A stretch of DNA of 64,000 bases from Bryoerythrophyllum caledonicum (Eukaryota; Streptophyta; Bryopsida; Pottiales; Pottiaceae), in NCBI GenBank assembly GCA_963971425.1, contig OZ020523.1, positions 12,210,867 to 12,274,866 on the forward strand, read 5' to 3'. The translations under genes and the position numbers were made by a program. Below the pieces are notes generated by a model. The model did not search any database. It was not told where the DNA came from and worked only from the letters and a program-made list of their open reading frames with translations. Positions 1 through 64,000 of this stretch are shown here, piece after piece (within the stretch, counting starts at the first letter, position 1; every line of letters begins with the position of its first letter).

Positions 1-129
1 CTCTTCATGGATGTTGGTGGAGAGGGTGCTCAAACGCTTGTCGAACTGAATCTGTCAAGTAAAAGGCTCATGTGATGGAAAATTCATTTAGTACAACTGT
101 GGGTCGAATTCCATGTTTCTGAAATGAAG

Positions 130-480
130 ACCATAAGCCTGAATTACCAATCCGACGTCCTGTAGGTCAGAGCGTCCAAAAAGACGTCCGACAAACGACA
201 ACGTCCGGACGTTCGGTTGGACGGAACCTTTGGCGGTAATAAACATTTTCAGTGGACATACAGTGAAAACGAGGGTGAAAAAAAAATGATGGTAAATTAG
301 ATTGATTCAATCACGGCCGTCCATTTAGGGAGAAAGCCTGCACGACCGTCCAATCAAGCGATCAAGGAGCACGCGGCCGACCGATCAGCGGATGGCCCGA
401 GGCCGTCCGCTCATGCAGTCGGCACGCGGCCATCCAATCGGGCGGACATTTAAGAGGCCGACTGACGCCTATAAAAGGCT
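130..480 (+). promoter_or_regulatory. CpG-rich promoter-like region with TATA box
   Basis: This is a G+C- and CpG-rich island in otherwise AT-rich DNA. It is full of short variants of GACGTCC, GGCCGTCC and CGGCCGA, including the 12-base palindrome ACGTCCGGACGT at 201-212. A clean TATA box, TATAAAAGG, lies at 470-478. A pyrimidine-rich stretch follows, as expected around a plant transcription start, and the kinase-like reading frame opens about 260 bases downstream. Promoter function is inferred from position and motifs. A similar island lies at 19,720-20,040. Confidence 0.5.
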
Positions 481-733
481 TTTTGCTCTCCCTTTTTCCT
501 CACTTTTCTTCTCCTCCTCATATATTTTGAGTGGATGTTGAGTGGCTTTGGCTGGAAAAATCCATCCATTGGCTCCTCATTTCTGGGAGTTGAAAAATGA
601 TTTATTGGGGGGGAGATTTCGTCAAATTTTACAAAGTTTTTTTTAAAACTTTGTATTTCGTCAAACTCTTGAAAGTTTTTCTTAAAACTATTTAGAGTTT
701 AACTTTCACGCTCGAATTCAATTCCAAACAAAG

Positions 734-2221
734 ATGCCAGGGGACAAAAAGAAATAGAAGGTGGCGGACTTTTATGCGCCGAATTTGCACCCGATTTGAA
801 ACATTCCATTTCAGGAGTGCAAGGATTTCCTCATGGAATTGATCCTACGGTTCTATGAGGAAACTATCGTACGATCTTTGGAGAGCAAGTACGTGAGATA
901 TCGTGACTAGGGCCCCAACAAATTCAAGGTGGAGATGATCCAATACATGATGGTTGCGATACATGCTCTGGAGCGGTTTGCGAAGACGAAGAAGCGAAGG
1001 TATTTGAAGTTCTTGGAGAGCAAGGTGCACGATGCATTATGGAATTCAAAGAACCTGCTTGCAAAATATAGAGAGATTGTCGAGGAAGTGACGAAGGTTT
1101 AAATGGGGTGGTTTTGAAGGCGGATTTGTTTGTCGCTCCAATGAAGCCGTTTGCAAAAATCGGAACCGATGTGGATCTATGGGCTGGTGGAACTTTGAGG
1201 AGGGAAGACGGGAGGAACAAGATCAAATGGCGCATCTGATTGTAATTCCTACAACGGCGATAGTGATTGCAGTGGATGACGCGATCAAGAGAGGTGGATA
1301 TGCTACGATTCAAAAAATTCGGATTAAAGGAGTTTCTAGCATTGAACCATTTTGGAAGTTTGCTACAAAACTATCCAGCCAAGCGCAAACGAGGCTGGAC
1401 CAAGCCAAAATGGAACACCATAACGAATCAATGGCAGTGAGAATTCCACACCCGCGTGTCATACAATTTGCAGCCATTCATGCCTCCAAATACGAAGGGT
1501 ATGCGTATTAGTGGAATGGGGAGACAATACGAGAGATGTTTAATTGTGACTACCAGTACGATGATGTCGTGAATATTCATCTATTGTATAGGAATTACCT
1601 TGAAGACGAGATTATTCATACTCATCAATCCGTACGATTTTCCAAGATACGGATTGAGCTTGCATGGGCATTGTTGCACATCATGAACAAAGTACACAAA
1701 ATCGACCACCTTCACAACGACTTATCTCCAAACAATATTCTCCTCCATTTTTCAGACGATGAATCGCAAGTGTACATCGGAATATGTGATTGGGGCATGA
1801 CAACCGTGTCAAGCGAATTGATGCAGTAACTGTACACGTTCACCGATGCGGAGGCAATGGCTGAGGCTCTACAGAGAAGGTGGTGGGTGGATCCTAGAGT
1901 TGCACATTTACACAGACGCGGTGCTGATGTTCAAATGATTCCGAATTACTCAAAGGCTTTGGAGCAGTATGCAACGCACAAATAGCTCAACGGATCAATG
2001 GCACGACCATGTCTAAAGAGTACGAAAGACTGCAGCAGGAGGGTGGAAGTTGTACAGTCTTCAGAAATCAAGAATTTGCGGATACCTTCCACTTGTACAT
2101 GAGTAGATTGTGTTCCAATGGGAGAGATAACGCTGGAGGATTATCACATATCATCACACGCTTCAGCGACACATGGAACTGGCCCACGCCATGCGAGCAT
2201 TTTCGGACCGCCTATTACTAG
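734..2221 (+). pseudogene. decayed protein-kinase-like gene
   Basis: The translation shows kinase landmarks: a helical segment, then HNDLSPNN at 1,713-1,736 in the place of the catalytic-loop HRD...N, then CDWG at 1,785-1,796 in the place of DFG. HND and DWG variants occur in divergent kinase-like families. An upstream part (from ATG 734) encodes a basic helical segment. The gene is broken: early in-frame stops occur after MPGDKKK and again before 1,105, the frame changes near 1,105, further stops lie at 1,509, 1,827 and about 1,983, and another frame change comes before the last open stretch, 2,009-2,221. Some breaks could be undetected introns, but several are too closely spaced for that. 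The TATA box at 470 fits its promoter. I do not recognise the exact family; it may be a gene carried by a mobile element. Confidence 0.55.
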
Positions 2222-2437
2222 TAGCATGTAGAACTTGCTACTACAATAGCACTAGAATTGCAAAGAGTATTGTAGACATATAAGTAATGACTACAAGTAT
2301 AGTACTAGTTATAAACGTATTACATGCTTTTCTAATTTGGATGGTAGATATATATATATATAGATATATATATTTTTCTTTTATTTTGGATATTTTTATG
2401 CTAGGGTGTATTTTCTATTCTATTCAATTATATTTCT

Positions 2438-3165
2438 TTAATCCCACAAACCTCGTGACAATTTCACTCCAAAAACATTTCAAAATTGTTGATTCTAGTG
2501 CAATGAGTACAGAAGGAATCAAAACCTTATATTGTATCTTTTGACCGTAGGATCTCTATAAAAACTTACTAAGTAACATACTCACAAAATTTCATTCAGT
2601 TTGATCGCACGGCTTAAAGAATTATACCGTTAGAAGTCAAGAAAATGGTTCATTTTCTTCCTTGCCTTAAATTATCAGCAGATATTGACTTCACTTGCTA
2701 TTAAATTGTTGTACTACAGAAGGTCTAAATCTTTTACCATTGTGTAGAGCATGTTGTTAGTTCCGTGCACAACAATTTTGCAAGGTAGAGAAGGGATGTA
2801 GCACATTCAAAACAAGTGTGCAAGGAGTGGAGGTTCTTAAATTGTCAAAAGGTGAATTAAATATTTTTAGAACTTATTTTGTTTTAGAATGATAATCCAA
2901 ACGGTCAATTAGAATGTTTACACCACATATTGTTGTAGAAAAATCGAAAAGTGAAAAATATGAAGATCTCTAGGTTTTATGTTAAAAAGATAAAGTTATT
3001 TTCCCGGCTCCTTTGAAATGTAAAAATAGGTGTAAAAAAATAACACTAAAGACAAGAAGGAGATTGACATCATCAAAAACTCAATATTCTCTCCATGTAT
3101 GGAAAATCTGAATGTCAATAGAGACATCTAGCAAAATCTTGGAGGTGCCCGGAGTCCCAATTCTA
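2438..3165 (-). mobile_element. TTAA-family element, partial diverged copy
   Basis: This copy starts at TTAA (2,438-2,441) with a diverged form of the family's 'gtaccgtgacag' end. It then follows the family order: the ACCGTAGGATCTC block near 2,545, the TTGACTTCACTTG block near 2,688, the AGGTAGAGAAGGG block near 2,784 and the AAAAGTGAAAAATATGAAG block near 2,948. Similarity fades after about 3,165 and the second TTAA end is not recognisable. No coding capacity is visible. Confidence 0.6.
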
Positions 3166-3663
3166 ACTTTGTGTAGTACTAACATTCAAAACATAAATCC
3201 AAAAAATTTGTGTAGCAAGTTTTATGCAAAATCAGTAGGCCTTGGACCTGGAAAATATACCTAGTCCTTGCATTGAAGATGAGTGGGCCCCTCAAGCGGG
3301 CACCCATTTGTGGGGCAATACCCCCTATTTTTTTGTCATAGCTCACTTAAATTTATTTTTTAACTATAAATATTATTAAGTGTCTAAAATTAACTAGGGT
3401 GGACTCCGTTGTAGTAATTAGGGGATTCTTCATTTTCAAAAAGATTGTGAAAGGTACGATGATTGAAGAAATAACCAAAACTATTGTAATATTTTACAAA
3501 TCCATTTTCTTACCTTTTGCAAATCCAAACGGTGAAAACAAATGTTTTGATTGTTTTTTGTTGTAGAAAAAAAAAGAGTGGGAATAAAGTCAAAATCTCC
3601 ACTTTTTCTATGGAAATAAAGAAATTGTTTGTAAGTGTTTTTGCATTGTGCCCAAAAACATGT
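3166..3663. other. intergenic, weak repeat traces
   Basis: No gene is visible. Around 3,520-3,630 there are weak traces of the TTAA-family interior (minus orientation), too diverged to delimit. Confidence 0.4.
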
Positions 3664-4600
3664 TTAACCCCTTAACACCCAATAGTCCATGGCCTGGAGT
3701 CTTAAAGGTTTGGGCAAGTTCATATGGTATCAATTTGTAACATTCCTCTTTGAAATTTTTATTGTAGATGGAAATTGCTAAAAGCTTTGTGAGAGTCCAT
3801 TTTTTTCCTAAATCCAACATTCTATGAAAAAAGTTATTGGGTTTTGAGTATTAAACGGGGAGAGCGGGCACGTCAGGCACCTCCAAAAACTTTTGCTAGG
3901 TCACTCTATTAAATGTGAAATTTTCAATACTAGCAAGTAATATTTTTTCCCTTCATGGTGTCAAAAAAATGTCTTGTCTTTAGTGAAAAATAGCATTCAA
4001 ACCCAAGTCAAACATTTTTGCACATTGTCGGGCAAGCTACTTATAAACTTCTTCTTTTCCACATATAGCTTAGAGATTTTCATATTTTTTACTTTTTTTT
4101 TCCGACAACAATGTGTAGTGTAAATCTTCTTATTGACCATTTGGATTATCAAGCTAAAACATATTAATCTCACAAAAAATTCAATCGCGAATTGGCAATT
4201 TTTAACCTCCACTCCTTGCACACTTGTTTTGAATATGCTACACCCCTCTTCTACCTCTAAAATTTGGTGTGTTGGGAACTAACATCACGCTTAACACAAT
4301 TGTATTTAGCCCTTGTGTAGTGCAAACATTTGACATGAAGTAAAGTCAAAGTCTGCTAATCCAGTGAACGCAAGGAAGAAAATGAACCATTTGTTTGACT
4401 TGAAACACGTAGATCTTTCAATCCGTGCGGTCGAAGATTATGAAATTTACTTGAGTACGTTACTAAATAAGTTGTATTTGGGATCCTACGGTCAAAACTA
4501 GTAATCAAGGTTTTTGTTTCCTTCTTTATTCATTGCACTAGAAACCAACTATTTTGAAGTGTTTTTGGTGTGAAACTGTCACGGTACCCATAGGGGTTAA
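3664..4600 (+). mobile_element. TTAA-family element, complete (937 bp)
   Basis: This full-length copy is bounded by TTAA at 3,664-3,667 and 4,597-4,600. The left end reads TTAACCCCTTAAC and the right end ACGGTACCCATAGGGGTTAA. It has no open reading frame of note, so it is a non-autonomous (MITE-like) element. The TTAA target and CCCC-type tips fit the piggyBac superfamily; Kolobok and Sola3 also use TTAA. It directly abuts, on its right, another family copy that is truncated. Confidence 0.8.
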
Positions 4601-5265
4601 GTGGAAAATAGCATAATAATCTAAGTCAAACATTTTCACACATTGTCACACTTCGTCAAACAAGGTACCAAAAACACTTTTTCTTTTCCACGTAAAACTA
4701 TGATATCTTCATATTCTTACATTTTATTTTTTCTACCACAAGATGTGGTCAAAATCTTTATATTGACCAATCGGATTATCATCCTAAAATATATTTAGTT
4801 CACAAAACAATATTACGTGAATTTGCAATTTTATGAAATGCCACTCTATGCACATTCGTTTTGAATACGCTACACCCCTTTTCTATCTCTAAAAGTTGTT
4901 GTACAAGGAAAGAACATCATACTAACATGTTGGTAATGTTTACCGACCTTGTGTAGTGCAAAAAATTGACACCCACTGAAGTCAAGGGCTGTTGATCTAC
5001 TCAACGCAAGGAAGGAAAAGAACAATTTTCTCAACGTTTAGGGACTACAATCTTTCAATCCATCTTATTTTTTACATTTTCTTTTTTCTACTACAACATA
5101 TGGTGTGCCCCTTCTTCTTGACCGTTTGAATTGTCATCCTAAAACATACTCATACAATCTGTCCGGTCAAACTTTGTGAAATTTAGTGCTACAAATTTAT
5201 AAGGATCCTACGGCTAATTATATAGAACAAAAGGTTATGTTTCTCTCTTACTCATGCCACAAGAA
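4601..5265 (+). mobile_element. TTAA-family element, 5'-truncated copy
   Basis: Immediately after the TTAA at 4,600 the sequence resumes inside a second copy of the same family (the GTGGAAAATAGCAT block, then the CACATTGTCACAC block). It runs in family order to about 5,265. Its left half is absent. This suggests that the complete copy at 3,664-4,600 landed in or next to it, followed by loss of the left part. Confidence 0.6.
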
Positions 5266-5750
5266 CGGGCATTTATGTTGGTTACAAAAGGTGCAAATTG
5301 AATATTATTCCCTACCAGTCTCCACACTCTAAAATATAAAGCTTGAAAGGAATCTCTCTTATGTCATTGATGGGTATAGTGAAATTGGCACTTGGGGAAG
5401 AGTGCTAGTCGTGGAGGCCAATTCCCCAAATAATGGTGTTGAAAAAGTATTACAATAGCAATTGTTTTGAGGACAACATGATGTATAACCCGTAAGAGTT
5501 TAAGGCTATTTTACACCAAACACACTTCGTGGACACAAGTTCTTACACCTCATATAAATTTCACAATAAATCAAAACATTTAATTTCTAATAAGGTAACA
5601 TACATTCCGTATATATATTGTCATGGCCGCAATATTGACATATATCCTACTGGAAAAAAACATTAAAATATTGATAATGATGTCAAAAATTGTGACCAAC
5701 TACTACGACATCACTTATCTAGACTATACCTAAAGTATGCTAATGCATAC
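5266..5750. other. intergenic, nothing recognised
   Basis: AT-rich sequence with no supported gene or repeat. It lies just downstream of the stop codon of the split minus-strand gene and probably includes its 3' untranslated region. Confidence 0.4.
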
Positions 5751-6236
5751 TCAATCTTCACTAGAGTTGCTATCGTATCTACGACTTGGCCCTGTACCAC
5801 TCGAGTATGGCCCACCCGAATACATGTCACGCATTGAATTATATTGCATTTCCATGAAGCGGGAATCGTCTTCAAGTTTGCGGATGTATTCTTCTTGGCT
5901 TTGGATGGTGGCTTCACGCATTTGCCTATCAAAATCATCCTCCTCTTGGTTACAAGAACTTCGACAGGACGGTGGTGGAGTATGATAATTTCCATGCATG
6001 CTTCTTCCATATTCATGGAAGGTAGCAGGAACATTATCTGGTATGATTTGTGGCGGCTCCTCTCTCCGGGGATTCTGGTACATCTCATACGTATTCCTCG
6101 TATGTGCATCTGTATAAGTAGTAGGGGTGTAGCTTCTCATATTGTATTGACCGCTCTCGTAGTAATGGCCTTTGCTTGGATTACCAAATGTAAAGGGGGA
6201 TGCATTTGGATTGTTGCCATAAGAACAGTCTCTATA
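5751..6236 (-). pseudogene. 3' part of a gene split by the 12.8 kb element
   Basis: On the minus strand an open frame runs from the element boundary to a TGA stop (rc of 5,751-5,753), about 160 codons. The product is hydrophilic, rich in Y, S, N, G and P, with an acidic, probably helical segment (from EEDDFDRQMREAT to RKLEDD) and a low-complexity C-terminus ending NSSED. It has no initiator of its own. The open frame continues from the fragment at 19,009-19,551 once the element and one TATA copy are left out, joining as ...HNY + RDCSYG.... The composition of the two halves matches. Family unknown; it could be a host gene or an accessory gene of an older transposon. Confidence 0.55.
6233..6236. 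repeat. 4-bp target site duplication, left copy (TATA)
   Basis: TATA sits immediately outside the left terminal inverted repeat. The matching copy is at 19,009-19,012. Only a 4-base duplication keeps the interrupted reading frame intact; a 2-base TA duplication would shift it. Confidence 0.65.
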
Positions 6237-6268
6237 AACACGCAATTAAGCAATTATGCACTTGGCCA
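6237..6268 (+). repeat. left terminal inverted repeat of the 12.8 kb element
   Basis: It begins AACACGCAATTAAGC and matches the reverse complement of 18,977-19,008 at 30 of 32 positions by eye. It is followed by AAAAGTGCACTTGGG, which is also found near the right end of the 2.2 kb relative. Confidence 0.75.
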
Positions 6269-6809
6269 TTTAAAAGTGCACTTGGGTACAACGGCGGCCA
6301 TTGCGAACAAAAGTGGCAAAATTGAAAAAAAAAAAAAAAAATCAAAGAAAAAAAATGTTTTCCTAAGGAAAAAAAATTGAGCTTCTGCAACAATATTATG
6401 TACAATTATGGTTGTTCATATTGGAAGCGATTTTTTGGCATTTTCAACTAATTTGTGGTGTCCCTTCGTTAATACTAGATAATTGTGTATTTAATATAGT
6501 TTCACAATATTCCAAAGATAGATTTGAAGAATTGTAATATATAAACAGACGTAATTACAAAAAAACATACTTTTTGCAAGGGTTGGCAGTTGATTAAAAG
6601 ATATTCTACATAGTACATAATGCATACAATGGTGAAAACTAAATATAGATGCTTCAACAATTGGACTTAGCACCGATAGTAAACACAGCTTTACTCTAAA
6701 GGATTAATGACATAACGTCTTACATCACCCTTAGAATATACTACTCTTACACATACAGTATATATCAATTACCATACACAACTAGTATACTCTAAAAAAG
6801 GCACACTAT
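6269..6809. other. element 3' flank, no gene
   Basis: Sequence between the left terminal repeat and the stop of the DUF7869-like gene. It includes a poly-A run near 6,324-6,340 and AT-rich DNA. It probably holds the 3' untranslated region of the minus-strand gene; nothing else is recognised. Confidence 0.4.
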
Positions 6810-9800
6810 CTACTCCATAGAATTTAGGGCTGCTTGCAAACGGTCGTCATCGATAGCTTCGGTTTGCATTGCAATATATTGTAGGATGTGAGCCTTTGCC
6901 GATTGAAGAATGCGAATCCTGCTTTCAACTTGCACTCCAAATACATTGCGCTTTCTGCACCCGTTGGCCCCGGACATGGTTCTTTCCGGTGTGTCTACCC
7001 ATGAAAAAATGCATGCATCTTTCTCTACCCAACTATGGTTCTCCCCAGATGGCTCCCAGAATGAATCCATGCAATTCGCATATCGTTGTGCAGAAGATCC
7101 ATGTCCATCAGCAACCCCCCTTTGGATGATGGGCCAATACCAACAAACTTTAATCTTAAGTCTCCATCGGTTTTTTCCTTCCTCAATCACTTTCCCCACA
7201 TAGAATGGTACACCGCCTTCTATCTCTGCTCGATCAACACTCAAGGCTACAAACTGTCCACAACGGATATCAGATTGTGGATTAAATGGTGGAAATGGGT
7301 CGTGATTACCTTCATACATTGCTCCTTCTTCGGCGCGTTCCTCAACATAGTTGCGCTCTGTTTGTTGTGCCCTACGCACTGCTTGATTAGAGGGTCTTCC
7401 TCTACGAGGACCAAAGTATCCTCGAGCCTCGGCATTTGGAAGCATGGCCACTACCTGCTCTACGACATGTACCTCGCGATTTTCTTCACTTGCACCATCC
7501 ATTACATCCAAAGATGCACTCTCTGTAGGTCCGATGTTGGAAAACTCTGAAGGCCAAAACGGTGAGGTACGATGCTCATTGCTACGGTCTTTGTGTGGAA
7601 ATTGAGCTAAATAGAGTTTCAATCTTTCAGCCTCTACTTTTGCCTCACGATTCTTGTCCTCATGCTGCAACCGTTGAATGCACCTTTGTTTATATGTAAT
7701 GAAGTCATCCAACGCCTTCAACTCCCGTTCGTCCGCTGCAAATACTTCCGCAAACGATGGTCGCTCATCCCTACTTGGCAATGACCTCAAAGTTTTCGTC
7801 CCTGCCTCCGGTCCCCATGGATCCTTGCAATAATGCTTGTGTTGTACTCGAACCTCACGAGTCCCTTCTCGATTGTCCATATAGAATCGCATGTGGTGCG
7901 GAAATGTTATGCCCACCAATGAATCCTGACCTGTCAATAAGTGAGGAGTTATGAACATTTTCCAATCCCATACATTCTCTAGCAGCCGCGCGCTAACAAA
8001 TGCCTCTGTAGGGGATGTTCCTCGTTCTATAAGACTCATCATTTCCTTCAACGAATCCACGTCCGACCTCTTCAACGTATTTGATATACAACTGAAGCGT
8101 TGATCAATATCTTCGTGTGTATGGCCCACTATGAGAAAAGATAGTTCTACCTCCTGAAAAAACCCCAATCCCACCAATGTAGCACATAGAGCAAACATAT
8201 AAATGTTTTTGTTCTCACGTGTGCAGTTGTCCGCCTGAATTCGCAATGTTGGTGGCAAAAAGCCCCTCCTCCGCAACACATCTCCTATCACGTACAACAA
8301 TGTACTCACGACTTGGTTGCTATCGTGTTTGTGGTGAGCCCCAAACCACACGTCGCAATATAAACCAATCCCATGTACAAGAGCACCACATAGATGGGTC
8401 TTCACAAATCGGTGTTCAATGTTCTTCACAGTCTGACGCATCCTCGGTACCATGGTCGTATTTTGGTCCATGCCATCCACTATGATGCACATGTACAACT
8501 CAGGGCTAATATAACACGACCTCTTGAATATCCAATAATGCCTACGTTCTTCCATCTGGTTGCGCAGATGCAACATAAACAACTCCTTTATTTGTATCCT
8601 TGCATCCGCATTGGTGGTTCCCTCCATGGCACATTTATACTCCCAACAATGATAACACTTTGAGAATCTTGAGAATGGAGGTACCTGAACGTGGGGATAC
8701 TTGATGCGCCACATCCTCCGGAACGAACTCATAGAAATGGTTTCTCCATTACAAATTCTCTTGATCTCCTCGTTCACGTAATTGAATACATCAAATTTGG
8801 CTGTATTCATAGGAAGGAGAATGAGAGGCACCACTTCGTTGTCACTCTTACGGCGAATACAACGATGAGGTTGAGGACAACCAGCTTCATCGACAAATGA
8901 TTTAAAGCAAGCATCTGCTGCAGACATTCTAGTGCTCTCTCTGATCGGATCTGAAAGGGTATTGCCGTGAATCGATGTCACTCTTCCATATATTAGACAA
9001 TCCTTCTTCAATTGCTTAAAGCGCCTCTGTGAATATCCAACCCCAAGAGCGTAGCAAGCATTGCAAACTTCTTTCCCATCTAACTTTGTTACAAACTTGT
9101 CTCGACGAGTTCCTTCCGTCCTTGTATAAAAAGAAACCAACATCTGTCTCATCCACGTACTTCGTACTGAAAACTCAGTAGCCCATGCATTATATCGCAT
9201 GTCCAATAGATACCTTGCTGGAACGTCCCTCAAACAATTGCGTTTGCATCCTCCTTGTGCCATTGCAATTTGCACGCTTCTAAGCGATACCTTAAATGGT
9301 GCAGCTTCTGTCAATGATGTCTCCCTTGAATCTCTCCTTCTCCTATTTTGCATAGAATAGGGACGACGTGCTGGTCTCAGATAAGAAAATCCATCTACAT
9401 GGGGCAAATCTTGGATATTTGAGGGAGTAGGCTGGGAAAACGGCGAATTTTCATCTATGGCGTTAGAAGCTTGACTACTGCGTCGAGACCTCTGGGTGGA
9501 TCCAGGTGTGTTGATGAACTCAGGGAAATTAAATTCTGGAGCCATCACTTGTGCAGGCGCTATCTGTGATCCAATGTCACCATGGACACCTGTAATATCA
9601 GGTTCTACAGCCACTACACGTAGCAAAGATCGATGCCATCGAATGATCAAGCCCATACACATGCCAAGGCGTTCTCCTACAATCTCTCCGGTCCAATGCA
9701 ATGCATCATCTACCCTAGTGATACGCACCGCCACCTCGTATGGGAACAACTTCGACCCATTCAATTCCATGCCACTTTTGAATGCATGCTCCCTAGTTGC

Positions 9801-10001
9801 TAAGCCCACCACATCTCCTCTCTCAGAAAGCAATTCTACGGCCGTATCTAATTCAGATGTCATGATCCCAACAGATCTCTGTTGAATTTGCCTTGCACGT
9901 GCTGCTCGTACTAAACGAGCCCCCACTGAGCTATTGGAATGTATATTATCCATTTGGATGTGTGGCCGTATCGAAGGAGTCTGAATCGTGCGGCTCTCCA
10001 T
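6810..10001 (-). CDS. DUF7869-like (RNase-H-fold, putative transposase) protein
   Basis: This uninterrupted frame of 1,063 codons runs from MESRTIQ (10,001). The frame stays open 13 codons further, but the bases just before the ATG (TTTTTAATAG) look like a 3' splice site, so I prefer this start. In the frame counted from 10,040, three conserved acidic blocks occur: VDGMDQ near residue 520, QADNCTRENKN near 603, and GHTHEDIDQ near 640. This is the pattern I recall for DUF7869 proteins, which resemble RNase-H-fold DDE nucleases. Upstream lies CNACYALGVGYSQRR, also typical of such proteins. The C-terminus (VALSVDRAE, VCWYWP, W-rich) looks like a small beta-barrel reader domain. It is the best transposase candidate for the surrounding element. 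Its activity is inferred, not shown. It reads away from the shared central region towards the left terminus. Confidence 0.8.
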   Translation of the reverse strand: MESRTIQTPSIRPHIQMDNIHSNSSVGARLVRAARARQIQQRSVGIMTSELDTAVELLSERGDVVGLATREHAFKSGMELNGSKLFPYEVAVRITRVDDALHWTGEIVGERLGMCMGLIIRWHRSLLRVVAVEPDITGVHGDIGSQIAPAQVMAPEFNFPEFINTPGSTQRSRRSSQASNAIDENSPFSQPTPSNIQDLPHVDGFSYLRPARRPYSMQNRRRRDSRETSLTEAAPFKVSLRSVQIAMAQGGCKRNCLRDVPARYLLDMRYNAWATEFSVRSTWMRQMLVSFYTRTEGTRRDKFVTKLDGKEVCNACYALGVGYSQRRFKQLKKDCLIYGRVTSIHGNTLSDPIRESTRMSAADACFKSFVDEAGCPQPHRCIRRKSDNEVVPLILLPMNTAKFDVFNYVNEEIKRICNGETISMSSFRRMWRIKYPHVQVPPFSRFSKCYHCWEYKCAMEGTTNADARIQIKELFMLHLRNQMEERRHYWIFKRSCYISPELYMCIIVDGMDQNTTMVPRMRQTVKNIEHRFVKTHLCGALVHGIGLYCDVWFGAHHKHDSNQVVSTLLYVIGDVLRRRGFLPPTLRIQADNCTRENKNIYMFALCATLVGLGFFQEVELSFLIVGHTHEDIDQRFSCISNTLKRSDVDSLKEMMSLIERGTSPTEAFVSARLLENVWDWKMFITPHLLTGQDSLVGITFPHHMRFYMDNREGTREVRVQHKHYCKDPWGPEAGTKTLRSLPSRDERPSFAEVFAADERELKALDDFITYKQRCIQRLQHEDKNREAKVEAERLKLYLAQFPHKDRSNEHRTSPFWPSEFSNIGPTESASLDVMDGASEENREVHVVEQVVAMLPNAEARGYFGPRRGRPSNQAVRRAQQTERNYVEERAEEGAMYEGNHDPFPPFNPQSDIRCGQFVALSVDRAEIEGGVPFYVGKVIEEGKNRWRLKIKVCWYWPIIQRGVADGHGSSAQRYANCMDSFWEPSGENHSWVEKDACIFSWVDTPERTMSGANGCRKRNVFGVQVESRIRILQSAKAHILQYIAMQTEAIDDDRLQAALNSME

Positions 10002-10219
10002 TATCACTATTAAAAACATAGGAACATTATGGCTGCACATTAGTCAAAATACATGTACTAATTCTAAACCTTCAAAGCACCATTCATCTAATAAAAGAAA
10101 TGTTTCTAAACACATATTTACTGTTCAAAATATGATGATGAAATTGGACTTTTTGATAAAATTGCTTTGAAATGAAAAAAATTAGAATTTGTAGAGCATG
10201 AATTCCTTGCACGGAGTCT

Positions 10220-11166
10220 TTAACCCTGAAGGTACAATGACAGTCTTACACAAAAAAGACTTCAAAATTGTTGGATTCTAATGCAATAAACAAAAATGGA
10301 GACGAAAAATTTAATTTCTAGTTTTGACCGTAGGATCTCACTTAAGGTTTATTAAGTAATATATAAACAAAATTTCATAAACTTTGACCGCACAGATTGA
10401 AAGATAATAGTGTTTGAGTCAAGCATATGGTTCATTTTCTTTCCTGCGTGGAGTGGATTAGTAGATTTTGACTTCACTTGGTGTCAAATTTTTGCACTAC
10501 AGAAGGTCTAAATCCATAACCATCTTGTTAAGCATGATGTTAGTTCCTTGTACACCAATTTTTAGAGGTAGAGAACGGGTGTAGCATATTCAAAACAATT
10601 GAGCAAGGAGTGGAAGTTCGGAATTTGTTAATTCACTCTGTAGATTTTTGTGAACTTAATATGTTTTAGATTGGTACTCCAAAAGGTCAATAAGAAGGTT
10701 TACACCACATATTGTTCTGGAAAAAATAAAAACTAAAAAATAAAAAGATATCTAGGTTTTATTTGAAAAACAAGACGTTTTGTGGATACCTTGCCCAACA
10801 CTGGCTGACAATGTGTGAAAATGTTTGTGTTGGTATGTTATTTTTCACTAAAGACAAGAACTTATTTTGACAACATCAAAGGAAATAATATTACTTGCAA
10901 GTACTGAAAATCTCACATTTAACAGAGTGTCTAAGCAAAAGTTTTTGGACGTGTCGGACTTGCCCGCTCTCCCCATTTGAAATTCAAAACCCTTATACTT
11001 TTTTATCAAATGTCCAATTAAGGTAAAAATTGTTTTCCCACTGAAGTCTTGGTAATGCCTTTCTATAGTAAAATTTTCAAAGAAGGAATGTTGAAAACTG
11101 ACACCATAGGAACGTGCCTAAATTTTGAAAAATCTTATTTATGACACATGATCCTTTAGGGGCTAA
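10220..11166 (-). mobile_element. TTAA-family element, complete (947 bp), inside the 12.8 kb element
   Basis: It starts TTAACCCTGAAGGTACAATG at 10,220 and ends with GATCCTTTAGGGGCTAA at 11,166, where the terminal TTAA has become CTAA. All interior family blocks are in order. It lies 5' of the DUF7869-like gene, possibly in an intron, and so entered the larger element after that element was assembled. No ORF. Confidence 0.75.
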
Positions 11167-12274
11167 ATATGCTACACCTCTATTGTATCCCTAAACATTG
11201 GTGTAAAATGGAACTTATATCAGTCTTGACATGATGATAATGAATCTAGATCAGGTGTGATGCAATCTTTTGAATCCAAGTGAACTGAAAACGGAGGGAA
11301 TCCACTGAACCTAGGGAAGAAAATGAACCATGTTGTCTACGAGCTATTACTGCAACCATTGGAACTTGTTACAATCCCTAATAAAAGAAAGGTTTGTACA
11401 TCCACATAAAAGTTATTCTACAAACAACATAGTATAGAAGATCAATCAATAATCAATCTTAAACTTGTATAAAAATAAATGTTTACCTCAAGATACGTAG
11501 CAGGTATTAGTGGTACACGCATTGATGCTTGATGGCGTTAAACATTGAATCACCATTCTGTCGTTATTGGACATGTTTTTCAACCCTTCCCACTTTACCT
11601 GCGACACATGCATAAAATTTATATGGTAAACTATGTGATAAAAACTCCTATGTATCTTCGTATTACATATAGCCCAAAATTTTAATATATTATGTAAAAA
11701 TTTTAAACATAAGAAAATACAAAGCAAAAGGTCCAAATTTCGAAAGTCAAATTTTGACTAGTACACTTCAGGCACAAGTTTCGAGCATGGATATAAGGTT
11801 TTTGTGAAAATCTGGAGGTCATTTCTCTTCCCAGTACCTAAGGTAAGCTCTCTTGCAATCGAAAGCTCAAGGCCATGTGCGTTTTTACTTCAGTCACTGA
11901 CTTCTGTCAACTTTGTGTGGACTGTGTAGATTGAAGGAAATTTGCACATCGAGGAGACTTCTGCAAATTTGGTAAGCTTCTAACCTTGTTTCAATTCTGA
12001 ATCCGAGGGAACTCCAGGGTTAGGTTCATGATGATAATAGATCGGTCAGATTTACAATAGTGTAAGGTCAGCAGTACCAATATTTGAGCATACAAACGAG
12101 GACACCTTCAATATGTTCAAAAATTACAAATACAACAGAAGTTATTTGTTTACAACTAGTCAGTCAACTAGTAACATCAAATAGTGACACCAAAACCCAC
12201 TGAAAACTTCAGTAATGTGAGTAGCCCGTAGTGTGGCACTAAATCTATGGAATGGCACATCAGCACACTAGTTC
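11167..12274. other. non-coding spacer with an exon-like segment at 11,488-11,600 (minus)
   Basis: No clear gene. On the minus strand a stretch at about 11,488-11,600 is preceded by an acceptor-like TGTGTCGCAG and followed by a donor-like GAG/GTAAAC. It could be a 5' leader exon of the DUF7869-like gene, with the TTAA element then in the following intron. Donor-like AAG/GTAAGC and TTG/GTAAGC sites near 11,840 and 11,970 on the plus strand could belong to the leader of the opposite gene. All of this is speculative. Confidence 0.25.
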
Positions 12275-12405
12275 AAACCCTAGCTGCCGCAGCCAAACCC
12301 TAACCGCCGCAACCAATCCCTAGCCGCCAGAACCAAACCCTAGCCGCCACAACTAAACCCTAGCCGCCGCAACTAGAAACCCAAACCCTAAAACCAAACC
12401 CTAGT
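12275..12405. repeat. telo-box array (AAACCCTA with GCCGCC)
   Basis: About six degenerate units of roughly 20-22 bases each combine AAACCCTA with a GCCGC motif. Exact AAACCCTA copies recur through 12,275-12,405, with more at about 12,841, 13,163 and 13,180. AAACCCTA is the plant telo-box, a known promoter element of growth-related genes, and also a unit of the plant telomere repeat. The array lies between the two divergent genes of the element, so a shared promoter region is a reasonable inference. A true telomere remnant is unlikely because the GCCGC spacers are part of the unit. Confidence 0.55.
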
Positions 12406-12441
12406 CCCCTCGTTCCCCATGGCGTTCGCGTGACGCCTCAT

Positions 12442-12463
12442 GGGGTGTGCGCGCGCACACCCC
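12442..12463. repeat. 22-bp perfect palindrome, copy 1
   Basis: A perfect palindrome with core GTGTGCGCGCGCACAC, flanked by GGG and CCC. An identical copy lies at 13,085-13,106 on the other side of the assembly gap. The alternating purine-pyrimidine core could form Z-DNA or a hairpin. Confidence 0.85.
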
Positions 12464-12557
12464 CAACTCCTGGTGCTCCTCCATTCATCCAAAAACTTCT
12501 TGGCTCAAACCTCATGCAAGGACCTTCGTGATTCCTCTCGACGAAAGTGAGAAAGAG

Positions 12558-12757
12558 NNNNNNNNNNNNNNNNNNNNNNNNNNNNNNNNNNNNNNNNNNN
12601 NNNNNNNNNNNNNNNNNNNNNNNNNNNNNNNNNNNNNNNNNNNNNNNNNNNNNNNNNNNNNNNNNNNNNNNNNNNNNNNNNNNNNNNNNNNNNNNNNNNN
12701 NNNNNNNNNNNNNNNNNNNNNNNNNNNNNNNNNNNNNNNNNNNNNNNNNNNNNNNNN
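12558..12757. other. assembly gap (200 N)
   Basis: Exactly 200 unknown bases, which usually marks a gap of arbitrary or estimated length. A homopolymer T run (12,780-12,797) and tandem C/T-rich DNA follow, which would explain the assembly failure. Open frames that appear to cross this gap are artefacts. Confidence 0.95.
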
Positions 12758-13084
12758 CTGGCGCAGGCGCTGCGGCTACTTTTTTTTTTTTTTTTTCCCC
12801 ACCATTCCTCACAACCCCCAATCTTTTTTCTTCTCTCTCCCAAACCCTAGCCGCAACCAAATTTCTCTCCCTCACACCTCCCCTCCATTCCTCTCCCTCA
12901 CAACTCTTCTCTCCACACACCTCCCCTCCATTCCTCTCCCTCACAAATCTTCTCTCCTCACAAGCCCTTCTCTCACGAACCCACAAGCCTCTCACAAGCC
13001 CTCTCTCACAAACACACAACACTCTCACAAGCATCTCCCTCCTCCAAACCCTCTCACGCTCATAGCCTCCACAGAACTATGGCA
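12758..13084. repeat. C/T-rich tandem-like tract
   Basis: A strongly strand-asymmetric C/T-rich sequence with repeated CCTCTCCCTCACAA, TCTCTCC and CACAAGCC words. It lies inside the element's central region and is bordered by the second palindrome. It resembles the C/T-rich tract inside the 2.2 kb relative (57,420-58,080). No coding signal. Confidence 0.55.
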
Positions 13085-13106
13085 GGGGTGTGCGCGCGCA
13101 CACCCC
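13085..13106. repeat. 22-bp perfect palindrome, copy 2
   Basis: Identical to the palindrome at 12,442-12,463. It is followed by several GATACCCT words between about 13,130 and 13,275. Confidence 0.85.
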
Positions 13107-13333
13107 TCCTTGCACTACCAAGGCTCTAAGGATTGATATCCTCAGTTGATACCCTCTAAACAAAACCCTAAATTTGAAACCCTAGTTGATACCCTGATCC
13201 AATATATGTTGATAACCGGATGTTTGTACCCATGAATTCATACCCTGGATGTGATACCCTCTCTATTGATACCCAAAGTACCATAGTCCATAAATGGTGT
13301 AGTGAATATCTCAACCAAAACTCCTTAAAAATG

Positions 13334-14450
13334 CTTGTTTTAGTGCAATTATCTTGGATGAAAAAATGAAGGTTTTTTTTATAGTTTTAACCGCAGGATC
13401 TCAATAAACACCTATTAAGTAATATACTCCCAAAATTTCATAAAGTTTGACCGCACGGATTGAAAGATTATAATGTTTGAAATTGAGAATAGGCTCATTT
13501 TCATCCCTGCGTTTTATGGATCAGCAGACTTTGACTTCAATTGGTGTCCAATTTTTGCATTTTAAAGGGTCTCAATTAATTACCATAATGTTAATCATGA
13601 TGTTAGTTTGCTATGTACCAATTTTTAGAGGTAGACAAGGAGTGGAGCATATTCAAAAAAATTGTGCAATGAGTGGAGGTTCAAAAATTCTCAATTCACG
13701 TTATATTTTTTGGGGAACTCGATATTGTTTTAAATGAGAATCCAAATGGTCAATAAGAAGTTTTACATCACATAATGTTGTAGGAAAAATCAAAAGTGAA
13801 TAATACGAAGATCTCAAAATTTTATGTGGGAAGGTAGTGGTTTTTTTGGTACGTTGGCCGAAAATGTGTGACAATGTGTGAAAATAATTGACTTGGATTG
13901 ATATGCTATTTTACCAAAGAACTAACAACATGCTTCACGCGATGCTATTGGATTTAGATCTTGTATAGTGCAAAAGTTTTTAGAGGTAGAAAAGGAGTGT
14001 AGCATATTCTAAAAAATTGTACAATGAGTGGAGGTTCAAAAATTCTTAATTCATGTTATTTATTTATTTTTTAACTTCATTTTGTTTGAAATTAGAATCT
14101 AAATGGTCAATTAGAAGGTTTACATGACATAATGCCGTAGGAAAAATCAAAAGTGAATCATACGAAGATCTCGAAGATTTATGTAGAAAGGTAGAAGTGT
14201 TTTTGGTACTTTGGCCGAAAATGTGTGACAATGTGTGAAAATAATTGATTTGGATTAATATGCTATTTCACCAAAGAACTAACAACATGCTTAACACAAT
14301 GGTATTGGATTTAGATCTTCCGTAGTGCAAAAATTTTTAAACGTAGACAAGGGGTGTTGCATGTTCAAAAAAATTGTGCAATCAGTGGTGGTTCAAAAAT
14401 CCTTATTCCATACTAATAGTGACTATCGTTTTGTAATGATATACAGGTTT
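13334..14450 (-). mobile_element. TTAA-family element with internal 355-bp tandem duplication
   Basis: A diverged copy in minus orientation starts near TTAA 13,334 and holds the ACCGCAGGATCTC block (13,389) and the TTGACTTCAATTGG block (13,529). A segment beginning TTTTTAGAGGTAGA at about 13,622 recurs at about 13,977 and, diverged, at about 14,332, which is a tandem array with a period near 355 bases. The outer end is lost before the next gene. The last repeat unit supplies the spurious N-terminal extension of the 14,466 gene. Confidence 0.55.
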
Positions 14451-14465
14451 TTTGAGTGTTGCGTT

Positions 14466-17400
14466 ATGGCACCACCAAATATTGATAGAATCTGGGAGAG
14501 CCACGGCTGGTGGATCGCGGAAGTGGATGAGTCGAACGCCTTCTTGTGGGTGACGGATTATCCCTTTGAGTTGGGAAAGCGTACATCGGCGTTGGGGAAG
14601 AGTTTTGGCAAAATCCAAGCAATCACTCTTCGACGTGATGATATGGTATACATTACTTGCGCAGTGGGTCCAGGTCAATCGGAGGTGAAGACTTCTCTTT
14701 CGAAGAAGTTGCTTCTTGCACCTGTCCCTTTGAATCTTCTTCAAAATCCAGGTCAAGTGAAATTCCTCAAATCATTGCAGACGTTTTGGTTGAACATCTC
14801 TCTTGCAGTACGTACTGCTAGACACAACAACGTCTTAGCTTGTTTAGCGTTATCACCGGAGATGGTGCTGAAGGCTAAGAAGATTATGGAGGAACATATT
14901 CGATATGAGGCATTTCGGGAGAGGGACCCATCACGTGCGACAACTCAAGCCCCACCAGCGGAACCGGAAGAAACAGAAGTTTATCGAATTCTTGCTGAGC
15001 CGTTGCAACTGGATTGGCGACCACTGGAGGGGGGGAGAGGAAGTGGAGACCAACATCCCGCCACAACTTCTGAGGTACAGACATTACCGAATCCTCCATT
15101 AACGAGTAGACGTCCTACGAAGAGGCCACGACGTGTTGACAGTGATGTAGCTTCTGGTTCAAGAGAAGGCCCATCAAGTTTGGATCCAAGTGGGAGGAGG
15201 TTGATTGGGAGAAGTGCAAGATCAGGTGCCAGGATTCCTAGGTCGGGGCTCAGGACGTCTGATGGTCATCGTAGGGCCCCTACATCTGCACCGGGAGATT
15301 TAGCTGATTTGTCAGCCATGGCGCCGGAGGAAGAAGATTTTCACAACCTTCCAGACAGTATACCAGAGGATTTTGAAGACAATGCGGAGATACCACAGGA
15401 TCTTCCAACTCCAATGAATTTAAAAGCACCAGTGCCTACAACAGAGGAGATTGCGAAAGGATCAGTGTGGGGGAATTTTGTGTTTAAGGCACACATAGAC
15501 CGCATTGTCTCTGTGGAGAATCCAGAAACCAACCATCGGGTTTTATCACAGAAGAGGGTCATAGAAGTATTCAACCGCTTACGGGACCCAGAATCCGCGA
15601 CTCGGGTGAGTAGATTGGTACTTCGACCGATCAGATACATCGTGCATACTACCACCGATGATGGTGTCGTTGAGAAGGAAGAGCTGCCATTTCCGTTGGT
15701 AGGAACCGCACGAGAGTTTGAGCGCATGTTCATTGCACACGGGAGTGCATCTGCACAGGGTGCTATGGGATCCCAGTATTCTTGGCTTCAAGATCATATC
15801 ATTTGGGAACCGGTGGATGGGCAACACATAGTAGCAGCTTGTAAGTTTGCACAGCAGCAGTGGAGAGATGGTACTATGTCTTTAAACGAGTATCTGGACA
15901 CGTTTGAGCGGCGGGAGGCCTCTTTTGTGGTGTATGATGATCGTCGTTTTTACATTGAGAAGTCTGCGCGGATCAACGTGGCGGAGTTCCAGAGACATTC
16001 ATATTCTACCATGGAGGAGGATTTGAGGAAGCTCCGTCAGATTTGGGATCTATACGGGAGGCCTGATAGCACACTACGTGCGGACGATGCACGCAGGGCT
16101 GTTGCTTTGGTGAGTGCGGCAAGTGCAGTGCATAAGTTGCCCAAGGGGGATGGAGTTGTCACGGTGAAGAGGTTGGCCAAAAACATGGAGGATCTGACCA
16201 ATCATGCATGGAATCCGAGCAATGACTGCTTCGAAGCTATCATTCAAGTATGCAAGGACTACGAAGACGGCATTCTCTTTTACAGCAAGGAGGAAGAGGA
16301 CAAGTGGAAGGACATGGCGAGGAAGAAAGAGCTGGATCCAAATGTGGACGTACGACCAACAAGAAAGGAGATGACGCAGAATTGGTTGAGGCCTCTAGGT
16401 AGGGTTTTGAATCCATATTATCTTCGGTTGGCAAAGTCTGCTGCAGCGAAGCCGGTGACGGAGGATGGAGTAAGACCTTCTCAAGCATATTACTTCGACG
16501 GTGTAAAAGACAAGAATCCACATCCTCGTACGATTGCCGGTGTGGTTGACCGATATCAGAGACGAGAAGCTGTGATGAATTCGATCCGTTGGTTGATGGT
16601 GGAGAACAAGGAAAGTACACCTGATTCCATGGAAGAGTTCTTTCGTATCCGTGTAGCGAAGTATTTTCCGAGGAGTAGTGCACAACTTGATACCTTTGGG
16701 AAGCTTTTGAATGCTGCCACGAAAAAAGCTTGGAGTGCTCCTGTGCGAGGGAAGGTGTCTAAACTGGAAGACATAGGCTACCTCATCCCCCCTTCCATCA
16801 GGTTTCATTATGGTGACATTGCAGCAGGGGGGCGTGGATACATTGGACTGTCCGTGGATGTGGGAGAATTGACTACTGCTAATTGGGAATGGCAGATGGA
16901 AGTCAAGAGGCCAGGGCAGAGCGACACAGAGAATCTTCTTCCGGTTCGGTGTAGAAGAGGATTATTCCGCACCGATTACATAGAGTTGGGGAAACCATGT
17001 TTGTGGGTGATTGATTGTCGACGTGGCGGTGGGAGGCATGGAGATGGTCATTGGGGAGATGCCCAATTATCCGCAGCTTTTGCACAGCTGACATTATGGA
17101 TGGCAAATATTGAACGATGGAACGTCATCTTCTTGTTACCTGCGGCTGTGTATGCCAATGAGGAGTTTTTCACGAAGGTGAAGCTTCCAGAGGGATGTAC
17201 TATGCGACGTGGATGCTCGGCCTTTGATCCCAACTCGGTTAATCCCTATGCTCTTGATTTTACAGAGAATGGGCGTCTGGAGCAAGTAGTACAACCGATT
17301 GGCGATGTTGTGATTTGTATGCAGCACCCTGTGGGTACATCTCCTGGCCCGAACTATGTTTCTGGAGACGTTCCACTTCCACTTGTATTCTTGGATCACT

Positions 17401-18410
17401 GGAGTGAGGCACGCCAACCCTCTGAAGTTGATTCACTTGAGAGATCTCCATCAGAGCTCGCAAGACTAGTGGGCTCATACTTGCCCCGTGGTTGGGGTTT
17501 AGTGGCGTGTAACATATCTACGGCCATTCCCACGATCCTTGAAGGAGATTTCCAGGGATCTGAGGTTTTCATCATTGACGATTGTACAGACAGAGTTTCA
17601 TTCCTGTACAATGAGTTGTCCGACAATTTCCAAGGACAACTGTTGGTCAGGACTGGTGGAACAAGTACTGGTTGCAACACCATACCTGAGACCGAAGATG
17701 TGGTTGGTGGAGTGAGGAATGAAGAGGACAATGAGGATGGAGGTGGTTTACATGAGAGATTGCCACGTTCAGGTACCACTGAAGATTTTTCATCTGGCAG
17801 TGATTCAGACGCCGATGAGGATGGAGAGAGAATTCCATCAACGCAGCGGAGGGTGGGAGATACTTCAGGGGCGACGTCTGCAACACCTATAGAGAATATG
17901 CAAGATACAGGTGTAGTAGATGTTAGTTTGGCGGCAGGGGCAGGACGGGGGCGTACATTTGATGGTCCTAGGTTGGAGATGGAGGAAGAAGGATTGGATT
18001 CATGTGAATTTTTTTCGGTGCAGAGGAGGATTCGACGGCCTTCGATGCCTCCTCAATCAGAGCCTGTATCGGAGACACAAGAGACGTTCGGAGGTACTCA
18101 GAGTGATACCGGACCAGGTTTGCCTCCCGTTCCAAGATCTAGCGTATCCGAGGACATCATTGCATTTCAGGGGGCCTTCTCATCAGAGCGAGAGATGTCC
18201 TTCAATGCAAAGGATGGCTTTTTCTATAATGATGATAGGGTAAGGCATACGCGGGAGGGTGTTCCTGGCAATTACCGATTTGTTGAGTGTGCGTCCATTG
18301 GCATCGAAGATGTGGGAGATCGTCCAGTGGAGGATCATGAACTATCCGCTATGGTAGGTAGCGCCATTGGACACGTGGAGGGAGTCGTTCCGCCAGCAGA
18401 TGAGCTGTGA
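14466..18410 (+). CDS. unrecognised 1,314-aa nuclear-type protein of the 12.8 kb element
   Basis: The uninterrupted frame starts at ATG 14,466 (MAPPNIDRIW). An in-frame ATG 47 codons upstream lies in repeat DNA and is rejected. Visible parts: a globular N-terminus rich in W (1-150); a basic stretch RRPTKRPRR near residue 215 that could be a nuclear localisation signal; acidic linkers; a central domain with VDGQHIVAACKFA (D451-H454), recalling the DGQH loop of ParB/DndB-like folds; a large region to about 1,050; and an acidic S/E/G-rich tail. Between about 967 and 1,045, LPLVFLDHWSE and then LARLVGSYLPRGWGLVACN loosely resemble the C-terminal half of beta-class DNA methyltransferases, but no DPPY and no intact G-loop are seen. 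Function unknown. It reads towards the right terminus, divergent from the DUF7869-like gene, which suggests a partner in transposition or target handling. Confidence 0.8.
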   Translation: MAPPNIDRIWESHGWWIAEVDESNAFLWVTDYPFELGKRTSALGKSFGKIQAITLRRDDMVYITCAVGPGQSEVKTSLSKKLLLAPVPLNLLQNPGQVKFLKSLQTFWLNISLAVRTARHNNVLACLALSPEMVLKAKKIMEEHIRYEAFRERDPSRATTQAPPAEPEETEVYRILAEPLQLDWRPLEGGRGSGDQHPATTSEVQTLPNPPLTSRRPTKRPRRVDSDVASGSREGPSSLDPSGRRLIGRSARSGARIPRSGLRTSDGHRRAPTSAPGDLADLSAMAPEEEDFHNLPDSIPEDFEDNAEIPQDLPTPMNLKAPVPTTEEIAKGSVWGNFVFKAHIDRIVSVENPETNHRVLSQKRVIEVFNRLRDPESATRVSRLVLRPIRYIVHTTTDDGVVEKEELPFPLVGTAREFERMFIAHGSASAQGAMGSQYSWLQDHIIWEPVDGQHIVAACKFAQQQWRDGTMSLNEYLDTFERREASFVVYDDRRFYIEKSARINVAEFQRHSYSTMEEDLRKLRQIWDLYGRPDSTLRADDARRAVALVSAASAVHKLPKGDGVVTVKRLAKNMEDLTNHAWNPSNDCFEAIIQVCKDYEDGILFYSKEEEDKWKDMARKKELDPNVDVRPTRKEMTQNWLRPLGRVLNPYYLRLAKSAAAKPVTEDGVRPSQAYYFDGVKDKNPHPRTIAGVVDRYQRREAVMNSIRWLMVENKESTPDSMEEFFRIRVAKYFPRSSAQLDTFGKLLNAATKKAWSAPVRGKVSKLEDIGYLIPPSIRFHYGDIAAGGRGYIGLSVDVGELTTANWEWQMEVKRPGQSDTENLLPVRCRRGLFRTDYIELGKPCLWVIDCRRGGGRHGDGHWGDAQLSAAFAQLTLWMANIERWNVIFLLPAAVYANEEFFTKVKLPEGCTMRRGCSAFDPNSVNPYALDFTENGRLEQVVQPIGDVVICMQHPVGTSPGPNYVSGDVPLPLVFLDHWSEARQPSEVDSLERSPSELARLVGSYLPRGWGLVACNISTAIPTILEGDFQGSEVFIIDDCTDRVSFLYNELSDNFQGQLLVRTGGTSTGCNTIPETEDVVGGVRNEEDNEDGGGLHERLPRSGTTEDFSSGSDSDADEDGERIPSTQRRVGDTSGATSATPIENMQDTGVVDVSLAAGAGRGRTFDGPRLEMEEEGLDSCEFFSVQRRIRRPSMPPQSEPVSETQETFGGTQSDTGPGLPPVPRSSVSEDIIAFQGAFSSEREMSFNAKDGFFYNDDRVRHTREGVPGNYRFVECASIGIEDVGDRPVEDHELSAMVGSAIGHVEGVVPPADEL

Positions 18411-18976
18411 GCCGTGGAGCTATATACTATAGTAGAGCATGCACGCAGTTTAGGTGGCAAGTACGTTAGTATTATGCAGTTTGAGATGTGTCTATCGTTC
18501 GGTTGGTGGTATATATTTATATATTGGGTGGTCCATATGATATGTTTGATTTTAGAATTCCTCAGCAATAGTGTGGAATTGCTTGATTATGTATGTTTTT
18601 GCATTATAAAATACAGTGAGGTACTTTACACTGTCTTAGGAATTTGCATATATATTTTTGTATCTCTTACACATTGTGTTTGTAGTGCAGTACTCTAAAA
18701 TCCTATAATAACTCATAACACATTTATAATCTCTTTGGGCACATGATCATAATTTTGTAGCATGATTTGCAAACTAGAGTAGAAATCATATATTTTCAAA
18801 AAAAAGTTAGCGAATGGAAAAAATATATTACTGATATGAACATAAAGATGCCAATGTATGATACAACAAACACCAAAAAAAATTGACAAAAAACATACTA
18901 AAATTTTGCCAAATTTTGATTTAAAAAAAAGTTATGGGCAAATAACTTGCGGCTTTCTACCACCAACCAGTGCACT
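18411..18976. other. element 3' flank, no gene
   Basis: AT-rich DNA between the stop of the 1,314-aa gene and the right terminal repeat. Nothing beyond a probable 3' untranslated region is recognised. Confidence 0.4.
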
Positions 18977-19008
18977 TGGCTAAGTGCATAATTGCTTAAT
19001 TGTGTGTT
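18977..19008 (-). repeat. right terminal inverted repeat of the 12.8 kb element
   Basis: The reverse complement begins AACACACAATTAAGC and continues AATTATGCACTTAGCCA, matching the left end except at two bases. It is preceded by AGTGCACTTGG (18,970-18,980 region), the same subterminal word as on the left. Confidence 0.75.
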
Positions 19009-19551
19009 TATAGTTATGGGCGTGAAACTCTTCTGCATGTGCTTGTTGTGGTTGTATTCCATCCAAGTCCCCACTAGAGTGTCGGTTTGACCAACGAGGC
19101 CAACAATCACTTGGTTGATTCCAAGTTGTGTAACTAAAATGTTTGCTACAATCTAAGAGGTCAACGTTACAACCGGCCACGGTGCGCCAATCTACATCTT
19201 TGTGCAATACAATTCAGTCCAAACCATAGACGTGTTTGAATATAACATTATCTCCGGCCTTGCATTGCGTACACCAACCGCAATTGTGACTTCATGATAG
19301 CAATGGGTGAAATGAAAACTTAGGCAATTGCTGGCAAGACCTTCCTGCCACGGCCCTAATATTTTTGTTTGGGCTCTAGGCCACAATTTCATCAGGTGCG
19401 TCATTTTTACATATTTTTTGCAGGTGATGCACGTCCAAGGTGTTTGTTCTTCATCCTACCATCCTTCTTCAGCTACACAATCAGGATCGTCCGTTTCTTC
19501 CCAATTAATCTCGCGGGCTTTTCCCTTTGGAGCATTTGGACGTCTAGGCAT
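19009..19551 (-). pseudogene. 5' part of the gene split by the 12.8 kb element
   Basis: On the minus strand a start at 19,551 gives MPRRPNAPKGKAREINWEET..., then a stop or intron after about 31 codons. A downstream piece encodes PWTCITCKKYV, a CxxC-like motif. The last piece, read from about 19,193 to the element boundary, is rich in W, S, H and Q and ends EEFHAHNY. This is the frame that continues into 5,751-6,236. The intermediate exon structure is uncertain (an acceptor-like GATGTAG at about 19,193). The short CxxC might be a zinc-finger relic such as BED, but I cannot confirm this. A CpG-rich island lies upstream (19,720-20,040). Confidence 0.4.
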
Positions 19552-19719
19552 GTTGCCTATATGAGAATTCACTGAACTGACAAGTTACTGAACAAATAAA
19601 AATGTACATAATGTTAGATAATTGATTAGGGTGCACGTGAAAGTTTAGAGTGGCAACTTCAGGGGGTGCAATTGATATGGCTCCTGGCCATGGCGTGTAG
19701 CTCACCCACTAACGTCGGA

Positions 19720-20040
19720 GTGAGTGGCGGGCCGCTCGCTATTTATGTCGTCCGCGCAGGGCAGACGCATGCCGTCGGCCGATACAATTTTGTTGGAGGC
19801 CGTTTGATTGTGAGCCTCGGGCGGACCGCCCGATCGAACGGCCGAGGCGGACCGCCTAAGGCCGATCGTCTGGCGGACGGCCGATGCCGACCGCATCGCG
19901 ATTGGGAGGTGCGGGTAAAACTTGCGATCGGTCTTGGCCGTCCACCACACCGTCCGCCCCCATGCCCAGCGGACGGTGAGCTCCACACCACTGCTCAAAA
20001 CTTGAGTCCCCTCCACTCTGGCCTCTCCTCCCTTTAAATC
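19720..20040. promoter_or_regulatory. CpG-rich island with CGGACGG/GGCCGA motifs
   Basis: A GC- and CpG-rich tract dense in CGGACCGCC, GGCGGACGG and GGCCGATC, ending in a C/T-rich stretch with TTTAAATCC near 20,030. It resembles the island at 130-480 in motif content and in that order of parts, so plus-strand transcription is possible. A donor-like AAG/GTAAGT follows at about 20,207. It could equally serve the minus-strand gene at 19,551. Promoter role inferred. Confidence 0.4.
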
Positions 20041-20204
20041 CCTTTGCAATCCAAAGCCACAAGATGGGAGTTGTTTTGCAACTTTCCTTTTTGGGTCAAG
20101 AACATCACACGTGCACCTAAATCTGGAAATTCAGGTACATTAAATGTTGCATAGAAGAACTTCTTCCGGATTTGATGCTCATCTCCAAAATTCCATTCCT
20201 AGTA

Positions 20205-20615
20205 AGGTAAGTTAGAGGCACCGAATTCCGATCACTTAAGCTAGTTCGAGACTCAAATGACATTGTATGTCACAAACATTTATGTAGAAAGATGCGGAGT
20301 TGGGACTGAAACTCAACAAGTATTTTTTTCAAGTTTAATCTCAAAGGTTTGGATTTGATATAGAATTTTAAAGCCCAAAAACCACGGGAGCCCATAATCA
20401 AATCGTAGAGTAGGTGAGATTGAGTGCCCTCCTTTGCCCAATGTGCCCAAGTGAGAGTGAGTAAAAGAGAGAAGACGTGCCATGGATGACCAACTCATGG
20501 AGGGTACCCAATGCCGATCGGTTTTGTTCAACTTACAAGGCGATGTGACCAATGAGAGCTCAATTGAAGTGGAGCAACCCAAAATTGCACACTTCATGAC
20601 CCAATGCTGATAATT
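20205..20615 (-). mobile_element. truncated copy of the AGGTAGAGGCACC MITE
   Basis: From AGAGGCACCGAATTCCGATC (about 20,214) the sequence matches, in reverse orientation, the complete 534-bp element at 42,673-43,206. Shared words include CACTTAAGCTAGTTCGAGAC, CATGGAGGGTACCCAATGCC and ATTGCACACTTCATGACCCA. The match stops near 20,615, so about 120 bases of the other end are missing. The tip carries a small insertion. Confidence 0.75.
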
Positions 20616-23600
20616 ATAGACATGTCATTTGCAAATCTTGCATTTCCCATTTCCAAATAATCATTTCAGACAAAATTTCAAAATAAAATGTAATACTATG
20701 TTCTATTGCATACATAAGAAATGAAGATTGATAAAATCACCAAAAAAATGTATGCATGTCCATTTTACAATGGTAGATACGATGGTCTTGCATCCTTTCA
20801 ATTCTCAAAGAAAACATTACGAGGATTTGGAAACATTAATTATAACTATATACGTTTATTTTATATGTGTCTATATGTATATTAGAACACATATAAAATT
20901 CCACAGTCATAAATTTCCATGGGGCTTGTCTTTTGAATGAAATGTATTTTTTATTGTCAATTGTATTTTCTAATAGGTGATGATAAAAAAATAAGGAAAC
21001 TTCTAAAATCAAGGGATTAGAAATGTGTGGGTGGAACATAATATGTCTATTACGCAATGCTAAATAGGTGGGTCGCAAAACTATTGAGTTTGCTTAAAAC
21101 CTTGCCATTAAGCTTTTTGCAAAATGGTACTTCCAAGTGTCCCTAATAAAATACTTCCATCTTGTAGAACATTGTCTTCAATTCTTTAGAAAGAATTCAT
21201 TTACACCTAATTTCGATGATAGAATCCAAAATCTTAATAAATAAATAAATTAGCAAATGAATTTCAAGCTAGAAAATATTGCATAGCATCCAAAAAGAAA
21301 ATTTAAATGCTCCATGATCTTTGTGGTAAATATTGTTTTTTTGGTGGCAAAATATCACCTAATATTGGTTAAATTGTTTTTACCTCAACTTTTTTTTAGG
21401 CAAAATACCATGTATTATCATGAAAGTGAGTGCCACAAACGCCCCAATATGCCTCGTCTATTTTCCATCATTTTCCTTCGTGTTTATGGTGTATTAGGTC
21501 ATGTCGCCTCATGTTACGTCTCTAATGGTTGGTCGTGATCTCCACCTTTGGTCTCTTGTTGCGCCTCCAACAATTGAGAGGTTTGTAAAGACGTGATGTC
21601 ACCAGATTTTTGGTGTCTAGGAAATTTGTATTGCCACCCTAACACCTAGTAAAAAAAAGCTTTAAAAAAAACATTGGTGGTAAACAATGTCTTGCAATGC
21701 CGTGCAATGCAAAAATGGATTGCAGATAGAACTCAATGGGGGTGCATTCACCTCCCTTTACAGAAGCATATCATACAACGACACTTTCATTTTAATAGGC
21801 AACTTGGGTAAGAATAAATCATCTCTCTCTACAACAACACTTGTTGTAACACGCATTATCCATCCTTTCCATTATAAGAGCCGCTTGAAATAGAAGATTC
21901 TATATAACAAGAAGAAAAAACAAGGCTATTGTAAAGGGAGTTGAATATACTTTCAAACATCTCTCTTATTAAGAAGTGAAGGCCTTCTAGGACTTGTATA
22001 GCTCTAGAAATTCCATCTTCTTTGACTTACTTGGCAATTCTATGAGATTATTATCCTAATAGGGGCTTTCACATTATTAGATATCTCTATGCCTTTCATT
22101 TGTCTTTAATACATACCAACAATGCGTGAACAAATTTCATTTGAAACAGTCTTATCTATTAATGCAAATCAAGGAAGAAGTTTGAAAACTCAATAATAAA
22201 GACTAGGCAATACAAAAGGGGTGAGTAGACATTAATTCACTAGTCACTAATCAATTGACTTAACCCTTCAAGGTCTAAAGACCATCTTGAGGTTGTTTTG
22301 GCACAATAATCTCAATTGCAAACGCTACATGCTACCTCCTTGAAAAATTTAAACGAGGTCATAGTGGCATCTATGTCTAAAAAATGGGCATCTATTGAGA
22401 CAATCGCCACAAAAATCGGTGCAAGCAAGAGTGAGCTATAGTGATTTTTGTGAAGGGGGGGTCCTGATGAAATGTACCCTATGCGTAGATGTTGTTTTTT
22501 GTTCTCTATAACATTTGTAGAATTTATAGGCTAAAAATAGCTCATTGGCCTTATAGGGTCAATAACATGGATGAACATTTTATATCAAATTCATATGGTC
22601 GTTACGATTCCAACATCAATCAAACGCACTTCACCACACAAGCATTCAATAATCATTCTTTGCTCTTTCTCAAGCACTCATCACTCACCATTTCAACTTC
22701 CACCACTCAGCACTTTATATGTAAAAAGAGATTCAAGGAAAGGTCTTCTAAATTAGAGTCAATGGTAAGTTGAGGTCACATGTAGGTGTTAAAACAAGAA
22801 TATTCTACGCGTTTGTCAGGTTCATACATAATTAATTCAAAATAGAGATTGTCCAAAAAAATTGGAAAATATAAGGAATTTGTCTGAGGTCATACCCATG
22901 TACTGCCAAGGTTATACCCATGTAATATCTAGGAAATACTCATGTAACACCTAGGTGATACCCGTTGTGTCCGGACTACTGTGGATTGGAAAAAATAATT
23001 AATTTGACAGGGAGTGTCCAAACCAACCTTTATTGTGTACAAAATGTTAATTCCATGTACATTCATTTGTAGAAGTAGAAACAGGGCACAAAATTGTCAA
23101 CAAAACTGTCAAAGGAACAAAGTTTCGAAGACAAATACACATTTTAAGAATGGGAATGGAAGATTGGTTTAAAAATATTTAAATGTACGAACAAAAGTTT
23201 CATGTAACTTCTTGAAGTGGACAAGAAAAGGTGAGAACAAAATTCCCAACATTTATGTGTGGAAGAAGAATTTTTGTTCTTTCGTATTCAAAAGGCTATG
23301 AAAGACTCTGACTTGGGTCAAAGTGAAATTTATGCATGGTAGAAGGTTTTTTTTCCTTGATCTGGAAACTAATCATGTTAGATAGCTGAATAAAAAAAAT
23401 CCACATGTATGACTATGGTGTAGCTAAATTCTTGAACCTATATGTGATAACTAAAAGAAATCAAGGCTTGCTTGATCTTTTTTCAATACATTTGGTGGGT
23501 GAATTTTTTTTTTAAAAATGAAGCTAACACCTTCTTCCATCCCCATAAATTTTATCAAAACTTGCAATTATGGGAGATGGTCCAAGATTTTTTTAATAAA

Positions 23601-24713
23601 CCAATTAAAATCTGGGAGTGTTAGGGTTTGATAGTTTTAGAACACTTAGGGTATCCATAGGTTGCAAACAACGAAAGTTCTTGAATTCCACTTCAAATGG
23701 TTAACCCATAAGTGACCAAGCTTCCACACATGGGATCGTGAAAAAAAAACTTTATTTTCAACCATTCATCTTCTGAGTAAATTGTTTATCTTAGTAATAA
23801 CGTATACGTTAAAAAAAAATGTCGGATTTAGGGCAGTTATCTGATCAGATATGGAGTGGATCAGATAAAGCGAAGCTGACCGGTAATTCCCACTGCAAGG
23901 AATTGGCAGGATGATAGTTGCCATGATAAAAATCCTGATCATTCCAAGGTCCACCAAACAAATCGGGACCATCAAATGCATGTTTTGGAGGTACCAGTTC
24001 AACATGTGTCTGCATGCAGAGTTGCGCAACTGCATGCAAGTAACTTAAAACTATAGAATCCTGCGCGCACTTGTACTGTGGGCCTGTGGCTCTTTCTCTG
24101 CAGGCCCTCCACATGACTCAGCTCTTCCAGCCCAGAGCGGTGGTCAGTGCACGAAGTTCATTCCTGAATGCTGGACCTATGGCCTCAAGAAGTTTCTAGA
24201 GTTTTTATGTGTTGAAATTTTATTTTTTAAATAACATGAAATACCAAAGTTATCATGTTTTTTGGAAAGGGAACACCTAAGAAAATTCATGTAAAATGAA
24301 TTATATTAAAAAACCACGTTTTTCCACATAACCCAAACTTACTACGAAGATTCTTCTATCGGATGAAAATTATCCATGAATTTGAAATTAGTAGAAAATA
24401 GCATCCCATGGTTGGTACAGAACTTGCATTGCTAGAAAGAAATGTAATTTTTAAATAGTAAAAGTTGGAGTCAAAAGTTGGCTTTTACTATTCTAAAAAT
24501 GCATCAATGATAATCTTCATGGTTTTAAATTTTTGGTAAATAGGCTTGAAGTTTCAGGATACATTAAGTGGAGATCATTTTTGTACTACATATTTTTCTA
24601 CCATGGCCCGAAACTAAGTTCAATCTTAACCTCATGAGTGTAAGGGCTGAAGCGCTCATGAATTGCATCTACACATAGTATTGGATGTTGATATGGTTTT
24701 TCCATCCAGCCAT
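20616..24713. other. AT-rich intergenic DNA, no gene recognised
   Basis: Several short frames exist but none shows a domain or a coherent exon pattern. A minus frame at 23,845-24,114 (89 codons) is the least noise-like but is unsupported. About 22,890-23,040 holds repeated CATACCCATGTA/GATACCC words that resemble a stretch at 38,790-38,930, suggesting an undefined dispersed repeat. Confidence 0.4.
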
Positions 24714-24865
24714 TAACCCCTAAATGACCAAGTGTCAGTTCGGGGACAAATTTTTCTCACTTGGACTACAATCATCTTTCAATCTGTATTGTCAAAATTC
24801 ACAAAACTCTTACCACATCATCTCATATAAGTTCAGAAGTAGATCCTATGGTTACATTCCCAAAA
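24714..24865 (+). mobile_element. TTAA-family fragment
   Basis: It begins TTAACCCCTAAATGACCAAG, the family left end, then jumps to words from the far end of the family (ATCTTTCAATC, GATCCTA). This is a copy with an internal deletion, about 150 bases long, with no second TTAA. Confidence 0.5.
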
Positions 24866-25936
24866 GGTTCATCTTGGCAGCTTTTTAGAGGTATTGATTC
24901 CTCTAAAAATAAAAAATAAAAAAAAGCCTCGCCTCGGTCCTTTAGGTGGTAAAAATTTGATTTCGGAATCATGATCAGGAAGCCTAAAGTGCAAGTGTGG
25001 ATGGATGACCCAAAAAGCAAAAGGCAAGTTCGCCATGGAGGCGGCTAGGGAGGGATTAAGGACTCTTTTCTGTGGATGTGGCATCTGGCCCCCTTCAATC
25101 AGGCGCCTGCATTTGATTTGCCCTGCCTTCTGCCTTTCAGGAGCTCACCTTTGTTGCAACATACTTTAAAACCACTACAGAAGGTTGCAAAGATCTGATC
25201 CTAGAGGTTCAAGGAAGGTCCTACCCCATCATTCACAGGGCACCTGCATAATAGGAGCGCCTCACAAATCTCCGGCTGGGAACTAACATGCAACTGCTGC
25301 AAGCAACATCCCCAAAATCGTGACCTTCCATCACAACTCCCTTTTTTTATCCTCCAGTTTGGCGACCAAGTCCTGCCATTGCAACACATGCTCTCACGCC
25401 TTTTCATGCTCTGCTGAATAATGCTCCCAACTCCATGCAAGGCGACAGCAAACTCCTCTTGGAAGCTCATTCTTTTTCATTTTGTGAGAAAAAAATCAAT
25501 TCAAACATCTCATGCTTTAAAAACTTGCGCTCCACAAACGAAAACAGGGTGAATAAACAATCTGTAGAATACCTGAAGAAAGAACCAAGGCTGATATCGA
25601 AGTGCCAGATTGTGATTTGTGATTCAAATCAGGAGAGTAAAAATGCAATGACCTGGGCCATACTTCATCTCACCCAAATTGGGGTTGAGAGGTAGAGCGA
25701 GAGAGAGTTGAAAATTGAAAATAGATGTGTCTAAAAGGTGTCTCAAACCGTTAGTACAGAGTAATATGCCTTTCTACAGAGTAATATGCCTTCCAATGCA
25801 ATCTATTCCTTCTTTTTTTAGGTTACTAGAACTATGGGGAGAGAGAGAGAGAGAAAGAAGAGAGAAGAGATGAGAGGAGGGAAAAGGGAAGAATAATACA
25901 CAGCTCTCTGTGGAGTGGACGTCTTACTTGAGTGGA
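24866..25936. other. region downstream of the WRC gene
   Basis: No supported gene. A minus frame at 25,201-25,470 (89 codons) lacks any recognisable domain. A GA microsatellite lies at about 25,840-25,858. The part nearest 25,937 is probably the 3' untranslated region of the WRC gene. Confidence 0.35.
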
Positions 25937-27471
25937 TCACTTGATGGATTTCAACGAGCGGGCTTTGACGAGTTTACGCCGCTGGTTATGTATTAGATCT
26001 TCAATGCCATGAGGTGCTGCTTCAGCTGCAGCTGCAACGGGTGGTGATTCCGCCGCGGGAACAGCAGCAGGAGCAGCCGTGATGGTGTGTTGTTCGCCGG
26101 AAGCATTGCCGCCCTTGTTGTTGTTGGTGGTGTTGGTGCTGGTGCTGCTGGTGCTGCTGGCGCGCTTCATCTTGGCCAGGTTGAGGCGGAGCGTGCGCTT
26201 GTTCATGAGCGCCTGGTGGTGCTCACAGAACGAGAATCCCTCCTCAGTCTCCTTGGAGCACTGCCACCCGCGGCCGTCGTAGCGCTTGCACTGGCGCGGC
26301 CCAATGGCCAGCTCGTGCTGCGAGCTCGGCTGCCGCCTCTTGCGCTTCTTCAGCTGCAACACCTTATCAGAAACACCTATGCCCTCTAAAGTAGCGGTGT
26401 TGTTGATGTCGGTGTTGTCGTCGTCGTCGTCTTCTTTTCGCTTTTGTCTCCTGCCTTTGTTGAAGTTGGGGGAAATTCCACTGACGTCCTCTCGAGCCTG
26501 GAAGTCGAGTTTCGGCTCGGAGTCGGTGGAGGACTCGGCCACCACTGCCTGAGGCGTGCTCGGGTGGATGAAGTACTTGCCGCCATCGAGGTAGACGAAG
26601 TCTCGGGTGCGCAGGACTTTGGCGACTTGCACGCTTGATCTCTCGCCCTCTTGCAGGCCTGGGAGGTCGTACTCTACCAGCTTTGCGACCGCCTCTCGAG
26701 CTGTTAACCCTCGGATGCCTGCGCGCTCGAACACCACGAGCAGCGACTTCATCAGAATCTCGGAGGATGCGTCCTCTTTCTTGTCGTTTCGATCCTCTCC
26801 GGCTTCTTCATGGTCCTCTGGAGCTCCTCCCTCCGCTGTAACTCTGTCACGAGGCCTCACTGAAAGGTACCAAAAAAACAAGGTTACGCATAATCTATCT
26901 CCACCATTGCTAGGTAGCATCGTCATTATTACACATAATCTATCTCCACCATGCTCTAGCATCATCGCTGATACGCATAACCTATCTCCACCATGACCCA
27001 AACTACTCTGCATCTGCAAATACTCTTTAGGTACTGATTCAGATCCAGTGTTCAGTCTATGGCATTGACTTTAGAGGTTTGGTGCACCCAGAAACACAGA
27101 AACAGTTACATGCAGTGAGAAACCTGCCATTTCACATACCTTGAGTGTCGGCAACATGAGAAACCACTCCCACGACACTACCATTTCCCACGCCGCCACC
27201 ACGAAGTCTGAATCCACAACAAGAACGAAACTCAGATTACGTAAAACAGCCTCCCAGGGTTCTTGTAAATGTACAAAACCTCCCAGCTATTCAGTGAAAG
27301 TCTATAACCCCCAAACAAACAATCAAAGCCGACCAAAGACCGTAGTGATCAGTAGTACCTCTCGGAACGATCACTGATGTTCGCCTTAGCATGCAAGGAT
27401 TCCGGAACGCCTTCAGGTTTGCCTACCGCAATCGGAGCCGCCCTAGCCGCCTGGATAGCAAGCCACAACAT
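25937..27471 (-). CDS. WRC zinc-finger protein with N-terminal winged-helix-like domain (3 exons)
   Basis: Exons: 27,359-27,471 (ATG at 27,471), 27,140-27,207 and 25,937-26,859. Both introns are GT-AG (donors AG/GTACTACT and AAG/GTATGTG; acceptors ATTCAG and TTTCAG). Phases agree and the coding length is 1,104 nt, 367 residues plus stop. Residues about 92-155 (from SEILMKSLLVVFERAG to DGGKYFI) resemble a winged-helix HARE-HTH-type fold. A basic KKRKRR lies just before the WRC motif. WRC is a plant zinc finger (C-x9-C-x10-C-x2-H): C251, C261, C272, H275, within CKRYDGRGWQC...FCEHH. It binds DNA in growth-regulating factors. The C-terminus is S/T/N- and A/P-rich. A nuclear DNA-binding or chromatin role is inferred; no QLQ domain is seen, so it is not a canonical GRF. 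The gene sits in unusually CpG-rich DNA. Confidence 0.82.
26889..26999 (-). repeat. minisatellite in intron 2 of the WRC gene
   Basis: Three copies of a roughly 51-54-base unit share the core CATGGTGGAGATAG (minus strand) and TTATGCGTA. By chance the unit is open in frame with exon 3, giving a false N-terminal extension with three GGDRLCV motifs. Confidence 0.75.
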
Positions 27472-28900
27472 TCAATGAAAAACTTGTCCTCAACCCCAAC
27501 TTTCCTACTTGTTGATAGCATGTACCTTCCACATGCGGTACTGACCACTGTAAGTAAACGAGTTCCGAAAATATTCTACTTTCACTCCTAAATGTTAACA
27601 ACTTTTTTTGGTAAAACCCAAGAGTGGCCCCAAATTAGCGTGCAAGTTCACTCCGTGGCGTGGTCTCCGGTACGCAACGCGGCTCATTCGCCTCTGGACG
27701 GTCAGAAATCCCCGCCAAACATTGGCACTCCGCAGACGAAAACCTCGCCAAAGAGCCTTCCCACATGCGCCCGCTGATTATCCTATCTCCAAGACCCATG
27801 CACGACAGCCCTAACGGCGCAATCCTCGCCGAGAGAACCCACCCAAAGTGGGACCCCAAGAAGGTAGGAACGAAAGAAACATAAGCTACACAAACTGGTC
27901 GAGCACATGGCATTCCCAAATTCATGAGAATGAATCAGACTCCTGGCGCTCATCTAAGTAGAGCTAGATCACAAATCCAGCCCCCAACTTGCCACGCGAT
28001 CGACGCGCCCACACTAACAAGTCCAGGTGACACCACCACATTTGCGACCCACCAATAGTCTCTCCCTCGACCCATTCCAGCACCACCCCACATGCACATG
28101 GGGTCGGCGCGGCAACCCAACCTGCCTGCCTCGACCTCCACCTCCTCCTACCAAAACCACAAACCACAACAGCATCCAGCATCACCTCAACTACACGCGG
28201 AGGCCGTTTCCGAATGCGCATGGTGGCCCTCGAGCTCCTCACCACGCCTGGCTCCAGAAGCGAGAGCGAGCTAGCAAAACCTCAACCTGCCCGAAAACCA
28301 AACACCACCACGTCCTCCTGCTCCTGCTAGTCCACCGCCACCACCCTCCTGATGCATCTCACCTAGTAAGTACTCTCGCTCTCCCTCGTCCTTACCCTGA
28401 CAGATTAGCCACCACCACACAGGCAACCCACACTAAAACTACGACTACTGGCTCCAGACATGGCCTCAAGAGCCCTCCTCCCACGGCAAGCGCGTCATCA
28501 TGTCGAGTGCCTGCCGTTGCTCCTTCTACTTCGTCTTCTTCGTCACAAGTACTGCTCTCCCTCACTCGCTCGCTCGCTCGCGCTTCGCTTTGTTGTGTGT
28601 TCTCCCTTCACAGCATCGCATCGCATCGGATCGCATCGCCAAGGATCAAGGGCGGGCAGATCAGTAGTGGTACCTAGTACAACTAGTTCCAGTCGCAGCA
28701 TACTTGTTTCCGTCCCTCCCCGGTCTACTTGCCCTTCTCCTTTTCATTCATTCGTTTCAGTCCCTCGACCAAAAGCGCACTGCAACCTTTCCCGTTTACA
28801 CTTCTCGTCGAGGAAAATGATCCATGGTGCGACCGACGATCGTGGGATGGATGAAAAGTGTCCACACGGATGAGAAAAGTGGGAAATTTGCGGAAAGTGA
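27472..28900. promoter_or_regulatory. CpG-rich 5' region of the WRC gene
   Basis: High-GC DNA with many CpG and short tandem words, including CGCTCGCTCGCTCG near 28,568 and GCATC repeats near 28,615-28,640. Several long open frames on both strands (27,635-28,677) are a by-product of GC content; none shows a domain. The stretch next to 27,471 is probably 5' leader; an acceptor-like TTACTTACAG near 27,550 (minus) hints at a leader intron. A promoter role is inferred from position. Confidence 0.4.
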
Positions 28901-28969
28901 GGGGGGAAATGAGGACGGGGATGTTGCAATAGTTTAGGAAAGGTGGATTAGGGTTCTTCCTCTTGGGAG

Positions 28970-29760
28970 GAGTAGGGTACCCCCCTCATAACCAAGAACT
29001 TATTTTGTTTTTGTGCCAAAAAAAAAAAAAAAAAAAAACCAAGAACTTAAGCAATGTGCAGATTGATGGAGTGAGGAAATTAATATTTTTTCAATTGTAG
29101 CTGATAGAATTTAACAATTTCAACCCAAGTGATTTCATATTTTTCCGATGAAATGTGAATTAGTTTGAGTTTTCAAAGTGTGCTGCTATGTTTAGCTAGT
29201 GGCCACCAATAGGTACCTTTATAAGTGTCGACCAAGAAAAATGGGAGGTGACTTGGAAAGTGAACGGGGATGTGCAAAAGTTCAAAAGAGATGGATTTTG
29301 TTTGTTCCTCTTGAAAGGAATTAGGTTAAAAACCCCTCCATAATCGAGAACTTAAGCCATGTACATATTGATGGAGCGAGGAAAGAAATCATTTTTAGTC
29401 GTAGCCAGTAAAACTCAACAATTTCAACCCAAGTGATTTCATATTTTTCCGATGAATTCGTGAATTAGTTATGAGTTTTCAAAGTGTGTTGCTTAGAAGA
29501 GATGGATTTTGTCCTCCAGAGAGGACAAAACTTTTCTAATGAACTATAAGATAAACACCCTCTAAACCGAGAATATAAGCAATGTGCATGTCGACAAAGA
29601 GAGGAGGAATTATTCATTTATTTTTTAGTCATAGCCTATAGGATTACAATTGTAACCCAAGTCATTTCATATTTTTCCAATTAAATGTGAATTTGTTATG
29701 AATTTTCAAAGTGTGTTGCTATTTTTAGCTAGTGGCCGCCAATAGGTACCCTCCGTAAGC
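28970..29760. repeat. three diverged tandem copies of a 230-306-bp unit
   Basis: The words AGAACTTAAGCAATGTG, AACCCAAGTGATTTCATA and GTTTTCAAAGTGTG recur in the same order three times. The landmark CCCAAGTGATTTCATA occurs at about 29,123 and 29,429, and as CCCAAGTCATTTCATA at about 29,658. A poly-A run sits near 29,018. A single inverted copy is at about 35,340-35,510, so this is a dispersed repeat that has also gone tandem here. Confidence 0.65.
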
Positions 29761-30984
29761 GCGGACAGGAAGTAAGAAGTTTTGACTACGATTCAACCTT
29801 TATAATATCACCCTTGTTATTAGCACACATTGATATTATCACCCACACCTCTTAAAACCAATTTCATGAGTTTGAACTTAGTTGTTGATTTTTAAAGGCC
29901 CAAGAGTTTCCTCATATGACTCTTGAAGGTTTGGATAGGTTCCTATGGTGTCCATTTATAGCATTATTCTTTGAAATTTTTACAATAGATGGGAATTACT
30001 AAAAGCTTTGTGTGAGTACAATTTTTTCTTGAATCCGACATTCAATGAAAAAGTTATAGGGTTTTGAATTTCAAATGGGGATAGCAGGTACATGGAGCAA
30101 CTCCAAAAACTTTTGCTAGAACACTATCAAATGTAAGATTTTGAGTTGTAGATAGTAATATCATTTCCTTTTCATATTGTCAAAAAATATATTTGTCCTT
30201 GGTGAAAGATAACACATAAACCCAAGTCAAACATTTTCACACAGTGTCACACATTGTCGAGCAAGGTACCAAAAATTACTTCTTATTTTCCAAATAAAAC
30301 ATAGAGATCTTCATACTATTCACATTTTGATTTTCAACTCCAAGATGTGGTGTAAACCTTCTTATTGACCGTTTGGATTCTCATAATATTAAATATCCAA
30401 TTCACAAAAAAATATAACATGTATTGGCAATATTTGAACCTCCACTACTTGCACAATTGTTTTTGAATATGCTACACCCCTTCTCTACCTCCGAAAATTG
30501 GTGAATGAGGAATTAACATCATGATTAACAAGATGGTAATGGATTTAGACCTTGTATAGTGCAAAAATTGGACACCAAGTGAAGTCAAAGTCTGCTGATC
30601 CTCTAAACGGAGGGAAGAAATTGTACCCTTTTCTCTACTTCAAACACTATAATCTTTCAATTCATGCAACCAAAATTTATGAAATCTTATGAGGACCTTA
30701 CTTGATAAATCTTTATTGAGACCCTACGGTTTGATGTACAAATAAATGTTTTTGTTTCCCTCCTTACTCATTGTACAATAGGGTGACATTCAAATTGGCC
30801 GTTTAGTAGTTCCAGGGATAGTGTCCTACACTGCTGCCAACTTTGACACCCTCCCCAAAGCTGAGAAATTGTTATTTTACCATGAAAATTTGGGGACAAC
30901 ATCATCTTTATGTTGAAAACATGCATACCAAATTTCAAGTCCAGGAGACTTATACAAAAAAACTTATGCAAGATCTACCAACAT

Positions 30985-31340
30985 GGGATAGCTGTGAGAA
31001 AAGTGTCACAGCTGCCAACTTTGACACCCTCCCAAGAATTGAGGAAATATTTTTTGCCCATGAAATTTTTGGAGCAAAAACATTTTTATGTTGTTTGCAT
31101 GTGTGGAAAATTTCAAGTCCAAAAGTCCCATACAAAAAATAATATTCCAAATCTACCAACATGGGATAGCTGTGAGAAAAGTGTCACAGCTGCCAACTTT
31201 GACACCCTCCCAAGAATCGAGGAAATATTTTTTGCCCATGAAATTTTTGGAGCAAAAACATTTTTATGTTGTTTGCATGTGTGGAAAATTTCAAGTCCAA
31301 AAGTCCCATACAAAAAATAATATTCCAAATCTACCAACAT
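30985..31340. repeat. 178-bp tandem duplication inside the left inverted repeat
   Basis: Two nearly identical units begin GGGATAGCTGTGAG at 30,985 and 31,163. The right inverted repeat contains the unit only once, so the duplication arose on the left arm after the arms formed. Confidence 0.85.
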
Positions 31341-32156
31341 GTGTAGTTTTGAGAAACAAAGGGGAAAACCATTTTACTACTTCCAACTTTGACGCCCTCC
31401 TTAGGATTGAGTTTTTGTTGATACATATTGAAATTTTTGGCACAAGGTCATCTCTACGCTGGTAACATGTGGGATAAATTTCAAAGCCAAAAGACATACA
31501 TAAAAAAAGTTATTCCATATCTATCAACATGTGTAACTATGATAAACAATTTGAAGGTCATATTGAAAATGTCAAAATATCTTTGACACCTCATGCTTTT
31601 TCATTGAACTCAATCATGTGAGTAAGCCACCAAACATAAATGCTTCTCAAAAAGATCAATAACATCTAAATGAAGAAGTGAAGAGGTGTTCCATGCAGAA
31701 GAATCCACTTGGCCATAAAGTGTGCATTAGACACATGACAAATTTTTTCTTCTAAATATCTATTGAACACTATGTAAAGGGAATGGTGTGTGTGATTTGT
31801 GATAGACTGAATGTTGAGACAATCCTCAAAACAGAGAGTGTTGTATTGTGGGATGCATGAGTGTTGATTCACATTGGGCATACATGATGAGTGATTAAGA
31901 GCAAAACGATTTTTCATGTATGCATATGGGCTTGTGTTTTGGCGACCCTTCTCTCTCCTCTCTGCTCCAGCGCCTTGGCTCCCTTCTCTCCCCCTTGCTC
32001 TGCTCCAGCCCTGTTCTCCTTCCTCTGTCAATTGTCACGTGTCAATCCTGCAACCCCCTTTGCTATGCTCTAGCCCCTTGGCCCCCTTCTCTCCCCCTTG
32101 CTCTGCTCTAACCCCTACTCTACTGCTGTAGCTAGCATCACGCACTCTATAAGTTT

Positions 32157-33166
32157 ATGATGGCAATTTCAAATGAAATTCGTGCTCGCATCATAGATTT
32201 GAGTGAGGGAGATTTATAGGAGTTCAAATTGCAGCTACTATTGGAGTTCCTATTAGAACAGTTACAAGGTTAGTAAAAACATTTAGAGAAGATGGAACCT
32301 ACAAGCGCAAACCTTGCGGTGGAAGTCACGCTAAAAAGCTTAGTGATAGAGATGTTCGTAGTATTGTGCATTACTCAAAAATTCATCGCTGCTCTTCACT
32401 CTCAGAGATTACCAATGCATGTCCTACTCAAGTATGTAGATGTACTATTCAAAGGGTCTTATATAAAAATGGCATTTTTAGTCGAATTGCAGTCAAAAAA
32501 CCTTTTTTGACACCTCGTCACATGTCTCAATGATTAGCTTTTGCTCAGAAGTACCGTGGATGGAGTGCAAAAGAGTGGGAGCGTGTTGTTTGGACAGATG
32601 AATCTACTTTTGAAATTGGAAAAAATTCTCGGCAAATTCATGTTTGGAGAAGTGCATACGAGCGTTATCCATCAAGTTGTCTAGCTCCTACTTTTAAAAG
32701 TGGAAGGACTTCTTTAATGATTTCGGGTGCATTTGCCGGAGGACAAAAGTCAGAACTTGTCTTTATGCCTAAAGGTCAACGTTCTGCTAAGGATTTTATA
32801 GAAGTGGTTTACGATGCCAAATTGGTTCATTTCATGGGTCAAATTCCACAATGAGTGCTTATGGAAGATGGGGCACCCGTCCATAGGAGCAAAATATGTA
32901 AAGAATGGAGACAAAGCCACCTTCTCGAAAAGCTCAACTGGCCTGCAAACTCTCCTGATCTCAATCCAATCGAGAACGTTTGGAGGATGTTAAAAGATGT
33001 TGTGCAACATGGCAAACAATGCCCTAGAAGCTTAGATTTGTTGAAGGTAGTTCTTGAAAGAGAGTGGAAGTTAGTCAATGGTACAAAGCTCCTTCAACTA
33101 TGTCATTCTATGCCCTCTAGGTTACTAGTAGTGATTGACGCTAATGGAGGACATACACGTTGGTAG
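32157..33166 (+). pseudogene. Tc1-type DD34E transposase, inactivated
   Basis: It starts MMAISNEIRARIIDLSEG at 32,157. A 1-base loss near 32,212 then shifts the frame, and the rest continues in the other frame: a helix-turn-helix region (GVQIAATIGVPIRTVTRLV), then the catalytic triad TDES, MEDGAPVHRS and SPDLNPIENVW, with 34 residues between the second D and the E, to a TAG stop at 33,164. Two in-frame TGA stops follow a CAA codon (the second is at 32,852-32,854); each would be CGA (Arg) by one C-to-T change, the expected decay of methylated CpG. Plant mariners are usually DD39D, so DD34E is unusual here. About 335 codons, a normal Tc1 length. Confidence 0.88.
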
Positions 33167-33795
33167 ATATGGAATAACTTTTTTGTGTACATCTTTTGGC
33201 TTTGAAATTTATCTCACATGTTACCAGCGTAGAGATGATCTTGTGCCAAAAATTTCACAATGTATCAACAAAAATTCAATCCTAAGGAGGGCGTCAAAGT
33301 TGGAAGTAGTAAAATGGTTTTTCCCTTTGTTTCTCAAAACTACACATGTTGGTAGATTTGGAATATTATTTTTTGTATGGGTCTTTTGGACTTGAAATTT
33401 TCCACACATGCAAACAACATAAAAATGTTTTTGCTCCAAAAATTTCATGGGCAAAAAATATTTCCTCAATTCTTGGGAGGGTGTCAAAGTTGGCAGCTGT
33501 GACACTTTTCTCACAGCTATCCCATGTTGGTAGATCTTGCATAAGTTTTTTTGTATAAGTCTCCTGGACTTGAAACTTGGTATGCATGTTTTCAACATAA
33601 AGATGATGTTGTCCCCAAATTTTCATGGTAAAATAACAATTTCTCAGCTTTGGGGAGGGTGTCAAAGTTGGCAGCAGTGTAGGACACTATCCCTGGAACT
33701 ACTAAACGGCCAATTTGAATGTCACCCTATTGTACTAGAAGGAGTAGTGTTGAAGTGTTTACGGTTTGAAAATTCCTTGGGCCTTTAAGGGTTAA

Positions 33796-35164
33796 CATCC
33801 CTATCACTCTTGATAATACCACTTTTTCCTTCAAGAAATGTAGTGTAAGTGTGACAATAACAATAGATGGATGGATGAAAAAGCTAATTTGGAAGGACAA
33901 AAAGTTTATTTTTTCCAATAATCCCTAATTTCTTTATTCTAGTTGTGTATAACTGTGAGTATCTCTTTACTTATTGCCAGATTTCAACAAAATCACCAGG
34001 AAATCTACTAGATTTGAGGTGTTAACATATGATTAACCCACTAGATTATAATATGGTGTATCAATTAACAATATCATTTTCTAGGGAAATGGCAACTTGT
34101 GGGTTTGTATTTGGGAGAAATACAATGTTGCAACGACATGTTGCCAACCTCAAGTTCTTAGAAACCTCATTCCAAGCATTGGTTTCACCAGAACAATCAG
34201 TGCACCATAAATTTTTTTTTAATTTTTTTATTGAAGCTTGACATTGTTTCAAATGAAATATTTAAAGTTTGACCATACGTAAAAGTTCTATTTAAAAGAT
34301 GTACCATCGAACATTTAAGGTACAAGAATGCACAATATTTTCTTGAGCCTTGGATAAGTGAAAAGGAAAACTACACAAAAGCTTTTATCAATACCTTCAT
34401 TTATTTTTATCCTTCATTTCTCTATGGACTTTGACATTATCACATTACACATAAATCGTTTAAATGTGATATTATCAAGTATGTCACATCTTGTTTATAT
34501 CACCTTTTTGTGTAAAACAAATGGTGTGATTATATCAAGGTTAGACTGCAATAACAAACCTCCAATTGGAATTGCATGGGTGGTAATGGGATGGTAGTGT
34601 GTTGGATATACTCCAATTTTATTGATGTCGGTTACCGGACTTGGTTGGTAACAAGGGGGTTTACCATAGGGCTACCAATCAATGAAACATTGGAGTTCTT
34701 CACCTCAAATTTATGTCTACCTTTCAATTTGTATGGTTGATTTCATTAAACTTTGAAAGATTTTTTTTATAGGTATAAGTAAAGATTGTAAGGTTGGAAT
34801 CAAGGATGGCACTATCATTTTTCTTTTCTTCCCTCTTGGACAAGAACAAGTGGTTTTCACTCTTTTTGTTGAAAAATAGTCAAGGAACTTCAAGGATTAA
34901 TAGACACTTTATTCATGTCAATGTTCTTCAAAGACTATAAATCTTCCCTCATAGCATGCTATAGGATGACAATTGTTATTAGACATTAATCTAAATGTGA
35001 CCAATTACATTTCTACTTAGGTTGGAATTAGGCATGGAGAAGTAAATAGCTAAAATGTAATCCCTTGGTAATAATAGGAGATGATGACAATATCTGCTTG
35101 GGTTCCTTTTACTTAAACCATCTCCAATTACATTGTCAATGGACTCAAGGAAGAATGGCCTTTC
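33796..35164. other. AT-rich intergenic DNA, no gene recognised
   Basis: No supported gene. Short frames only. TCAAGGAACTTCAAGGATTAA near 34,880 recalls the right tip of the diverged TTAA element at 48,613-49,796, but no matching partner end was found. Confidence 0.4.
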
Positions 35165-35520
35165 TCAAAGGAGGGGAAAAGCCAATTTTTCCAAGGACGA
35201 AAGGAAATGGTTTTTTCTGAACGAATTAATTGTGTAAGAATGAAAGAAACTAAGGTAAGCTCCAAATGGAGGTTCGCTATTAGTCAAGACCTTTACTTTT
35301 GGTTGTTGGTTATGGGGGGTACCTCCTGCTGGCCACCCACTAAACATGGGTGCACAGTTTGAAAATTCTTAACTAATTCAGTTTTCATTGAAAAATATGA
35401 AATCACTTGGGTTGGAATTGCAATTCTATTGGCTATCACTGAAAAATAACAGAATAATTATCTCCTCTCTCCATATATGCACGTTCCTTAACTTGTCGGT
35501 TTTAAGGGGGCTTACCTTAG
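35165..35520 (-). repeat. inverted single copy of the 29-kb tandem repeat
   Basis: The stretch around 35,370-35,510, read on the minus strand, contains the same landmarks as 28,970-29,760 (AACCCAAGTGATTTCATA, a GAATTAGTTA-like word, GTTTTAAG...CATATAT). Its boundaries are vague. Confidence 0.5.
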
Positions 35521-35869
35521 TCTCGAAGAAGAGAAGTGGAAGTAAGAGCCACAGTAAAAACTGATCTTGCGTGCTACGTTCACTGGCACCGCATCAAGTT
35601 TGCTTATTCTTTGGAGAGAAATAGAATTTGATGTTTGTGTCGATTGGGAGGTAATTGGCTGCCATGATTCTTGTGCTGACGACTGATGGGGCCACTGCAT
35701 TGGTCGCTTCCATCCGCGGTGGGAGTTCCTCCTTGTCTCAAGTTTACAATTGTCACCCTCCTAGGCTTGGTTTATCAGTTGCCGTCATCAAATCTCACCT
35801 TATGTCATCATTGAAAATTCAATACCTTATCTACATTTCCCTGGTATTATAATTTCCTTGCTTTAACCA
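35521..35869. other. non-coding spacer
   Basis: A 65-codon plus-strand frame at 35,655-35,852 opens here, but it has no domain, homologous copy or splice context that I can see. Nothing else noted. Confidence 0.35.
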
Positions 35870-37560
35870 TTAACCCCTGAATTTTCCTTGACAATTACAC
35901 ACCAAAACTGTTGATTCTAGTGCACTGAGTTAGGAAGGAAACAAAAACCGTTTAATTACCATGACAGCTTTACACCAAAAACACTTCAAAATTGTTGGAT
36001 TCTAGTACAATGAGCAAAGAAGGAAACAAAAAAATCGAATTCTAGTTTTGACCGTAGGATCTCAATTAAGACTCATTAAGTAATATACTCTCAAAATTTC
36101 ATAAACTTTGACCGCACAGATTGAAAGATTATAGTGTTTGAAGTGAAGCACTGATTCATTTTCTTCCCTGCGTTTAGTGGATGAGCAGATTTTGACTTCA
36201 CTTGGTGTCAAATTTTTGAACTACACAAGGTCTAAATCCATTACCATCTTCTTAAGCAAGATGTTAGTTCCTTAAAAACCAATTTTTAGAGGTAGAGGAC
36301 GAGTGTAGCATATTCAAAACAACTAAGCAAGGATGGAGGTTCAAAATTAGCCAATCCACACTTTAATTTTTTGTGAACTTAACATGTTTTCGATTGATAA
36401 TCCGAATGGTTAATAAGAAGGTTTACACCACATATTGTTGTGGAAAAACTAAAAAGTGAAAGGTATAAAGATAACTAGGTTTTATGTGGAAAAGAAGAAG
36501 TTTTTTTGGTACCTTACCCGACAATGAGTGACAATGTGTGAAAATGTTTGACTTGGGTTGGTATGCTATTATTTACTAAAGACAAGAATTCTTTTGGGAC
36601 AATATGAAGGGAAATAATATTACTTGCGAGTATTGAAAATCCCACATTCAATAGAGTGTCCTAGGAAAAGTTTTTGGAAGTGCCCGAGGTGCCTGCTCTC
36701 CCCATTTGAAATTCAAATCCCTATTACCTTTTCATCAAATGTCCAATTTAGGAAAAAAATTGTTTTCCCACTAAGGTCTAGGTAATGCCTTTCTGTAGTA
36801 ACAATTTCAAAGAGGAATGTTGGAAATTGACACCATAAGAAGCTGACCGAACTTTCAAAAAGCTCATTTTTGACACTTGGTCCTTTAGGGGTTAACCGTA
36901 GGATCTCATTTAGCACATAATACATTACGTACTCACAAAATTTTGTCAACTTTGACGGCACGGATTGAGAGGTTATAGTCTTTGAAGAGGGGAAAATGGT
37001 TCATTTTCATCCCCAAGTTGAGTAGATGAGCAGCAAGCTTTGACTTCAATTGGTGTCAAAGTTTTGCACTACACAAGGTCTAAATTTGATATCATCATGT
37101 TTATCATGATATCAACTTCTTGTACAACAATTTTTAGAGGTAGAAAAGAGGTGTAGCATGTTCCAAAAAATTGTGCAAGGAGTGGAGGTTCTGAAAAATG
37201 CCAATTCACCTTTTAACTTTTTTTGAACAAAATGTGTTTTCGAATCATAATCCGACTATCAATACCAAGGTTTACACCACGTCTTGTAGTAGAAAAAATA
37301 AAAAGTGAAAGATATGAAGATCTCAAAGTTTTATGTGGAAAGGAAGAAGTTTTTTTGATTCATTGCCCGACAATCTATGGCAATGTGTGAAAATCTTTGA
37401 CTTAGGATAAAATGCATTTTTCCACTAAAGACAAGAGAATGCTTTTTTAAAATAAAATAAAAATAAAAATTACTTGCTAGTATTTGAAACCTCAAATTTA
37501 CTAGAGTCTCCTAACAAAAGTTTTTGAAGTTGCCCGACGTGCCCACACTTGACAATTTTT
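35870..37560 (-). mobile_element. TTAA-family element interrupted by another family copy
   Basis: It begins TTAACCCCTGAATTTTCC at 35,870, runs to AACAAAAACCGT, and resumes after 36,895 with CCGTAGGATCTC, exactly the next block in family order (about 18 bases are missing at the junction). It then continues to about 37,560, where the family sequence fades without a clear second end. The break point is a TTAA occupied by the copy at 35,952-36,895. Confidence 0.7.
35952..36895 (-). mobile_element. TTAA-family element, complete (944 bp), nested in a relative
   Basis: It is bounded by TTAA at 35,952-35,955 and 36,892-36,895. It starts TTAATTACCATGACAGC and ends GGTCCTTTAGGGGTTAA, with all interior blocks in order. 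It sits inside an older copy of the same family. Confidence 0.8.
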
Positions 37561-37833
37561 CTTTAAGATGGCATCACTTTTTTTCTCTAAGTCCGATGAG
37601 AATGAAAATTTTACTCCCACGTACGTCTTGTCTTCTTGCATCTTTGTACAAAATTTCAAGAATTGCAAATGTAAATTGCAACTATGGAAACGATTTGCAA
37701 AAACCCACCCTGGGACTTTTTATCATTTTGGGGTTATACAATTACAGCCTAGAAGAGTCTACGAGCGTAATAGAATAGGCAGAATATCATCTACACAATG
37801 GGTACCCTACGCATTGGTCAGTTTTACACATAC

Positions 37834-38781
37834 ATAACCTCTAAGACCCAAGAGTCCCCTCGAGGGACTCTAAGAATTTAGGCAACTTCCTATAGTGTCA
37901 ATTTATAACGTTACTTTTAAAAAATTTCATTATAAATGGACATCACTAAAACTTTTGTGTGCATACAATTTTTTTGTTAAATTTGACATTCAATACAAAA
38001 GTTGTAGAGTTTTGAATTTTTTCTGGAAAGAGTAGGCATGTTGGACAACTCCAAAAACTTTTGTTGTAATACTCATTCATATATGAGATTTTCAATATTG
38101 GCAAGTAAACTCATTTTCTTTCATATTGTCAAAAAATATTGTCTTTAGTGAAAAATAGCATATTAACCCAAGTCAAACATTATCAAACATTGTCACAAAT
38201 TGTCGGGCAAGGTACTAAAAAACATTCTTCTTTTCCACATTATAATTTAGAGATCTTTATATTTTATGAATTTTTTCCTTCTTACTACAAGATGTGTTGT
38301 ACACCTTCCTATCAACCATTTGGATTTTCATTCTAAAACATATTTAGTTCACAAAAAAAAAATGCAAACTGGTAATTTTTGAACCTCCACTCCTTGCACA
38401 ATTGTTTTGAATATGTTACACCCTTCTTCTACCTCTAAAAAGTGGTGTACAAGGAACTAAATTCATGCTTAAGAAGATGGTAAAGAATCTAGACCTTGTG
38501 TAGTGCAAAAATTTCAAAACCAAGTGAAGTCAAAGTTTGCTGATGCACTCAACGCAGGGAAGAAAATGAACCATTTTCTCTACTTCAAAAACTATAATAT
38601 TTCAATCCGTGCGGTCAAAGTTTACGAAATTTTGTGAGGACGTTACTTAGTGAGCTTTAATTCAGATCCTAAGATTAGATGTACAAATAAAAATATTTGT
38701 TTCCCTCTTTACTCATTGCACTAGAACAAGCAATTTTGAAGTGTTTTTGGTGTGAAAATGCCTTGAGCCTTTAGGGGTTAA
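37834..38781 (+). mobile_element. TTAA-family element, complete (948 bp)
   Basis: The left end is ATAACCTCTAAGACCC (tip mutated). It is followed by the hairpin AGAGTCCCCTCGAGGGACTCT. The right end is CCTTTAGGGGTTAA with TTAA at 38,778-38,781. The interior is in family order. No ORF. Confidence 0.78.
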
Positions 38782-39847
38782 CAAAATGGAGATTGTTCAT
38801 GAGATTTGCCTACTTAATGCCCATGTTATATCTAAGTGATACCCATTTTGTATGCATCACTATGGTTTGGAAAAGTAAATAGTTTAGCAGGTAGTGTCCA
38901 ATTTATACGGTACATTTCAGCACGACCCCACTTCACCAAAATTATTGTAGTTTGCTAATGCTTGCATGAATTGGAGATTGGAGAGATCCATTGGAAAGCT
39001 AACAAAGAGCTTGAAATGCGTTAAAAGGACGTGAGAGACAATGGCCAGTTGTAGAAAGAGTTAGTAGAGCAAAAGCACCATAATCAACCTCGTTGGCGTT
39101 ACAGGGTCAAACAAAGACACTCATTCTTCCCATAAGTTATTCCTCGCATAACCTGTAGTGCCACTAACTTATAACTTTTGCTAACTGTATCCTCGGCTGA
39201 CTTTGAATCACCATTGATGCTTAAAGAGTGGTTATAATGAAAGCCAAGGGGCCACTCTTATAGTCACACTCCTCATTTGTTCTCGATTGGTTGCCTTAGA
39301 CCAACGAGAGCGTTGTTTCCAAGCCCCATATTGTGCTGAACAAAACAATGCGGGTAGATAGCGGTGCAATTTGGTTGTAGTTTCTATACCCTCTACTAAA
39401 CCCACTACCAACTTTTAGCCTTTACAGAGTCTTACCACCTTCATCCATTGGCGCCATATTTGGTTATAACTTATGGGAGGATGAGTGTATGTACACCTTC
39501 CCCAAATGTACATGGCCTTTTTTACTAGCATCAAATTGCACGAACTAAAACTAATTTGGCTGTAAAACATACAAAGTTCATCTAATCCTCTTGCCACATG
39601 ATTTTCATTTAATATTAGAAAACCTTGTGAATTTTGAATGAACATTATGAAGTGTATGCGGAAAATTTTATTATATTGATGAGTATTGAGTTGCTATATT
39701 GGAAGAATGCGACAGGTGTTCCCGTTAGAAAGAGAGAAGATTTCACAGCGAGGAATCAAACCTACAACCACTTCATATGGTTTGGTAATTTATCCACCAT
39801 CACCCGGTACTTTAGAGTCATCTCGGACCTTATAATTATTATTGTTA
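38782..39847. other. intergenic, no gene recognised
   Basis: No supported gene. The stretch 38,790-38,930 resembles 22,890-23,040 (GATACCC words followed by a TTGGAAAA word), an undefined dispersed repeat. Confidence 0.4.
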
Positions 39848-40798
39848 TTAACCCCTAACGTACCAAGTGTCAAAAATGGGCTTTTTGAAAGTTCGGTCAG
39901 GTTCCTATGGTGTCAATTTCCAACACTCTTCTTTGAAAATTTTACTATAGAAAGACATTACCTAGACCTTAGTGGGAAAACAATTTTTTCCTAAATTGGA
40001 CATTTAATGAAAAAGTTATAGGGTTTTGAATTTTAATTGGGGAGGACGGGCACCTCGGGCACCTCCAAAAACTTTTGATAGAACACTCTATTGAAAGTGA
40101 GATTTTCAGTACTTGCAAGTAATATTATTTCCCTTCATATTGTCAAAAAAAAGTTCTTCTCTTTAGTGAAAAATAGCATACCAACCCAAGTCAAACATTT
40201 TCACACATTGTCACTCATAGTTGGGCAAGGTACCAAAAAAACTTCTTCTTTTCCACATAAAACCTAGAGATCTTCATATTTTTCACTTTTTATTTTATTC
40301 CACTACAAAATGTAATGTAAACCTTCTTATTAACCATTCGGATTATCAATCAAAAACATATTAAGTTCAAAAAAAATTAAAGTGTGAATTAACAAATTTC
40401 GAGCCTCCACTCCTTGCACACTTGTTTTGAATATGCTACACCTTGTCTCTACCTTTAAAAATTGGTGCGTAAGGAGCTAACATCATGCTTAACAAGATGG
40501 TAATAGCTTTAGACCTTGTGTAGTGAAATTTTTTGACACCAACTGTCAAAGTCTGCTGATCCACTAAACGCTGGGAAGAAAATGAACCATTTGCTTGACT
40601 TCAAACACTATAATCTTTCAATCCGTGCGGTCAAAGTTTATGAAATTTTGTACATGTATTACTTAATAAGCCTTTATTGAGATCCTACGGTCAGAACTTA
40701 AAATCAAAGTTTTTGTTACTTTCTTTATTCATTGCACTAGAATCCATTAATCTTGAAGTGTTTTTGGTGTAGAACTGTCACGGTACCTTAGGGGTTAA
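39848..40798 (+). mobile_element. TTAA-family element, complete (951 bp)
   Basis: TTAA at 39,848-39,851 and 40,795-40,798. The tips TTAACCCCTAACG and CCTTAGGGGTTAA pair well. This is one of the best-preserved copies and a good reference for the family. Confidence 0.82.
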
Positions 40799-41157
40799 TA
40801 CATCTTTGCGAAACATTGATACTAGTTCCATTTACATCTATTAATAGAAATACGTGTATATTTACCTGTAAAGTTTTTGTTCTTGTTCATTATTTGTCAT
40901 CCTGAGAAATGAGAATCAGCTCTAAATAATTGTTGATATCAGCATTATCTTAAAGAAAGAGAGAGAGTCATCTAGTAATATTCGTATTTCTTTTTTCACT
41001 CATAAGACGGCTGACACCTATTTTACTTGAATTCAGGGATCCCCATACTCTTCTACAATCATATGGGACTATAATTGAAAGAATGTTTCTATTAATTGGA
41101 TAATACATAATGTGATTCGATGATATTATATAAAAATTATTAGAAGAAGTATCTCAA

Positions 41158-42225
41158 TTAACCCCAGTCGAACCATTTTCCCTTTGGAGGACGTTTTCTA
41201 TATTTGGGCAAGTTCCTAAGGTCCTGATCTTGATATGAGTTTCTGAAATATTTCATGAAGGAGCAAGAAGAAGAAGAAGAACTCCGGTCTGTGAAAGAGA
41301 CTAGCGTGAATATAGTGTTTGTTCATTCTCTTCACTAAGCATATGGCCACGGGACATAGGCTAGTGTAATTGAACTACTCCCCCCTCTCGAGGATAAACA
41401 TCTCCTCCAAGGGCTTTGTGGGTCCCCATACAACGAGGCCTTGGGACCCCACCATAATTGGGTGGACTATGGGGTAGGCACCACGCCGACAATAGGACTT
41501 GAACTCACAACCACCTCACCAATGTGCCATGACCTAAACCACTACACCAAAGCCGTGGTGCCTTGCATGAAGGAGCACCATAGTACTAGCTCCGTGAAAA
41601 TATAATAATTTTTCACAATGGAATTGTAGAACAAATGTTATGATGTTCTAAGTGTAAAATAAGGGACTTTACGCAACTCCAATTTTTTTGGCTACAGGCA
41701 TCCATTAACATTGAATTTTTTCATACAAATAATATTTTTATTTCCTTTGAAATTGTCAAAAATAACACATTATCTTCGGTGTAAAAATGATTTTAATTCA
41801 AAGCAAACATTTCACAGTGTCAGACAATGTACCAAAAAACATCTTCATTTCCAAATGATTATTAGAGATCTTTGTTATTTTACGGTTTATTTTTTTATGC
41901 TAGAATGTGTGGTGTAAACCTTCTTTAGGAACCATTTGGGTTCTTAACCTAAATTACATTAAGTTCACAAAAAAAATCTAACATATGGATTGGCAATTTT
42001 TGAACCGCCACTCTTTGCACCATTACTTCAAATATGCTACACCCCTTTTCTACCTCTATAACTTGGTGCTCTATGAACATAATCATGTTCAACATGATGG
42101 TATAGAATTTAGACTTTGTGTAGTGCAAAAATTTGATATCAAAGTGAAGTCAAAGTCTGCCAATCTACTCAATGCAAGAAAGAAAACTGAACATATCTCT
42201 TCACTTCAAGCACTATAATATAATA
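41158..42225 (+). mobile_element. TTAA-family element, diverged, carrying a SINE
   Basis: It starts TTAACCCCAGTCG near 41,158 and shows the GGGCAAGTTCCTAAGGT block. It is cut by the SINE at 41,266-41,565, then resumes with the family interior (GAAATTGTCAAAAATA, GTAAACCTTCTT, CTACACCCCTTTTCTACC) to about 42,225. The right TTAA end is not recognisable. Confidence 0.55.
41266..41565 (-). mobile_element. tRNA-derived SINE with 12-bp target duplication
   Basis: Read on the minus strand it begins GGCACCACGGC, has a tRNA-like A box (TGGTGTAGTGGTTTAGGTC, 41,532-41,550) and B box (GAGTTCAAGTCC, 41,496-41,507), and then an unrelated body. It ends in a TTC microsatellite tail (41,266-41,281). Both sides carry CATGAAGGAGCA (41,254-41,265 and 41,566-41,577), a perfect 12-base target duplication that fixes the boundaries. 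It is about 300 bp. Pol III transcription is inferred from the boxes. Movement would rely on a LINE; no shared 3' end with the LINE in this window was seen. Confidence 0.85.
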
Positions 42226-42478
42226 TATCAAAATAATTGATAAAAAATTGACATACCAAAAACATGCTTTAGTTTTTTGAGAGCCTATGTTTTGACACTT
42301 GGTTGTTTACAAATTGATGTTTAGCACAAGATAGTAAATAGATCTATTTGTTGCTACATAAATAGTTAGGATACTTGTATTAGTGTTTCTATGTCAAACT
42401 CTACTATTGGCAGGACCAAATATTTATTAATGGAAAAATCTTAACCCGTTATTGTCCATGAGACCAATATGTGGTGAT

Positions 42479-43961
42479 TTAATCCTTAAGGTACGGTACG
42501 TGACAGTTCCACTCCAAAAACACTTCAAATTTGTGGGATTCTAGTGCAATGAATAAAGATGGAAGCAAAAACTTGAATTCCTAGATTTTACCGTAGGATC
42601 TCAATAAAGACTCATAAAGTAAGATACTCATGAAGTTTCATAAACTTTCACCGCAGAGATTGAAATATTATAAGGTAGAGGCACCCAATTCCAATCGGCC
42701 ATCCAATTCCGATCAATAGAGTATGCATGGCATGGTGCATGAAATGGCAAGTGCATGAAATGGTTTGTGAAGCGACCAAAAATTGATGGCTTAACATCTG
42801 AAAACACAAGTCATTATCGGCATTGGGTCATGAAGTGTGCAATTTTGGGTTGCTTCAAATCAATTGAGCTCTCATTGATGGCCTTGCCTTGAAAGGCTGA
42901 TCGGCATTGGGTACCCTCCATGAGTTGGTTATCCATGGCATGTCTTCTCTCTTTTACTCACTCTCACTTGTTGGCATTGGGCAAAGGAGGGCACCAAATC
43001 TCACATGCTCTACAGTTTTATTATGGGCTCCGGTGGTTTTTGGGCTTTTAAATTCTATATCAATTCCAAACCTTTGCGATTAAATTTGAAAAAATGTTTG
43101 TTGAGTTACATTCCTAATTCCGCAGCTTTCTACATAAATGTTTTGGCATACAATATCATTTGAGTCTCGAACTAGCTTAAGTGATCAAAATTGGGTGCCT
43201 CTACCTTAGTGTTTGAAGTCAAGCAACTAGTTCATTGTCTTCCCTGCGTTTAGTGGATCAGTAAACTTTGACTTCACTTGGTGTCAAATTTTTGCACTAG
43301 ACAAGGTCCAAATCCATAAGCATTGTGTTAAGCATGATTTGAGTTCCTTACACACCAATTTCCGAGGTAGAAGAGGGGTGTAGCATATTCAAACAATTGT
43401 GCAAGGAGTGGAGGTTCAAATATTGCCAATTCACGATTTAGTTTTTTGTAAGATTAGTATGTATCAGAAATGATAATCCAAATGATCAACAAGAAGGCTT
43501 ACACCACATATTGTTGTGGAAAAAATAAAAAGTGAAAAACATGAAGATTTCTAAGTTTTTTTGTAGAAAGGAAGAAGGGTTTTTGTACCTTGGCCAACAA
43601 TGTCTGACAATGTATGAAAATGTTTGACTTGGGTTGATATGCTATTTTTCACTAAAGACAAGAACTTTTTCTTGACAATATGAAAGGGAATAATTTAAAT
43701 TGCTAGTATTGAAAATCTCACGCTCAATGGAGTGTTCTAGCAAAAGTTTTCGGACGTGCCCGACATGCCCATTTGCCCCGTTGGAAATTCAAAACCCAAT
43801 AACTTTTGCATTAAATATTAGATCTAGGAAAAATTGATTTCCCACTCAAGTTTTGATAATGCCCTTCTACAGTGTAATTTTCAAAGAGGAATTGACACCA
43901 TAGCAACCTAAATGAACCTTCAAAATGCCATTTTAGGACACTTGGTCCTTTAGGGGTTTAA
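42479..43961 (-). mobile_element. TTAA-family element interrupted by a 534-bp MITE
   Basis: The left end is TTAATCCTTAAGGTACGG (TTAA 42,479-42,482). The right end is GGTCCTTTAGGGGTTTAA (TTAA 43,958-43,961). Without 42,673-43,206 and one TA the copy is about 0.95 kb and in family order. Confidence 0.78.
42673..43206 (+). mobile_element. 534-bp MITE with AGGTAGAGGCACC ends and TA target
   Basis: Terminal inverted repeats of at least 17 bp (AGGTAGAGGCACCCAAT) are flanked by TA on both sides (42,671-42,672 and 43,207-43,208). Removing it restores the family word ATTATAGTGTTTGAAG of the host element, which confirms a 2-base duplication. No ORF. A truncated inverted relative is at 20,205-20,615. 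The TA target suggests Tc1/mariner or a similar superfamily, but the tip is not Stowaway-like. Confidence 0.82.
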
Positions 43962-44417
43962 TATTAAGAATGGAACTTATTAGAAATATGTAGTAAATTA
44001 GACATCAAACATCAAGGTCCAAGGATACATTTGAAGTGTTATCATTCTTATTTAATGCAATAGTTCTTTGGCAATTAGACTCTTACAACTATAAAAAGAG
44101 GGAAAATACAATGCCTACACACATATTACTTAATAAAGAAAAAAAATAACAATAATCGTTCAATAAAAATAACTCACTAGTTACTTTGAAATAATGAGAG
44201 ATGAAAATCAAGAAATTTAGACTCGTCATATTTCAAACATCAAATTGTAGAAACAACTTGTTTGATAAACAAGTTGCACGTATTTGTTCTAAATCTTACA
44301 AATATGGTATCTTCCTATACTAGTACACTAAATATTGCATGTAGTGTACTAAACACTAAATACAATCATGTACACTAATTGCAAACTACGCAATTAGTGT
44401 AGTGGTAGAATACTATA
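43962..44417. other. AT-rich spacer with small hairpin
   Basis: No gene. Near its end (about 44,373-44,401) an 11-bp stem, ACACTAATTGC with GCAATTAGTGT, forms a short inverted repeat. Confidence 0.45.
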
Positions 44418-44626
44418 TTAAACCCTGAAGGCCCACGGCATTTTCACACCAAAAACACTTCAAAACTCCTCGTTCTAATGCAATGAGTAATGAGGTAATC
44501 AAAACAATTTATTTCTACATCTAACCGTAGGATCTAGATTAAACTTATTCATTGACGCCCTCATAAAATTTCATAAACTAAGACCGCACAGATTGAAAGA
44601 TTATAGTGTTTGAAGCAGAGAACAAT
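44418..44626 (-). mobile_element. TTAA-family fragment
   Basis: It starts TTAAACCCTGAAGGCCC (TTAA 44,418-44,421) and keeps only the first ~200 bases of the family, up to ATTATAGTGTTTGAAG, then stops abruptly. Confidence 0.6.
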
Positions 44627-47600
44627 AAATTAGTCTTGCAAGAATGGGGAAAAGTCGAGAGTGATGAGAGGTGCTTGAACTCCGACAATTGTGGTTAGGA
44701 AGATGGGGAGTTAGTGGCAGAATAGAGCCATAAGAGCAGCTGTGGCTAGGCGCAACTGCTGCTGTCACTTATAGTTGTATCCTACGTATGTAGTAGAGGA
44801 TGATGCGTGCTATGTGTTGGGCATACTAGGTTTCGTTGAGAGTAATAGATATATTGAAATCCACACTTGTGATTTGGATTCGTAATCTAGTGAAGGGCGT
44901 CTGAGCGTGGGACCCTAAGTGTTGGTGACTAGAAATGAAAACCTCTTTGCAAGACAAAAGTTTCAATAGATCTATCAAGGTAGAATGCAACACCCCCCTT
45001 GATACCCCCCACTCCTCTCCACATACACTCTTGATACAGATGAAACACCACCAAATGTCCATGATACACCTACACATCATATTCACATCTCAAAAATTGT
45101 TATTTAGATCCGCTTCTAGTAGCTTCACACACATTAGTGGCCACCTGGCCCACACACACATACGACACTATGATCTACACATATATAGAGTACTAACAAT
45201 CTACCTACAACTGTGGGCTTTTTTGTCGCATTATCGTCTATGCTGCTACAGGACTACTGAAGCCCCAGCTACAATCATACTCAAGCTAGTCCGACAGCAC
45301 CAACACACCATGCCGAATATACCAAGAAGTATCATACTCCTCTAGGCCTAGCATCACAAATCACCTACAACAACGAATGCAACACCAATAGGAACCGTTC
45401 TTCCACGTCAACACAAGCTTCACCGACTTCATCGACTTCTTCGCATGTCACAATCCCGAAGGCTGAGCGACAAGGACAACGAACGATACAAATCTTCTTC
45501 AGCTGCCCAACCCTGGGCCAGCTCGATACGCCGATCCAACACCATGTAGCTCCACAGCCAGCTTGTAACACAAGACAACGCTTCTCGCTACAAGTACACT
45601 GGCTTCAGTATTGAATGGCTCTAAAAGTTGACCGGCTTACGAAGCAGCGACAACCGTAATAGATGGGACGCACGTGAGACCACAACTTCTCACAACTTGG
45701 ATTACAGACGGAGGCTCCACTTAGCAACAGACGTCACCAAACACATACGCCGCAGTGCGAGTCAGTCAACAGTCTGGATCATGCAACACATACAATGGGC
45801 ATGCTCGGCGTTCAAGTGCCTTGTGCTTCTGGCACACTCAAACTCAGTTGCAAAGAGTACCACCGAAGACAGTCGCGCGTGAGCAGAACGCAAACGCTGG
45901 GATTCGTGGAAGGACGTCTACACGAAAACAACCCGCCGTGACGTGCTCAAGCAGGTAGCCAAGTCCGCGACGCCCGCAACGCTCAAGATTTGCGGCAATG
46001 ACGTTGCGGCTGCAGACAAGCCCAAATTCAGGTAAGTCTTCTAACCTATATCTTACTACCTACAATCTCTTTACTATTAACCTTTGTTTTTAGGCAACAA
46101 GCGCCCAAAGTCCTCACCACGCCTATCAATTGTAGCAAATAATCCAAAAATAACCATGATTCAGGCCTTTTTCTCCGCCACAGCAAAGGACTATCGCAGA
46201 ATCTCCACATCAAGTATTATCCTATTACATACCTATCTATTTCTTATCGATACCATGCCATTATTCTAGGATGCACTTCAGACAAAAGCAGAGAGTCTGG
46301 TGCAAGAAATGTATAACCAAAAATATAATGCTTCGCCATTGCGCCGCTCACACCAACCAATGGAAGAAGAAAACATTAGCCGCGTCCCGCCTTGCTTCCA
46401 GCCAGCGCCCGCTGCTTCTACCGAAAAGACAGCCTACCAAGTTGATGAAGGGTGACAGCTACCCTCTGAAAAGGCAGATTATCCACACCGTAGATAAGAT
46501 TGAATGTCTTTGCACCAATGGACACAACCCGAACAACATCTAGAGGCGTCGTAAGCTCCACGTCTTGAATACCACCAAGTTGAGCGAATTAGCGCCATGG
46601 CATCTTTGGCCTGCCCTCTCGCCCCCACAGCCATGGCGTTTACCTCAATGTGACTGTTCACCCCCAGATACCCTAACAATATCGCTCCTCTATAAAACCC
46701 TAGATCAATTTCAGTTAGAAACCTTTCTTACCTTCTTTCCTTGCGCACTCTCTATTGTAGCCCCCGATAGCCGATGCCAAGACTCCTGTCTACGTCCCTA
46801 CCATAGCTACAACCTTCATAATAGATCCTATTAGATGACCCACCGAAGTCACCTCTTTAGTATCCTCACTCCAGATCCATACACAAGCAGTATTGTGTGT
46901 AGAATAGGAACCTATAAACTTAAGAGATATACGAAGACGAGGCAGAGAGAAAAGAGCCGACACCCCAACGACAATGAGCGAGACTCCGACGACAATGTAG
47001 TGAGTCGCAAAGGAGACCACCAGAGATTGCAACGCGATACGAGTACGCAACGTGAGCAACACAGCTTTGGGAGCCGAGCTGGAGCCTAACAGTGCGCGAG
47101 ACCTACGACAAACGCGAGGTGTAAGCTGAGCAACATTGCGAGTTGCACATGAGTCTGACAGCACAGAAGACGTCTGTCGAGAACGAAATTCAAGACAAAC
47201 AAAAGACGAAGAAGCGAAGCTTGCACCGAGAGTTGCACAAGACATCAACAACGCGCGAGTAGGGAACACAACAAGAGGCGGGAGACGAATAGGAGATGCA
47301 GCCGCGATGCAAGTGCACGCAACTCGCCACGGCTTGAGTCCACAAACCCTGATTTCATACGCCCCCGAAACCTTGATCCCGACACCAGGCGCCGAAACAC
47401 CACAACCCCCAACACCAAGCGCCTCTGTAACCGTGCTCATAAGATACCTATCCAAGACCATCCTACCAGCAATGTGCTTGCAGTAACAATATTCGAAGCG
47501 ACAACACCAGAGAACAAAGTTCGCAAGAGAATTTGCAATACACGAGTAAAAGCCATTTGCTCAGTTTCCAAAGCTCGGAGTCATCCTCGCCATCAGCAGT

Positions 47601-47879
47601 TCACCTCAACCTCTATTCCAGGTTCCCTCTCTACCAAAACTCTCCTTTGTTGTTTTATCAAATTTTGTAGCCACTAGATTTATTTTGGAAATCCAAGTGC
47701 GCACCTCTCAAATTTATTTATAATGACAATAACTTTCTTCCCGGGAGGTGACCATTATTATGGCATCTTCCACAAGAGTGTATGGTATTGTATTAGATGT
47801 CATATTAGGGGTCTTCGTTGATTTCTCCATTTTAAATATTTGATACGTATGTGTTTATAAATCTCTTTAAAATCATTAG
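44627..47879 (+). other. A/C-rich region upstream of LINE ORF1, possible leader with small intron
   Basis: The composition shifts to A/C-rich on the plus strand, as in the LINE body. Frames are short and lack domains. A convincing intron-like segment lies at 46,032-46,093 (TTCAG/GTAAGT ... CTATTAACC ... TTTTTAG), 62 bases. This could be the 5' region of the LINE or an unrelated transcribed sequence. The G-poor strand and position upstream of ORF1 favour the first reading. Confidence 0.3.
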
Positions 47880-50854
47880 ATGTTTCCTCTTGACCATCTT
47901 CAACCCAAGAGGCCCTCAAAGTAAGTTGTGGGAATGGAAAGATGGCAAGATCAAAGGAACAAAAACGAAAGTCACCTCTTTAGACAATCATGGTAATATT
48001 ATTTTTATTGTTTGTTGTAGAATATCTCATAATACTGCTGCCTCAACCTCTAGGGTACTAGAATTAATGGAAGTAGTAGAGGATAGTGTCTGTGATACCT
48101 TGTCCACACAAAAGAGGTCTAACGTTGATGTCACCTCTTCTTCAAGCCAAAAGAAGGTCAGGGCAACTAGCTTGCACGAACCTCTATATTGCTTGGGGTT
48201 CAAAAACACTGAACACCATAGCTATGAAAGAAAATAGTCCAAAAGAAAGAACTCACACCATAAATGAACTTATGGGGATGGATTTGAGTAAGAAAGAGGC
48301 AAAGGAGAGAGTAGAAGCTCTCCTCTCTTTTCCATATGTCTCTCAAGAGGAGTGGCCCTCTAAGAGAATAGATGGAAAAGACGGTCAATCTAACTCAACT
48401 TCCAAGTGAAGTTGAGGCTGATAAAAATGGATTTGTCCTTGACTATCATATCGCAATCTTTTTTCAACTTGAAGATTTTGAAGTATGGACGAAAGATGTT
48501 CAAGAGATGGTGAAGGAACGATTAAATGACACGAGAATTCAACTTGGAGAAATCTTGGGGGAACCCTTAGCCATCATGTGTAATCACAAAATCAACCGCT
48601 GGAGTGGTACTATTAACCCCTAAAGGACCAAAGTCTCCTTTGGGGGGATTTCAGATTTTGGGCATGTTCGAAAAAAAATCCTTTCTTTTTGAAATTTTTA
48701 CACTAGATTGCCTTTAATGAGAGCTTCATGGAGGTATTATTATTTTTTTAATAAATTTACGGTTAAAAAATTAATACCACCTATTCTCAAAAATGGGGAC
48801 GTTGGGCAGCTTGGGCACCCCTGGGAACCAATGAAACACATGTATGAAAGAGGGGCAGTAAGTAGGGGTACAAAGGGTGGAGGGAGGGTGGGGCAGCCCA
48901 AATCAACGGGAAGAATGGTGGAAGGGAAGACCCTACAAATTCCATGAAAAGGGATGAATAGATTTATTTTTTAAAAAGCATAAAGTGCCTTACGACAAGC
49001 CCGGCAGCTCATGGCAAGTGGCGCATGGCAGGGGTTGTGGCGGGGTCCGGGTAATGAAAGAGATGGTACGTGTAAAATTTTTTAATTTTTAAAAAAAAAA
49101 TGCCGTCCTATAGAGGGGGGCCACCCTCGAGGAGCTGCGCAGGTCCGACACAAAGGAGTGGGTGAATGATGTGGCTCTTCATTTCTTGAAGGGTCCCCAT
49201 TTTGAAGCCCTGCCCCTACCTATAATATTCAAATAATTCAATAAATTCATTAAAATTAGAGATTTTATTCGTTTTAGATTGTTTTTCTCTAAAATAAGTA
49301 AAAATTAAATTCCACATTTCAACCGTACGGATTTTCAAATTTGTAAATTTGTAGGTAGCAAATAATTTCTCACTTCATTTGTAGTCATTTGCATTGTTTT
49401 ATACCCCTTTCTCTAAAGTATTTATTTGAGCATGATGTACCCCTCGAAATGACCTCAAATTTTGCACATTTAGCTAACATCATATTCTTTGCATTGGTAA
49501 TGGTCTCCAACACAATGTAGTGTAAATACTAGAGGATATGCTTAGTCAAAATGAGCTGACTTTGTCGGGCAAGTGGAGAAAAAACTATTTCTTGCACTTC
49601 AAACACTATAATCTTCACATCCATGCGGTGGATTGCAACCATAATTTTACAGGATTGTTATACATGAGTCTATTTTTATATTATATGGTTAAAAATTGAG
49701 AATTCTTCTCAAAAACGTGATTATTGCGGCCATGTTTGACAATGGCAGTTTTGGACTAGTTTTTGACAGAAATCGTCAAGGAACTTTAGGGGTTAAAATT
49801 CATCTTAAACACCCTGAAATTGATGGAGTTGATCTCCTCCGTGGCACTAGGCCATTTATCTTAACTTTTGAAGAAGGAATACCAAACCGAGAAAAGGTTT
49901 GTAAAAGTTATGACTCTTTAGCACTCGCAAACCTTCTGTCTATCAAAATATCTGGACCTAACCTTGTCAATCAACAATGGTATAAAATCCATGAAGAACT
50001 TGTTAGAGAAGATTTTGCGAGGGGTTTTGACTATGAGGTCACTGATGTACAAAAAAGAGTCGACTTAGAGTTTGCATGGGTCAAAACACCATCACCCGAA
50101 GAAGCTCAAAAACTCAAAGATCACAAGGTGGCTCTTAATCATGAGATTTTCACACCGTACTTTGCAAATAAAGGAAAAATGAGTGACGAAGACAAGGCTA
50201 AAAAGAACGCACTATTTCTAATAGCGAAAAATTTTATCAAAATAAAAAGTTTTGATGAATTAGAAAAGAGTCTTGAGGCATACTTTGGTAAAGAGATGAA
50301 GAATGTCTTTTTCAAAATCGAGCATGGCAAACACGTCGGCATTTGCAACATCCATTGTCTCAATCCTGCGGTTTACAAGAAACATGTTAATACGAGCCAT
50401 AAGATTTTGGGAAAATATGTTGAATTTATTCCGCACCCAAAAAGTCTGAATGGCATAAGCGCACCACCTACCGAACTTGTCACCAAATGGGGTTTCACCG
50501 ATGTAAACTCTACTAACGCGGTGATTGCATTAAAAATGCTTCCGAAAGTGGATTCTCAAGAGAAGAGCTACAACGGATGGTTTAGAGCGAAGTAAAACGC
50601 AACACCGATCAATCATTATCGATGTTTGACCGGAGATGGCCACAATGAAACAAGACATTATAGCGGAAGCCCGCCAGTATGCAGACACCGTCCAAATACT
50701 ATCAGCACGAACACTCCGAGATGAGATGAGCACACTTCGAATGACTATCATCCAAACTATTGAAGCTCATGAAGTGGAGGCGTTCGAACGGGAGGTTGAG
50801 GCATCTAGAGAAGTAGAGACATCTCATAGGAGTTTGTCCATCATGGAAAAATAA
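47880..50854 (+). pseudogene. LINE ORF1-like protein gene, split by a TTAA element
   Basis: The upstream part (to 48,612) spans two overlapping frames, so it carries at least one frameshift. Its last frame reads to ...NRWSGTI. The downstream part opens with KIHLKHPEIDG and runs uninterrupted to 50,595. The two join in frame when the TTAA element and one TTAA copy are left out (1,180 bases, a shift matching the observed frame difference). The protein is lysine-rich and of mixed alpha/beta character, with C/H-rich HVGICNIHCLNP. A short frame at 50,636-50,854 (KQDIIAEARQYADTV) is probably its coiled-coil C-terminus after another frameshift. A nucleic-acid-binding ORF1 role is inferred from position alone. 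Confidence 0.6.
48613..49796 (+). mobile_element. diverged TTAA element (1,184 bp) inside LINE ORF1
   Basis: TTAA at 48,613-48,616 and 49,793-49,796. The tips are TTAACCCCTAAAGGACC and CAAGGAACTTTAGGGGTTAA. The interior shares only some blocks with the 0.94 kb family and contains extra GC-rich DNA (about 48,830-49,150), so this is a subfamily or a distant relative. The insertion is precise: one TTAA belongs to the interrupted reading frame. Confidence 0.8.
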
Positions 50855-51266
50855 ATGGGTATGACAAACTTGTTTGTTCCCCCATCGCGGTGGTACATAT
50901 GTACTATATTTTTATACTTATAATAAAATATCCAAAACACCATATATAAAATTCCAAAAATCAATCAAATATTACTACAATACTATCATATATTTATAAA
51001 TCCAACCGAACCACCAAAACAAAAAACTCTTACTTCCGACAAAAAAACAACAACCCAAAGTATATATTTATGATACCTTCAAAACCAACCTCAAAGCAAG
51101 TATCTAACACAAGTTGAATAACATATCAAAATACACACCACACAACAACAACAATAATAATAAAGATACCAACAACAATACTTACACTTCCACTAACAAA
51201 CCCATTATACCTAGTACAACAATATCTCCTTACACATTTGACGCATCATACCTCCTTCACCGCCGT

Positions 51267-51293
51267 GGAGATATTGAACATCACCCTGGACCA
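51267..51293 (+). other. degenerate 2A-like motif in LINE ORF2 leader
   Basis: This encodes GDIEHHPGP. Non-LTR retrotransposons of several phyla carry 2A-like peptides at this position. The consensus Asn is replaced by His, reachable by one base change, so the ancestral motif may have been functional. Confidence 0.5.
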
Positions 51294-54200
51294 ATGCCTG
51301 ACCTTATCAAAACCCATCCATCATCACATTGAAGACGTGCAAAAATATATTTTATTTCCAGTACAATCAAATTACACTCTAATTATCAACATTTAGCACA
51401 ATCCTTTGCACCCTTCTTTAATCCAAACCATATTCAACATATAGAATAAATTGGTGAATTTCCATATTTAAATCAATATATAAATAGTTTAAATGATTAC
51501 ATAGCTCCTTATATTTTATATGCTATAACTATTACTTTTCACCCCTCAATAATAACCTGCAATCACATCATTTCTAATCCAGATAATCTAATACCAACAT
51601 TACAATGGGTTCAAACACTTCTACAAAAATTAATGTTTCTCACAAAAAAATCCGAATGACATATCAACACACCACATCCATATACAAACTTCCAAAATAA
51701 CTTCAAACACGTTCTTATAAACCAAGCCTCAATCCATAAAGACCTCTACCACTTCTTATGTACTGAAATTCCAACCCCCATACTCGAAAATCTTAAAACT
51801 AAATTCCCTTATCTATCCAAACAATTACTGAATGAAACGCATCGCATTTTCCAAACTATACTTGAATATTCACAATCCCTTCCTCTCCCTTCTCTCATCG
51901 CACCACCCTCACAATCCATACTCACTGACAGTCGACAAACCCATATTATCACCTAGAACACCTCCCACCTCCAAACCTCACTTCCTAACATTCACAACAT
52001 GCTTCATAATACTACAAACATTCTTGCTGTCATAAACATTCAAGAAACAAAACTAGCTGCAACAAAATCAACCATATATATACAAAAATTATTCCCTAAC
52101 TACAAACTCATCTTTAACAACACACATACACTGACACGTTGCATTCAACACAGAATCTCCTATACTCCTGCTAGAAGTGGCTTTATTACCATGATACATA
52201 ACAAATATGCATTCCTTGGCAACATTTCAAAAATTCCAACACTAGCCTCCATTTCACCATATCTCCAAATAATCCGAATAGCAAACCAGCCATTACAACC
52301 TTGGTTAATCCTAAACATCTACATGCCTACACATCCCGAAGACCGTAGACTCAATAATTATCTCGAAAACACTATTTTTACCACTCTTAACAATCATCAA
52401 AATCATGAACATCTTTTATGTGGCGACTTTAATAGAGGTATTGCTCTAATTGGCCGAATAACTCATAGTACATACATCCATCCAACAACTGACAATACAC
52501 ATTGGAAGTTATTCACCACAAACAATAATTTAACCTTCATTCCTACAAAATTACAAATACATCTTACTCAAGACAAGGAGGTCTCCACTACTCTTCCACT
52601 AGCCTAATTGACGGATTCTACGTGAATTCACTAACCACCCAAACATCACATCAACCACTAATACCATTATCAGTCTAAATTCAGACCATTATCCAATTCA
52701 CTTACATTTATGACCAAACACACTAATATCTAGATTACCCCCTCCAATAAAACCAAAAACCAAAAGAATTCTTAATCCTATCCCTCCACATAACATTTCA
52801 CTATTAAAAACTCGATTCATGGAAGCAAATTTGCATACCATAGATAATCTAATTAATATCCTAGATACCAACCCTCACCCAACATAGACACAATGGCACA
52901 CAACATGTCTAACCTTTGATACACTTATCTCTAACCTATCCAATACCATTAAAAAAACATGCTCTGAAACCCCTTTCCAATAACTCACCACACGCACTAC
53001 TCAACAAGGAGGTTTCTCCCTAGAAAACTATCTAAACAATGGAAAAAACACCTATCTACACATCACTTTATACGGAAAATAATCTATAGAGTTAATAACA
53101 CCGATAATTGGAGAACTCACCCTATCATGAACACAATCCAAAACCACCCCTATGTTCAAATACCACCACCCCCGCCCAACTCTATACCACACAAAGATTG
53201 GCTCCAAAATATTGCACTCATTGCAAAAAATGCTAATCACCTTGCTCGGAAAATCACCACCAAATATTCCAGAGACTCTGTTAAAAAACAATCTCTAAAT
53301 ACCGAAAAATTTATGAAGAAAGCCCAAAGAAAGTAAACAAACGAGTATTCAAAGACAACATTCATGCCCATTAGATTGTATTATAGATCAACACAACAAT
53401 CTACTTACAAACCCTGATGATATTGCACACAAAATATATTTACAACAATCTATAAATAATTATTCCACTGTTCCCAGTTGCCCTTATCAACCCCAACATC
53501 CATCCACTTGTACATGTGGAGTACAACAATATCCTTGGCACAACTTAGATGGCTTCACACTTGAAAAACGAGGAGAACAACACATTCCTCTCTATGAATA
53601 CTTTACCCAAGAACTCTTTGATATGCTTAAAAAACCTTGGTACTAATAAAGCTCCCGGTCTAGACAAAATCCCTAATTCTATTCTTAGAAATCTTCCTTT
53701 CCGCTTCCAAATATTATTATTTACATTCTTCACAACAATGCTATAAACAAAAACAAATTCCACCCTCTTGGAAAACTAGTCTAACAATTTTACTATATAA
53801 AAAAGGAAATCCATCCTATCTATCCAATCACAAACCAATTGCACTTGCAAATACAATATATAAACTATTCACCAGCACACTAACATCCATCTTATCCAAC
53901 TACGGTGAAAAACACCGCATTCTTTACAACATCCAGGAGGGCTTTAGAGCAGAAAGAGGAACAACCACACAACTTCAAACTCTCATCGCTGTCCTTGAAG
54001 ATGCCAAATTTACAAATCAAGACATAGATATACTTTATAAAGATTTCAAAAATGCTTTTGGATTCATTGATCACGCCAGATTACTTGCTGTCATGGAAGA
54101 TTTAGGATACCCTTCTGATGATGTTGCTCTCATCAGTAGTATATACTCTAAATCCAACACCACATTTATAGGAGAACATTTTGGACAAACCCGCCCAATT

Positions 54201-57124
54201 CCCATCCAAAGAAGAACTATCCAAGGAGACATGCTAAGCACGTATCTCTTCATCATCTTCCTCGAGCTCTTACTCCGATGGCTGCAACATGGTAATAATG
54301 GTTATACTTTTCAAACATCCAAAACTACTATCAATTCTGCTGCTTATGCTCACGATCTAGCCGCTCTAACTACCCACTTACATTCTATACAAACCCAACT
54401 TGACAAACTTGACAGATACTGTCAATGGACCGGAATGGACCTTGGCGTCTCTAAATGTTCACTAACAGGTAGCCCTAACAAATAAAAATGAACCCTACCA
54501 AATTCAAAGCCCATCTTCAAGCAACAAATATTAACTTCCGTGGACAACCTATACCTACTTTACACCAAAATGAATCATACCCCTACCTCGGAATTCAATT
54601 GGTAGCTTCTTTAAAATGGAAAATACAAATACACGCCACGACCATTAAATTGATAAAACAATGCAATGCTCTTATAATATGCCCCTGTACAATGAAACAA
54701 AAAATCCATATGGCGGATACAATAATAAGAACAAGCATAGCATATAGCTTTTACTCTGTACCATATTCCATGCCTGCTATTAAAAAATTAGATAAAATAT
54801 TTATTGCGTTACATAAAAACATTTGTGGTCTCTCCAAATGCATGTCAAACATAATAACACAACTCCCAATAAATCTTTATTGCATGAATGCCTTTTCACT
54901 CAAAAATGCATACTTTAGATGTATAGGAGACCAATTACTGAAAGCCCTTAATGACACAGGAAAAATCCGAATCATCTACAATGGTCTCCAAGTATTCATC
55001 CTCACTAAATACGGAGGATCTCAATACCTACCTCGCCTTTAAAAATCGGATTGCATACGTTCTCCCATCACCTGTACTTTATTTTTACTAAAAAATCATG
55101 TTGGCATTCATCTACGTAGTGCTCTTGAACAATTTCTGCTCAAACCATCGCCACTAGAACAAAATTGGACCACCGCACCAGCACAACTGCTTAATCTAAA
55201 TAACACATTATCAAATAAACTATTACAAAAACTTCATACATACAATATTACAACACTTCAGCATATTACTCTTCCTAATGGTACCCATTTAATAAATCCT
55301 GATGATTTCAAAACATTTTATACCCCTCCTACAAAATTAATTAAATCAGCGCTTCACATCGCTACATAATTATTCTGTCACCCCACATGTACCGAGCAAT
55401 GTTTCAGAACATGTAACATACGCTACCCACCGCGAACACTAAAACCCACATACATTATTCCACAAAATAATACCAACACTCAAAACTCAATACCTCTTGA
55501 CCTCTCAATCACACACAATGCAATTAACTTCACACGTCCCCCCTCACACGTACTCAAAAGCCCACAATCTATCCCATTGGTAATATAGTAAACCATCGCA
55601 CTCGGAACTATACCGACATAAATAATATCATAAAAAATGACACAGTCTTTCTATGTCAATGGATAATACATGACACACACTATATGAAATGGCAACCACA
55701 ACGTCAACTTTTCCCATGGAATAACACTACCATTACCAACCACAACATCTCCCTCCTTATTAACTATTTTCAACAAAAAAAATTCAACCATTATGCCAAC
55801 ATAGTAGCGGTCCACCACCCTCAAATCCAAACTAGTGATACCCGGTATGTCCGCCCACCTACAAACATTTCACTCCTCTCAATTTCTACCACAGAATGTA
55901 ACCCTGATTCTGACATCGATATTTCCACACCTACCATAATAGTCCAAAATGACAAAGCCCACCTATACGAACATAATGGACACCACCTCACCACTATCAG
56001 CACTACAAGATTAGAATGGTTATGGAAACAATATCAACTATCCAACCAAATTGTTCCTAACATCACTCCAAGTATCCAATCGTTTCAAACCGAAATAATA
56101 TGGGTATACCAACGGTATAAATCCCAAATTTCCACTAAATCTCCCATTAAATTGGTACAATACACTCTACCAACCGAAATCCTTCACTCCCTCACATCTT
56201 AATTTGACATAACTCACTCCTACTTTTCATCACCACTCACATGTCCCACAACACTACACAAATTTTTTTCACCTTTTGCCAGAGACAAAATTTTTGGCTC
56301 ACTTGGGAAAGCCTTTGACTCCAAATGGCAGGGTATAGGGCTTGCACATCCCCACACAAATACGGATATTTAACAAGCCATACACTGGGCTCAATTAGCT
56401 GCACAACAACACCCCAATAATATAACCTTCATAATTGCCCTAGATATAAATTGGCACACAAACCCCACACCATTTACAGGACCATTTCCTGATACACATA
56501 TTAATACACTCTTTGCCGCTGATACCATTATATACACCAAATCCACCCATAATCGATCATCTTCTAAACAACACAATGAACCCTCTAACTTACAACTCCT
56601 ATGTATACATCACCAAAACAATATCATAGATAAATACGCAATTAAGCAATTATGCACTTGGCCACGTGCACTACTCGGCATTCAAAAACTAGAAGATTTT
56701 GCCCCCAATTTTTTTATTTTTTTAAAATGCTAAAATCTTACTAACTCTTTGGTATTAAATTTTTGTGTTTGTTGTGTTACATGTTGCGTTACATGTTGCG
56801 TTACATATTGCGTTAAATATGTGTACGTACTTGAATAATATGCAAAATATATGATAACTATTGTTTTAAACTTCTGTAGAATATATGGTTATTAAATTGG
56901 TTTTTGTTTTTTTTGGAAACGGCATTGTTCATGTACTTAAAATCTATACATACATCTTGAAACATAAGACAATATTAGTCGTGTATCACTTCCAATACTT
57001 TGGTGATTCATTTGTTTTCTTACGTGTTTGTACTATCATATAATGAAATACCATACCTTGATGTGAGTGCAACAAACCATTTGTGAAACGAAGCATTATG
57101 TGTAAAGATATTAACTTCCAAGCC

Positions 57125-57245
57125 TTGAACATCACCAAGGCTAGTAGAAGCCGGTTGGAGGTGGTTGAGCAACCTTGAAGTTAAGCAAGATGGTGAAGGT
57201 ATAGGACTTGGATGGGTGACCAAGGGAACTAGGTTGAAATTTCCT
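57125..57245 (+). repeat. 5S rRNA-like sequence (5S-derived SINE or pseudogene)
   Basis: AGTTAAGC at 57,179-57,186 and GGATGGGTGACC at 57,210-57,221 match the A box and C box of the 5S rRNA internal promoter. They have nearly the usual spacing (31 here, about 35 in plant 5S) and are followed by an AGGGAACTAGGTTG segment recalling TGGGAAGTCCTCGTGTTG. The 5' third is too diverged for a functional 5S gene. Repeated GAACTC words at 57,280-57,305 may be the tail of a 5S-derived SINE. No target duplication was identified. Confidence 0.6.
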
Positions 57246-57377
57246 AGCTCTTGTTGGCTTTGCCTCGCGAAGCCCACGGGGAACTCGGAGAACTCAGAGA
57301 ACTCATGTAGCCTTTTGCCCACGAGCATTAATTTTATATTAAGTTTTTTTTATTAATTTATGCGGATATGTGCGTGC

Positions 57378-57398
57378 GGGATGTGCGCACGCACACCC
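57378..57398. repeat. imperfect palindrome ATGTGCGCACGCACA
   Basis: The same GTGTGCGC-type palindrome as in the large element, imperfect here. Perfect 12-base forms GTGTGCGCACAC lie at 57,941-57,952 and 58,061-58,072. Confidence 0.6.
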
Positions 57399-57469
57399 TT
57401 GTGCGTTTAGGGCAGTGTTGAGTTGTAGCTTGAGATGCAGCTCTCCTCCGCCACTCACACACTCTGCCC

Positions 57470-57830
57470 GCGGCCGCTCAATCCGTCTCCACACAGCTCA
57501 CAGCCCCTTCTCACGGCCGCTCAAATCCTCTCCCCACCACCGCTGCTAAAACCCTCTGTCTACACCCCCTCCCTGCGTTGACAGCCTCTCCCCGCAATCG
57601 CCGCTCAAATCCTCTCCCTACATCCTCTCCCCGCCACCGTCGCTAAAACCCTCTTCCTATACCCTCTCCCCGCGTTGATAGCCTCTCTTTGCCGCTGCTC
57701 AAATCCTTTCTTTACATCCTCTCCCCGCCACCGCCGCTAAAACCCTCTCCCTACACCCTCTCCCCGTGTTGATAGCCTCTCCCTATCGCCACTTAAACCC
57801 TCTCTCCACCACCGTTCATTGCCTCTACCC
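57470..57830. repeat. ~95-bp tandem repeats, C/T-rich
   Basis: The landmark GCTAAAACCCTCT occurs at 57,545, 57,642 and 57,736 (periods 97 and 94). Each unit also contains CTCCCCGC and GCGTTGA[CT]AGCCTCTC-like words. The strand is strongly C/T-biased. It lies inside the 2.2 kb element. Confidence 0.75.
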
Positions 57831-58080
57831 TCCGCCGCTCAAGCCCTCCCCTCCATCTCAAATCCTACATCGCAGCTCACACCCTCTCCCCGCTCACACC
57901 CCCTCCCCTCACACACTCCACTTTCGCCTCTCCCGTACGAGTGTGCGCACACACATCCATGGAGTCCTAAACCTCGCCGCTACTCCACCCCTACGGAACC
58001 CTGATCCGCCGTTGCTCACACCCCCTCCCTCACAATACCCTCTCACTTCTACATGGGTGTGTGTGCGCACACCCTTCCTC

Positions 58081-58760
58081 GCAACCAACCAGCCTCGAAA
58101 TCAAGGACATGCTAAGAGAAGATCTAGCCGTTGATCTCTTGCACCTATTGTAGGCCGTTGATCTAGAGTCCTGAATTCGATGCCCTTGCCCGAAACCCGC
58201 GGAATCCTAAACCCACGGCCATCCTCTACCTAACACCACCAAACCTAAACCCAGTGCTTCTTTCCTCTCCTGTACCCCTCCTCTCCTTTCCTACTCTCCT
58301 CCCGCCATACATACAAGGAGTGGAATTTTAGTACTAGTTTAAATATCATGTATAGTGTAGGCACACAATGTTAATAATAAATGCTATAAGTTTTTACTAT
58401 TGATTAATTACGTCACCAAGTGCATGAATAAATGCCTTCATTTTTTTGTCTTTTTATGTATCATGTACCATGTGGAATTTCTTCATATCAATTGGCAATT
58501 TTGTTTGGATGATTGCATCTTTTCTACATTACAATTCTTATAAGCTATTCACAAAATTTTGTACAATGATATTAAATAGACATTTATCAAAGTTCAACAA
58601 CATTCGACTAAAAATTTGTTGAAAAAGAAATTTAACATCTTGTTAAATTGACATTTATAATTGCACACAATATTGATCCAAGAACTCTAATTTTTTTTCA
58701 AATTTGACCAAATAATTTCAAATGTGGGATTTCTAGTAAGCCATGGCCAACGTGGTTCCT
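58081..58760. other. right part of the 2.2 kb element, no gene
   Basis: From about 58,320 the DNA returns to AT-rich composition up to the right terminal repeat. Nothing recognised. Confidence 0.4.
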
Positions 58761-60942
58761 AAGTGCACTTTTAAATGGCCAAGTGCATAATTGCTTAATT
58801 GCGTGTTGGTAATGAAGAACAACTTAATACAATTCATACCATAGCACAATCCCTAGGCATTGACTACATCTACACTAACCTCGCACCATCAGCCCCAACA
58901 CACCTCAAAGTCAATCGTAGCAAACACTGGTCTACCATACCATACCCCACCTCACACTGTAGTAATATTCTTTCTCCACCTCCTCTCTCACATTACAATA
59001 CACATCCTCCTTTGAAATTCAACCCTGAATATTGTTACTATACATATGGCTCCTTCACGGAACCTATAGAAATTAGTCCTGAAATCTGGAAAAGTGAAAC
59101 CGCCAAATATGGCATTTATAACCGCTTAAAAGAACTATATATCTCCAAACGATTACCTGGCCTACAAAATATTCTAAGAGCTAAAATGATGGCTATATAT
59201 AAAACTTTGAAAATTATTCTCGAACATTTTCCAAATGTACCAGCATATATCTTCACAGATTGTCTAAATCCTTTATCTAATTAATACTCATATTACACAT
59301 CCCACATCACATGATAATCACCCAGACCGCACTCTCCTAACTTCAATAACTAACCTCCTACTTTGAAAAAAACATCCCACCGCACTAATCAAAGTTAAAG
59401 CCCACTTCCAAATATCAGGAAATGAACAGGCAGATAAATTAGCCAAATAAAGCACCAATAAACCTTACACATATGCCTCCAAACCACACGAATACGCTCA
59501 TCCTACCCCCTACTACTATCACCAAGATCAATGGCCTGACATGACAAATTCACCAGACAAAGGACCAATACGATTTCTAGAAAAACACCTCCTAAAATAT
59601 GATAGAGTACACAACCTAGAGGTCATAGCAACACAATTTCTCAACATAGACAAATGGCTACATAATACCGGCATTAATACAAAACTTTCAACAGGCTTCT
59701 GGAATAACTCCACCCTCACTGGCACACAAATAACTTGCCTTATCAAATTACAAACCGGACAATACATGGGAAACGCTCAAAAACAATTATTCTTTGGACA
59801 TACTCGATTTCCTACTGTAACATGCTTGATATGCAATTCAACTGATCCCGACATATGGCACCATGTCTTGTTAAAATGCCAACACCCTTACATACATGCA
59901 CTAATAACCAAAAGACATAATAAAGTTGTATGGGAAATACAAAAAATGTTAATCTCCTCCAAAAAATCACGGTGTTACACCCTCATGCATGTAGGTACAT
60001 ATAATAACAGTCCACCGGAAAATATTGTTCCACCCTCGCTTCTACCATGCACATGTATCCTCCACGGTTGTCATTGTAATGCTCGACTTAAGCTCGATAT
60101 TTTACGTGTACAAGGCCTCCCACTAAACACCACCCCTCCCACCACTATAAACCCAAATTTAACAATATAATTTATTGAATTTGCATACAATAATGATAGA
60201 TTCTCCACGCACACAATTCTTAACAAAACCATTAAATATCAATCGCTAATCAATAGTATAACTAGCCAGGGCTGGAAAGTAGACCCTATTATCATTGTCA
60301 CAACCGGAGCTAGAGCCACCTCACATAACTTGCCAATAACAATACTTATAGAGAAATTTAATATTCCGATTACCACCATCCAACACACTTTTAAAAATAT
60401 TAACCCCATCGCCGCACACCATGCTATGTCTATACTACTACACAAACAACGAATTGAAAACAACCAACCAATACCTACAATCCTAGATCCCCCATAGTCA
60501 CTTTTTATTCAATACTAAGAAATACTACAATATTACTAATTCATGCTCAACGACAAAGACTCTAGATTCGATTTCTATATCAAACAACCCACCAAATTGA
60601 CAACTGACTTATGGCCAAACATAATTAGCTCATTACCGCCAAAACCACCGTCCTATAAATTATGTCAAAAAGTTAAACGGTCTACACATATCTTAACAAC
60701 TGTCTAAATTTCACAGGAAGTTGACTTTGCCTACATACTAAAATATCTCCCTAACACCAACAAAATTCAATATAAAGTCACTTCTGAACCTTCTAACCAT
60801 CCACAGTTACAACCCCACCAGCAGCCAACCTCTAGTACGTCTCACACCGCTATGTCAAATACCATTTGATATCGCTCCTCACGTTCTGATAGTCTAGTAG
60901 ATGTAAAACCTCTCACAGTCCGGCTAGACAAATCCCCAACCG

Positions 60943-61527
60943 ATGTCAGTATCAGAAGTTCCACAACCAGAACAAGAGCTTTCATTTTCTGATCTTCCAG
61001 ATCACAATCTACCCCTCACCCAACCACCATCTACTGACAGTAGACATCGCCTATTTCTACCCTTGGCAGATGCAGTTCTACAACCCTCTACTCAAAGGCC
61101 ACGATTAGATGCTTCTCTAAACTTTGGACGTCGTGGTAGAGCCCCTCTTAGTCTAGGACCTCCAATTTATCCTCCACTACCTACTCGTGTATCAGAAAGA
61201 TTTGCGCCCTCTGCAACTAACAGAGACCAAGTACGCTTTATTGGAGATCTTATGTGCGATCAAGCCAGAGTGCTAGGCCAATTTCTATGGGTGGGGAAGA
61301 CTGAAGCTAAAGGGCCAATTCGCTACTTTGAAGCAACAAATGAAGGACCCAATCATGACCAACTTTGGGGTTTGATTGCAAATCCGATACCGCCACAAGA
61401 GGGAGCAACGCACTGGGGTCATAATCGCTGGTTACTTGGACATCCAAAGGAATTATTTGAACAACAACTGGCGGCTCAAGTTGGAGACATGATGCAAAAA
61501 ACCCTACGGTTTCTACACCTTCCTTAA
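60943..61527 (+). CDS. 194-aa ORF at the LINE 3' end, function unknown
   Basis: An uninterrupted frame from ATG 60,943 (MSVSEVPQPEQEL). The first 90 residues are low-complexity, rich in P, S and R. The rest is more ordered, with FIGDLMCDQARVLGQFLW, GHNRWLLGHP and a terminal LRFLHLP. It directly follows the decayed LINE ORF2 (a stretch at 60,720-60,860 reads DFAYILKYLPNTNKIQYKV) and probably belonged to the same element as a C-terminal domain or third ORF. It lacks the stops that fill ORF2, which is odd for a part of a dead element. Family not recognised. It could also be an exon of a separate gene, since TTTCACAG near 60,710 is acceptor-like. Confidence 0.45.
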   Translation: MSVSEVPQPEQELSFSDLPDHNLPLTQPPSTDSRHRLFLPLADAVLQPSTQRPRLDASLNFGRRGRAPLSLGPPIYPPLPTRVSERFAPSATNRDQVRFIGDLMCDQARVLGQFLWVGKTEAKGPIRYFEATNEGPNHDQLWGLIANPIPPQEGATHWGHNRWLLGHPKELFEQQLAAQVGDMMQKTLRFLHLP

Positions 61528-62100
61528 GATGTTTATCTTCTTAACGACAGCAATAGTTCCCTTTTTCCCGCGTTCAACTTTTCAATATTTAGCTCAACTT
61601 CGCAAAACATTAGAATTTACTTTACTTTGTTTATCCACTTCTATCCTTAAATTCTTGCTAGAGCTCCATTCTAGACACATACTAGTGTTATGCAGTCTCA
61701 CTTTACCTTTTCCTATGTTTGACTTACGAACTGCCTTTCCTGGACTCTTAAAATATCATTAACATTTCACGTATTAAAAATTTTAAATTTAAATTTAAAA
61801 ATAATATTAAAAAAAACCCCATATTTGCTTCTTCCAATCAATAAATTTACTCTTCTCTTTGTTCCACTCTTTTATCCACCTTTCAAAGGAGATACCTCTC
61901 ATTTTCACCTGCCACTTACCATAGTGTCTACCCTCAAAAGGGGGCAGTAGTTCCCATCCACTTTTTTCTGTCTTCTGGACACTGATATAATGTTAGGAAC
62001 AAATAGACACTTCATTCATGCCGACCTTTTTGAAGGCCGGAGTTCTTACTACTACTACTACTTTGAAGTGGAGAAATTTGTTCTTTTTCTTCTTTGCATT
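61528..62100. other. 3' flank of the LINE, nothing recognised
   Basis: AT-rich, with an A/T-only stretch at about 61,775-61,815 that might mark the LINE 3' end. Actual LINE termination is not resolved. Confidence 0.35.
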
Positions 62101-62816
62101 AAGTGGATCAGCAGACTTTGACTTCACTTAGTGTCAAATTTTTGCACTACACAAGGTCTGAAAATATTACCATCATGTTAATCATGATGTTATTTCCTTG
62201 CACACCAATTTTTAGAGGTAGAGAAGGGGTGTAACATATTCAAAACAAATCTGCAAGGAATGGATGTTCCAAAATTGCCAATTTATTTTTTTGTGAATTA
62301 AATATGTTTCAGAGTGATAATCCGAATGGTTAATAAAGAGGTTTACACCACATCTTGTAGTAGAAATAATAAAATGTAAGAAATATGAAGATCTCGTAGT
62401 TTTATGTGGTAAAGAAGAAGGTTTTTTGGTACCTTGCCCGACAAAGTGTGACAATGTGTGAAAATGTTTGACTTAGATTATTATGATATCTTCCACTTAA
62501 GACAAGAGATTTATTTTGAAAATATGAAAGGAAATAATATTATTTTCTAGTATTGAAAATCTCACATTCAATAGAGTGTTCTAGCAAAAGTTTTTGGAGG
62601 TGCCCGAAGTGCCCGCTCTCCTCGTTTGAAATTCAAAACCCTATAACTTTTGCATAGAATGTTGGATTTAGGAAAAAAATTGGACTTACACAAAGCTTTT
62701 AGCAATGTCCATCTACAATAGAAATTTCAAAAAGGAATGTTACAAATTGACACCATATGAACCTGCCCAAACCTTCAAGAGTCCCCTGAGGGGACTCTTG
62801 GGCTTTTAGGGGTTAA
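62095..62816 (-). mobile_element. TTAA-family element, truncated copy with terminal hairpin
   Basis: It enters the family at TTAAGTGGATCAGCAGAC (about 62,099) and runs in order to TTTTAGGGGTTAA (TTAA 62,813-62,816). Just inside the end is AAGAGTCCCC followed by TGAGGGGACTCTT (about 62,776-62,799), an almost perfect hairpin. The first ~200 bases of the family are missing. Confidence 0.7.
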
Positions 62817-62889
62817 ATGCCAACTACTACAATATTTGGGAATTCCAATACAGATTTGAATAAAAAAATTCTACTCGTGGTCATTTAGT

Positions 62890-63790
62890 GTATCAAAAGT
62901 AGAAGAGAATTATTTGTACATTTGGTGTATCAAATGTAAAGAAGAGAAAAAATAAAAACTTGTAGATTTTTTTTTGGAGAAAATAACAATTTGGTGAAAA
63001 GATCAACATAGAAAAATCAACAATTTTGAAAAAAAGAAAACAATTTAGAAACACCAACAATTGAGAGAAAACAACAATTTGGAGAGAAATTTTTGGAAAA
63101 AGAGAACATATATATGGAAGGAAAGCAAATTTGCAATCCAAAGAACAAATAAAAACATTTGCAAGAAAAAGATTGGAAAATAAAAACTGAGGTTTGAAAG
63201 GAATCAAAACATTAAAAAAACATTTGAAAAAGGGATCATTTTAAAAAGGAAAGATTTGGAAAAGGAAAACTATAAAACAGAAAAATTAGAGAAAGAAAAC
63301 ATTTGAGAAAGGAAACATTTGAAAAAATAATATTTTGAAGAAGGAAGTATTTGAAAAAGAAAATATTTTTAAAAATATCATTTAGAAAGCGTGACCTTTG
63401 AAATTTTAACTTTTTGAAAAATTAAGCTTTTGAAGAGTAAGCTTTTCAAAAGGTAACATTTGATAAGTAAACAGTTTGAAAAAGTAAACATTTCGAAAAA
63501 CGACTTTTTGAAAAAATACCTTTTTGAATTTATTTATTCTTGAAAAAATAACTTTTGAAAAAGTTATCGTTTATTGTAGTAACTTTTTGAAAAGTAACCT
63601 TTCTAAACAATAACCTTTGGAAAAGTAACATTCTCATTGAGTAACATGTTGAAAAAGTATACATTTCAAAAAGTAATTTTTTGAAGAAAAAATAACATTT
63701 CGAAAAAGTTACCATTTCGAAAAAGAAGTCTTCTGAAAAAATAAACTTTCGAGAAAGTAACTTTTCTAAAAATAAACATTTCAAAAGGAA
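62890..63790. repeat. A-rich degenerate short tandem repeat
   Basis: About 900 bases built from variants of AACATTTGAAAAAGGA and AACTTTTTGAAAAAGTA, period roughly 16-20, with varying A, T and G. The long minus frames are translations of this low-complexity DNA. Confidence 0.65.
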
Positions 63791-63941
63791 GCATCTTATT
63801 TAATTAAAGCATGGCCGCCGCTTGGTAGTTGAGTGGGGGTTTCTCTTTAGTTCATTTTATTTTCATTGGCACAAGAAAGTTACTTGGGAGTTTCATGAAT
63901 GCCATGGACGGCTAACACTATGTGTCAACTTCTTTGCAATT

Positions 63942-63983
63942 AGTGCACTTCGGCAAGTGCACTTCGGCAAGTGCACTTCAGCA
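63942..63983. repeat. three 14-bp tandem units AGTGCACTTCGGCA
   Basis: Two identical units and a third with one change (63,942, 63,956, 63,970). AGTGCACTT is also the subterminal word of the 12.8 kb and 2.2 kb elements, so the window may end at the edge of another family member. Too little sequence remains to test this. Confidence 0.6.
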
Positions 63984-64000
63984 AATACACTACACTAAAC

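Follow-up and report, generated by a model that had tools for sequence, protein, structure and literature searches.

A recently active mobile element of Bryoerythrophyllum caledonicum with a DUF7869 gene and a divergent second gene, very probably an autonomous DNA transposon

Introduction

Several described groups of DNA transposons offer points of comparison for the element reported here. Sola elements make 4-bp target-site duplications and encode enzymes with DDD residues, Ginger1 and Ginger2 carry a retroviral-type integrase domain, Academ elements join a transposase to XPG or helicase domains, and CACTA (with TnpA and TnpD) and MuDR are plant transposons that work with two proteins. According to the available excerpts of the sources cited, Sola1 elements of bivalves have a mean length of 5,445 bp (PMC10294476), Ginger1 and Ginger2 leave duplications of 4 bp, or 4-5 bp (PMC10045372), and Chapaev elements of the CMC group leave duplications of 3-4 bp and have termini that are invariably 5'-CAC (PMC4079192). 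The excerpt of PMC9587614 assigns a TTAA-specific duplication to Kolobok and piggyBac, and a C/DxxH motif between the second D and the last E to the hAT/P/MuDR/Kolobok/Dada group, while that of PMC4455052 gives an e-value of 0.005 as the Repbase criterion for convergence.

Here, we analyze a segment of about 12.8 kb within a stretch of 64,000 nucleotides (the window), and conclude with high confidence that it is an autonomous, recently active two-gene DNA transposon in which ORF1 would be a DDD transposase and ORF2 its conserved partner. The observations behind this reading are the ends, the 4-bp duplications, the empty sites, the near-identical copies, purifying selection, and linkage of the two genes in several diverged lineages.

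Results

Anatomy of the element

A first-pass annotation of the window had described a 12.8-kb element with inverted ends, TATA on either side, two long genes pointing outward, and a 2.2-kb relative with the same tips. All of these were found as described, the inverted repeat measuring 32 bp with 2 mismatches; the boundaries are exact to the base, whereas the length is approximate, as a gap of 200 N lies inside the element. The features are as follows.

6233-6236, unstranded: left target-site duplication TATA, with empty-site support
6237-19008: terminal inverted repeat (TIR) element, about 12.8 kb
6237-6268, plus strand: left terminal inverted repeat AACACGCAATTAAGCAATTATGCACTTGGCCA, 32 bp
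6810-10040, minus strand: ORF1, DUF7869 protein and candidate DDD transposase, matching PF25273
10229-11331, unstranded: genome-wide interspersed repeat copies between the ORFs
12558-12757, unstranded: gap of 200 N within the element
13378-14360, unstranded: more repeat copies between the ORFs
14466-18410, plus strand: ORF2, conserved partner protein, 1314 aa from its ATG
18977-19008, minus strand: right terminal inverted repeat, 32 bp
19009-19012, unstranded: right target-site duplication TATA, with empty-site support
56633-58807, minus strand: non-autonomous relative of 2.2 kb that shares the tips

The 2.2-kb relative lies in reversed orientation, judged by its subterminal sequence, and is flanked by the 4-mers GATA and GGTA, which differ at one base. 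With no more than 3 mismatches allowed, the window contains the tip pattern 4 times, compared with 0 times in 100 shuffles.

Tips, target duplications and empty sites

As the first-pass annotation had suggested, the tip was searched against the whole assembly. Its first 27 bp, with at most 2 mismatches, gave 941+970 matches in the plant's own 437-Mb genome, and the reversed control gave 0. Among the first 100 exact tips listed, neighboring tips less than 30 kb apart face each other in 27 of 31 cases. The predicted 4-bp target duplication is exact in 26 of 30 paired elements and not exact in the other 4. Because these exact duplications comprise 23 different 4-mers, the TATA of the window copy is target and not element sequence; target preference is weak and can be written C-TWTA-G. 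One copy (C8:5252617, L077) was left unpaired, its right end being absent among the matches listed, the C188 ends were excluded for their wrong order, and the copy at C10:4.12 has a damaged right tip. TATA is also non-specific, in that other copies are flanked by 4-bp duplications of many sequences.

For the window element, the joined 220-bp flanks match element-free paralogues at all 40 scored places (277 candidates), with 86-96% identity and every match spanning the junction. Across the set of joined flanks, from which C12_5.78 was omitted, 10 of 31 have a cross-junction paralogue at 73-98.7% identity within the sequence examined. These empty sites also bear on an earlier claim that a gene outside the element reads in frame across it: the joined flanks are indeed open on the minus strand, but the frame belongs to an interspersed repeat, present at those same 40 places. 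Among the copies listed, the closest are 99-100% identical. With fixed-end terminal inverted repeats, a 4-bp duplication, and empty sites that hold a single copy of the duplication, the segment shares these properties with TIR DNA transposons, and it is a genuine, recently active mobile element.

ORF1, a DUF7869 protein

ORF1 encodes 1076 aa from its first ATG, an in-frame ATG at residue 14 giving the 1,063 aa of the first-pass annotation. It matches Pfam family PF25273 (DUF7869) with an E-value of 7.6e-51 and 172.9 bits, against a curated cut-off of 26. The alignment of lineages contains invariant aspartate motifs, with D522, D604 and D646 as candidate triad, and the protein has three cysteine pairs (C265/C269, C326/C329 and C462/C465). 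D522, D525, D604, E609 and D646 are all retained in a relative at 26-30% identity (L092). Compared with a lineage whose ORF1 is 79% identical, dN/dS is 0.16 (Nei-Gojobori), indicating purifying selection; the ratios of nine pairs involving L081 or L080 were excluded, as dS was saturated (seven undefined, two above 3). Among the matches listed, 17 of 43 scored copies are stop-free.

Searches against solved structures returned no significant match for ORF1. The best hit of its profile was ATP synthase subunit d (E 0.15-0.27), which, like phrog_13117 (E 0.11), is below threshold and was taken as chance. Searched as a single sequence, ORF1 found no relatives among viral contigs or the genome contigs of prokaryotes; an alignment search likewise found none in viral contigs and a single one, L092, in genome contigs, where it is filed under an uncultured Trichormus MAG and which we infer to be eukaryotic contamination. 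Nothing on DUF7869 by name was found in the literature searched, and nothing recognizable as the window element appeared in the titles and abstract openings of the papers found. Taken together, the conserved residues suggest that ORF1 is probably a DDD-type transposase, the enzyme that would cut the DNA. The first-pass annotation had proposed that a DUF7869 nuclease and a large partner form a mobile system: mobility is borne out by the TIR element itself, and the nuclease role is suggested by the invariant aspartates and purifying selection.

ORF2, the second protein

The reading frame of ORF2 stays open upstream of its ATG, and 20 of 35 scored copies are stop-free among the matches listed. 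Against the lineage with 79% identical ORF1, its dN/dS is 0.32 (Nei-Gojobori), falling to 0.23 in aa 330-620; a pair at 99% identity gives 0.43, a value that stems from very few changes. No significant match was found for ORF2 in Pfam, PDB, PHROGs or NCBIfam, nor any relative in viral contigs.

Several assignments were considered and set aside. We take the motif EPVDGQHxVxAC to resemble ParB/DGQHR proteins. A YbdM-type family was built and its profile compared with that of ORF2 aa 330-620, after removal of L165 and L173 from the alignment because of stops; the motif aligned, yet the hhalign probability was 0.2%, equal to that of two unrelated controls, with profiles that are shallow. A motif in residues 850-1125 prompted a methyltransferase-like reading, which was dropped as PDB and Pfam gave it no support. 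A chemotaxis transducer for ORF2 (E 0.24), phrog_27123 (0.12) and NF049968 (0.097) for L096, and PF03347 (0.056) for a piece of L089 were all sub-threshold and taken as chance.

A large element with two big proteins might also be thought virus-like, either Polinton-like or an endogenous viral segment. We regard this as extremely improbable, since neither ORF has a polymerase, capsid or integrase domain match, the tips are short, and the duplication is 4 bp, compared with 6 bp for Polintons in the excerpt of PMC10045372.

Linkage of the two genes in diverged lineages

Further copies with both genes, which the first-pass annotation had proposed to look for, are present in the genome. Among the matches listed, 32 of 86 scored ORF2 matches have a DUF7869 match within 16 kb, and 29 of these 32 pairs are arranged back-to-back; random placement gave 3.2 nearby pairs (maximum 8 in 200 runs), 0.8 of them back-to-back. 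About 16 of the 29 have nearly equal spacing (7.7-7.8 kb) and probably represent one lineage, so that they are not independent.

A deep lineage with 35-36% ORF1 identity has AACAC tips (AACACCGGTT...); in both copies checked the duplications are exact (TATT/TATT and CTAA/CTAA), and homology between copies stops at AACAC. Of the several diverged lineages in which the two genes are linked, two have AACAC ends at both sides. The flanks of lineage V (C706), AATT/AATA, differ at one base. Such diverged tips accompany correspondingly diverged copies of ORF1. This argues against a reading in which the element is non-autonomous, both ORFs are cargo, and another transposase sharing the tips mobilizes it: many shorter copies do carry the same tips, but the invariant aspartate motifs of ORF1, and the fact that no further long conserved frame besides ORF1 and ORF2 was seen in the window element, make it very improbable.

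In three lineages, no ORF2 was detectable nearby: in the four copies examined of the AACATGGAATTCGC lineage (ORF1 45%), within 10 kb in the C2:27.56 lineage (ORF1 37%), and within 15 kb downstream in the C14:4.75 lineage (ORF1 40%), all by tblastn. ORF2-like matches lie 46 and 27 kb further on from the C2:27.56 and C14:4.75 copies, in matching orientation. L095 has two long frames, neither of them related to ORF2. ORF2 may therefore not be universal among DUF7869 lineages. The only ORF2 match in these tblastn searches is one of 19 residues in L094, within a nested window-type copy. The first-pass annotation had named separation of the two genes from the tips as evidence against its proposal; weighed against that test, these three lineages have a DUF7869 gene with no ORF2 detectable close by. 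An ORF2 that an ancestral element captured and that is dispensable, with ORF1 alone moving the element, would be consistent with those three lineages and with the faster divergence of ORF2 (53-57% identity, compared with 79% for ORF1). We nevertheless consider such a passenger unlikely, given the head-to-head linkage in several diverged lineages and a dN/dS of 0.26-0.32 over pairs that are not nearly identical, a sign of purifying selection.

Discussion

Proposed mechanism and significance

In our preferred reading, that of an autonomous two-gene transposon, an RNase-H-like DDD site of ORF1 (proposed D522, D604 and D646) would cleave the DNA at the AACAC... tips and insert these into the target at breaks staggered by 4 bp. 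Gap repair would then yield the 4-bp duplications, among which C-TWTA-G is weakly preferred. ORF2, whose gene points the other way, would most likely be a partner that binds DNA or forms a complex, acting on the ends or the target of the element or on its silencing. We infer three parts of this model: catalysis by ORF1, a cut-and-paste and not a copy-paste mode of movement, and what ORF2 does. The system is minimal and well defined, in that it has two genes, its tips are exact and its target rule is known, and annotators could use it to recognize a high-copy plant repeat whose proteins now look like orphan genes.

Comparison with known systems

We tentatively propose, as a plausible reading, that the cut-and-paste transposons of eukaryotes include a new superfamily defined by DUF7869, with 5'-AACAC tips, 4-bp duplications, and a divergently transcribed second protein whose fold is new and which autonomous copies require; it would have several lineages in this plant and occur outside it as well. 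Should the transposase prove unrelated to named superfamilies, a new superfamily and a two-protein mechanism would follow. It is also possible, if somewhat doubtful, that the element is a diverged member of a named superfamily, most likely Sola1/Sola2, or else Academ, and lacks only the annotation. This view fits the 4-bp duplications and the large size and conserved aspartates of the candidate transposase, and DUF7869 is simply a Pfam family that has no name. With Sola, the element shares the duplication length and, if ORF1 acts as proposed, a DDD-type enzyme, and differs in its two genes and its length of about 12.8 kb. Nothing found links it to Sola or Academ, which were compared by description, and neither ORF has an XPG or helicase Pfam match. 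The bivalve Sola1 average of 5,445 bp (excerpt of PMC10294476) is well below the length of this two-gene element, although length alone decides nothing.

Ginger1 and Ginger2, among the candidates of the first-pass annotation, have duplications of similar length, but ORF1 has no integrase match in Pfam at E up to 1, and this candidacy is left unsupported. Chapaev is again similar in duplication length; here, however, the tips are 5'-AACAC and the duplicated bases lie beyond the AA, and there is no CMC Pfam match. Among the 26 elements with exact duplications, the left tips read AACAC in 24 and AACAT in 2, and the right tips AACAC in all 26, so none begins with the 5'-CAC of Chapaev. TTAA, the Kolobok and piggyBac target, occurs in 0 of the 26 duplications, and C/DxxH between D604 and D646, an interval that depends on the proposed triad, is absent from all 6 lineages as well as from L092. 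Like CACTA and MuDR, the element pairs a presumed transposase with a second protein, but ORF1 has no Pfam match to their transposases and the tips differ. PF25273 (DUF7869), a domain of unknown function, is here found inside a defined mobile element, and an unannotated family thereby gains a mobile role.

Ends and target duplications

Inverted tips of 32 bp with two mismatches, beginning 5'-AACAC and flanked by TATA at both ends, delimit the window element, within which ORF1 is transcribed leftward and ORF2 rightward; both the ends and the outward-pointing gene pair are thus as the first-pass annotation had described them. The element's size is approximate, because it contains a run of undetermined bases:

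6237-19008, TIR element
6810-10040, minus strand, ORF1, DUF7869 (PF25273) protein
12558-12757, 200-N gap
14466-18410, plus strand, ORF2, partner protein
56633-58807, 2.2-kb relative

Four matches to the tip pattern lie in the window, against none in 100 shuffles; two of the four are the ends of the 2.2-kb relative, which does share the element's tips, as had been noticed, and whose flanks (GATA/GGTA) differ by one base. A weak endonuclease-like match upstream of the relative (51999-52604, E 0.006, below the cut-off) suggests that it sits near a LINE-like element. The window also holds a gene with a WRC domain (PF08879 match), a domain that points to a land plant. The N gap is flanked by two copies of the perfect 22-base palindrome GGGGTGTGCGCGCGCACACCCC (12442-12463 and 13085-13106, 643 bases apart), perhaps a small nested element.

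We searched the window's own assembly (437 Mb, 894 contigs) with the left and right 264 bp of the element, which gave at least 40 matches each at 95-100% identity, and with the tip's first 27 bases, which, allowing up to 2 mismatches, gave 941+970 matches and none for a reversed-pattern control. Among the first 100 exact tips listed (contigs C1 and C2), 27 of 31 neighbours less than 30 kb apart face one another, at separations of 2.2-25 kb (10 at 12.3-13.6 kb). Exact tips crowd the first 12.8 Mb of C1 (65 Mb); just two of those listed fall at 12.8-53.6 Mb, although the repeat that flanks the window element is common in that interval.

By proximity pairing of end, ORF1, ORF2 and DUF7869 matches, we assembled 30 elements with both ends taken. 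In 26 of them the 4-mer next to the left tip recurs exactly next to the right tip, which bears out the claimed 4-bp target duplication by the kind of tip search and flank alignment that had been called for; the exceptions have TATA/AATA, a 5-bp repeat, an extra base and a damaged tip. Among the 26 exact duplications there are 23 distinct 4-mers, weakly biased towards the palindromic pattern C-TWTA-G, so the TATA flanking the window copy is target sequence.

Empty sites

We joined element flanks, retaining one duplication. For the window copy (110+110 bases, single TATA), the best 40 of 277 candidate matches are 86-96% identical and all span the junction, 37 of them covering at least bases 2-217, so the pre-insertion site is visible in paralogues. 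Since all 40 are element-free, the frame read across the gap after removal of the element, although indeed open, is repeat DNA and not a single-copy host gene. A high-copy interspersed repeat lies both outside the element and within its inter-ORF region:

2454-2941, 10229-10727, 13378-13787, 30332-30776, 35957-36446, 38284-38760, 40298-40790, 43207-43526 and 62062-62370, high-copy interspersed repeat

A copy on contig C9 is inserted in this repeat. A search within the collected element loci found cross-junction paralogues for 10 of 31 joined flanks (73-98.7% identity), and none for the 2.2-kb relative. The best (98.7%, single ATAA) belongs to an internally deleted copy of 4.4 kb that lies nested within L094, one of the stretches compared with the window element. 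The C9 copy follows, with a 94.4% paralogue that has a 3-base gap adjoining the junction and an 87% paralogue with a single TTCA.

Linkage of the two genes

Among the matches listed, 17 of 43 ORF1 copies and 20 of 35 ORF2 copies lack internal stops. Grouping the matches gave at least 16 loci in which ORF1 and ORF2 are both present and ordered as expected; loci with a single gene were left uninterpreted. Both genes appear to be maintained by function: dN/dS for ORF1 is 0.16 in comparison with a 79% identical lineage and 0.21 with a 95% identical copy, and for ORF2 it is 0.26 with a 95% identical copy and 0.32 with a diverged copy (by region, from a minimum of 0.23 at aa 330-620 to a maximum of 0.58 in the tail).

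For DUF7869, the best 150 of 3612 candidate matches in the window's genome were scored; 14 control genomes gave no matches. We aligned six ORF1 lineages, the other five being 35-79% identical to the window's. The 79% lineage has the window element's layout (~12.3 kb tip to tip), a damaged right tip and stops within ORF2. In the 35-36% lineage (copies on C1, C9 and C6), ORF2 is distantly related to the window element's (identity of 31% across 222 aa and 21% across 322 aa). The tips of this lineage read AACACCGGTT..., with homology between copies stopping at AACAC; both ends are seen in two copies, whose duplications are TATT/TATT in one and CTAA/CTAA in the other. With a piece of this lineage's ORF2 as query, at least 86 matches were found, down to 22% identity. 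For 32 of the 86 listed, a listed DUF7869 match lies no more than 16 kb away, and 29 of these pairs are back-to-back, versus 3.2 and 0.8 expected under random placement, with contig extents approximated from match coordinates. Thus, further copies holding both genes, which the first-pass annotation had proposed looking for, do exist. About 16 of the 29 pairs are spaced 7.7-7.8 kb and are probably one lineage, so that independent lineages number fewer than 29.

Three lineages gave no ORF2 nearby. The AACATGGAATTCGC... tip lineage (66+73 tips, ORF1 45% identical) showed none in the 10 kb beside three copies (stretches L091, L102 and L103), which instead have a tandem repeat downstream of ORF1 (unit ~1.98-2.0 kb), and none was found in a fourth, a C3 element with its far side in view. 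The same 132-aa frame occurs four times in the repeat of L091 and L102 and once in L103; around the copy at C9:16.37, consecutive exact tips listed lie up to ~39 kb apart. No ORF2 was found within 15 kb of DUF7869 in the C14 lineage or within 10 kb in the C2 lineage, ORF2-like matches lying 27 kb and 46 kb further on, respectively. In lineage V (C706), the 27 tip bases are identical at both ends, yet the flanks read AATT/AATA. A AACACCGGTT tip search (up to 3 mismatches) gave 32 matches, among which AACACCTGTT/AACACTTGTT-type tips occur only on C706, C238, C245, C746, C30, C91, C142, C157, C359, C376 and C772; these small contigs may derive from another haplotype, from a chromosome left unassembled or from contamination.

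ORF1 as candidate transposase

The ORF1 blocks DGMDQ, IQADNCxRENKN and GHTHxDIDQRFS and three cysteine pairs are invariant in all six lineages. Residues D522, D525, D604, E609 and D646, and not D644, are kept in a 26-30% identical protein:

L092:522-3266, 914-aa DUF7869 protein; contig catalogued under an uncultured Trichormus MAG

This contig is probably eukaryotic contamination, perhaps from a host plant. We propose D522-D604-D646 as the putative active site. Judging from this conservation, ORF1 would cut the tips and insert the element with a 4-bp stagger. ORF1 has no significant match to any solved structure, and ORF2 none in Pfam, PDB, PHROGs or NCBIfam; a ParB-like reading of ORF2 failed its own profile-comparison test. 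Other plant transposons carry second proteins, and by analogy ORF2 is most likely a DNA-binding or complex partner.

Classification

The ends, target duplications and empty sites mark the window element as a TIR DNA transposon, and its claimed mobility is upheld; we infer its transposase type from sequence. DUF7869 is not mentioned by name in the open-access literature searched, subscription papers and Repbase lying outside that search. The element departs from the definitions tested for Ginger, earlier named as a candidate superfamily, and for Kolobok/piggyBac and Chapaev; Sola and Academ lay outside the sequence comparison. The hAT/P/MuDR group carries a C/DxxH motif, which the window-type ORF1 would lack if the D522-D604-D646 triad is right.
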